Below, piece by piece: positions 1-42,797 of a stretch of 42,797 nucleotides of DNA. Position 1 is the first letter of the stretch, and every line of letters begins with the position of its first letter. The position numbers and the translations under genes are program-made. The stretch is from a virus, in IMG/VR virus record IMGVR_UViG_3300037584_006182, positions 1 through 42,797 of that record; one strand, given 5' to 3'. The notes below the pieces were generated by a model. The model was not told the origin of the DNA. It searched no databases and worked only from the letters and a program-made list of their open reading frames with translations.

Positions 1-98
1 CAATCATGTCTAAAGTTCAACTCTTCGATGCACTTGATTCCGCAGAGAATGGCAATGATATTCTTCTCGTTCTGGAGGCAATCGAAGCACTTTACTGA
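1..98 (+). CDS. C-terminal end of, or complete, very small hypothetical protein
   Basis: An open frame runs in from the left edge and ends at TGA 96-98. An ATG at 6-8 would give a 30-residue peptide that starts MSKVQLFDALDSAENG and ends with a short amphipathic helix. The frame is open upstream of that ATG, so this may equally be the tail of a longer gene cut by the window. A terminator-like hairpin follows 33 bases later, which supports a genuine gene end here. The function is not recognised. Which start is used cannot be decided without the sequence to the left. Confidence 0.45.
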   Translation, partial: IMSKVQLFDALDSAENGNDILLVLEAIEALY

Positions 99-130
99 TT
101 AGATTGAGAGAAAACTGAATAATACTGAAG

Positions 131-153
131 AGGGGCAAAGTACGCCCCTTTTT
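131..153 (+). terminator. Rho-independent terminator
   Basis: AGGGGC at 131-136 pairs with GCCCCT at 144-149 across a 7-base loop, followed directly by a run of five T (149-153). It lies 33 bases downstream of the stop of the left-edge ORF. It therefore closes that transcript and separates it from the promoters on its right. Confidence 0.85.
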
Positions 154-201
154 AGTAGTAATTACTTATGAAAAGTATTAAAAAACATTTATAAATGGCT
201 A

Positions 202-209
202 AATAAATA
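202..209 (+). promoter_or_regulatory. T4-type late promoter motif AATAAATA
   Basis: AATAAATA matches the NATAAATA late motif I recall from marine T4-like phages (T4 itself uses TATAAATA). It lies in a non-coding stretch just after the terminator. No ORF of useful size follows for over 250 bases, so either a long leader or a non-coding RNA would be made from it. In sequence this AT-rich some matches arise by chance, but here it sits outside genes. Confidence 0.5.
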
Positions 210-386
210 TACTTTGCTGTTTTATTGTTATTGAGAATGTTCTCAGGATAGTATCCATTAATAACCTTTTTAATGTGCTGAGAGGTAGTGATCTAAGCGA
301 GCAGTCTATCACGAACGCGGAGAAATGTCAAGAGGGGCGCGATAAGTTTTTCTGAGGATTGACATTCAAAAAATATCAGTGATCCT
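210..386. other. Non-coding intergenic stretch with two adjacent palindromes
   Basis: No plus-strand ATG here opens more than about seven codons. Two perfect inverted repeats abut: TGAGAA-TG-TTCTCA at 232-245 and GGATA-G-TATCC at 246-256. Further on, GTGAT (288-292) can pair with ATCAC (308-312). The stretch is flanked by two late-type octamers. It could hold operator sites, a structured leader or a small RNA. I can assign no known family. Confidence 0.4.
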
Positions 387-394
387 TATAAATA
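387..394 (+). promoter_or_regulatory. T4-type late promoter, exact TATAAATA
   Basis: This is an exact match to the T4 late-promoter octamer in non-coding DNA. It sits 13 bases upstream of a sigma70-type -35 element (407-412). If both work, the 57-residue gene starting at 464 could be transcribed early by unmodified host polymerase and again late by the phage sigma/clamp machinery. Confidence 0.6.
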
Positions 395-406
395 TCTGAC
401 AGAAGA

Positions 407-435
407 TTGACAATATCTCTCGCCCAGTCTATAAT
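407..435 (+). promoter_or_regulatory. Consensus sigma70-type early promoter
   Basis: TTGACA at 407-412 and TATAAT at 430-435 are separated by exactly 17 bases. This is full consensus for a housekeeping bacterial sigma factor. Transcription should start near 442, about 20 bases before the ATG at 464. A TTG-started frame at 407 would begin inside this -35 box and is not used as the gene start. Confidence 0.85.
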
Positions 436-463
436 AACAAAGTATCACTCACGGAGCAGATTC

Positions 464-637
464 ATGTCAGTTGCATACCAGCAAGCACAGAAGCAACGTT
501 ATAGAATTACGCTAGAACTTGACGTGATGAGTGACTTCGATCCACATAATATCAATTGGGAAAGACTCTTTAAGCTTGAGGGTGATGAACACTGTGAGTC
601 GTATGTAGAGGATCTAAGTAATCCCGTGACGTGGTGA
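464..637 (+). CDS. Small hypothetical early protein, 57 residues
   Basis: The start is ATG 464, with GGAG at 453-456 seven bases upstream and a consensus promoter immediately before that. The frame remains open upstream to 407, but that part is the promoter itself. The protein begins MSVAYQQAQKQRYRITLELD and ends with an acidic stretch and PVTW. It has no membrane segment, no cysteine cluster beyond a single Cys, and no motif I can assign. The strong early-type promoter suggests a product made soon after infection, perhaps acting on the host. That role is inference from context only. Confidence 0.7.
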   Translation: MSVAYQQAQKQRYRITLELDVMSDFDPHNINWERLFKLEGDEHCESYVEDLSNPVTW

Positions 638-646
638 GTATTATTC

Positions 647-671
647 AGTGGGCCCTTGAAAGTGTCCCACT
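647..671 (+). terminator. Hairpin between two small genes, no clear T-run
   Basis: AGTGGG at 647-652 pairs with CCCACT at 666-671 across a 13-base loop. It lies 10 bases after the upstream stop and 10 before the next ATG. There is no T-run, so it may slow polymerase or stabilise an mRNA end rather than terminate. The next gene has no obvious promoter of its own, so some read-through seems needed. Confidence 0.4.
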
Positions 672-680
672 AGTGTAAGC

Positions 681-959
681 ATGATTCACCACTCTATGAC
701 TTCACAAACTTACAACGGTTGGGCAAACTACGAAACATGGAATGCATCACTCTGGATTGGTAATGAAGAGTTTCTCTACAATACTGCCAAAGCATGTGTA
801 ACATATTGCGGAGAAAATGAAACACCTTGGGATAAGTTTGTGCGGTGTATGATGGATGGACAGATTGGTAGTTTCCTTAGCAAAACTGGTGACGGTGTTG
901 CATGGAATGATTCTGCAATTAATGCAGATGAAATGAATGAAATGATGACAGAACTGTGA
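681..959 (+). CDS. Hypothetical protein with NGWANYETWN motif, 92 residues
   Basis: The protein carries NGWANYETWNASLWIGNEE near its N-terminus. From memory this tryptophan-rich NGW.NYETWN.sLWI pattern is a recurring phage small-protein family of unknown function. A second in-frame ATG at 696 would start MTSQTYNGWANYETWN, which looks closer to the usual N-terminus, and neither start has a good ribosome site. The C-terminal third is acidic. It follows the 57-residue gene and is probably transcribed with it through the hairpin at 647-671. I can propose no biochemical role. Confidence 0.7.
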   Translation: MIHHSMTSQTYNGWANYETWNASLWIGNEEFLYNTAKACVTYCGENETPWDKFVRCMMDGQIGSFLSKTGDGVAWNDSAINADEMNEMMTEL

Positions 960-977
960 TACTTAGTGACACGGGGG

Positions 978-1006
978 TTGACATCAGTTAACCTCCGTAG
1001 TATGAT
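978..1006 (+). promoter_or_regulatory. Sigma70-type early promoter
   Basis: TTGACA at 978-983 and TATGAT at 1001-1006 are separated by 17 bases, one mismatch from full consensus. It lies just after the stop of the 92-residue gene. It would produce a leader of roughly 95 bases before the GTG at 1109, containing the GC-rich hairpin at 1057-1087. Confidence 0.8.
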
Positions 1007-1056
1007 AGCAGTAGGCATTAGTGATTTGACAGTTATTGCGGCGGTTCGTTGTTGAT

Positions 1057-1087
1057 GCCCGGCGGGCGTTGCGTATATAAAAACGCC
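1057..1087 (+). other. GC-rich palindrome and hairpin in an early leader
   Basis: GCCCG-G-CGGGC (1057-1067) is a perfect palindrome. Overlapping it, GGCGTT at 1065-1070 pairs with AACGCC at 1082-1087 across 11 bases. The surrounding 40 bases are far richer in G and C than the rest of the window. It could be an operator, an mRNA structure that controls the following gene, or part of a small RNA. There is no T-run after it. Confidence 0.4.
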
Positions 1088-1108
1088 TCACTACCCTAAC
1101 CTACAGAG

Positions 1109-1294
1109 GTGACAAAACGCGAGAGTGATTTCACTTTCATAAAAAAAATTTTTGCCATGAAAAAACGCCCCTATTGGAATTTTTGGAAAGTTGTATTTGC
1201 AGGATGGATGATTAGATATCCTGGTAAATTCATCCGCCCCCTCGGAGTTTTAGTAGGGATTCTTATTGTGGTAATATATAATTCAATCAATTAA
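1109..1294 (+). CDS. Small membrane protein, up to 61 residues
   Basis: The C-terminal half holds one clear hydrophobic segment, with LGVLVGILIVVIYNSI at its core. Before it is an aromatic and basic stretch (WNFWKVVFAGWMIRYPGKF) that probably lies at the membrane face. The frame can start at GTG 1109 (61 residues) or at ATG 1157 (45 residues, MKKRPYWNFW). GTG 1109 overlaps a GAGG sequence, while ATG 1157 has no ribosome site, so the choice stays open. It is the first gene after the promoter at 978-1006. The function is unknown; a small early phage membrane protein could alter the host envelope. Confidence 0.6.
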   Translation: MTKRESDFTFIKKIFAMKKRPYWNFWKVVFAGWMIRYPGKFIRPLGVLVGILIVVIYNSIN

Positions 1295-1332
1295 TTAAAA
1301 AAGTTAAAAAAAATTCCTGAGGAAAAAAGCCA

Positions 1333-1518
1333 ATGGAAAAGGTTTATCACATCTATGCAAAGAAAGAATGTTTATATACTAATCTAAACGAAAAAGAATT
1401 TAACAAGACATGGCAAACCCTCAAAGGTATGGTTGGTTTAATGAAGACTGATTATACTCTTGAGGATTTGTCGTATGAGGAGTTAACCGTACAAAAAATT
1501 AGTGAATCATCTTATTGA
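1333..1518 (+). CDS. Conserved small cyanophage hypothetical protein, 61 residues
   Basis: The start is ATG 1333, with GAGGA at 1319-1323 nine bases upstream. The protein starts MEKVYHIYAKKECLYTNLNE and contains MVGLMKTDYTLEDLSYEEL. From memory this pattern recurs as a short protein in many T4-like cyanophages, without a known role. It has no membrane segment. The -35 element of the next promoter (1515-1520) overlaps its last codons and stop, so the following gene is separately driven. Confidence 0.75.
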   Translation: MEKVYHIYAKKECLYTNLNEKEFNKTWQTLKGMVGLMKTDYTLEDLSYEELTVQKISESSY

Positions 1519-1543
1519 CGATTCATATATAACCTGTTATAAT
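1515..1543 (+). promoter_or_regulatory. Sigma70-type promoter before the glycosyltransferase-like gene
   Basis: TTGACG at 1515-1520 and TATAAT at 1538-1543 are separated by 17 bases, one mismatch from consensus. The expected start near 1550 leaves a leader of about 16 bases before ATG 1566, with little room for a ribosome site. The -35 box overlaps the end of the preceding gene. Confidence 0.8.
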
Positions 1544-1565
1544 TGAACTGAAGTTTCTAAGACTT

Positions 1566-2333
1566 ATGGCTAAAGGATTTACTGTTAAGACTGTTGCACC
1601 CAAACAGAAAGCACCTGATTGGGATATTGATGCAATTAAAGAAAGAATGAGAGGTAAGAAGATTGTCTTCTGTTTACCTGGAAGAGGATGTTCTTTTGTG
1701 TTTCTAAAGAACTTCGTACAACTGTGCTTTGATATGGTACAGAATGGAATGAGTATTCAGATCAGTCAGGATTACTCTTCTATGGTGAACTTTGCACGTT
1801 GTAAGTGTTTGGGTGCTAATGTTTTGCGTGGCCCAAATCAGAAACCATGGGATGGCAAACTGGAATATGATTATCAGTTGTGGATTGACTCGGATATTGT
1901 CTTTGACTCTAGCAAGTTCTGGCAGTTGTGTGATTTATCCGTTCCAGCAGAAGGTGACGAGCGTGGCATTACTGCAGGTTGGTATGCTACTGAAGATGGA
2001 CACACAACTTCTGTCGCACACTGGTTGGAAGAAGATGACTTCCGCAAGAACGGTGGAGTCATGAATCATGAGACTGTAGAGTCTATCTCCAAGCGTAAGA
2101 AGCCCTTCACTGTTGACTACACTGGTTTTGGTTGGGTAATGATTAAGAACGGTGTTTTTGAGAACATGGAGTATCCTTGGTTTGCACCAAAGATGCAAGT
2201 CTTTGAGTCTGGTAATGTTCAAGACATGTGCGGTGAGGATGTTTCATTCTGTCTTGATGCCAAGGACATGGGCTATGATATCTGGTGCGACCCTCGTATT
2301 CGCGTCGGACACGAAAAAACTCGCGTTATTTAA
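1566..2333 (+). CDS. GT-A-like glycosyltransferase, 255 residues
   Basis: The fold is suggested by a hydrophobic strand at residues 31-37 (KKIVFCL), a LWIDSDIVF strand with a DxD motif at D108-D110, and a C-terminal GEDVSFCLDAKDMGY (223-237) followed by DPRIRVGH ending in H249. DxD binds the metal and nucleotide sugar in GT-A enzymes, and a downstream acidic pair and His are common there. The donor and acceptor are unknown. It could modify phage proteins or DNA, or host surface sugars. It has its own sigma70-type promoter, unlike the structural genes. It ends 15 bases before the next small ORF, which carries a strong ribosome site. Confidence 0.75.
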   Translation: MAKGFTVKTVAPKQKAPDWDIDAIKERMRGKKIVFCLPGRGCSFVFLKNFVQLCFDMVQNGMSIQISQDYSSMVNFARCKCLGANVLRGPNQKPWDGKLEYDYQLWIDSDIVFDSSKFWQLCDLSVPAEGDERGITAGWYATEDGHTTSVAHWLEEDDFRKNGGVMNHETVESISKRKKPFTVDYTGFGWVMIKNGVFENMEYPWFAPKMQVFESGNVQDMCGEDVSFCLDAKDMGYDIWCDPRIRVGHEKTRVI

Positions 2334-2348
2334 TAGGAGGACTTGATT

Positions 2349-2483
2349 ATGATGATGAAGAGTGGTAGTTACTTTCCTGGAAAACCGAAGAAGACTCGGC
2401 AAGGTAACTCTCAAAATACGTTGATTTCCGCAACTTCTCGTAATGGGAAAAAGAAAAAGTATCGTGGACAAGGAAGACGATGA
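2349..2483 (+). CDS. Small very basic protein, 44 residues
   Basis: A perfect AGGAGG at 2335-2340 lies 8 bases before ATG 2349 (three consecutive ATG codons). The product is rich in Lys and Arg: it contains SGSYFPGKPKKTRQGN and ends NGKKKKYRGQGRR. Such a peptide could bind nucleic acid or acidic partners, but no family is recognised. Its stop overlaps the ATG of the next ORF (ATGA at 2480-2483). The ribosome site and this coupling are the main reasons for calling so short a gene. Confidence 0.65.
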   Translation: MMMKSGSYFPGKPKKTRQGNSQNTLISATSRNGKKKKYRGQGRR

Positions 2484-2554
2484 AAACTGAGATTTCCATA
2501 CATAGGCTTGTCTGGTTTGTAAGGGAATCTCTTAAGTTTCCTAAAGGCGAATAA
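2480..2554 (+). CDS. Tiny ORF coupled to the basic peptide, 24 residues
   Basis: ATG 2480 overlaps the previous stop as ATGA, with AGGAAG (2471-2476) upstream. The peptide reads MKTEISIHRLVWFVRESLKF and four more residues, an amphipathic helix with a hydrophobic, aromatic face. The stop lies 2 bases before the ATG of the SET-domain gene. It may be a real small protein, or mainly a translational bridge carrying ribosomes to the next gene. Confidence 0.4.
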   Translation: MKTEISIHRLVWFVRESLKFPKGE

Positions 2555-2556
2555 GA

Positions 2557-2925
2557 ATGTATGATATGACTCTTTACACCTATCTCGCACCCAGCAAAGT
2601 CTGTGGTGGAGTGGGTGTTTTTTCTTTATGTGATATTCCAAAAGGAACTATAATTTGGAAAGAACGTCAAAAACCACAAAAGGTATCTTGGAATGATATA
2701 CCAACACATATGCAAAAACACATTGCATCGATGACATGGTGCGACAAAGAAGGATTTTGGATTGATTGTGACTTAGATAGAATCTACCAAGCATACTATG
2801 TAAATCATTCTGACAATCCAAATATAGGAATTAATGATGATGAATATTATATTTCAATAGAAGATATTAAAAAAGATGAAGAGTTATTGTATAGATACTC
2901 TAAGATAGAACAAACTTGGACATGA
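2557..2925 (+). CDS. SET-domain protein, probable lysine methyltransferase, 122 residues
   Basis: This is a compact SET domain. A GVGVFSLCDIPKGTII segment (residues 18-33) matches the G.GvfA...I.kGt start of the fold. NHSDNPN (83-89) matches the NHSC.PN cofactor-binding motif. DIKKDEELLYRY (103-114) matches the DI..GEEl...Y end with its catalytic tyrosine. No pre- or post-SET cysteines are visible. Known members transfer methyl groups from S-adenosylmethionine to protein lysines. The substrate here is unknown; host or virion proteins are both possible. It starts 2 bases after the 24-residue ORF and shares ATGA with the next gene. Confidence 0.85.
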   Translation: MYDMTLYTYLAPSKVCGGVGVFSLCDIPKGTIIWKERQKPQKVSWNDIPTHMQKHIASMTWCDKEGFWIDCDLDRIYQAYYVNHSDNPNIGINDDEYYISIEDIKKDEELLYRYSKIEQTWT

Positions 2926-3605
2926 GCGCACTAATTTGCAACCTCCCCTCGGTAGAGGTATGGGTACGTAAAGAGTACCTTACAGATCATCAGTCTGGAC
3001 ATGGTGAATTTGTAAAAGGAGTTTGGGTATCTTGTAAATCGATTCCTGGACGGGCCTTTTACTTTGAAACCTACTTACCAGAGTATGCGGCAATGTATGA
3101 TAAATTGCCCATCAGCGCCTTTGTAAGCGCCCCTGAGACGCCTACACCTGATATGAACCTACCTAACCTACAATTCTGGAATTGTATGGACTATGGCGTC
3201 ATGTCAATTCACAAACAATTCATTGGATCAATGGATTTTGAATGCTACACAAGAGATCATGGCATTGTCAAAGGTGAATATATTTGCACAATAGACAACT
3301 ATCATCAAGACTGTGATGTAATTGACTATGCTACAAGTGAAAATCCAGCTGAACACAAGTCACATAACCTAATTGAACTTGAAAATGGGCAATATGCTCT
3401 CTACCCAAACAATAGAATGCGTATTTTTGATAATAGTTTGACACCTATTGATCCAAAAATGCCCGATTTTAAGGTATCAACACAATATTATAGTGTTGAA
3501 AATGGTTTTGAACGTCTTGGAATGGGTAGAGAGGACGAATATTTTTGGAAAACAGCAAAAGAACGCGAAAATTTATCCGAAGAAGAGAAAAATGACTCCG
3601 AATAA
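2922..3605 (+). CDS. Conserved cyanophage protein upstream of gp25, 227 residues
   Basis: The start is taken as ATG 2922, which overlaps the SET gene stop as ATGA; a TTG six bases earlier is less likely. The N-terminus reads MSALICNLPSVEVWVRKEYL and a central part LPNLQFWNCMDYGV. From memory this protein is strongly conserved in T4-like cyanophages at this place, with no known function. It is acidic, soluble in appearance and ends in a charged helix (ENLSEEEKNDSE). Its constant place beside the baseplate genes hints at a virion or assembly role, but nothing in the sequence proves this. Confidence 0.8.
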   Translation: MSALICNLPSVEVWVRKEYLTDHQSGHGEFVKGVWVSCKSIPGRAFYFETYLPEYAAMYDKLPISAFVSAPETPTPDMNLPNLQFWNCMDYGVMSIHKQFIGSMDFECYTRDHGIVKGEYICTIDNYHQDCDVIDYATSENPAEHKSHNLIELENGQYALYPNNRMRIFDNSLTPIDPKMPDFKVSTQYYSVENGFERLGMGREDEYFWKTAKERENLSEEEKNDSE

Positions 3606-3774
3606 CGATTTTTTAGACAATTTAGCTAACGATCAGCATCAAAAAATGCTCCGTGAAATTTCAAATGATGATTTAACACCCAAAAAACGGGATAAATTGA
3701 AAGAAACTGAGATTTTTATCGATGGTTACTCTGTTCTCGATAGAAGTATCGATCCAGAGCCTCTTTATGAATAA
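3592..3774 (+). CDS. Small hypothetical protein, 60 residues
   Basis: Its ATG 3592 sits inside the end of the previous gene (14-base overlap) and is preceded by the purine-rich GAAGAAGAG that also encodes the previous protein's acidic tail. The frame is open further upstream, but that part overlaps the previous gene and is not taken as coding. The peptide starts MTPNNDFLDNLANDQHQKML and ends IDGYSVLDRSIDPEPLYE. It is charged and probably helical, with no known domain. It is the last gene before the presumed switch to late transcription. Confidence 0.65.
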   Translation: MTPNNDFLDNLANDQHQKMLREISNDDLTPKKRDKLKETEIFIDGYSVLDRSIDPEPLYE

Positions 3775-3793
3775 TTCATTTTTATTTTTGTTG

Positions 3794-3801
3794 CTAAATA
3801 A
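3794..3801 (+). promoter_or_regulatory. Possible late promoter before the baseplate genes
   Basis: CTAAATAA lies 19 bases before the gp25 ATG in the 46-base gap between genes. It is a poorer fit to NATAAATA than the sites before gp8, gp15, gp18 and gp20. Its position at the start of the baseplate operon is the main support. Confidence 0.4.
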
Positions 3802-3820
3802 GGTAGAATTGTAGTATTTA

Positions 3821-4222
3821 ATGCCCATCGAGCGCGTTAACAAAGCATTTAAAGACGTTTCATTGTCTTTTAAGGTTAATCCGTTAACCAGAGATGTTAT
3901 TGCGCTCAAGAATGAAACTGCTATCGCTCGTTCTATTCGTAATCTTGTGCTTACTAATAGAGGAGAGCGATTTTTTAACCCAGATTTGGGTTCGAGAGTG
4001 GGAAGTATACTATTTGACGTTGTTGATGATATCTCTGCAGCCACTGCAAAGGAAGAAATTGAATTTGTTATTGAATCTTTTGAACCTAGAGTCGAACTTA
4101 TATCAGTTAGGGTGAAACCTGACTTCGACTCAAATGAATTAAATGTTGCAATTAGATATACTATTGTTGGGATTGATGCACAACCTCAACAATTATCATT
4201 CGCATTACAGCCAACACGATAA
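3821..4222 (+). CDS. 25: Baseplate wedge subunit gp25
   Basis: The protein has 133 residues, against 132 in T4. It shows the GPW/gp25 family layout: an N-terminal helix-strand region, then SIRNLVLTNRGERFFNPDLG (residues 35-54) with the Gly-Glu-Arg and Pro-x-x-Gly signature. An acidic helix (EEIEFVIESFEPRVEL) and a C-terminal beta hairpin follow. In T4 it is a lysozyme-fold-related wedge component that contacts gp6 and gp53 at the inner baseplate. Its stop overlaps the gp6 ATG (TAATG), so the two are translationally coupled. No Shine-Dalgarno is visible before ATG 3821. Confidence 0.93.
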   Translation: MPIERVNKAFKDVSLSFKVNPLTRDVIALKNETAIARSIRNLVLTNRGERFFNPDLGSRVGSILFDVVDDISAATAKEEIEFVIESFEPRVELISVRVKPDFDSNELNVAIRYTIVGIDAQPQQLSFALQPTR

Positions 4223-6333
4223 TGCCATTAGTCAATTTTGCAAATCTAGACTTTGATCAGATAAAGACATCGATTAAAGATTATCTTAGAACAAACTCAA
4301 ATTTTACTGATTACGACTTTGAGGGTTCTAATTTATCTACAATCATCGATGTACTTGCTTATAATACGTATATAACATCTTATAACGCCAATATGGTGTC
4401 GAATGAGGTGTTTATTGATAGCGCAACTCTTAGAGAAAATGTTGTTTCTCTGGCAAGAAATGTTGGATATGTACCAAAGTCTGCAAAAGCAGCGAGATCT
4501 AACGTAACTTTTAGCGTAGATGTAAGTACTTACGCTACAAAACCAGAATCTATCACTTTAAACAAAGGAATATCGTTTCAGACTAGAAATTTTCGTTCAG
4601 AAAATTATAATTTCTCTATTCCTGATGATATAACCGCGACAGTCTTTGATGATACTGCTACTTTTGAAAATATAGACATATATCAAGGAACATTAATTAC
4701 AGATAATTTTACGGTAGACGCATATAATCCAAATCAAAGATTTATTCTACGAAATTCAAAAATAGATTTATCCACTATCAGAGTTGTTGTCAGATCAAAT
4801 CAAAATTCATCTATTAGCAGAAAATATAAACAGTCTGATAGTTTATTCAATGTCAACTCCGAGTCGGCGGTTTATTGGATTCAAGAAATTGAAGATGAAA
4901 GATATGAGGTAGTTTTTGGTGATGGAGTTTTTGGTAAGAAGCTTGAATCACCAAATTATATTGAAATATCATATATTACAACAAGTGGAGATCAAGGAAA
5001 TGGCTTTGATCAATTCTTTTTTGCAGGAAAATTAACTAGCACTAGAACTGGGACAACTCTTTCTACAGGAGTATCTTCAATTCTAACTGACGCAGAATCT
5101 TTTGGTGGAACAAACATTGAGAGTATTGAATCTGTTAAAAAATCTGCATCTAGAATCTATGCCTCCCAAAATAGAGCAGTAACTGCTGTAGATTATGAAT
5201 CTGTTGTTCCGGTGATTTATCCAGAAACAGAGTCAATTTCAGTATTTGGTGGCGAAGAACTAAGTCCTCCTCAATTTGGAAAAGTTTACATCAGCATTAA
5301 ACCAATAAACGGTGCATATCTATCCAACTTCATTAAGGATAATATTAAGAGAGATTTAAAACAATATTCCGTAGCAGGGATCATACCTGAAATTATTGAT
5401 TTAAAATATCTGTACATTGAACCAGATGTTAAGGCATACTATAATACCAACCTGGCTAAGTCCCAGAGCGCCGTCACAAGCGTTGTAACGGGTAATGTTG
5501 AGAGATATGCCGATTCGACGGAATTAAATAAATTTGGAGCAAGATTCAAATATAGTAAGTTTTTGAAGATAATTGATGATAGTGATGAGTCTATAACATC
5601 AAATATTACTAATGTCATCATGAGAAGGGATTTGAGAGTGGCATTAAATAGTTTTGCGGAATACGAAATTTGTTTTGGCAATAGATTCTATATTAAAAAT
5701 CATGGGCATGGAACTCATGGCGGACAAATTGGATTTAATATCAAATCCTCTGGATTTAGTGTGAGTGGTATCCCAGGAACTGTATATTTGGCGGACGCTC
5801 CATATAATGATCTTAATACTGGAACAGTGAATTTGATTAGACTTAATTCTATTACTGAATCAGTTGTCGTTAAAAGAGATGTAGGAATTGTGGACTACAT
5901 CAAGGGAGAAGTAAAGTTAAATCCAATTAATATTACATCAACCATCTTGAGTAGGGGGTTCCCATTAATTGAAATCTCTGCTGTTCCATATTCAAATGAT
6001 GTTATTGGATTGCAGGATCTTTATTTGCAACTAGATACTAATAACACAACAATTTCTTCCATATCTGACAGAATCTCTTCTGGTAATGATATTTCTGGAT
6101 CGAACTACATAGTATCTCCAAGTTATGCAAACGGCAGTCTGGTTCGTGGCCCAGTGATTACAAGATCAAGAAGAATTGATGATGATGATCAATCTATGTC
6201 AACTACGACTATGAGTAGAAATAGAACTAGATCAACAGGAACTACCACAACCTCTTCTACACCTACATCTACATCATCTCCTTCCACTTCCCCCTCTACT
6301 CCTTCTTCCCCATCAGGCGGTTATACCTACTAA
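4222..6333 (+). CDS. 6: Baseplate wedge subunit gp6
   Basis: The protein has 703 residues (T4 gp6 has 660). The N-terminus (VNFANLDFDQIKTSIKDYL) and LSTIIDVLAYNTYITSYNAN are typical of gp6. A baseplate J-like region includes NRAVTAVDYESVVPVIYPET near residue 318. In T4, gp6 dimers form the ring that joins the wedges around the hub. The last 55 residues are unusual: an Arg/Asp stretch, then almost only Ser, Thr and Pro, ending GGYTY, which looks disordered. The gp6 core ends before this tail. It starts on the last base of the gp25 stop and is followed by gp7 after 9 bases. Confidence 0.92.
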   Translation: MPLVNFANLDFDQIKTSIKDYLRTNSNFTDYDFEGSNLSTIIDVLAYNTYITSYNANMVSNEVFIDSATLRENVVSLARNVGYVPKSAKAARSNVTFSVDVSTYATKPESITLNKGISFQTRNFRSENYNFSIPDDITATVFDDTATFENIDIYQGTLITDNFTVDAYNPNQRFILRNSKIDLSTIRVVVRSNQNSSISRKYKQSDSLFNVNSESAVYWIQEIEDERYEVVFGDGVFGKKLESPNYIEISYITTSGDQGNGFDQFFFAGKLTSTRTGTTLSTGVSSILTDAESFGGTNIESIESVKKSASRIYASQNRAVTAVDYESVVPVIYPETESISVFGGEELSPPQFGKVYISIKPINGAYLSNFIKDNIKRDLKQYSVAGIIPEIIDLKYLYIEPDVKAYYNTNLAKSQSAVTSVVTGNVERYADSTELNKFGARFKYSKFLKIIDDSDESITSNITNVIMRRDLRVALNSFAEYEICFGNRFYIKNHGHGTHGGQIGFNIKSSGFSVSGIPGTVYLADAPYNDLNTGTVNLIRLNSITESVVVKRDVGIVDYIKGEVKLNPINITSTILSRGFPLIEISAVPYSNDVIGLQDLYLQLDTNNTTISSISDRISSGNDISGSNYIVSPSYANGSLVRGPVITRSRRIDDDDQSMSTTTMSRNRTRSTGTTTTSSTPTSTSSPSTSPSTPSSPSGGYTY

Positions 6334-6342
6334 TAGCGTAAA

Positions 6343-9300
6343 ATGATATCAACAGATTTAAAAAGAGTACAAATTCAAGATATTGTTGAAAATCAACTCC
6401 CAGCTTTTGCTAGAGATGATTTTCCGTTAATTGTAGATTTTTTAAAACAATATTACATCTCTCAGGAATATCCTGGTGCTCCTGTTGACTTGCTTCAAAA
6501 TATTGATCAATATTTGAAAATTGATTCATTGACGAACAATACTAGTTCAGCAACTTTGTCGTCTTCAGTGTCAATTTTAGACTCGACAATTACAGTTGAT
6601 ATTGGTACTTTTGGAACTTTAGGAACATATCAATTTCCAGAAAAGTATGGACTTTTACAAATTGATGATGAAGTCATTCTTTATACTGGAAAAACTAAAA
6701 ATACTTTTACTGGATGTATAAGAGGATTTAGTGGTATAACCTCATATAAGAGTAAAGATAGATCGGATAAACTTACTTTCACTGAGTCTGAAGTTCAAAC
6801 ACATGAAACAGGATCTACAGTAATAAATTTAAGTAATTTATTACTTGAAGAATTTTTAACTAAAGTAAAAACTCAATTTGCTCCAGGATTTCAAAACAGG
6901 GATATTGACTCAGATGTAAATCAAAAACTTTTCATATCTAGGGCTAAGGATTTCTATCAGTCAAAAGGAACAGATAATTCTTTTAAAATACTTTTTTCTG
7001 CTTTGTATGGGGAAGATGTAGAAGTATTAAAACCAAAAGATTTTCTATTCAAACCATCTAACGCAGAATATAGAGTAACAAAAGATTTAGTCGTTGAAGC
7101 TATTTCTGGAAATCCTCTTGATTTAAAAAATCAAACTTTATTTCAAGATAGTTATGATGAATATGATATTGAAGAAGCATATGCATCTATTACAGATGTT
7201 GAAAAATTACTTTATGGAGATAAAACTTTCTATCAACTGAGCGTTGATTTTGATTACTCAAAAGATATCACTTTTGATGGAAGTGTTTTGGGTGATTTTT
7301 CAATTCATCCCAAAACCAAAATAGTAAATGATGTGTCCGTTGGATCATCTATTATTGATGTTGATTCTACTTTAGGTTTTCCTGATAGTGGAGAACTTTT
7401 AGCTACAAACTCATCCGGTTCTGTTGGAGTATTAACTTATCGCTCTAAGTCTACAACTCAATTTTTTGGAGTTGGTATTGCCAATACAACTGTTGTTGGT
7501 ATAAAAACCGCAATCTCTGCACAGCAAGATGTAAGAATAAATTCCTTTGCATATGGATTTGTTGGATCTGGATCAAGCAGAGTTGATATGAGAATAGGTT
7601 CTGTTTTATCAGAACCAGTGATTAATACAGATACTTATTATTACAATGCAAATGATTCTGCAAAAATTAAATCCCTTGGAATTACCACCACCAGCGCAAA
7701 AGCTGCGAACTGGTTGTATAATGTTTCTACAAAATTTGACGTAGAATCTGTAACTGTTTCAGATTCCTCTGTACCATCTTATTCTGTTGTAACTATTGCA
7801 AAAAATAATTTTAGACTTGGCGACTCTGTTGATATTACTTCATCAGTAACTTCAACAGGAACTGTTATTTCCATCATTGATGAAAATGAATTTATAATTT
7901 CTGGCCAAGGAGAACTGACGGGCAACAGTTTTACTGCAAAAAGAAATATTTTAAAACCAAACGTAGATTCTAGTATATCTCAATATTCATATTTGGATAG
8001 TTTATATGCAGATGTTCAAAACACATATTTAAATTTTAATGAAGATTTACTCGTATCTTCATCTTCCCTGCCAAATTATTATGACTCAAACTTAACTTTT
8101 TATGATAAAAAAGTAGAGTTAGATGGAAGTTATAGTGGAGAAACATTTACAGTCAGTGGAGTAACTGATCACGGATATCAAACTGGTGATGCTGTTTATT
8201 ACAATAAAAATATTACACAAGATCCAACATTCGGATTTGATATAATTAGTGGATTTGATATTGAGGAAGGAACGTATTTTGTTGAGAGAGTAAATTCAAC
8301 TCAGTTTAAACTGTCAACAAGTCAGGCAAATCTTTATAATCAAAGTTATGTTTCAGTTTCTGGTATTGTAACTTCAAATAGTTTTGAGGTTAGCGAATTT
8401 CACAACAAAGCAATTGAACATCAACATTTATTCAGAGAAATAAAGAGTCCGGTTAATGATGGAGAAACCCATTTAACGGAACCTGGAAAAATTGGAATTC
8501 TTGCAAACGGAGTCGAAGTTTTAAATTATAAATCTGAAAATGTTGTATATTCTGGAGACATTAAATCATTAACAATATCCTCTGGCGGAAAAAATTATGA
8601 CGTAATTAATCCACCTGTTCTTGGAATCACAGATGATGTAGGAACAGGAGCTACTGCTAAGTGCGCCATAATTGGAGGTTTGGATAGAATTGAGATAGTT
8701 GACTCTGGTTTTGATTATGTTTCTGAACCAACCATTTCAATTTCTGGAGGAAATGGTTCAGGAGCAAAAGCCTCAATCAATACTAAGTTAATAGAGCACA
8801 CAGTTTCTTTCAATTCCACAGAAGATTCTGCAAGAATTTCTCTTAGTAATGATACCATTGGTTTTTCAACCTTCCACAAATTTAGACACTCAGAAAAAGT
8901 TGTCTATAAAACAGACGGACAAACAGGTATTCTTGGACTCACTACGGATTCATACTACCATGTCGAGACAATTGACGCATCAACAATAAAACTATACAAA
9001 AATGCTGGTGATGTTATCTCCGGTATCAATACAATAAATTTAACTGCTTTTGGTGAAGGTGTCCATAGAATTCAATCTTTTGATAGAAAGAGAATTATAT
9101 CTAATATTGTAGTTGACAATTCTGGCTCTGGATATTCAAATAAAGAGAGAAGTACAACTTTGGTGGGAGTAAACACCGCTCTTGATCAGATCAACATTAC
9201 AAGTCATGGATATAAATCTGGTGAAATTTTAAAATATACTACCTCTTCATCTTCAATAGGAGGGATAAGTGATGGAAGCACTTATTATGTTTCAGTTGTT

Positions 9301-12300
9301 GATGAAGACAACTTCAAACTTTCTTCGGTTGGCGTTGGAACTACAACGAAGTCTTTTTACTATGATACAAAACAATATATTGATTTAACTTCCGTTGGAG
9401 CTGGTACACATACATTTAATTATGAACCAATAACTGTAACCATCAATGGAAAAATTGGAGTCTCTACTTTTGCAGGACAAAACTTTAATGCAGTAATTCA
9501 ACCAATATTCAGAGGTGAAATTGAATCCGCTCAAGTTACTAGTAGTGGAGTTGGGTATGGTGCATCTACAATAATAGGATATAACAGACAACCAACTTTT
9601 ACACTTTATAGTGGATCTGGTGCAGAATTACTTCCAATCGTTAATAATGGAAGACTGACTGAAGTTTTAGTTACAAATCAGGGATCGGATTATAACTCTC
9701 CACCAGAATTAGTTGTTTCTGGAACTGGAAAGTATGCAAAATTAATTCCAGTTGTAAGTGGGGGCAGAATTACTGAAGTCAAAATAGAGAGTCCTGGAAT
9801 AGATTATGAGAGTGGAACAACAAAAGTAGAAGTCATTGCTAGTGGATCTGAAGGCAAGTTTATTGCAGAAATTCAAAAATGGACTGTCAATTTAGTAGAA
9901 AAGAATTTAAACACGATAACTGATGATGATGGAATTTTAACATCATCATTGAATGATAATTATGGAATTCAATTTGCACACCTTTATGCTCCCAGAAATC
10001 TAAGACAACTGCTCTTTGGAAGATCTCAAGACAACAAAGTGCAATATGGAGTTTCAGATTTACAAAAAGCCAATGGCGAAGAAATTGCATCCAAATTCCA
10101 TTCGCCAATAATTGGATGGGCATATGATGGAAATCCAATTTATGGGCCTTATGGATTCTCGACACAAACGGGAGGAACAATTAGGGCAATGGAATCTGGA
10201 TATGAGAAAGTTGAGAGTTCTACACGTCCATCATCCTTTGCAGTAGGATTTTTTGTCGAAGATTACGAATTCACCGATAATGGAGATCTCGACGAGCATA
10301 ATGGACGTTTTTGTGTAACTCCAGAATATCCAAATGGAACTTATGCTTATTTTGCCACTATCAATCCATCTAATATTGAATCATCAGGAACATTTGCAAA
10401 ATTCAGGGCACCACAGTTTCCATATTTGATTGGTAATAGTTATAAGTCAAAACCAAATGCTTTTAACTTTGATTATAAATCAAATCAAAATGATTATGAT
10501 TTAAATTCGTCTGATTATTTTAGAAATACTACACCATATCAATTAAATATTGGTAATGTGTATTATGACTTTTTATACCAACCAAATAAAATAAAACCAC
10601 AATCAGTAAATATCAATGCAACCTCAAAAGGAACGATTGATGGTGTTGGCATTATAACTGGAGGCCAAGGTTACCAAATAAATGATAAAATTGTATTTGA
10701 CGCTGAATTAAATGCACAATCAGCAAAAGCAAGAGTTAGTAAATTAAAAGGAAAAATTGTAGAAAGCATTAGTGTGGCTTCTACAACAACCTCTAATCTG
10801 GAGATTGCTCCTTATGACTCAAAAGGATCTTATGTTGCATTTAGCACTTCTCCACATGGATTGATTAATTTTGATTTGGTATCTCTCACAGGATTTAATA
10901 CTTCCATCAATAGTCTTCAAAGAACTTTTAACATTGGAGTTTCTACTGAGAAGTTTTCACTGACAACAGGTGTTGGTACAGATGGTGCGACTGGAATCGT
11001 TACTTTCTTTAATATATCTGGAGGTTCCTTTAAAAATGAACTCTTAGGTTTAAGAGAAAATGACATTTTAGAAGTAGGATCGGAAAGAATTAGAATTCTT
11101 AACGTAGATAAAGAAAATTCTAGAGTTAGAGTTCTTAGAGCCATAGATTCTACAGTTGCATCGGCACACACAGCAACTACATCTTTAAGTGAGGTTTCTA
11201 GAAAGTTTACTCTTAAATCTATTCCAGAAAATAAAGTTAAATTTAACCTCAACAAACAAATATATTTTAACCCAAGTGAATCCTTAGGAATTGGAACTAT
11301 CTCTGGTGTTGGAATTGGAAGCACTATCTCGTTCTCCAATCCAGGAGCTGGATTAACCCAGATATTCATTCCTACAAGAAATGTTTATCTTCCAAACCAT
11401 GAACTTAACACTGGCGATATTGTAACTTATAAAAATAATGGTGGACAATCAATTGAAGTTAGATTAGGAACCAGTGCGGTTTACAGATTAAACAATAATT
11501 CCTCACTATTCGTTGCAAGAGTATCTAAGGACATAATTGGAATTTCTACTTTCAAAGTTGGACTTGGAAGTACAGGAACTTTTGTTGGAATTGCTAGTAC
11601 AACTTCTAGTAATGGACTTCTTAGTTTAACTGGAATTGGAACTGGAACTTATCATAGTTTCACTACAGTTAAAGAAAATGTCGTAAATGCTGAGGTAACT
11701 AAAAATCTCGTAACCGTATCTACATCATCTACTCATGGACTATCTTTAAGAGACTCTGTTGATGTTGCTGTAAATCCAACCACAACAACAACCATTACTG
11801 TTAAGTATAATGATCATAACAGAAGAATCGTATTTAATCCCAAAACATTCGTGGCAGGTAATGTAGATGTAACTGAAAATACAATTACATTAAGTAATCA
11901 TGGATTTAGCAGTGGAGATAAAGTTATCCACACCGCCACAACCTCCTCTGGTGGATTGGAAGATGAAAATATTTACTATATTTTCAGATACAGTAAGGAT
12001 AAGGTAAAACTTTGTAATACTGAATATGAAGCATTAAAATTTAATCCAAAAGTTGTAGATATATCTTCAGCTTCTGCAGGAACTTTATCTAAAATTAATC
12101 CATCTATTCATGGGTATAGAGGAGGCACGTTAAAATTTGATTTATCAGATTCTTCTCTTTCTTCCCTAAGCAACTCAACTCGTTATTCTGCATTTAATTT
12201 AAATATCTACTCTGATAGCAATTTCAAAAATGTATTTGAATCTAGTGCAAAAACTTCATCTTTTGAAGTTTCCAAAGTTGGTAGTATTGGAATTAGCACA

Positions 12301-15300
12301 AATGCAGCATTAACATTAACAGTTAGTAATAATATTCCAGAAAAATTATATTATAAGTTTACTCCAACTAACACTAGTTTTGTTTCCTCGGAAAAACAAG
12401 AAATTATTATTGACACTGAGGTTTCAGGAAACAATGAAATTAATTCAGTAAACAGCGATTATTCTGGATCTTTTGTGGTTACCGGAGTTGGATCTACTGA
12501 GTTTGAATTTAATCTATCTAAGGTTCCAGAAACCTCTTCTTATACGACATCAAATTCTATTATAAAGTATGCAACCGATTCTACCAGTGCTTATGGATCA
12601 ATAGAAGATGTTTTAATAACATATGGTGGAAATAACTATCAGAATGTAGTTGGAGTATCAACAATAGTTGGTGTATCCACTAATATCAACAGAAAAGGAT
12701 TTATTTTAGAACCATCCAGTTCATCAATTGGCAAAATTCTTTCCACAGAACTTGATAGTATTGGTTTTGATTATCCAACTGATAAAACATTGAGGCCTGT
12801 TTTAAATCTTCCAGAAATTCTTCAAATTGAACCACTTGCATCATTTGAATCTATCGGAATAACATCTGCTGGACAAAACTACTCTTTGGCACCTGGTTTA
12901 GTTGTTATTGATGGTTATACTGGAAAGCAAGTTAAAGATGTTGATTTGAGGTATAACCTTGGAGATACTGAGGTTCGCATTGTTAGAAATACATATGGAA
13001 TTTTTGACACTGCACCAACAATTTTACCAGTAAACAATAGCAATGGCGTTGCTATCAATAACATTACATATGACTCTTCGACTAAAAAGGTTACTGTAGG
13101 ATTAAATACCTCTTACAGTGATTCAGTTCCTTTTGTTGTTGGTGACAAAGTTTTAATCGAAAATGCCAGTGTGGGGGTTGGTAGCACAGGATATGGATTC
13201 AATTCCTCAGACTATGATTATACTCTCTTCACATTAATTGAAACAAATATTCCTCTTGGTGGAAGCATTGGAGTTGTTACTTTCAGTCTTAACGGAATTA
13301 TTCCCTCAGGTAAATTACCTGGAAAATTTGATGCATCTAATTCATCCGCAAGAATAGTTGCAGAAAAAGATTTCCCAGTATTCCAATCAACACTTAAGAA
13401 AAATGATTTTATTCTTGGTGAAGTAGTAACTTCAAATGGGAATATTGGTAAAGTTGAAAGTTGGAATAATGAAATTGAAATATTAAAAGTTTCCACTACT
13501 AGTGACTATAGGATTGGAGAATTAGTCATTGGAGAGACTTCAGGAACACAAGGACAAGTAAAAAGAAAATATGATTTCAACGCTGAGGTAAAAACAGGGG
13601 CATCCTCCATTGTTAGAAAGGGATGGAGAAAAGAAACAGGATTCTTGAATTTCAATACAGAGAGATTGCCTGATAACAATTACTATCAGAATTTCTCATA
13701 TTCATTAAAATCAAAAGTATCTTTTGAGAAATGGGATGATTCCGTTAGTGCTCTTAACCACACTGCAGGATTCTTAAAGTTTAGCGATTTAATTTTAGAG
13801 TCAACAGATAAAGTTTTTGATGGAGTATTTACTGAGGTATCTGGAAGTAATATTGATGTTGTATCTGATGTTAGTCGAGTCATTGATTTAAACTGCTATC
13901 CTTTCTTTGATTTAGTTTCAGAAAATGCTGTGGGAGAAGGTGCTGCTCTATCTGATGAGATATTCTTCTCAACAAGATCTTTAACCGATTATTTTGAATC
14001 TGTTGGAAATAGAGTTCTAACAATTGATGATATTAGTGGTAGTTTTAATGACGAACCAAGGCCAGAGAAGTTCTCTATTGTCCATAAGTTTGATATCAAC
14101 CAAAGATTTAAGAAATTCTTCACTTTTGTTAGAGACAAGAGATTTACAGATGAACGTCAATCTTTAATGGTGAGCATTCTTCATAACAAGTCTCAAGCGT
14201 GGATTAATCAATATGGTAGAGTTGACTCTGTTTTAGATTTGGGATCTTTTGATTTTGGAATTTCTGGAACTGAGGGCCAATTAGAATTTTTCCCAACCAA
14301 GTTTGCAGTCAATAATTACAATGTAAGTTTTGCAAGTTTCGATATTGATCATGCTGTCACTGGCGTTGGAACAACTGCATTGGGTGGTGTTGTCAACATA
14401 GATTCTTCTCAGACATCTGTTTCTGCAGGAACAACCACAACCATTGTAGGAATCGCCTCCACCTATAGAGCTTCAAAAGTTCTTGTCGAAGTTGATGGAA
14501 GTAATGGAGAACTTGAGCATACAGAAATAAGTGTTATTCATGATGGATCCACGGTTGAATTATTGGAATTTGGAACCCTAACCACAGACACCGTAGATTC
14601 CTATGTTGGAACTGGACTGGGAACCTATCATGCAGAACTTTCTGGCGGAAGTTTAAATGTTAAATTTAGTCCTAATGTTGGAGTCGCGGCTACTGTAAAT
14701 TCAATTGTAGTTTCTTTAGCAAGCACTGCCACTGGTGTTGGAACTGTTCTTCTGGGCGATACCTCTGAAAATATTGCAAGAGTCAACTCTGCCTATACCT
14801 CAATCGCATCTTCTGGTTCTCCAGGAATACATACGATTGCAGAATATACTAACTCTGGAACCATTGATTATTCTACTTCATATTGTTTGGTTTCAGTACA
14901 TGACACCACAAATAATAAGTATCAACTATCTGAGGTAATTCTTCTTAATGATAGTTCTGATGTTTATATCACTGAATATGGAAATATTGACACTAATGGT
15001 GGAATAGGAACTATTGGAGCACTGAAAACATCCACAAAAACATCATTACAATATACTCCTCCAGCCAGTGTAAACACGCAAGTACGTGTATTCCAAATGG
15101 CAGTGGAGTTGGTGGAATTTGATGATACTTCAAAAACTGAAATTGATTTAAATAATGCCTCAATCACTGCTGGATATGGATTCTACTCTGGAACAGAAAC
15201 TGATATCTTAAGACAGTTTGGGTTGCAGCATAAGGGAAGAAATGTATTCCAGAGAGACTTTAGTGGTAATGATTCTACAGTGGTTGATGTTACCAGCAAT

Positions 15301-18300
15301 TTGATAAATGTTCCTGGACACTTCTTTGTGACTGGAGAGGAATTGACATATGCCTCTGACAGCACTGCAATCGGAATCGCTACAACTGCGTTTGCTGGTG
15401 TCGGTGCTACAGATGTATTGCCATCCACCGTATATGCCATTAAAGTTGATGATCAGAATATCAGACTTGCTAGATCTGCCGAAGATGCTCTAAAGTCTGT
15501 TCCAGTTCCTCTTGATATTACTTCTGTTGGTGTTGGAACAGAGCACTCATTTACGGCAAGAATTCCAAATACTAAGTGTATTATTGCCATTGATAATCAA
15601 ATTCAATCTCCTATCGTTTCTACTGCCGTTACAACTGGAATTGGTAAGACAATTAGTCTAACTGATGACATTATTGAGTTTACTGGAATTACCTCATTCT
15701 TTGGTGGAGATTTAATTTTAATTGATGATGAAATTATGAAGATCAATACTGTTAGTGTTGGCAACACTAATCAAATATTGGTTGATAGGCAATGGATGGG
15801 TACAGGACTATCCACACATGTTGTTGGTGCAGCGGTAACAAGAGTTGAAGGTGATTATAATATTGTTGACAATAACATCAACTTCATAACAGCACCTAAA
15901 GGGCCAACTCCTTTAAGCAGCACTGCAAATCGTCCAGATGAAAGAGACTGGACTGGTATAACGACATTCTCAACTTTCCAAGGAAGAACATTCCTAAGAT
16001 CTGCTCTAACTGATAGCACAAACGCTGCATACAATACTAACTATGTTTTTGATGACATCTCTCAAGGATTTAATGCAACTGAAAAAACTTTCACTTTAAC
16101 TTCGGCAAATAATAATATCACTGGATTTAGTACAAATAATGCAGTGATACTAATTAATGGAATATTCCAAGGCCCAACTGGTTCTCTTTCAAACAATCAA
16201 GATTATAATTTAACCGAAGGTTCTGGAATAAGCAGTGTTACTTTTGCAGGATCTGCTACCTCTATTGCATATGATGCAAATAATGCATCTATTCCTGTAG
16301 GTGGAGTAATTGTTTCTGTTGGATCGACAGGTGGATTTGGTTATCAACCATTAGTTTCGGCGGGCGGTACTGCTGTTGTTTCCACATCAGGGACAATTTC
16401 TTCTGTTAGTATTGGAAATAGTGGTTCTGGATATCGTGCTGGTATTCAAACTGTCAATGTTGGAGTTACAACTCAAAACACAGGAACTCCTTCAATTGAA
16501 AATATTGGTACAGCAACAATTAGTGGAGGTAACATTGTAAGTGTTACCATTACAAATCCTGGGAGTGGATATACTACCACAAATCCACCAATAGTAATCT
16601 TTGATAATCCACTTTCATATTCAAACATTCCTTTAGAATATAGTAGCACATCTGTTTCTGGATTGGGAACGGAGGCAACTGTAGACATTGTTGTGGGACA
16701 AGGTTCTAGTGTTATTGATTTTGAAATTAAAAATCTTGGATATAAGTATGGCCAACAACAAATTCTCACAGTTCCTGTTGGTGGAAGCACCGGAATTCCT
16801 ACAGATCCAACTAAAACTTTTGCAGAGTTTAAGTTAACAATTGAAAGAACAGAGTCTGATGAATTTGCTGGTTGGCATTTAGGAGAACTTGAGGTTCTTG
16901 ATAAAATTGAAAGTGATTTCAATGGAATTAATAGATCATTTACTCTTAAGAGAAATACTTCTCCTTTAACAATTAGAGCCTCTGAAGGATCTTCAATTGA
17001 CGTTCAGGCGACACTTCTCATATTCTTAAATGATATCTTGCAGGTTCCAGGAGAGGGTTATACTTTTACTGGTGGTAGCACTTTAACTTTTGCAGAACCT
17101 CCTAAAGGCCCCGCAGCTGACGGATCTTTTGCTGGTGACACATGCAAAATTCTTTTCTACAAAGGAAGTGGTGATGTTGATGTTACTTTCCGCGACGTTT
17201 TAGAAACCGTCAAAGAAGGTGACACATTACGTATTATGGGAGAAACTAAGCAGGATATTAGATTGGTTGATGAAGTAACTTCTTCTGACACTGTAAGTAC
17301 ACTTGCATACACTGGCCCTGGAATTGACGGAAATCCAGATAACAAGAGGCCTGTCACTTGGTGCAAACAGCGAAATGATAAATTTATTGATGGACAATTT
17401 GTCAGCAAGAGTAGAGTATTGAATGAGGCTTTGATTAACCCAACCACAAATATTATTCAATCTATTGGGACTGGTACAACAGTTGTCTTTGTAAGTAGCG
17501 TTAAATCTTTCTTCGATCCTCGAAATGAAAATCAATCAACACTAAATATCCAAAAGATAATTATTGTATCTCAAGATTCCGTTGTTGGTGCAGCTGCGAC
17601 AGCAATTGTGTCTGTCGGAGGAACAATATCTTCAATTTCTATAAGTGATGGTGGCAAAGGTTATTCTTCAGCTCCTGCTGTTACGATAGGAAATCCTGTC
17701 GGATATGGAACAACAGCGAGAGCTAATGCTACTGCTACCCTATCTGGAGATGTGGTTACTTCAATCGCAGTTGGTTCCACTTCTGGATTTGGATACACAA
17801 CTACTAGTGTTCCTCAGGTATTGATTGAACCACCAAGTTTGACTGCAGAGGTTAACACTTCCGCATCATATACCGGAGACTTTGGTGGAATTGTTGGTGT
17901 AAAAACAACTTCTGTTGGTGTTGCATCTACTGGTTTTGTTCTTGACTTCTTTATCCCAGTTGATTCTTTCTTGAGAGATACTTCAATTGTTGGATCTGCA
18001 GTGACAATAAGTGGCATTCAAACAGGATATTACTTCACTGTTTCAAATAGTAATGTTGGTAGTGGAGTAACTTCACTCTATCAAGATGGTTCTACTTTAG
18101 GAATAGGGACTCAGTTCTTAGATGGTATATTTGAAGCTGCTGCAGTATCTGTTGCAACCACAGCAGTTGCTGGTGTTGGAGTTACTTATGTTGCAAGAGT
18201 AACCACAAGTGTTTCCAATTTGGGAAATATTTCTGGAATTGGATTGACTGAATATTATGGAGACTTCTCCTGGGGAAGAATCGTACTTGGGGATAGAACA

Positions 18301-18405
18301 AATGCGAAAGCATTTAATGCATATACTCAAAATGGAATAACTGGAGTTTCAACATCAGCAAAAGTTACCAGAGTGAAACCATTAAAGCATACAGGCTATT
18401 CCTAA
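6343..18405 (+). CDS. 7: Giant baseplate wedge protein, gp7 position, YHYH domain, 4020 residues
   Basis: The N-terminus (MISTDLKRVQIQDIVENQLP) and its place between gp6 and gp8 identify it as the gp7-type wedge protein. At 4020 residues it is about four times T4 gp7 (1032). A YHYH domain lies near residues 1250-1345 (IIGWAYDGNPIYGPYG, later CVTPEYPNGTYAYF). The body is beta-rich and built from repeated modules: at least sixteen G.GY units, seven HG..tGD.v.Y units and two IHDG units (residues about 2710-2930). A unique conserved-looking part is near 2605-2670. T4 gp7 sits at the baseplate edge and links gp8 and gp10. The added modules probably form peripheral baseplate structures. I see no frameshift; the frame is continuous. 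Confidence 0.88.
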   Translation: MISTDLKRVQIQDIVENQLPAFARDDFPLIVDFLKQYYISQEYPGAPVDLLQNIDQYLKIDSLTNNTSSATLSSSVSILDSTITVDIGTFGTLGTYQFPEKYGLLQIDDEVILYTGKTKNTFTGCIRGFSGITSYKSKDRSDKLTFTESEVQTHETGSTVINLSNLLLEEFLTKVKTQFAPGFQNRDIDSDVNQKLFISRAKDFYQSKGTDNSFKILFSALYGEDVEVLKPKDFLFKPSNAEYRVTKDLVVEAISGNPLDLKNQTLFQDSYDEYDIEEAYASITDVEKLLYGDKTFYQLSVDFDYSKDITFDGSVLGDFSIHPKTKIVNDVSVGSSIIDVDSTLGFPDSGELLATNSSGSVGVLTYRSKSTTQFFGVGIANTTVVGIKTAISAQQDVRINSFAYGFVGSGSSRVDMRIGSVLSEPVINTDTYYYNANDSAKIKSLGITTTSAKAANWLYNVSTKFDVESVTVSDSSVPSYSVVTIAKNNFRLGDSVDITSSVTSTGTVISIIDENEFIISGQGELTGNSFTAKRNILKPNVDSSISQYSYLDSLYADVQNTYLNFNEDLLVSSSSLPNYYDSNLTFYDKKVELDGSYSGETFTVSGVTDHGYQTGDAVYYNKNITQDPTFGFDIISGFDIEEGTYFVERVNSTQFKLSTSQANLYNQSYVSVSGIVTSNSFEVSEFHNKAIEHQHLFREIKSPVNDGETHLTEPGKIGILANGVEVLNYKSENVVYSGDIKSLTISSGGKNYDVINPPVLGITDDVGTGATAKCAIIGGLDRIEIVDSGFDYVSEPTISISGGNGSGAKASINTKLIEHTVSFNSTEDSARISLSNDTIGFSTFHKFRHSEKVVYKTDGQTGILGLTTDSYYHVETIDASTIKLYKNAGDVISGINTINLTAFGEGVHRIQSFDRKRIISNIVVDNSGSGYSNKERSTTLVGVNTALDQINITSHGYKSGEILKYTTSSSSIGGISDGSTYYVSVVDEDNFKLSSVGVGTTTKSFYYDTKQYIDLTSVGAGTHTFNYEPITVTINGKIGVSTFAGQNFNAVIQPIFRGEIESAQVTSSGVGYGASTIIGYNRQPTFTLYSGSGAELLPIVNNGRLTEVLVTNQGSDYNSPPELVVSGTGKYAKLIPVVSGGRITEVKIESPGIDYESGTTKVEVIASGSEGKFIAEIQKWTVNLVEKNLNTITDDDGILTSSLNDNYGIQFAHLYAPRNLRQLLFGRSQDNKVQYGVSDLQKANGEEIASKFHSPIIGWAYDGNPIYGPYGFSTQTGGTIRAMESGYEKVESSTRPSSFAVGFFVEDYEFTDNGDLDEHNGRFCVTPEYPNGTYAYFATINPSNIESSGTFAKFRAPQFPYLIGNSYKSKPNAFNFDYKSNQNDYDLNSSDYFRNTTPYQLNIGNVYYDFLYQPNKIKPQSVNINATSKGTIDGVGIITGGQGYQINDKIVFDAELNAQSAKARVSKLKGKIVESISVASTTTSNLEIAPYDSKGSYVAFSTSPHGLINFDLVSLTGFNTSINSLQRTFNIGVSTEKFSLTTGVGTDGATGIVTFFNISGGSFKNELLGLRENDILEVGSERIRILNVDKENSRVRVLRAIDSTVASAHTATTSLSEVSRKFTLKSIPENKVKFNLNKQIYFNPSESLGIGTISGVGIGSTISFSNPGAGLTQIFIPTRNVYLPNHELNTGDIVTYKNNGGQSIEVRLGTSAVYRLNNNSSLFVARVSKDIIGISTFKVGLGSTGTFVGIASTTSSNGLLSLTGIGTGTYHSFTTVKENVVNAEVTKNLVTVSTSSTHGLSLRDSVDVAVNPTTTTTITVKYNDHNRRIVFNPKTFVAGNVDVTENTITLSNHGFSSGDKVIHTATTSSGGLEDENIYYIFRYSKDKVKLCNTEYEALKFNPKVVDISSASAGTLSKINPSIHGYRGGTLKFDLSDSSLSSLSNSTRYSAFNLNIYSDSNFKNVFESSAKTSSFEVSKVGSIGISTNAALTLTVSNNIPEKLYYKFTPTNTSFVSSEKQEIIIDTEVSGNNEINSVNSDYSGSFVVTGVGSTEFEFNLSKVPETSSYTTSNSIIKYATDSTSAYGSIEDVLITYGGNNYQNVVGVSTIVGVSTNINRKGFILEPSSSSIGKILSTELDSIGFDYPTDKTLRPVLNLPEILQIEPLASFESIGITSAGQNYSLAPGLVVIDGYTGKQVKDVDLRYNLGDTEVRIVRNTYGIFDTAPTILPVNNSNGVAINNITYDSSTKKVTVGLNTSYSDSVPFVVGDKVLIENASVGVGSTGYGFNSSDYDYTLFTLIETNIPLGGSIGVVTFSLNGIIPSGKLPGKFDASNSSARIVAEKDFPVFQSTLKKNDFILGEVVTSNGNIGKVESWNNEIEILKVSTTSDYRIGELVIGETSGTQGQVKRKYDFNAEVKTGASSIVRKGWRKETGFLNFNTERLPDNNYYQNFSYSLKSKVSFEKWDDSVSALNHTAGFLKFSDLILESTDKVFDGVFTEVSGSNIDVVSDVSRVIDLNCYPFFDLVSENAVGEGAALSDEIFFSTRSLTDYFESVGNRVLTIDDISGSFNDEPRPEKFSIVHKFDINQRFKKFFTFVRDKRFTDERQSLMVSILHNKSQAWINQYGRVDSVLDLGSFDFGISGTEGQLEFFPTKFAVNNYNVSFASFDIDHAVTGVGTTALGGVVNIDSSQTSVSAGTTTTIVGIASTYRASKVLVEVDGSNGELEHTEISVIHDGSTVELLEFGTLTTDTVDSYVGTGLGTYHAELSGGSLNVKFSPNVGVAATVNSIVVSLASTATGVGTVLLGDTSENIARVNSAYTSIASSGSPGIHTIAEYTNSGTIDYSTSYCLVSVHDTTNNKYQLSEVILLNDSSDVYITEYGNIDTNGGIGTIGALKTSTKTSLQYTPPASVNTQVRVFQMAVELVEFDDTSKTEIDLNNASITAGYGFYSGTETDILRQFGLQHKGRNVFQRDFSGNDSTVVDVTSNLINVPGHFFVTGEELTYASDSTAIGIATTAFAGVGATDVLPSTVYAIKVDDQNIRLARSAEDALKSVPVPLDITSVGVGTEHSFTARIPNTKCIIAIDNQIQSPIVSTAVTTGIGKTISLTDDIIEFTGITSFFGGDLILIDDEIMKINTVSVGNTNQILVDRQWMGTGLSTHVVGAAVTRVEGDYNIVDNNINFITAPKGPTPLSSTANRPDERDWTGITTFSTFQGRTFLRSALTDSTNAAYNTNYVFDDISQGFNATEKTFTLTSANNNITGFSTNNAVILINGIFQGPTGSLSNNQDYNLTEGSGISSVTFAGSATSIAYDANNASIPVGGVIVSVGSTGGFGYQPLVSAGGTAVVSTSGTISSVSIGNSGSGYRAGIQTVNVGVTTQNTGTPSIENIGTATISGGNIVSVTITNPGSGYTTTNPPIVIFDNPLSYSNIPLEYSSTSVSGLGTEATVDIVVGQGSSVIDFEIKNLGYKYGQQQILTVPVGGSTGIPTDPTKTFAEFKLTIERTESDEFAGWHLGELEVLDKIESDFNGINRSFTLKRNTSPLTIRASEGSSIDVQATLLIFLNDILQVPGEGYTFTGGSTLTFAEPPKGPAADGSFAGDTCKILFYKGSGDVDVTFRDVLETVKEGDTLRIMGETKQDIRLVDEVTSSDTVSTLAYTGPGIDGNPDNKRPVTWCKQRNDKFIDGQFVSKSRVLNEALINPTTNIIQSIGTGTTVVFVSSVKSFFDPRNENQSTLNIQKIIIVSQDSVVGAAATAIVSVGGTISSISISDGGKGYSSAPAVTIGNPVGYGTTARANATATLSGDVVTSIAVGSTSGFGYTTTSVPQVLIEPPSLTAEVNTSASYTGDFGGIVGVKTTSVGVASTGFVLDFFIPVDSFLRDTSIVGSAVTISGIQTGYYFTVSNSNVGSGVTSLYQDGSTLGIGTQFLDGIFEAAAVSVATTAVAGVGVTYVARVTTSVSNLGNISGIGLTEYYGDFSWGRIVLGDRTNAKAFNAYTQNGITGVSTSAKVTRVKPLKHTGYS
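8155..15550 (+). repeat. Dispersed HG..(t)GD.v.Y modules inside gp7
   Basis: About seven related units share a His-Gly turn, a GD.v.Y strand, a YYV strand and a (F/I)KL strand: DHGYQTGDAVYY near 8168, the degenerate HKFRHSEKVVYK near 8874, SHGYKSGEILKY near 9205, PHGLINFDLVSL near 10855, THGLSLRDSVDV near 11734, NHGFSSGDKVIH near 11898 and PGHFFVTGEELTY near 15317. Several end in a SVGaGTH.F-like strand. They look like copies of one small beta domain that have diverged. Confidence 0.7.
8570..17840 (+). repeat. Dispersed G.GY repeats inside gp7
   Basis: A unit of about 35-45 residues recurs with the core i.I...G.gY...P.v.i. Clear copies are near 8578, 8700, 9120, 9540, 9670, 9787, 10655, 12620, 12760, 12860, 16325, 16418, 16550, 16735, 17645 and 17775. 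The best are ITNPGSGYTTTNPPIVIF and ISDGGKGYSSAPAVTIGNP. The same unit is found in gp8, gp14 and the 2475-residue protein of this window. Confidence 0.75.
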
Positions 18406-18409
18406 CCCT

Positions 18410-18417
18410 AATAAATA
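18410..18417 (+). promoter_or_regulatory. Late promoter AATAAATA before gp8
   Basis: The octamer sits in the 31-base gap between gp7 and gp8, 19 bases before the gp8 ATG. A start about six bases downstream would leave a leader near 13 bases. It may boost gp8 and the following gene after the very long gp7. Confidence 0.65.
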
Positions 18418-18436
18418 AGTAAAAAAACGTCTAGAA

Positions 18437-19990
18437 ATGTCAGCAATCATAACTGATCAACTTCGTATTTTGAATGCAAAAGAGTTTGTTGCGAGTGTGG
18501 CTTCAACCACTAATTCGTACTACTCTTTTGTAGGATTACCAAATCCGACAGATGTAGTCTCTAGCTGGGATACTAGTCCACCAGATCCCAGAGATAATTT
18601 TGACGAAGAGAATAATTATTGGGATACTATGATTGCTTTGAAGAAGATTGGATCTTCAGATATAAAGCAAGTTGTTAGAAAAGTAACCTGGGCTTCAGGT
18701 ATTACCTATGACATGTATAGGCATGACATTAAGGCAGAAAATCCATCTAAACCTTCAAATGCCATTACCATTTATGATGCAAATTATTATGTAATGAACT
18801 CTGATTATAGAGTTTATATTTGTCTTCAAAATGGAACTAATCCAGAAAATACATCTGGTAGAGCATCTTTAGACGAACCAACTTTTACTGATTTAGAACC
18901 CAGAGAAGCGGGAACGAGTGGTGATGGATATGTTTGGAAATATCTGTATACTATAAGTCCAAGTGATATCATCAAATTTGATTCTACTGAGTTTATGCCC
19001 GTTCCTTTGGATTGGAGCACTAATTCTACCGTAGCTACTGTTAGAAATAATGCATCTACTAGTGGGCAGTTAAAAATAGTAACTGTAACCAACAGAGGTG
19101 TTGGCATGGGAACTGCTAGTAGAACTTATACTAAGGTTCCCATTAGAGGGGATGGAACTGGAGCAGAGTGTACTGTTGTGGTTAACAGCAATTCAAAAGT
19201 AGAATCTGTTACGATTTCTTCTGGCGGATCTGGATATACATATGGAACTGTCGATCTTGCTGGTGGTGGAGCACCGACTGGAACAACATCTCCAGTTTTT
19301 AATGTAATTATTCCCCCACAAAATGGCCATGGTGCAGATGTTTATAGGGAACTTGGAGCAAGAAATGCTTTAATTTATTCTAGAATTGAAAATGATAGCG
19401 AAAATCCTGATTTTATTACGGGCAATCAAATTGCCAGAATTGGAGTTGTTCAAAATCCACAAGCATTTAATTCAACTTCCAATTTAGATTTGGATAAAGC
19501 AAGTGCAGTATATGCATTAAAATTAACAGGTGCTGGTTATAGCTCTGCTACTTTTACCGCAGACTCTCGTTTCACACAAACTGTTGGGGTTGGTTCTACT
19601 GCTATCGGTAGAGTTGTTTCTTACGATTCAACAACTGGTGTTTTAAAGTATTGGCAAGATAGAAGTCTTGTTGGATTTAATACTGATGGGAGTCAAAACT
19701 CAGATCCTACTTACGGATTTAATCTACTTAGATTTACTGCAACTCCAGCGACTGGAGGATCAGTAAATATTCTTGGTGGCTCTACTACTTTAGCAATTCA
19801 AACAGGGTTCACAGGTATCTCAACTGTAATAAATAGTAGGACATATTACCTCGGTCAATCATTTACCCAAGGCGTCTCTCAACCAGAAGTCAAAAAATAT
19901 TCTGGAAATATTATTTACGTAGATAATAGACCTTCGATTACAAGATCGACGAGTCAAAAAGAAGATATTAAAGTCATTTTGCAGTTCTAA
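18437..19990 (+). CDS. 8: Baseplate wedge subunit gp8
   Basis: The N-terminus IITDQLRILNAKEFVASVAS and the following YYSFVGLPNPTD match T4-like gp8, as do DGYVWKYLYTISPSDIIKFD in the middle and a C-terminus ending in VIYVDNRPSITRS-like sequence. It has 517 residues, against 334 in T4. The extra length is mainly a central insertion holding two G.GY-type units (about 19090-19270, with SGGSGYTYG). T4 gp8 is a dimer in the wedge that binds gp7 and gp10. The next gene follows after 6 bases. No good Shine-Dalgarno is visible. Confidence 0.9.
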   Translation: MSAIITDQLRILNAKEFVASVASTTNSYYSFVGLPNPTDVVSSWDTSPPDPRDNFDEENNYWDTMIALKKIGSSDIKQVVRKVTWASGITYDMYRHDIKAENPSKPSNAITIYDANYYVMNSDYRVYICLQNGTNPENTSGRASLDEPTFTDLEPREAGTSGDGYVWKYLYTISPSDIIKFDSTEFMPVPLDWSTNSTVATVRNNASTSGQLKIVTVTNRGVGMGTASRTYTKVPIRGDGTGAECTVVVNSNSKVESVTISSGGSGYTYGTVDLAGGGAPTGTTSPVFNVIIPPQNGHGADVYRELGARNALIYSRIENDSENPDFITGNQIARIGVVQNPQAFNSTSNLDLDKASAVYALKLTGAGYSSATFTADSRFTQTVGVGSTAIGRVVSYDSTTGVLKYWQDRSLVGFNTDGSQNSDPTYGFNLLRFTATPATGGSVNILGGSTTLAIQTGFTGISTVINSRTYYLGQSFTQGVSQPEVKKYSGNIIYVDNRPSITRSTSQKEDIKVILQF

Positions 19991-19996
19991 AGAATT

Positions 19997-22900
19997 ATGT
20001 CTCAGGAAACAAATCTCAATGTAGCACCATATTTTGATGATTTTGATGCAAATAATGACTACTACAAAGTATTATTTAAACCAGGATATCCAGTTCAGGC
20101 AAGAGAGTTAACAACTCTACAGTCTATACTGCAGAATCAAATCGAAAGATTTGGACAACACTTCTTTAAGGAAGGATCTAAAGTAATACCTGGAAACACC
20201 ACGTATAATAAAGAATATTATGCTGTACAGATAGACAATGCTTTCTTAGGAATTCCCATATCAGATTATATTAGTCAGATACTTGGAGCAAAAATTACAG
20301 GACAAGTATCTGGAGTTACTGCTATTGTAAATAAAATTATTTTAGCAAATGAGTCTGAGAGAGGAAATACTACTCTATATGTAAATTATTTGTCATCAAA
20401 CTCTCAGGATAATCTTTCTGGATTATTTTTAGACGGAGAGTCATTAGAAGTAAATGCAACAATAGCATCCGCAAATACAATTATTGCTGTCGGTGAACCT
20501 TTTGCAACCACCATTGCAGACTCTGCAACTGCAATTGGATCTGCATTCTCCATTTCAAATGGAATTTATTTTGCAAAAGGACAATTTCTTGGCGTATCTG
20601 ATGAAACAATTCTTTTAGATCAATATGACAACTCTCCCAATTATAGAATAGGTTTATTAATTAATGAGGAGATTGTCAATTCAGATATTGATAATTCCTT
20701 AAATGACAATTCAAAAGGTTTTAATAATTATTCTGCTCCAGGTGCAGATAGATTAAAAATCACCGCATCTTTATTCAAGAAAGAATTAGATGATTTTGAT
20801 GATAATAATTTTGTAGAATTAGCCACAGTCACAAACGGAAGATTAAGAAGTAAGAAAAATACAACAGATTACAACATCATTGCAGATGAACTTGCTAGAA
20901 GAACATATGCAGAATCTGGAGACTACTATGTAACTCCATTTGATGTCTCTTTGAAAAACTCCCTGAATGATGGTATTGGAAATAGAGGAATATTTAATTT
21001 AAATCAACAAACTTATGGTGGTTCAAGTCCCTCCGATGACTTGGCATTATATCAAATTTCTCCAGGTAGAGCTTTTGTTAAAGGATATGATGTTGAAACA
21101 ATTGGAACCTCATACTTAGATGTTTTAAAACCAAGAACAACAAAGGTTTTAAACAATCAGTCCATAAACTATAGCACTGGAGCTACACTAAAACTCAACA
21201 GAGTTCATGGTGCTCCTACTATTGGAATAGGTAATACATACGTTTTAAGCTTAAGAGATTCTAGAGTAGGATCTAATCAAACTGCATCTGCAGGTAAAGA
21301 AATTGGATTAGCAAGAGTTTATGATTTTAATTTAGAATCTGGATCATATACTCTTTCAAATCTTGATATTAACCAGTGGAAAATTTCTTTGTTTGATGTT
21401 CAGACATTTACAGAAATATCATTAAATGAACCAATTACTTTATCAACACCAACTTTTGTTGAAGGAAAGCACAGTGGTGCCAGTGCATTTATAAGCACCT
21501 CAGTAACTTCTAGTGCATCTTTGACTCTTTATGATACAAAAGGAGATTTTGTTAAAAATGAACCATTTATTTTCAACGGTGTTGAAAACAGTAGAGTAGC
21601 CATAGCAGTAACATCCTTTGGTATTTCGGATGTTAAATCAGTTTCTCATATAGTTGGTTCTGCATCGACATTTACTGCTGATACAATTCAAACAGAATTA
21701 TTAAACATTGGTGTATCAACAATTAGTGGATTTTCTGGTTCTGGTGGAATTAGCACAATTTCTAGTATCAATCCACAGTTTCCAGGACAATTAAAGGCAA
21801 AAAATCTTCTTAAATTTAGTAATCAAACTTCTCCTGATCCAGTTTTTGCAGAAGTTGTTAGTGTTGGATCTTCTGTTGTAACTGTGACAGGAATTCAAAC
21901 CGTCACAGGAGTTGTTGATGGAGACTTGCCTGCAAGTCAGTTAGCTATTTCTAATCTCGCAGTTATTTCAACCAATCTTGAAGGAACTGATGATGACTCA
22001 TTCTTTACCGAACTTCCAAAACAAAACATTTATGAGGTTGATTTAACTGATGCATCTCTTAGCATAAGAAAGTCATTTGATGTAACCATTAGTAGTGGCC
22101 AACTTTCTTCTGCAGTTAGTGCGGGAACTAATGAATCTTTCTTACCATTTACTAATTCAAGATATGAATTAATCAAAAAAGATGGAACAATTGAAGCATT
22201 AACAACAGACAAGGTTGATATTAGTGCCGATGGAAGTCAAATTCAAATCTATAATCTTAGTTCTGGAAATGATGATGCAACTCTGATTGCAACTCTGAAA
22301 AAATTAAAACCAAAATCAAAAGTTAAACTGCAAAATAGAGTTTCTAGTTTGATTGTAGATAAATCAAAATCAACATCTTCTGGAATCGGAACTACTACTT
22401 TAAATGATGGGTTAACTTATGATAACTATGCATATGGAACAAGAGTTCAAGATAGTAAAATTTCCCTTAATGAACCAGATATTATCACAATTCACGGCAT
22501 TTATGAGTCTGTAAACACCTCTGATCCTTCGGCACCCAAAGTTACACTGTCTTCAATTAGTGGCCCAACTGGAAGAACCTCAGATATTGTCATTGGTGAA
22601 ATGATGAAAGGACAAAGTTCTGGAGCCATGGCTATTTGCGCTGAGAGATTAACAGATTCTCAAATATCGTTCATTCACAAAAATAATAAAAACTTTAAAG
22701 AAGGTGAAGTAATAACTTTTGAAGAGTCTAATATTGTTGCATCAATCACAACTATAGAGACTCCGAGTATCAATATATCCACTCGCTATACATTTGATAA
22801 TGGGCAAAAAGAATCTTTCTATGATTATGGATTTTTAACTAGAAAGTCTGATGCTAAAGAACCAAATAGAAAACTTAGAGTATATTTTGCTAGTGGATAT

Positions 22901-25900
22901 TATGAGTCAACTGATGATGGTGACATAACAACAGCACAATCTTATAACTCTTTTGATTATGATACTGAAGTACAAACTGTCAATAATATAAGAAATACTG
23001 ATATTATTGACATTAGGCCTAGAGTTTCTTCTTATACTTCATTTGTTGGAGGAAGATCTCCATTTGAGTTTCATGGAAGAACGTTTACTGGATCTGGAGA
23101 TTCTGCTGCAAATATTTTAGCATCAGATGAAACAATCGTAACGAATTATTCTTTCTATCTTGGTAGAATTGATAGAGTTTACTTGACACCAACCGGAAAA
23201 TTCCAAGTTAAATATGGAACTCCTGCAGAAGCTCCTCAATTACCATCTCAAATAGATGATGCTTTAGAAATAGCAACTATAAATCTTCCTCCATATCTCT
23301 ATGATGTATCTGATGCATCCATTAGATTCTTAGATCATAAGAGATTCAAGATGTCTGATATCAAACGTCTTGAGAACAGAATTAAAACACTTGAATACTA
23401 TACATCATTATCTCTCCTTGAGATGAGTACCTCAAATCTCTTTGTTCCCGATTCTTCAGGTGTCAATAGATTTAAGTCTGGATTCTTTGTTGATAATTTT
23501 ACTTCATTCTTAGCACAAGAAACTTCTATTGAACTTAAAAATAGTGTAGATTTAAACAATCAGGAAATTAGGCCAAAACATTATACAAATTCTGTTGATT
23601 TAATTTTTGGCCCTACAGGAAGTATCGCTTCTGGGGATGATATCGCATTTGTTACTCCAGAAGGAAATAATATTTCTAAAACTGGAGATATTATTACTTT
23701 AGACTATAGTGAAATTGAATGGTTAAGACAAACTTTTGCAACTAGAACTGAAAGTGTAACACCATTCTTGATTAGTTTCTGGAGTGGAAACATGGAAATG
23801 TCTCCACCTTCTGATAACTGGGTTGATACTGTTAGTGTTGAAGCAAGAGTTATTGATACAGAAGGTAATTTTGCTCAAACTATTGCGGAGGCATCCAGAA
23901 CCCTTAATGTAGATCCTCAAACTGGATTTGCACCTACAATATGGAACTCATGGCAAACTAATTGGACTGGTGAGGAAAGTTCAGCTGCAAGATCTACAAG
24001 AGATGTTAGACAGAGAAGAGGGAACGATGGGACATTTACTGAAACCATTCAGAATACATTTACAGATACTGTTGAGAGAGGTGTAGAAAGCAGAACAGGA
24101 ACTAGAACTGCCGTTATTGAGCAATTTGACAGAACCTCTCAGGGAAATAGAGTTGTTAGTAGAGATCTAATCTCTTTCATGAGATCTAGAAATATTCAGT
24201 TTAATGCTGAAGCCGTAAAACCACAAACTCAGATTTATCCTTTCTTTGATGGTGTTGATGTTTCTGCATTCTGTGTTCCAAAACTTTTAGAAATCGCAAT
24301 GATTTCTGGATCATTCCAAGTTGGAGAAACTGTTGTTGGAAGAACAAGGCCTATCGGCGTCCTTCCCCTTGATACCAGAAATGTTGATGCAAGCATTACG
24401 TTTAGAGTTGCAGCAACAAATCATAAAGAGGGCCCATTTAATTCTCCATCAAGAAGGTACACCACAAATCCATATGATAGACAACAATTATCTGGATCAT
24501 ATTCATCAACTTCTTCTATTCTAAACATTGATACTTTCTCACTGTCAAACCAACCTGAGGGAACATTCTCTGGATACGTTGAAACAGGGATGATTTTAGT
24601 GGGACAAACCAGTGGTGCTCAAGCAACAGTAACCAATCTCAGACTTATATCTGATATATCTGGCACTATACAAGGAAGTTTCTTTATTCCAAATCCAAAT
24701 AATACTTCAAATCCAAGATTTGAGACTGGAGATAAAGTTTTTACTCTTATTAACAATGTTGATAATGATCCAAATTCAGCAACTTCAATTGCTCAAGAAG
24801 GATTTATCTCCTCTGGAACATTAGAAACTACTCAAGAAACTATTGTCTCTGTGCGAAATGCAAGAGTTGACAGAGTAAGTGCTATCCAAGAAAGAGATGT
24901 TGCTAGAGTAACAGGAACAGAAATTCTTGATACTCAAGTTATTGCTTCTTCGTTCCAATCAGATCCACCTCGCAATACAGATCCATTATCACAATCCTTC
25001 TTAGTTGATGAAGACTCTGGAGTCTTTATAACTAAGTGCGATGTATTCTTTGAAACAAGGGATGAAAATGACATTCCCATTACGATGCAAATCAGAACAA
25101 TGGAGAATGGACTTCCAACTACAAGAGTTCTTCCCTTCTCTGAAGTAAACTTAACTCCATCAGAGGTAAATGTTTCTGCAGATGGTTCTGTTGCCACTAC
25201 ATTTGATTTTAGAGCTCCAGTTTATCTTGAAGGTGGACGAGAATATTGTGTAACCCTGCTATCATCTTCAACACAATATAACGTGTTTATTTCTAGGGTT
25301 GGAGAAGTTGATTTTATTACACAGACATTTATTTCAAACCAACCATATCTTGGATCTCTGTTTAAGTCACAAAATGGTTCTACATGGGAACCAAGTCAGT
25401 GGGAAGATCTTAAGTTTACCCTATACAGAGCAGACTTTGTTGAAACGGGTTCTGTTGAATTCTATAGTCCAGAATTAACTGAGGGTAATAGAGGCATTGC
25501 ACAGTTGATGCCAAATTCTCTTAACTTAAATTCCAAAGAAGTCAGAATTGGTATTGGATCTACTTTGCAGGACACTGTACTCACTTTTGGCAATACTATT
25601 ACTCAACTTGGAACTGATGGTTCTGGCAAATATGTTGCAAACGCAGGTGTTGCAACCGATACTCTTCGTATCATCAATGCAGGTATTGGTTATACTCCAG
25701 GTGTAGGACACTCCACATTTAATAATGTTCCTCTTACCACCATAACCGGAAATGGAAGAGATGCACGAGCAGAAGTTACCGTTAGAAATGGAATAGCTAT
25801 TGGAGCAACAATAGTCTCCTCTGGTAAGGGATATGTTCAAGGTGACGTTCTTGGAATAGGAACAATTGGAAACAATTCTCTTGGACTTGGAGCAAGATTA

Positions 25901-27424
25901 TCAGTTGTGTCAATCGCACAAACTAGTCAATTTGTTCTTCATAACGTTCAAGGAGACTTCTCAATAACAGGTGTTGGAAATACTCTTCAGTTTGTTAACA
26001 ACTCTGGAGTTACAACAGATGTAAATGCGGCTCAAGGTGGTAACGTTTTAGTTAATGAAATTATAACAAATAATGACGGACTTCATATTCAAGTCAATCA
26101 TAAAAACCATGGTATGTATTTTGACGAAAACTTTGTAACAATTTCAGACGTACAAACTGATATCATACCAACTAGATTGTCTGAAGCCTATGATTCTTCA
26201 TCAACTAGTCCATTAGTTGTTGATAGCATCTCAAATCTCACTTTATTTGAAAATGTTGGTGTTGGAACAACAAATGCTGGTTATGTGTTGATTGGCGATG
26301 AAATCATATCCTATGAAGATACGACTAGCACCACTCTTGCTGGAACAATCACTAGAGGAGTTGATTCGACAACATCTAGAAATTATCCAGTGGGAACTCC
26401 TGTTTTCAAATATGAGTTGGGAGGAGTTTCTCTTAGAAGAATTAATAAAACTCACAACTTGGAGAGTGTAACTGTTGCAAATCCAATAGGATTTGATTCT
26501 TACAATGTAAAACTTGATATGGGTGCAGCAGGAACAGGAAGAACAACTTCAGATGGTTATCCATCGTTGTTTGTAGGAGAAACTAAGTTTGCTGGAGGAG
26601 ATTCCATAAAGGCAACTCAAAATATTCCTTATGAAATTATAACTCCATTAGTTCAGAACCTCAACGTTCAGGGAACATCTGTTGATGCAGAGGTTAGAAC
26701 TGTAAGTAGTAGAAGTCTTAGTGGATCTGAAACGCCCTATGTAGATAGGGGATTTGAACCAATTACATTAAATGAACCAAATTATTTGGAAAATGCAAGA
26801 TTGATTGCATCAAGAGTAAATGAAACTAACAAAATTACATCAATTTCTGGAAATAAATCTATGAACTTGAGAGTTAATCTCAATAGTACAGATTCTAGAG
26901 TAAGTCCTGTTATTGATACTCAAAGAGTGAGCGCAATTTTCACCTCAAATAGAGTCAATGATATTGTAACTAATTACATTACTGATAGTAGAGTTAATAG
27001 TCTTCTTGATGATCCAACGGCTTTCCAATATATTTCCAAGGAAATAACTTTAGAAAATCCCGCATCATCCCTTAAAATTATTGTTGATGCTCATGTTAAC
27101 ATTCACTCCAACATAAGAGCATTCTATTCTATAAGTGAATCTAGTAATTTTGAACCTATTTTTGTTCCCTTCCCAGGATACAATAATATTAATGATAGAG
27201 GAGAGATTATTGATGTTGCGGATAGCGATGGACTTCCTGATACTTTCATTGCTCCATCCAAACTCATTGGATTTAGAGACAATGATGTTGACTATAAGGA
27301 ATATTCATTCACCATCGATGAACTTCCTTCATTCAAATCTTATAGAATTAAACTTATTATGACATCTACCAATCAGGCACATGTTCCTAGAATGAAAGAC
27401 TTGAGAGTTATTTCCTTAGCGTAA
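19997..27424 (+). CDS. Very large baseplate or tail-fibre-connector protein, DUF4815-type, 2475 residues
   Basis: The N-terminus matches DUF4815: FDDFDANNDYYKVLFKPGYP, VQARELTTLQSILQNQIERF and FKEGSKVIPG. Near residue 1390 comes a RSRNIQFNA ... YPFFDGVDVSAFCVP stretch, and from about 1660 to 1810 a DPLSQSFLVDEDSGVF ... PVYLEGGREYCVTLL ... GSTWEPSQWEDLKFTLYRA module. I know these as recurring parts of large phage tail proteins. G.GY and RG-type modules lie near 25680-25850 and 26250-26415. It occupies the slot of T4 gp9-gp12 and none of those is otherwise visible, so it may take over part of their roles. That is inference. It starts 6 bases after gp8. Confidence 0.8.
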   Translation: MSQETNLNVAPYFDDFDANNDYYKVLFKPGYPVQARELTTLQSILQNQIERFGQHFFKEGSKVIPGNTTYNKEYYAVQIDNAFLGIPISDYISQILGAKITGQVSGVTAIVNKIILANESERGNTTLYVNYLSSNSQDNLSGLFLDGESLEVNATIASANTIIAVGEPFATTIADSATAIGSAFSISNGIYFAKGQFLGVSDETILLDQYDNSPNYRIGLLINEEIVNSDIDNSLNDNSKGFNNYSAPGADRLKITASLFKKELDDFDDNNFVELATVTNGRLRSKKNTTDYNIIADELARRTYAESGDYYVTPFDVSLKNSLNDGIGNRGIFNLNQQTYGGSSPSDDLALYQISPGRAFVKGYDVETIGTSYLDVLKPRTTKVLNNQSINYSTGATLKLNRVHGAPTIGIGNTYVLSLRDSRVGSNQTASAGKEIGLARVYDFNLESGSYTLSNLDINQWKISLFDVQTFTEISLNEPITLSTPTFVEGKHSGASAFISTSVTSSASLTLYDTKGDFVKNEPFIFNGVENSRVAIAVTSFGISDVKSVSHIVGSASTFTADTIQTELLNIGVSTISGFSGSGGISTISSINPQFPGQLKAKNLLKFSNQTSPDPVFAEVVSVGSSVVTVTGIQTVTGVVDGDLPASQLAISNLAVISTNLEGTDDDSFFTELPKQNIYEVDLTDASLSIRKSFDVTISSGQLSSAVSAGTNESFLPFTNSRYELIKKDGTIEALTTDKVDISADGSQIQIYNLSSGNDDATLIATLKKLKPKSKVKLQNRVSSLIVDKSKSTSSGIGTTTLNDGLTYDNYAYGTRVQDSKISLNEPDIITIHGIYESVNTSDPSAPKVTLSSISGPTGRTSDIVIGEMMKGQSSGAMAICAERLTDSQISFIHKNNKNFKEGEVITFEESNIVASITTIETPSINISTRYTFDNGQKESFYDYGFLTRKSDAKEPNRKLRVYFASGYYESTDDGDITTAQSYNSFDYDTEVQTVNNIRNTDIIDIRPRVSSYTSFVGGRSPFEFHGRTFTGSGDSAANILASDETIVTNYSFYLGRIDRVYLTPTGKFQVKYGTPAEAPQLPSQIDDALEIATINLPPYLYDVSDASIRFLDHKRFKMSDIKRLENRIKTLEYYTSLSLLEMSTSNLFVPDSSGVNRFKSGFFVDNFTSFLAQETSIELKNSVDLNNQEIRPKHYTNSVDLIFGPTGSIASGDDIAFVTPEGNNISKTGDIITLDYSEIEWLRQTFATRTESVTPFLISFWSGNMEMSPPSDNWVDTVSVEARVIDTEGNFAQTIAEASRTLNVDPQTGFAPTIWNSWQTNWTGEESSAARSTRDVRQRRGNDGTFTETIQNTFTDTVERGVESRTGTRTAVIEQFDRTSQGNRVVSRDLISFMRSRNIQFNAEAVKPQTQIYPFFDGVDVSAFCVPKLLEIAMISGSFQVGETVVGRTRPIGVLPLDTRNVDASITFRVAATNHKEGPFNSPSRRYTTNPYDRQQLSGSYSSTSSILNIDTFSLSNQPEGTFSGYVETGMILVGQTSGAQATVTNLRLISDISGTIQGSFFIPNPNNTSNPRFETGDKVFTLINNVDNDPNSATSIAQEGFISSGTLETTQETIVSVRNARVDRVSAIQERDVARVTGTEILDTQVIASSFQSDPPRNTDPLSQSFLVDEDSGVFITKCDVFFETRDENDIPITMQIRTMENGLPTTRVLPFSEVNLTPSEVNVSADGSVATTFDFRAPVYLEGGREYCVTLLSSSTQYNVFISRVGEVDFITQTFISNQPYLGSLFKSQNGSTWEPSQWEDLKFTLYRADFVETGSVEFYSPELTEGNRGIAQLMPNSLNLNSKEVRIGIGSTLQDTVLTFGNTITQLGTDGSGKYVANAGVATDTLRIINAGIGYTPGVGHSTFNNVPLTTITGNGRDARAEVTVRNGIAIGATIVSSGKGYVQGDVLGIGTIGNNSLGLGARLSVVSIAQTSQFVLHNVQGDFSITGVGNTLQFVNNSGVTTDVNAAQGGNVLVNEIITNNDGLHIQVNHKNHGMYFDENFVTISDVQTDIIPTRLSEAYDSSSTSPLVVDSISNLTLFENVGVGTTNAGYVLIGDEIISYEDTTSTTLAGTITRGVDSTTSRNYPVGTPVFKYELGGVSLRRINKTHNLESVTVANPIGFDSYNVKLDMGAAGTGRTTSDGYPSLFVGETKFAGGDSIKATQNIPYEIITPLVQNLNVQGTSVDAEVRTVSSRSLSGSETPYVDRGFEPITLNEPNYLENARLIASRVNETNKITSISGNKSMNLRVNLNSTDSRVSPVIDTQRVSAIFTSNRVNDIVTNYITDSRVNSLLDDPTAFQYISKEITLENPASSLKIIVDAHVNIHSNIRAFYSISESSNFEPIFVPFPGYNNINDRGEIIDVADSDGLPDTFIAPSKLIGFRDNDVDYKEYSFTIDELPSFKSYRIKLIMTSTNQAHVPRMKDLRVISLA

Positions 27425-27425
27425 T

Positions 27426-27653
27426 ATGGATTATTTAAAAGTCAAAGGACACTCTAACCTCTATAGAGATCCCGAAACAAATTCCATAGTGAATAAAAAT
27501 TCTATGCAATATCAAGAATACATTTCTAGAAGAGACTCAAGAAGTGAGGAAAATCAAAAGATAGACGATCTTGAGTCTGACTTTGCTAGAATGAAAGAGG
27601 ATATAAATGAAATTAAAAATTTACTTAGGAGTTTAGCAAATGAGCCCAGATGA
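27426..27653 (+). CDS. Small coiled-coil protein, 75 residues
   Basis: The start at ATG 27426 lies one base after the stop of the large baseplate gene. The N-terminal half (MDYLKVKGHSNLYRDPETNS, then IVNKN) is a pattern I recall in small phage proteins next to tail genes. The second half is a strongly heptad-like, charged helix (IDDLESDFARMKEDINEIKN and LLRSL). It is likely an oligomeric structural or assembly factor, but its role is not known. It overlaps the next gene by 14 bases. Confidence 0.75.
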   Translation: MDYLKVKGHSNLYRDPETNSIVNKNSMQYQEYISRRDSRSEENQKIDDLESDFARMKEDINEIKNLLRSLANEPR

Positions 27654-27822
27654 TATAGAACTAACCAACTTATCAAAAAGTTTTGCATATACAAAAATGG
27701 CATCTGAGATAGATAGTATTGATGATAAAGATTCTTTGAAAAATATTGCAAAGTCATTTTGTAAACTTTATTATAAACAACAGGAAACAATGATAGCGAT
27801 AGGAGTTCCATCAAATGGCTAG
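27640..27822 (+). CDS. Small helical hypothetical protein, 60 residues
   Basis: ATG 27640 lies inside the end of the coiled-coil gene. The peptide is helical and acidic in its first half (MSPDDIELTNLSKSFAYTKM), with a LKNIAKSFCKLYYKQQETMI helix after. No family with a known function is recognised; I recall similar short proteins beside cyanophage neck genes. It overlaps the next gene by 8 bases, so the three small genes are likely translated as a coupled unit. Confidence 0.65.
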   Translation: MSPDDIELTNLSKSFAYTKMASEIDSIDDKDSLKNIAKSFCKLYYKQQETMIAIGVPSNG

Positions 27823-28456
27823 TAGAGAGGTTGTCTTTGACGAGGACTCTGGAACTCCCTTTGTTTCAAATTTAACCATTCAAGGTGGTGCTAGTTTTAG
27901 TAACACCTTTGAAATAAAGAAACCAAACGGAACTGCTTTTGACTTAACAGGATATAGTGGTTCTGCACAAATAGCAAAAAGTGTTGCGGTTGGTGCTACT
28001 CTAGGTGCTACTAAAACTTTTACCGTTGGAATAACCAGTGCTGCCGCAGGACAAATAAAAGTTTCTTTAGCAGCAACTGTTACCAGAGAAATTAGTGCTG
28101 GTAGATATGTTTACGATTTATTGGTAACAGATAGTCTTGAGCAAGTAGATATCCTCAGTACAGGGATTGCTGTTGGACAAACTGCAGGTGTGGGAACAAC
28201 GGCATTTGTTTTAAACAAGATAACCAATGTTGCAGTTGGAGATTCTATATCAGTAGGAGCAGCAATAACAACCATACCCGTTGTTTCTATTGCATCAACT
28301 CTAAACAAAGTGTTCATAGGAACTGCTAATACATCTCCTCTAGAGATACTTCCAGGAACTGCAGTTACTTTTACAAGAGTTGGTTCTGCCTCTACAATCT
28401 ATAGAATTGTTCAAGGTGACATAATTGTGAAGGCTGCTATATCAGAATCACCCTAA
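27815..28456 (+). CDS. BppU-like structural protein with a central insertion, 213 residues
   Basis: GGAG at 27802-27805 lies 9 bases before ATG 27815. The first 110 residues look like the N-terminal fold of BppU-type and related phage proteins: IQGGASFSNTFEIKKPNGTA, DLTGYSGSAQIAKS, and a GRYVYDLLVTDS strand. That fold normally closes with an RI.eG.i.V strand, and here YRIVQGDIIVKAAISESP appears only at the very end. Between them, about residues 118-190 form a Val/Gly/Thr-rich insertion with GVGTT and VGAAITTIPVV. It is probably a tail- or neck-attached virion protein. The assignment rests on pattern memory. Confidence 0.6.
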   Translation: MASREVVFDEDSGTPFVSNLTIQGGASFSNTFEIKKPNGTAFDLTGYSGSAQIAKSVAVGATLGATKTFTVGITSAAAGQIKVSLAATVTREISAGRYVYDLLVTDSLEQVDILSTGIAVGQTAGVGTTAFVLNKITNVAVGDSISVGAAITTIPVVSIASTLNKVFIGTANTSPLEILPGTAVTFTRVGSASTIYRIVQGDIIVKAAISESP

Positions 28457-28459
28457 ATA
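28452..28459 (+). promoter_or_regulatory. Weak late-promoter-like motif before gp13
   Basis: CCTAAATA overlaps the stop codon of the upstream gene and lies 22 bases before the gp13 ATG. It keeps only the TAAATA core of the late octamer. AAGGA at 28464-28468 may be the gp13 ribosome site, although its 13-base spacing is long. Confidence 0.3.
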
Positions 28460-28481
28460 CTACAAGGAAACTTGTGATTAA

Positions 28482-29330
28482 ATGGCACAACCAGCAAGTA
28501 GAACAGATTTAGTAAATTATTGCAAAAGAAAACTGGGGGCACCAGTTTTAGAGATTAACGTTGCCGACGAGCAAATTGATGATCTTGTAGATGATGCCCT
28601 ACAATTTTTCCATGAAAGACACTTTGATGGTGTACAACCAACTTTCTTGAAATATCAATTTACTCAGGATGATATTGATAGGGGTAGAGCTCCCGCAGGA
28701 AACGAACCAAATGCAGGAATTGTAACTTCCACTGCAGAAGCAACAATTGTTGGGGCTGCTGTTACATTTACATATAAAGAAAATAGTAATTACATACAAA
28801 TTCCACCATCAATTATAGGGATCAATAAAATCTATAAGTATGATGGAACTAACACTGTATCAAATAATATGTTCAGTGTTAGATATCAAATGTTTTTAAA
28901 TGACGTATATCACATGGGTTCGATGAACCTTCTAAATTATGCAATGACTAAAACATATCTTGAAGATATTGATTTTTTATTGACAACTCATAAACATATA
29001 AGATTTAATCAAAGAGTTGATAGACTTTACTTAGATATTGATTATGGTGATGTTAGAGTCGATGATTATATAATCTTAGATTGTAATAGACTTGTTGATC
29101 CCAATGACTTTACTAGAGTATATAATGATAGTTTCCTAAAATTATATTTGACATCTTTAATTAAGAGACAATGGGGACAAAATTTAATTAAATTCCAAGG
29201 AGTAAAACTTCCAGGTGGAGTTGAACTTAATGGTAGACAAATATATGATGACGCACAAAAAGAACTAGATTCAATAATGGAGAGAATGTCTAACACATAC
29301 GAATTGCCTCCATTAGACATGATTGCTTGA
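28482..29330 (+). CDS. 13: Neck protein gp13
   Basis: The protein has 282 residues, against 309 in T4. The N-terminus ASRTDLVNYCKRKLGAPVLE and ADEQIDDLVDDALQFFHERH are the hallmark of the gp13 family. Further matches are IPPSIIGINKIYKYD in the middle, with a helical C-terminus (YDDAQKELDSIMERM). In T4, gp13 forms the ring on the portal vertex that seals the packaged head and, with gp14, joins it to the tail. The stop lies 4 bases before the likely gp14 ATG. Confidence 0.93.
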   Translation: MAQPASRTDLVNYCKRKLGAPVLEINVADEQIDDLVDDALQFFHERHFDGVQPTFLKYQFTQDDIDRGRAPAGNEPNAGIVTSTAEATIVGAAVTFTYKENSNYIQIPPSIIGINKIYKYDGTNTVSNNMFSVRYQMFLNDVYHMGSMNLLNYAMTKTYLEDIDFLLTTHKHIRFNQRVDRLYLDIDYGDVRVDDYIILDCNRLVDPNDFTRVYNDSFLKLYLTSLIKRQWGQNLIKFQGVKLPGGVELNGRQIYDDAQKELDSIMERMSNTYELPPLDMIA

Positions 29331-29334
29331 TAAC

Positions 29335-30738
29335 ATGTTAAATCCATTCTTTCTTCAAGGTTCTTCAGGGGAACAAAGTTTAGTTCAAGATTTGATCAAT
29401 GAACAGTTGAGGATGTATGGTGTTGAGGTTCATTATTTGCCTAGACAGTATATAACTCAAAACACCATACTAAGAGAGGTTATTGAATCTAAATTTGACA
29501 ATGCATATCCAATAGAGGCGTATGTCAATAATTATGATGGATATGGAGATAATACTCAACTACTTTCCAAATTTGGTATACAGGCGACTAATGAGTTAAC
29601 TGTAACAATATCCAAAGAGAGATTTGAACTTTATGTTTCTCCATTAATCAAGAATATACCAAACATAAAACTTTCTACTAGGCCAAAAGAGGGAGATTTG
29701 ATATGGTTTCCTCTTGGCGATAGATTATTTGAAATTAAATTTGTAGAGCATGAAAAACCTTTTTATCAACTTCAAAAAAATTATGTCTATGAGTTGAGAT
29801 GTGAACTCTTCAGATATGAGGATGAAGTTATTGATACTGGGATTGAAGAAATTGACGATAGTGTATCTGAAGAGGGAAATATAAGAACTTTAACTCTAGT
29901 TGGATCTGGTGTTACTGCATCTGCCATCACAGGTATTATGACTAGTGGTGCTTTACAGTTAATCACTCTCACAAATAGAGGCGAAAAATATATTAACGCT
30001 CCAACTGTTGCAATTTCATCAGCACCTGACACTGGATCTAGAGCAACAGGTATCTCTACTTTAATAAGCGGAATAATTAATTGTGAGGGAACCAAAGTAG
30101 GTAAAAAGGTTCAAAACGTTTTTATTACTAATCCAGGATATGGATATACTACAGCGCCTGGCATAGTCTTTATTCCAGAATATAATGATCCTGGTGTTGG
30201 TGCAGCTGCAACTACTATTATTTCTGACAATACAATTGGAATTGTAACTCTCACATCAGGTGGTTCAGGATATACAACAACACCTTCTGTAACTTTCAGT
30301 TCTCCAGGAGGACTTGCTGGACTTGGAACAACTGCCACAGGTGTTGCTGTTATAAGCACTGCTGGAACTGTTTCCAATGTTTATATAACAAATGCGGGTG
30401 CTGGATACACAGAGGCACCTACAGTCACAATAGGTTCTCCATACATTAGCGGAGGTGGGGACTTTATTGATACTGAAACTATCACGGGATCCAGCAGTGG
30501 AACCACTGCCATAGTTAAATCCTGGAATTCTTCTACAAATACTTTGAATATTTCCAATTTGACTGGAGAATTTACTGTTGGTGAGGTAATAACTGGTTCC
30601 GAAAGTAATGCCACTTATCAAATCAGAGTCGTTGAAGACGATAATATTGTTAATAGTTATCCAGACAATGATACATTCCAAACTGAGGGAGACTCTATCT
30701 TAGATTTTAGTGAGATAAATCCATTCGGAACTCCATAG
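29335..30738 (+). CDS. 14: Neck protein gp14 with a long repeat extension
   Basis: ATG 29335 is preferred over an in-frame TTG at 29323 that lies inside gp13, giving 467 residues. About the first 190 residues are gp14-like: LNPFFLQGSSGEQSLVQDLI, MYGVEVHYLPRQYITQNTIL, GDLIWFPLGDRLFEIKFVEH. T4 gp14 has only 256. From about residue 200 the protein carries four G.GY units (30000-30430) and one GE.ItG..SGt.A.V unit (30470-30620). It then ends DILDFSEINPFGTP-like, which may be the original C-terminus. It therefore appears to be a neck protein with inserted, probably surface-exposed, modules. A TATAAATA follows its stop directly. Confidence 0.9.
   Translation: MLNPFFLQGSSGEQSLVQDLINEQLRMYGVEVHYLPRQYITQNTILREVIESKFDNAYPIEAYVNNYDGYGDNTQLLSKFGIQATNELTVTISKERFELYVSPLIKNIPNIKLSTRPKEGDLIWFPLGDRLFEIKFVEHEKPFYQLQKNYVYELRCELFRYEDEVIDTGIEEIDDSVSEEGNIRTLTLVGSGVTASAITGIMTSGALQLITLTNRGEKYINAPTVAISSAPDTGSRATGISTLISGIINCEGTKVGKKVQNVFITNPGYGYTTAPGIVFIPEYNDPGVGAAATTIISDNTIGIVTLTSGGSGYTTTPSVTFSSPGGLAGLGTTATGVAVISTAGTVSNVYITNAGAGYTEAPTVTIGSPYISGGGDFIDTETITGSSSGTTAIVKSWNSSTNTLNISNLTGEFTVGEVITGSESNATYQIRVVEDDNIVNSYPDNDTFQTEGDSILDFSEINPFGTP
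30000..30620 (+). repeat. Four G.GY units and one GE-SG unit in the gp14 extension
   Basis: The units centre on LTNRGEKYINAPTVAIS, ITNPGYGYTTAPGIVFIP, LTSGGSGYTTTPSVTFSSP and ITNAGAGYTEAPTVTIGSP. They are spaced about 45 residues apart and joined by Ala/Gly/Thr-rich strands (GLGTTATGVAVIS). The last part, ETITGSSSGTTAIVKSWNSS followed by FTVGEVITGS, belongs to a second module type that is also seen in gp7 and the 2475-residue protein. Confidence 0.75.
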
Positions 30739-30746
30739 TATAAATA
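30739..30746 (+). promoter_or_regulatory. Late promoter, exact TATAAATA, before gp15
   Basis: This is an exact T4 late octamer in the 49-base gap between the gp14 stop (TAG 30736-30738) and the gp15 ATG at 30788. Of the intergenic late motifs here it is one of only two with the full T4 consensus. It should drive gp15, gp16 and the downstream genes up to the terminase. Confidence 0.75.
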
Positions 30747-30787
30747 CTATTATCCTTAAGCATTGATTAATAAAAGTAGGTAATACT

Positions 30788-31795
30788 ATGTTTGAGTATT
30801 TTTATCACGAAATTTTAAGAAGAACTATTGTATCTTTTGGTACACTGTTTAATAATATTGAAATTCAGCAAACAGACTCTTCAGATAATGTCAAAAATGT
30901 AGTCAAAGTTCCTCTTGCTTATGGCCCTACTCAAAAGTTTTTAGCTAGGATTGAGCAGTCTGCAGACTTGAGTAAGAAAGTTCAAATTTCATTACCAAGA
31001 ATGTCATTTGAATTTACTGGACTGCAATATGATCCATCTAGAAAAGTAACAACTACTCAAACTTTTGTCACACAGAATGTAGAAGATAAGAGTGAGGTTA
31101 GAAAGGCATATATGCCAGTTCCTTACAATATGTCATTTGAATTATCAATATATACCAAATTAAATGATGATATGCTCCAAATTGTGGAGCAAATTTTGCC
31201 ATATTTTCAACCATCATACAATCTAACCGTAGATTTGGTTGAGTCTATTGGAGAAAAAAGAGATATACCAGTTGTCATAGAAAATATTTCTATGCAAGAT
31301 GATTATGAAGGAGATTTTAATTCTAGAAGAGCATTATATTACACTATAAGATTTACCGCCAAAACATACATGTTTGGCCCAGTTCAAGATACTTCTGCAG
31401 CATCGAAAGATATTATCAAAAAAGTTTCTATTGGATATGTTGCTGGAGACACAACAAAAAGTCCATCCAGAGATATTACATATTCTGTTATACCTAGAGC
31501 GATTAAGAGTTATACAGACAACGTTGTTACAAATCTCTCTAGCGATATTGGAGCATCAGGAAAATATGTTGAAGTTAATGATTCCTCAGTAATTCCTGAT
31601 GGAAGTTATATTGTTGTCGATAATGAGGAAATGTATGTTCTCAGTATTATTTCCGATACTAAAATTAAAGTTGAGAGAGGAAAAGATGGAACAGGAGCCG
31701 CTTCTCACGTATCAGGAGCAGAGGTAAAACTGATCACTGATGCAGATGACGCTGCAATTGAAATTGGTGATGATTTTGGATTTGATGGATTGTGA
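30788..31795 (+). CDS. 15: Tail sheath stabiliser gp15 with C-terminal extension
   Basis: The N-terminus FEYFYHEILRRTIVSFGTLF and NNIEIQQTD match T4 gp15, as do the middle parts AYGPTQKFLARIEQ, LPRMSFEFTGLQYDPSRK and YMPVPYNMSFELSIYTKLND. T4 gp15 (272 residues) is the hexameric tail terminator that caps tube and sheath and binds the neck. Here there are 335 residues. The extra 80 or so at the end carry a module with IPDGSYIVVDNEEMYVLSI, VERGKDGTGAASHVSGAEV. The stop TGA overlaps a possible GTG start of gp16. Confidence 0.93.
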   Translation: MFEYFYHEILRRTIVSFGTLFNNIEIQQTDSSDNVKNVVKVPLAYGPTQKFLARIEQSADLSKKVQISLPRMSFEFTGLQYDPSRKVTTTQTFVTQNVEDKSEVRKAYMPVPYNMSFELSIYTKLNDDMLQIVEQILPYFQPSYNLTVDLVESIGEKRDIPVVIENISMQDDYEGDFNSRRALYYTIRFTAKTYMFGPVQDTSAASKDIIKKVSIGYVAGDTTKSPSRDITYSVIPRAIKSYTDNVVTNLSSDIGASGKYVEVNDSSVIPDGSYIVVDNEEMYVLSIISDTKIKVERGKDGTGAASHVSGAEVKLITDADDAAIEIGDDFGFDGL

Positions 31796-31800
31796 TTAGT

Positions 31801-32229
31801 ATGACAAAAAAATTTGATGAGTTAAATGATGCATTTGATGTATCTGGGGATATAGTTTCTAGTGAGATTGAAAAAATTGAACCTGAAAGAGAGAGGCGAG
31901 ATATAAACGGCAATGATGTCAAAAAAGATTATGAATACACTAGAGGCAATTTATATTCTTTGATCGAAAAGGGGCAAGAGGCTATCAATGGCATTTTAGA
32001 ACTTGCCCAAGAGAGTGAGATGCCTAGGGCTTATGAAGTTGCTGGACAATTAATTAAAAACGTCGCTGATGCCACTGATAAATTAATGGAACTTCAAAAG
32101 AAATTGAAGGATGTTGAAGAAGAGAAGCAATCTAAAGGCCCATCTACAGTCAATAATGCCTTGTTTGTTGGTTCAACAGCAGAATTGGCAAAGATGCTCA
32201 AGTCTGGACTAAAGGAAGAAGATAAATAA
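31801..32229 (+). CDS. 16: Terminase small subunit gp16
   Basis: With ATG 31801 the protein has 142 residues. GTG 31792, overlapping the gp15 stop, would add three. T4 gp16 has 164. Matching features are a KKDYEYTRGNLYSLIEKGQE helix, the long central helix with SEMPRAYEVAGQLIKNVADA, a coiled coil (LMELQKKLKDVEEEKQ), and the C-terminal NNALFVGSTAELAKML signature. Small subunits form rings that recognise concatemeric DNA and regulate the large subunit. The partner gp17 lies 4.7 kb away, with three genes inserted between them. Confidence 0.9.
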   Translation: MTKKFDELNDAFDVSGDIVSSEIEKIEPERERRDINGNDVKKDYEYTRGNLYSLIEKGQEAINGILELAQESEMPRAYEVAGQLIKNVADATDKLMELQKKLKDVEEEKQSKGPSTVNNALFVGSTAELAKMLKSGLKEEDK

Positions 32230-32232
32230 AAT

Positions 32233-34158
32233 ATGGGAGAGAAATCCCAAAGTAATTTTACTTATAGTTCAATGGCGGCTGCTGAGAATAACAATTTGCC
32301 ATCTTTAGATGATTTTCTTATTGAGGAGGATTTACCTTCTGTAGAAGATTATCTTGAGAAAGAAGAAGAGGAATTAATAACTGAAGAAGTTGAAACTATT
32401 GAAGATGTTAATGGGAACACCTTCGCAGAGGTAAAGGATATTGTTCCACCCTGGCCAGAACTTCTCCGTCTTATCAATGACGTTAGAGAAGAAATTCCAC
32501 AAATTCCAGAAATTAAATATTATGACGTAGAGTTAGAAAAACTTTGCGAAGTAATTGATGGTATTAAAGATTCAATACCAGAAATACCAGAATTTCCTGA
32601 AGTAAAATATTACGATAAAGAAATTGAAGCAATATGTGAGCAAGTAGATTTAGTTCGTTCTTTTATATCCGAAAAGATAGAAGAGTTACCAGAAGTAAAA
32701 TATTATGATGAGCAAGTAAAAGATATAGAAGATAGAATAGAATCTATCAATCAAAACATCACAAGTCTCCCTCAACCAAAGTATTATGAGGAAGATTTAT
32801 TCTCAATAAAAAAAGATATTGAGAATGTAAAAAACTCTATCCCTACATTTCCCAAATGGGTTAATGAAGTTAATGAAGTACCAGATTTTTCTTGGATAGG
32901 CAAAACCTTCAGTGTTATCGATGATGATTTTATCAAGGTAACCGACACAATTGATGTTTTACGTGAGACTGTAGATCTCAATCTTAAGGAACTGTCTGAA
33001 GATATTGATAAAAAAAGATTTGAAGGTAAAGTAGAACTTACCACCAAATCTGAGGAAATACAAAATAAAATTCAAGAAGAGAAGAATAAAATTTGGAAAG
33101 AACTAAGAGAATCATCACTCAAAATATGGGAATATCATAAAGAATTTAAGGACGATGATAGAAAATTAAAGAAACAAATACTTGGCGAATACAATTCTCT
33201 AAAACAATCTCTTAGTGATAAAATAAGTCAATTCAATGAAAATAGTGTAAAAACTGATAAGTTACTTTTAAATTATTTTGAGGATTTGAAGAAAGAAATT
33301 TCCAATATTCCTGAAATAAAATATTATGATGATGAACTTAGAAAAGTTAATCTTCAAATAAAAGAAATAAGGAATTTAGTATCTGCAATAAAATTAGAAC
33401 AAAAAGTCATTCAAGAATCTTTAGAAGAGGGACTTTTAAATGAACCTCCAAATGAAAAAGAATCTGTAGGAGGACAAAAAGATCCATTAACACCAATGGA
33501 TCAAAAGTTTGCAACACTGGATGATCTTGCAGGCCACTATAGATTGTTTATTAATAGAATTCAACAACAAATTGCTACCATTGGTGGAGGTGGTGCTGGA
33601 TTTATCAAAGATTTAGATGATGTAACTTTTGACGCTGGAATTGGCACTAATAAGTTGTTGATTTATAACGGCTCTAAGTGGGTTGGAATTGCAAGCACCG
33701 CGTTAAGTGGATCGACATCTTTAGTTCAACTGACTGATGTTGATGACTCCAATTTAGGTGATGGTAGATTTTTAAGATATGATGCATCTGCAGAAGAATT
33801 TACTTTTGAACCAGTATCAGCGACTAATCTAGAACTTATAGCAGGAGATATTCAGTCTGGTATATTGACAACCACTAGCACAAGTGATGCTGCTGTCATG
33901 AGTATTAGTGCATCTACATATAGATCTGTCAATTATCAGATTCAAGTTACTAGAGGAACTAACTATAATATGACAACCATTAATGTTATACATGATGGCA
34001 CAGATACGTATATGACAGAATATGGAACAATCAACCAACCTGTTGGTATTGCAACATTTTCATCTGATATAAGTGGGGGATCTCTCCGATTGATTGGACA
34101 TCCGTCTTCCTCATCAAGTACAACATTTAAAGTTATATTTACTGCTTTACAGGTATGA
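32233..34158 (+). CDS. Coiled-coil fibre-like virion protein, 641 residues
   Basis: The first 80 residues are very acidic. Four repeats of about 30 residues follow, each with a K-Y-Y-(D/E) core (32510-32790), then long charged helices and a fifth K-Y-Y-D copy near 33318. The last 200 residues turn beta-rich: a Gly-rich hinge (GGGGAG), GFIKDLDDVTFDAGIG, SLVQLTDVDDSNLGDGRFL, and a C-terminal IHDGTDTYMTEYGTI module. Such a helical shaft with a beta tip fits a trimeric fibre. Since T4 places fibritin (wac) near gp13-gp16, a neck whisker is one possibility, but no fibritin homology is visible. It overlaps the next gene (ATGA). Confidence 0.7.
   Translation: MGEKSQSNFTYSSMAAAENNNLPSLDDFLIEEDLPSVEDYLEKEEEELITEEVETIEDVNGNTFAEVKDIVPPWPELLRLINDVREEIPQIPEIKYYDVELEKLCEVIDGIKDSIPEIPEFPEVKYYDKEIEAICEQVDLVRSFISEKIEELPEVKYYDEQVKDIEDRIESINQNITSLPQPKYYEEDLFSIKKDIENVKNSIPTFPKWVNEVNEVPDFSWIGKTFSVIDDDFIKVTDTIDVLRETVDLNLKELSEDIDKKRFEGKVELTTKSEEIQNKIQEEKNKIWKELRESSLKIWEYHKEFKDDDRKLKKQILGEYNSLKQSLSDKISQFNENSVKTDKLLLNYFEDLKKEISNIPEIKYYDDELRKVNLQIKEIRNLVSAIKLEQKVIQESLEEGLLNEPPNEKESVGGQKDPLTPMDQKFATLDDLAGHYRLFINRIQQQIATIGGGGAGFIKDLDDVTFDAGIGTNKLLIYNGSKWVGIASTALSGSTSLVQLTDVDDSNLGDGRFLRYDASAEEFTFEPVSATNLELIAGDIQSGILTTTSTSDAAVMSISASTYRSVNYQIQVTRGTNYNMTTINVIHDGTDTYMTEYGTINQPVGIATFSSDISGGSLRLIGHPSSSSSTTFKVIFTALQV
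32510..32790 (+). repeat. Four tandem K-Y-Y-(D/E) repeats of about 30 residues
   Basis: The cores are PEIKYYDVELEKLCEVIDGI, PEVKYYDKEIEAICEQVDLV, PEVKYYDEQVKDIEDRIESI and PQPKYYEEDLFSIKKDIENV. They start near 32510, 32599, 32692 and 32774, about 84-93 bases apart. Each joins a Pro-rich turn to a helix with heptad-like hydrophobics. A fifth copy (PEIKYYDDELRKVNLQIKEI) stands alone near 33315. Confidence 0.85.
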
Positions 34159-34604
34159 AAACTTTTAAACAGTTTGTTTCGGAACAACCAACCAATAGTG
34201 TAGGAAACGGTGGGTACACGCGCTCTGCAGACGCTTCTGGCCCTGTTGCAGGAGACGATAAGAGGTTGTTTAGAGGCCCTGATGATTTACTTTCTCAAGA
34301 TTTTCAAACACCAGCAGAGACTGGGGAAGATAGATATGCAAGATTTTCAAGCATTTATCCTGTGATGAAAGTTAGTTTATCAAATAATGATGGGGACGGC
34401 CCATCCATAGATTCTATGGTTGCTGCATCTAAAGAATTTGTTGCCAAAATGGATGATGCTAGTTATGAGAGGGTAAGAAAAAACTTTAGACAGTTTAGAG
34501 AGTCTTGGACTAATAAATATAAAAAGAGTATTGACTGCTCTAATCCGAAAGGATTCTCACAAAAAGCACATTGTGCCGGACGTAAAAAGAGAGCTAAAAA
34601 ATGA
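34155..34604 (+). CDS. Candidate internal-head protein with capsid-targeting-like N-terminus, 149 residues
   Basis: The first ten residues, MKTFKQFVSE, closely resemble the T4 capsid-targeting sequence (MKTYQEFIAE) that brings internal proteins into the prohead. In T4 that peptide is removed by the gp21 protease after Glu. Cleavage after E10 here would follow V-S-E. The C-terminus is basic and cysteine-bearing (DCSNPKGFSQKAHCAGRKKR and a Lys/Ala end), a short motif I recall as recurrent in marine phages. The middle has no known domain. Both ends are coupled to neighbours by ATGA overlaps. The role is inferred, not shown. Confidence 0.7.
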   Translation: MKTFKQFVSEQPTNSVGNGGYTRSADASGPVAGDDKRLFRGPDDLLSQDFQTPAETGEDRYARFSSIYPVMKVSLSNNDGDGPSIDSMVAASKEFVAKMDDASYERVRKNFRQFRESWTNKYKKSIDCSNPKGFSQKAHCAGRKKRAKK

Positions 34605-36922
34605 GCAACCCTCGTATTCCAAGAAAACCTGGACAACCAGCAAATTCCAAGAAACATTCTGATCTCTATACGGATGAAAATCCAAAAGGAACAATTCATG
34701 GACTTGGATTTAAAGATGTTGCAACCTCTAAAGCATCTGTTTCTAAAATTCGCAATTCATCAAGATCTCATGCTCACAAAATCCAGGCAGCAGTTGCTAT
34801 GGAGCAGAGAGCAAGAGAAATGGGCAAAACTTCAGAAGCAGCTGTGTATAGAAAATTTATCAACTCAATGAAAGAGAAGACTAAAAAAATGAATGAAGCA
34901 AAAGATCACGAATATTCCATGGCAAGAACACAACTTGCTACGGTGATGAGTGCAGCTAAAAGACTTCGTTCAAAAATGAAAGGTGAAGGAGAAATTGAGG
35001 CTTGGGTACAATCAAAAATTACCAAAGCTGCAGATTATCTTGATACTGCTGCCGATTATGTTGATAGTGGTGAAATGAATGAAGAGATGAAGAAATGTCC
35101 TTCAGGACAATATTATTGCTTTACTGACAAAAAGTGTAAAAAAATTCCCATGGGTTATCATGTAGGTGGTAGAGGTATGCTTGAGAAAGATACCGAAACT
35201 AAAAAGTCAAATGGTAATGGTAATGGTAACGGTAATGGTAGTGTTTCTAACGGTAATGGTAATGGCAATGGTGGTAATGGCAATGGGAGTGGTAATGGTG
35301 GATCCAACGGTGGGGGAATGGGAGAAGAAGTAGTTCATGAAGGCGGTGACTTACGTCAGTGGTTCAAAGGATCCAAATCAAAAGATGGTAAAGGTGGTTG
35401 GGTTAATGTTGTAACTGGTGGCACATGTGCCAGTGATAAACCTGGAGAGGGAACACCAAAATGCGTCTCTTCAAAGAAGAGAGCAAGTATGACTAAGGCA
35501 GAGAGACTTTCTGCTGCTAGAAGAAAAAAGAAAGCAGATCCTGGACAACAGCAAAAAACAGGTGCTGCTAAACCAACTTATGTAAGTACTGAAAGCCCTC
35601 GGAAAAAATCAATGAAAGAAGGAAAAGATCACCCTAAAAATGTAAAGGGTATTGCAAAAGAACTAGATAAAGCAGTTGAAATGCATAAGAGTCAAGCAAA
35701 AAGACTCAGAAAAGCTGGAATTTCAGAGGGTTCAGATAAAAAGGGTAAGGGCAGCGGAACTAAAGATGCCTGTTACCATAAAGTAAAATCTCGTTACAGT
35801 GTTTGGCCTAGTGCGTATGCGTCAGGAGCACTAGTCAAATGTCGGAAGGTAGGCGCTGCAAACTGGGGCAACAAGTCTGAAGGACTTTCCTGGGATCAAC
35901 TAACAGAGAAGTGCTGGCCTGGATACGAGAAAAAAGGAATGAAGACAATGTTTGGAAAAAGATATCCAAACTGTGTGAAAAAGAAAGCAACTAGAAAAGA
36001 GCAGGTTGAAGAGGCGGTAAGACTCCCTGCTAAAAATGGCAATCTAATTGATACCTATTTCTTTTTCCGTGGGAAATATTATGCATTAAAAATGTTTTTC
36101 CCACAAATTTCAATACCTAAAAAATCTGATGTAGAATCTCAGGTTCAAAAGGTATATCCTGGCGCAAGATTAGCAACCTACAAAGTCACGGACTATGAAC
36201 CAGGACAACCAATCCTCCATGCAGAAGAAAGCAGAGGATACAGTAAAACAGTTGAGGAAACTTTTGAATATGACTCAGGAACACCAACAAAAATCACTGA
36301 GAAAACCGAAGGGGCATTAGAAGAAAAAAAATCAAATGATCCCTGTTGGGACACTCATGAAATGAAGGGAATGAAGAAAAAAGGAAACCGTATGGTTCCC
36401 AATTGTGTTCCCAAGGAAGAATTTGTTTCTGAAGAAGATTATGATCGTATGAAAGATCGCCGCATGGAGCGTGGTGGTGTTGGTAGTAATGTTGATTACA
36501 GCAAACCACCCGGTAAACCAAACCTTGCAGGTAAGAAGAAACCAAAGAGTGGCGGTATGTCTGCACTTGATTTTGTAAAAGCAGATATTCGTTCTAAGTA
36601 TGGTAAGGGCGCTCTCATTGACACCAAAAAGAAAAATGAAGAAGTTCAATATGAAGATTGGCAAAAAGAGAACCGTAAAGACAAGACTGATGGTTTGAGC
36701 CAAAAAGCAGTTGATGCATATCGCAAAGAAAATCCAGGATCAAAACTCAAAACTGCTGTCACTAAAAAACCATCCGAATTAAAAGCAGGTTCAAAAGACG
36801 CAAATCGTCGTAAGTCATTCTGTTCTAGAATGAAAGGAATGAAAAAGAGACTTACCTCTGCTAAAACTGCTAGAGATCCAGATAGCAGAATCAATAAAGC
36901 CCTTAGACGTTGGAATTGCTGA
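34601..36922 (+). CDS. Mosaic Lys-rich, Cys-containing modular protein with DUF5872, 773 residues
   Basis: The protein is a string of short basic modules. A helical HEYSMARTQL ... ADYLDTAADYVDSGE lies at 103-157, and a CPSGQYYCFTDKKCKK ... GYHVGGRG at 165-192. An Asn-Gly linker (203-238) and a DLRQWF ... GGWVNVVTGGTC module (250-313) follow. DUF5872 is at about 381-427. Two copies of CW...KGMK...(P)NCV lie at 438-458 and 582-602 and flank an FFFRGKYYALKMFFPQ unit (487-502). The end is KSFCSRMKGMKKRLTS ... ALRRWNC. Glu-ending tripeptides suited to a gp21-like protease lie between modules (VHE247, ISE376, VEE471, LEE575). Candidate prohead core or packaged DNA-binding protein. Function unproven. 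Confidence 0.75.
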   Translation: MSNPRIPRKPGQPANSKKHSDLYTDENPKGTIHGLGFKDVATSKASVSKIRNSSRSHAHKIQAAVAMEQRAREMGKTSEAAVYRKFINSMKEKTKKMNEAKDHEYSMARTQLATVMSAAKRLRSKMKGEGEIEAWVQSKITKAADYLDTAADYVDSGEMNEEMKKCPSGQYYCFTDKKCKKIPMGYHVGGRGMLEKDTETKKSNGNGNGNGNGSVSNGNGNGNGGNGNGSGNGGSNGGGMGEEVVHEGGDLRQWFKGSKSKDGKGGWVNVVTGGTCASDKPGEGTPKCVSSKKRASMTKAERLSAARRKKKADPGQQQKTGAAKPTYVSTESPRKKSMKEGKDHPKNVKGIAKELDKAVEMHKSQAKRLRKAGISEGSDKKGKGSGTKDACYHKVKSRYSVWPSAYASGALVKCRKVGAANWGNKSEGLSWDQLTEKCWPGYEKKGMKTMFGKRYPNCVKKKATRKEQVEEAVRLPAKNGNLIDTYFFFRGKYYALKMFFPQISIPKKSDVESQVQKVYPGARLATYKVTDYEPGQPILHAEESRGYSKTVEETFEYDSGTPTKITEKTEGALEEKKSNDPCWDTHEMKGMKKKGNRMVPNCVPKEEFVSEEDYDRMKDRRMERGGVGSNVDYSKPPGKPNLAGKKKPKSGGMSALDFVKADIRSKYGKGALIDTKKKNEEVQYEDWQKENRKDKTDGLSQKAVDAYRKENPGSKLKTAVTKKPSELKAGSKDANRRKSFCSRMKGMKKRLTSAKTARDPDSRINKALRRWNC
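35207..35314 (+). repeat. Asn-Gly microsatellite
   Basis: A GGTAAT-type hexanucleotide repeat with interruptions encodes about 36 residues made almost wholly of Asn, Gly and Ser. It joins two cysteine modules of the 773-residue protein and looks like a flexible linker. Such simple repeats can change length by replication slippage. Confidence 0.85.
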
Positions 36923-36929
36923 GTGAACT

Positions 36930-38576
36930 ATGTCTGATAATGTATATCTTGGTAATCCCAATTTAAAAAAAGCAAATACACCGATTGAATTCACGGAAGA
37001 ACAAATCCTAGAATTCTTAAAGTGTAAGGAAGATCCTGTCTACTTTGCTAATAAGTATATAAAGATTGTTTCCTTGGATGAAGGACTCACTCAGTTCCAT
37101 CCATATCATTTTCAAGAGAAGTTAATTAACAACTTCCACAACAACAGATTTAATATCTGTAAAATGCCACGACAGACTGGTAAATCCACTACAGTCGTAT
37201 CTTACCTTTTGCACTATGCTGTTTTCAATGACAGTGTTAACATTGGTATTCTGGCAAACAAAGCAGCAACCGCAAGAGAACTTCTTGGAAGGTTACAGAC
37301 TGCATATGAAAACTTACCTAAATGGATGCAGCAGGGTATCATAGCATGGAACAAAGGATCTTTGGAGTTGGAAAATGGGAGTAAGATACTGGCAGCTTCT
37401 ACGTCTGCAAGTGCTGTCCGAGGCATGTCGTTTAACATTCTCTTCCTCGACGAATTCGCCTTCGTTCCAAACCATGTTGCGGACTCCTTCTTTGCATCTG
37501 TTTATCCTACTATTACTTCTGGTAAAAACACCAAGGTAATTATCGTATCTACCCCACATGGTATGAATCATTTCTACCGTATGTGGCATGATGCAGAGAA
37601 ACAAAAAAATGAATATGTACCAACGGATGTTCATTGGAGTGAAGTTCCTGGTAGGGATGATAAATGGAAAGAAACTACAATTGCAAACACATCCGAAGCA
37701 CAATTTAAGGTTGAGTTTGAATGTGAATTTTTAGGATCAGTTGATACTTTGATTGCTCCCAGTAAACTGAGGACAATGGTATATGACAATCCATTGAAAA
37801 GAAATGCTGGACTGGATGTCTATGAACCACCAAAAGAAAATCACGACTATGTGATGACTGTTGACGTTGCTAGAGGAGTTGGTGAAGACTACTCAGCATT
37901 TGTCTGTGTAGACATCACAGAGTTCCCGCATAGAGTAGTTGCAAAATATAGGAACAATGACATCAAACCGATGTTGTTCCCAAATATTATCTACGAAATA
38001 GCTAAAAATTATAATAGTGCATATATTCTTTGTGAGGTAAATGATATTGGAGATCAAGTTGCAAGTATTCTTCAATATGATTTAGAGTATCAAAATCTAT
38101 TAATGTGTTCAATGAGAGGTAGGGCAGGACAGATTGTTGGGCAAGGATTCTCTGGCAAAAAGACACAATTAGGTGTCAAGATGTCCAAAACAGTTAAGAA
38201 GGTTGGATCTTTAAACTTAAAGACTCTGATTGAAGAAGATAAGTTAATATTCAGTGACTATGAAATAATTTCAGAACTGACTACTTTTATTTCAAAGCAT
38301 AATTCTTTTGAAGCTGAAGAGGGATGTAATGATGACTTAGCAATGTGTCTTGTCATCTATGCTTGGTTAGTCCAAATGGACTATTTTAAAGAGTTAACTG
38401 ATCAGGACGTTCGTAAAAGATTATATGAGGAACAAAAAAATCAGATTGAACAAGATATGGCTCCATTTGGATTTTTAAGCGATGGGTTGAGTGATGATAG
38501 TTTTGTTGATAGTGAAGGAGATAGATGGTTCACTGATGAATATGGTGATAGATCTTATATGTGGGACTACAGATGA
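36930..38576 (+). CDS. 17: Terminase large subunit gp17
   Basis: This is the DNA-packaging motor with ATPase and nuclease domains. Walker A is PRQTGKST (80-87), Walker B ILFLDE (170-175) with catalytic E175, and the coupling motif STPHG (207-211). The RNase H-like nuclease has D312 (MTVDVARG), E369 (CEVNDIGD) and D468/D469 (GCNDDLAM), so all expected acidic residues are present. It has 548 residues, against 610 in T4. It docks on the gp20 portal and cuts concatemers with gp16. GAGTGA just upstream may serve as ribosome site. The next small ORF overlaps its stop. Confidence 0.97.
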   Translation: MSDNVYLGNPNLKKANTPIEFTEEQILEFLKCKEDPVYFANKYIKIVSLDEGLTQFHPYHFQEKLINNFHNNRFNICKMPRQTGKSTTVVSYLLHYAVFNDSVNIGILANKAATARELLGRLQTAYENLPKWMQQGIIAWNKGSLELENGSKILAASTSASAVRGMSFNILFLDEFAFVPNHVADSFFASVYPTITSGKNTKVIIVSTPHGMNHFYRMWHDAEKQKNEYVPTDVHWSEVPGRDDKWKETTIANTSEAQFKVEFECEFLGSVDTLIAPSKLRTMVYDNPLKRNAGLDVYEPPKENHDYVMTVDVARGVGEDYSAFVCVDITEFPHRVVAKYRNNDIKPMLFPNIIYEIAKNYNSAYILCEVNDIGDQVASILQYDLEYQNLLMCSMRGRAGQIVGQGFSGKKTQLGVKMSKTVKKVGSLNLKTLIEEDKLIFSDYEIISELTTFISKHNSFEAEEGCNDDLAMCLVIYAWLVQMDYFKELTDQDVRKRLYEEQKNQIEQDMAPFGFLSDGLSDDSFVDSEGDRWFTDEYGDRSYMWDYR

Positions 38577-38797
38577 TGGAAATAGATGGACAAATAAAAC
38601 TTGGACATCTACTTTTAGCAGACAGAAAATGTCGTGTATGTGGGGAAAATAAAAATTTAGTCGATGGATTTTATAGAACAAGAAAAGATAGAGGAGCTGT
38701 GGCATCATCATATTCATACGAATGTAAAGAATGCACCATACAAAGAATCATAGAAAATAAAAAATGTAGTAACTTGTGGGAATACCCAGATTGGTAG
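38573..38797 (+). CDS. Small zinc-ribbon protein, 74 residues
   Basis: ATG 38573 overlaps the gp17 stop (ATGA), and a second ATG follows directly. Two CxxC pairs, C20/C23 (KCRVCGENK) and C51/C54 (YECKECTI), are spaced by 27 residues. They have the aromatic F-Y turn seen in small treble-clef domains that often begin HNH endonucleases. No HNH catalytic residues follow, so this is a stand-alone zinc ribbon. It may bind DNA or assist packaging or transcription. It sits alone between the terminase and the separately promoted sheath gene. Confidence 0.75.
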   Translation: MMEIDGQIKLGHLLLADRKCRVCGENKNLVDGFYRTRKDRGAVASSYSYECKECTIQRIIENKKCSNLWEYPDW

Positions 38798-38833
38798 TTC
38801 ACGTCACGTTTCCCCTCTGAAAAGTAGCCTTTT

Positions 38834-38841
38834 AATAAATA
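38834..38841 (+). promoter_or_regulatory. Late promoter AATAAATA before gp18
   Basis: The octamer lies in the 76-base gap upstream of the sheath gene, 32 bases before its ATG. GGAG at 38864-38867 gives gp18 a well-placed ribosome site (6-base spacing). Sheath and tube are needed in many copies, which fits a dedicated promoter. Confidence 0.7.
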
Positions 38842-38873
38842 TTTTCAGATAAACTGAGAACACGGAGAAAAAC

Positions 38874-41081
38874 ATGGCGACTCCTCAATTATCTCCCGGC
38901 GTAATTACGAGAGAGGTTGATCTTACTGTAGGAAGAGCTGATAACGTATTAGCTAACGTTGGTGCAATTGCTGGTCCATTTCCACTTGGCCCTGTAGATG
39001 AAGCAGTTGACATTCAAACGGAACAACAACTGATCAACACTTTTGGAAAACCACTCTCCACAGATACTCAGTATGAGTATTGGATGAGCGCAGCGTCATA
39101 TCTTTCATATGGCGGTGTTCTTAAAGTTGCAAGAGTTAATGGTTCAACTCTGAATAGCGCAAACGCAGGTGTCGGCGCAGCTTCGACTTCAGAGTTAAAC
39201 ATCAAAAACTTTGATGATTATAACGCTAATCACTCTAGCGATACAGTAAACTACACTTATGCATCAAAGAGTCCTGGATCTTACTCAAATAATTTAAAAG
39301 TAGCATTCATTGATGACTTAGCAGATCAAACTCTTGGAATTACCACGACTAATGCTGGTAACTTCGGAGCAAAAATTGGATTTGGTGTCACAACTGCATT
39401 AAGTGGAGTTGCTGTTGGAGTTGGTACAACATCATCAATCGGTGGCCATCTCAAAGGAATCATTACTGGAGTTAGAACTGATTCTTCTGGTGGTTCATCT
39501 GAGATTGATGTTAAGATCACCTCTAGAGTTAGTTCTGCTGGAATTGAAACATCAATTTCATATGCCGAATCAAACTCCTTATTCCAGTTTGATGCATCGG
39601 ACACCATATTCTTTATGAATAACTCTGGTGTTACTACGGGCCCAACTCGTACTGACGCAAATGGAGGATTTACTGTAGGCAGCGCAGTTGACTGGTATAA
39701 TCAGCAACAACTTAACTTAACCAACGCCTCAATTTATTGGAAGCAAATTGCATCTAAACCTGTAACTAATCAGTTTAGTGCTGATAGAAACAGTAAGAAT
39801 GACGCAATGCACATCGTCATCGTTGACGATAATGGAACAATTAGTGGGATACAAGGAAGCATTATTGAGAAGCACATAAGCATCTCAAAAGCAAATGATG
39901 CAATATCTTCAGTGAATTCCCCACAGAAGACTTTCTACAAGAACTATCTTGCAAACTTCTCCGAATATGTTTATGCAGGTAGGAATCCATCCAGTCTCAC
40001 AGACACATATCATGGAACTCAACCAAGAGCAACTGGATTCTCCACAGACTTTACCCCAGTAACAACTGCTGCTGGATTATGGGGATTGGACACTCAAGGC
40101 ATAACCTTCAATGCAATCGGTAACGTAACTTATACTCTTACTGGTGGTGTTGATTATTCTGCAGCAGGTGGAATGAAGGCAACCTTGGGAGATTTAGTCG
40201 CTGCATACGATCTGTTCTCCAACAAAGATGAGACTAACGTCAACTTCTTAATTCAAGGCCCTGGACTTACTGAAGAAGTGGAGTCTCAAGCAAAAGCAAA
40301 TAAACTCATTGCAATTGCCGAAGATAGAAAAGACTGCGTTGCAGTCATTTCTCCACATAGAGACAATGTTGTCAATGTAACTAGCACCACAACTCAAACA
40401 AATAATATTGTTGGGTTCTTTGCACCACTTACTAGTTCTTCATACGCGGTATTTGATTCTGGTTACAAGTACACTTATGACAGATTCAATAATCTGTTCA
40501 GATTCATTCCAACCAACGCTGATGTTGCTGGATTGATGGTTAGAACTGACATTGAACAGTTCCCATGGTATTCTCCTGCTGGACAAACGAGAGGAACTTT
40601 GAATAATGCAATTAAACTTGCATATAATCCAAATAAAACTCAGAGAGATTCCTTGTATGAAGCAAGAGTTAATCCAATTGTTAATCAACCAGGATCTGGA
40701 GTTCTTCTCTTTGGTGATAAAACTGGATTATCTTTCGCATCAGCATTCGACAGAATTAACGTCCGTCGTCTATTCTTAACTGTTGAAAAGTCTCTTGAGG
40801 GTGTTGCTAACGCACAACTCTTTGAATTCAACGACGAAATAACGAGAGCTAATTTCGTTAACGTTGTCGAACCATTCCTCAGAGATGTTCAGGCAAAGAG
40901 AGGACTCTTTGATTTCAGAGTTGTTTGTGATGAAACCAATAACACTCCAGACGTGATTGATAACAATGAATTCCGTGCAGACATCTTCTTGAAACCAACC
41001 AAGTCTATTAATTATGTAACCCTTAGTTTCGTTGCTACCAGAACTGGCGTCAGTTTTGAAGAAGTGACTGGAAGATCTTGA
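38874..41081 (+). CDS. 18: Tail sheath protein gp18
   Basis: The protein has 735 residues, against 659 in T4. The N-terminus LSPGVITREVDLTVGRADNV, then GAIAGPFPLGPVDEAVDI and ASYLSYGGVLKVARVNG, is typical of contractile sheaths. The C-terminal domain is also clear (LFDFRVVCDETNNTPDVIDN, IFLKPTKSINYVTLSFVATR). Sheath subunits stack as hexamers around the gp19 tube and contract on infection. Residues about 155-260 are a Gly/Thr/Val-rich segment with GVAVGVGTT, which I read as the variable outer protrusion. gp19 follows after 37 bases. Confidence 0.96.
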   Translation: MATPQLSPGVITREVDLTVGRADNVLANVGAIAGPFPLGPVDEAVDIQTEQQLINTFGKPLSTDTQYEYWMSAASYLSYGGVLKVARVNGSTLNSANAGVGAASTSELNIKNFDDYNANHSSDTVNYTYASKSPGSYSNNLKVAFIDDLADQTLGITTTNAGNFGAKIGFGVTTALSGVAVGVGTTSSIGGHLKGIITGVRTDSSGGSSEIDVKITSRVSSAGIETSISYAESNSLFQFDASDTIFFMNNSGVTTGPTRTDANGGFTVGSAVDWYNQQQLNLTNASIYWKQIASKPVTNQFSADRNSKNDAMHIVIVDDNGTISGIQGSIIEKHISISKANDAISSVNSPQKTFYKNYLANFSEYVYAGRNPSSLTDTYHGTQPRATGFSTDFTPVTTAAGLWGLDTQGITFNAIGNVTYTLTGGVDYSAAGGMKATLGDLVAAYDLFSNKDETNVNFLIQGPGLTEEVESQAKANKLIAIAEDRKDCVAVISPHRDNVVNVTSTTTQTNNIVGFFAPLTSSSYAVFDSGYKYTYDRFNNLFRFIPTNADVAGLMVRTDIEQFPWYSPAGQTRGTLNNAIKLAYNPNKTQRDSLYEARVNPIVNQPGSGVLLFGDKTGLSFASAFDRINVRRLFLTVEKSLEGVANAQLFEFNDEITRANFVNVVEPFLRDVQAKRGLFDFRVVCDETNNTPDVIDNNEFRADIFLKPTKSINYVTLSFVATRTGVSFEEVTGRS

Positions 41082-41118
41082 TCATATTTTATAATTACTT
41101 AAAAGGAGGACTCAACTA

Positions 41119-41754
41119 ATGGCACTTAAAACAATCTCACAATTTAAATCTAGGCTCCAAGGTGGTGGAGCCCGCGCCAATCTCTTTGAAGTAAACATTA
41201 ATGACTTCAAATTTTCAGATTGGGACAATGAAACGTTTCAGTTTCTTTGCAAAGGAGCACAACTTCCAGCTTCAAACGTAAGTTCAATTTCAATTCCTTT
41301 TAGAGGAAGACAATTAAAAGTTGCTGGAGACAGAACTTTTGATGAGTGGACAATTACAGTCATTAACGATGAAGATTTCAGGTTAAGATCTTCATTTGAA
41401 ACTTGGATGAACGGAATTAACAAGCTCTCTGATGGATCTGGTGCAACTAATCCAAATTCTTATATGGGTAATGCAACGGTAAATCAACTTGGCAGAGGAT
41501 ATCAGGCAGGGAGATTTTCGCAGAATAATAGTGGAAGTGGTGATGGAAGCAGCGGAACTGCTTCAGTTCAACCACTAAGAACATACTATTTTGATGGAAT
41601 TTTCCCAACACAGGTTGGTTCTATTGAACTTTCTTATGACAATACTGATGCTATTGAAGAGTATACAGTAACTTTCCAGGTTCAGTATTGGGTGGCCGGT
41701 ACTAATTCAACTAACGGTTCTACATCTGATCAAACTGGCGACATTATTGTCTGA
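41119..41754 (+). CDS. 19: Tail tube protein gp19
   Basis: A full AGGAGG at 41104-41109, nine bases before ATG 41119, is the strongest ribosome site of the structural genes. It suits a product needed in high copy. The N-terminus FKSRLQGGGARANLFEVNIN, then CKGAQLPASNVSSISIPFRG and RQLKVAGDRTFDEWTITVIN, is the gp19/tube family pattern. EEYTVTFQVQYW lies near the end. It has 211 residues, against 163 in T4. The extra part includes a Gly/Ser/Asn-rich loop (QNNSGSGDGSSGTAS) and a low-complexity C-terminus. The late octamer for gp20 overlaps its stop. Confidence 0.95.
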   Translation: MALKTISQFKSRLQGGGARANLFEVNINDFKFSDWDNETFQFLCKGAQLPASNVSSISIPFRGRQLKVAGDRTFDEWTITVINDEDFRLRSSFETWMNGINKLSDGSGATNPNSYMGNATVNQLGRGYQAGRFSQNNSGSGDGSSGTASVQPLRTYYFDGIFPTQVGSIELSYDNTDAIEEYTVTFQVQYWVAGTNSTNGSTSDQTGDIIV

Positions 41755-41760
41755 TAAATA
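41753..41760 (+). promoter_or_regulatory. Late promoter GATAAATA before gp20
   Basis: The octamer overlaps the gp19 stop codon and lies 31 bases before the gp20 ATG. It fits NATAAATA and would open the head-gene operon that continues past the window. Confidence 0.65.
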
Positions 41761-41791
41761 CTAATAGGTAATAAAGTCAAACACATAAATT

Positions 41792-42797
41792 ATGGCAAAA
41801 TTATTTGGGTTCTCTATAGAGAACGATGAGCCATTATCGCCAACTACGGTTTCCCCCGTTCCTCCTAATAATGAGGACGGGGTTGATCATTATTTAAGTA
41901 GTGGATTTTTTGGTTCTTATGTTGACATTGAAGGAATTTATAGAACTGAGTTCGATTTAATTAAAAGATATCGTGAGATGGCACTGCATCCTGAATGCGA
42001 TAGTGCCATTGAAGACATAGTAAATGAAGCAATTGTCTCTGATAGTAATGATAGTCCAGTAGAAATTGAACTCTCAAATCTTAACGCCAGTGATGGTATT
42101 AAGACAAAAATTCGTAAAGAATTCAAATATATCTTAGATCTTCTTGATTTTGATAAAAAGGCACACGAAATTTATAGGAATTGGTATGTTGACGGTAGAT
42201 TATTTTACCACAAAGTAATTGATTTAAAGAATCCTGAGGCAGGTATTCAAGAATTGCGCTACATTGACGCAATGAAGATGCGTTATATTAGGCAATCTAA
42301 GAAAAAAGATAAGGATAAGTTTAAAAATCCTGCCTTACAGAATAATAATGAAAATCCAATGGAATATGAGTTTCCAGAATTGGAAGAATATTTCATTTAT
42401 AATCCAAAACCATCATATCCAACCGGAAATATTAATGCCTCCGGCGCAAGTCAAGGCATTAAAATGTCGAAAGATTCTGTTACCTACTGTACATCTGGAT
42501 TAGTAGATCGTAATAAAGGATCAACTCTCTCGTATCTTCATAAAGCCATCAAATCACTCAATCAACTTAGAATGATTGAGGATTCACTAGTAATCTACAG
42601 ATTATCTCGTGCTCCAGAGCGTAGAATTTTCTACATCGATGTTGGTAATCTGCCTAAGCAAAAAGCAGAGCAATACTTACGTGATGTGATGATGCGCTAT
42701 CGCAACAAACTTGTATACGATGCAAACACAGGAGAAATCCGTGATGACAAAAAGTACATGGCAATGCTTGAGGACTTCTGGCTCCCAAGACGTGAAG
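41792..42797 (+). CDS. 20: Portal vertex protein gp20, N-terminal part
   Basis: The frame is open from ATG 41792 to the right edge: 335 codons of a protein that has 524 residues in T4. It is cut by the window, not broken. After an acidic, Pro-rich N-terminus come YRTEFDLIKRYREMALHPEC and DSAIEDIVNEAIVSD, diagnostic of T4-like portals. Further matches are FYHKVIDLKNPEAGIQELRY, IEDSLVIYRLSRAPERRIFY and DVMMRYRNKLVYDANTG. The portal is the dodecameric channel on which gp17 docks, and it starts prohead assembly. Marine T4-like phages are often classified by this gene. Confidence 0.97.
   Translation, partial: MAKLFGFSIENDEPLSPTTVSPVPPNNEDGVDHYLSSGFFGSYVDIEGIYRTEFDLIKRYREMALHPECDSAIEDIVNEAIVSDSNDSPVEIELSNLNASDGIKTKIRKEFKYILDLLDFDKKAHEIYRNWYVDGRLFYHKVIDLKNPEAGIQELRYIDAMKMRYIRQSKKKDKDKFKNPALQNNNENPMEYEFPELEEYFIYNPKPSYPTGNINASGASQGIKMSKDSVTYCTSGLVDRNKGSTLSYLHKAIKSLNQLRMIEDSLVIYRLSRAPERRIFYIDVGNLPKQKAEQYLRDVMMRYRNKLVYDANTGEIRDDKKYMAMLEDFWLPRRE

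Follow-up and report, generated by a model that had tools for sequence, protein, structure and literature searches.

A modular polyprotein encoded beside the terminase gene of a marine T4-like cyanophage has conserved prohead protease-type sites at its module borders and is probably head cargo

A 773-aa protein encoded just upstream of gp17 in a T4-like cyanophage is probably a head-cargo polyprotein, with gp21 predicted to cut at its module borders and the pieces to be kept with the DNA; we assign this reading a probability of about 0.7. The window (the whole 42,797-nt stretch of DNA analyzed; Table 1) is part of a T4-like cyanophage, in which gp13 to gp19 were recognized in order, and its closest isolates (S-SM2, Bellamy, and SynMITS9220M01) showed 78 to 82% DNA identity across the matched parts. 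Two very long open reading frames (ORFs) lie in the structural gene region (6343 to 18405, 4020 aa; 19997 to 27424, 2475 aa). The polyprotein gene is real. It belongs to the T4-GC 119/phrog_727 family, both by sequence match (phrog_727, E = 3.8e-121) and by its place near gp16 and gp17, and the S-SM2 counterpart SSM2_109, noted as GC 119, occupies the same position and is annotated as hypothetical only. The ORF, length, and coordinates given in a preliminary description of this DNA, and the modules named there (CxxxxxxC, CW..PNCV twice, FFFRGKYY, and SFC..RRWNC), were all present.

In the proposed chain, flexible linkers would connect about eleven modules, small and mostly basic, and each module would be entered via a gp21 prohead protease site ([V/I/L/M/F]-x-E↓). 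The chain would be taken into the prohead core alongside small proteins that carry a capsid targeting sequence (CTS), such as the 149-aa protein encoded upstream. We infer that gp21 would cut the borders during head maturation and that the freed pieces, mostly basic (net +69 for the chain), would remain in the head as internal proteins, alongside the DNA, and be delivered together with it. What the modules might do is a guess from their charge and from the analogy with T4 internal proteins: they may neutralize DNA charge and/or act on the host after injection.

Table 1. Features of the polyprotein locus (positions in the window; arrows mark module borders or predicted cuts)
Feature	Coordinates	Strand	Remarks
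gp16 small terminase	31792..32229	+	context gene
149-aa protein, predicted to be capsid targeted	34155..34604	+	stop overlaps polyprotein start (ATGA)
Capsid targeting sequence MKTFKQFVSE	34155..34184	+	T4 IPII/IPIII, MKTYQEFIAE (AF158101); predicted cut after E10
Copy of mature gp23 N-arm (QPTNSVGNGGYT..VAG)	34185..34259	+	S-SM2 gp23, IAE↓QPTNAVGNGGYT..VAG
KSIDC module (SWTNKYKKSIDC..) after FRE↓	34503..34601	+	C-terminus of 149-aa protein
773-aa modular polyprotein	34601..36922	+	T4-GC 119/phrog_727 family; net charge +69
Segment 1-99, SNPRI module	34601..34897	+	helical, net +12; border MNE99↓AKDHEYS
Segment 100-161, DHEYS module	34898..35083	+	helical; border MNE161↓E
Segment 162-247, CPSGQYYC module and Asn/Gly linker	35084..35341	+	border VHE247↓GGDLRQWF
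Segment 248-340, WF..C..C module	35342..35620	+	resembles DUF5872 C-half; net +15; border MKE340↓GK
Segment 341-376, KELDKAVEMHKSQ module	35621..35728	+	helical; border ISE376↓G
Segment 377-436, KDACY/VWPSAYASG module	35729..35908	+	resembles DUF5872 N-half; border LTE436↓KCWPGY
Segment 437-471, CWPGY..PNCV hairpin module	35909..36013	+	border VEE471↓AVRLPA
Segment 472-575, FFFRGKYY beta-beta-alpha-beta domain and linker	36014..36325	+	border LEE575↓KKS
Segment 576-611, second CW..PNCV module	36326..36433	+	border VSE611↓EDYDRM
Segment 612-685, EDYDRM module	36434..36655	+	border VQYE685↓DWQK, P3 = Q
Segment 686-773, DUF6321 module	36656..36919	+	
gp17 large terminase	36930..38576	+	context; immediately downstream of polyprotein gene

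The preliminary description had listed seven Glu-ending tripeptides as lying in linkers between modules (VHE247, ISE376, LTE436, VEE471, ITE567, LEE575, and VSE611). All of them are present and six were found at module borders, ITE567 being the exception; the list omitted the M-x-E borders (99, 161, and 340) as well as the final one, E685↓DWQK. The number of I/L/V-x-E tripeptides proved no signal in the single protein, since it stood at chance level (8 versus 5.9 in shuffled sequences, P = 0.23; 14 versus 8.7, P = 0.04, for [ILVMF]xE), and the count within the lone sequence was dropped as evidence. The signal came from the relatives (eighty related loci fetched, about 80 relatives compared). 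Hydrophobic residues occupied P3 at 226 of 297 border Glu residues compared to 570 of 2629 other Glu residues of the same proteins, an odds ratio of 11.5 that is not corrected for relatedness. We then read border columns without requiring Glu, identical contexts being removed as the only ancestry correction. Four columns contained E in 107/107 distinct contexts, never D, with a free P2: FRG (48/48; P3 V/I/M/L in 48/48), KDACY (22/22; P3 hydrophobic in 21/22), DWQK (24/24; 19/24), and GAAW (13/13; 7/13). Comparison columns with a majority of E held 552 E, 37 D, and 183 other residues. E was the usual but not the invariable residue in the columns for WF, KSIDC, and the loosely defined CW. Within 8 residues of the module start, [ILVMF]xE was found for CW in 62/62 cases (15.3 in linker shuffles), for WF in 50/55 (7.5), and for FRG in 25/25 (6.4). 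The KDACY border was not significant in this fixed window (11/42 versus 7.5) because its linker is longer, which the column test resolves. Alignment starts, which were not picked by eye, had the motif at most 2 residues away in 41% of cases compared to 10% at random. Glu-rich linkers were ruled out as the cause of the borders by per-linker shuffling and by the other Glu residues in the same proteins.

T4 gp21 cleaves after L/I-x-E, and residues 8 and 10 of the T4 targeting peptide control its processing, which Asp at position 10 blocks (PMC9026906). At the level of sequence, the border consensus [V/I/L/M/F]-x-E matches this rule, and sites of the L/I-x-E type, as expected for a substrate of gp21 (Peptidase S77), are conserved between the domains. 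Given the Asp block in T4, the conserved E, the free P2, and the lack of D thus look like maintained protease sites. These columns also bear on the possibility that an internal virion protein stays whole, its [VILMF]xE borders representing uncut relics of fused CTS genes or recombination joints. Such fusions are visible (FRQFRE↓SW in the 149-aa protein and SFQQFQE↓KCW in the relative L027), and a cleaved product is known for none of the proteins; yet relics should drift, and the four borders with invariant E and mostly hydrophobic P3 have not, so that we regard uncut relics as unlikely. The preliminary inference of a polyprotein of internal head peptides with predicted gp21-type cutting is supported by the conserved borders, at which P1 is always E in these columns, and further by the shuffling, the modules behind CTSs, the single-module genes in phages without detectable gp21, and the orthologues in virions described below. 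The Q at P3 of the last border (QYE685) counts against the cargo reading.

An AlphaFold model of the 773-aa protein resembled beads on a string (mean pLDDT, 62.8; pTM, 0.29), with low-confidence stretches at residues 153-163, 201-249, 313-346, 369-387, 425-435, 463-473, and 539-579. Sites 161, 247, 340, 376, 471, and 575 fall inside these predicted linkers and site 436 lies one residue outside; the model places MNE99 inside an unbroken helix and VSE611 where a helix begins, both outside the linkers, which speaks against the cargo reading. Foldseek returned no significant match for the whole model and a best E value of 0.57 for the FRG domain alone (pLDDT, 78). A second structure comparison of this domain gave Z scores of at most 5.2 (archaeal ribosomal proteins, aminopeptidase, T7 Gp2, YkzG, and Dmd). 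A sequence search against solved structures yielded no hit for the polyprotein family and nothing noteworthy for the CTS protein of FRG type. Most modules are basic. The clear Pfam match was DUF6321 at residues 693-771 (54.1 bits; gathering cutoff, 28.5). The DUF5872 module of the preliminary description was roughly right, but the resemblance extends over two modules and stays below the cutoff: DUF5872 seems to cover KDACY (profile positions 7-43) and WF (49-99), of which KDACY scored 15.4 against a gathering cutoff of 27.5 and WF gave no hit. The stand-alone CRP-7 gp63 scored 27.3 against the same profile.

Relatives contain the same modules in differing orders and numbers, and modules interchange between polyproteins and targeted or stand-alone genes. 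The SNPRI module, which opens the 773-aa protein (MSNPRI), is internal in two relatives (after VSEE in L012 and after MTEE in L061), and the EDYDRM module is also present in S-SZBM1_194, after ISE. DUF6321 occurs behind the targeting sequence MKTFKQYITE in S-SZBM1_192, and an FRG-like domain occurs behind MKSFKSFLSE in S-SZBM1_191 and behind MKTFKQFMSE in SSCSM1_30. The homology of the polyprotein FRG domain to the CTS-bearing protein was detected by hhalign (95.8%, E = 7.7e-9), and in several relatives the gene for this CTS protein immediately follows that of the polyprotein. The polyprotein gene is often followed directly by a second small CTS gene (MKSFKQFLSESVNISGDF..) (L014:11352, L023:5079, L033:8154, L043:1327, and L085:10961). 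In roseophage CRP-7, three modules constitute three consecutive genes adjoining terL. gp21 (PF03420) was detected in 8/8 T4-like records (7/7 modular or related cyanophage records and T4), a count from other records, the window itself stopping short of the gp21 gene of this phage; a Peptidase_S77 gene was detected in none of the nine records (0/9) in which DUF6321 or KDACY stands as a gene of its own. Stand-alone genes in phages without detectable gp21 and fusions in phages with gp21 thus suggest that the modules act as independent proteins, joined where a protease can separate them.

The 149-aa protein starts with MKTFKQFVSE↓QPTNSVGNGGY, in which MKTFKQFVSE fits the CTS rules at positions 4, 7, 8, and 10 (PMC9026906). 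The following QPTNSVGNGGYT..VAG scored 71 against the S-SM2 gp23 arm (shuffle maximum, 43); by alignment with T4 FLTE↓A, cyanophage gp23 would be cut after IAE. Across 52 distinct contexts, the KSIDC module stood 32 times behind a CTS, 16 times behind an internal [ILVMF]xE, 4 times at an N-terminal Met, and never elsewhere. The 773-aa protein itself (MSNPRIPRKPG at its start) has no N-terminal CTS; neither do most members of its family, L066 being the one clear exception, which counts against the cargo reading. CTS-like cores occur inside the chain in 8/82 polyproteins. Two linker motifs are candidates for directing the chain into the prohead: SxWRx[DE]L (also SxWRx[DE][LF]..E), which occurs in 27/82 proteins compared to 0.1 expected in shuffles, and DIIKPEPL, which occurs in 24/82, far above shuffles (relatives L006 to L085).

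Others have detected relatives of the 773-aa protein in purified virions. S-CREM2 gp137, which carries FRG and DUF6321 modules, was identified from 4 peptides covering 4.1% of its sequence, and gp160 from 7 (PMC10665884, Table 3), both in CsCl-purified virions; the gp160 sequence consists of a gp23-arm copy and a KDACY module. The S-SCSM1 orthologue is labeled a virion protein in its record, and 45 phage-encoded virion proteins of this phage were identified by mass spectrometry of CsCl-purified particles (PMC9602691). Counting against the cargo reading are the gp137 coverage of just 4.1% and the absence of S-SZBM1 modular protein 194 and CTS proteins 191 and 192 from the 30 virion proteins detected for that phage. 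Low gp137 coverage would also suit a role in the prohead core or scaffold comparable to that of T4 gp22, gp67, or gp68, in which gp21 would shred the protein, most fragments would exit, and the modules would shape assembly rather than serve as cargo; T4 gp22 and gp67 yield several gp21 fragments, most leaving the head (PMC9026906). The modules are, however, conserved, Cys-containing, partly folded, and stand-alone in phages without detectable gp21, which makes the separate modules, and not the whole chain, the likelier functional units, and we rate a scaffold role as slightly less probable than uncut relics. A cytoplasmic, non-virion accessory that binds DNA or assists packaging with the terminase would account for the strongly basic character, for the gene position between gp16 and gp17, and for the stand-alone modules near terL in CRP-7 and MEP402, but other stand-alone copies are neighbors of the capsid gene or distant from terL, and gp137 and the gp23-arm/KDACY protein gp160 come from CsCl-purified virions; this explanation appears the least probable of all.

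The association between CTSs and virions may extend beyond the modular proteins. A strict CTS pattern matched three ORFs in the S-CREM2 genome, and 3/3 were in the virion proteome (P of about 0.013). A relaxed pattern gave 5/6 (P of about 0.003) once internal starts and spurious ORFs of very small size had been excluded; its rule was set after some sequences had been viewed, and we treat this second count as a lead. ORFs 6, 12, 13, 14, and 154 of the S-CREM2 record (OR473000) were examined among virion proteins with T4-type CTS-like starts. When S-SZBM1 was scanned with a regular expression for CTSs, most matches were spurious; 191 and 192 alone look real. In cyanophage virions, a SAM hydrolase starts with the CTS MKDFDSFLEE and a kinase with MKRFDAFLTE (GTG start). 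Cytidylyltransferases start with MKNFSSFLTE, MKSFFQFLSE, or MKSFLQFLKE (L201 to L204, from Bellamy, SynMITS9220M01, S-SM2, and S-SCSM1), and a Cas9-annotated virion protein has RFASFMAE close to its start. We consider it somewhat more probable than an even chance that marine T4-like phages release exchangeable, injected cargo from a shuffled polyprotein via the head-maturation protease and that a T4-type CTS is the common address, also for the cytidylyltransferase, SAM hydrolase, kinase, and Cas9-like proteins. This would give a testable job to a gene family with members in hundreds of genomes of marine cyanophages, where its only annotation is hypothetical, and the targeting sequences would offer a concrete explanation for the metabolic enzymes that recur in cyanophage virion proteomes.

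Cargo released from a polyprotein by the head protease would be unusual among tailed phages. Targeting sequences, gp21 specificity, and the fragmentation of gp22 and gp67 are already known from T4; no description of a shuffled cargo polyprotein or of cyanophage targeting sequences was found in the literature that could be searched, where one T4 review was the only paper to connect cyanophages with capsid targeting sequences. Phage polyvalent proteins (Iyer et al. 2017; PMC5512222) are likewise multidomain and packaged or injected, and some are processed, but they carry enzyme or anti-restriction domains along with built-in peptidases, and no such Pfam domain exceeded the cutoff in the 773-aa protein. 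In phiKZ and SPN3US, head proteins carry multiple x-x-E motifs behind which the prohead protease cuts (PMC10052503); these cuts remove N-terminal propeptides, whereas those in the 773-aa protein would free many separate modules. T4 IPI, IPII, and IPIII are small, basic, head-internal proteins and fast-changing cargo, whose targeting peptide of 10 to 19 residues is cut off by gp21 after L/I-x-E (PMC9026906, PMC3012670). The 149-aa neighbor has the same layout; the 773-aa protein differs in its about eleven units per chain, its lack of an N-terminal CTS, and its lack of recognizable shared sequence. T4 gp67 and gp22 resemble the proposal in that they are precursors cut repeatedly by gp21, with small fragments in the mature head, but they are acidic core or scaffold proteins, whereas the units of the 773-aa family are mostly basic, conserved, and shuffled.
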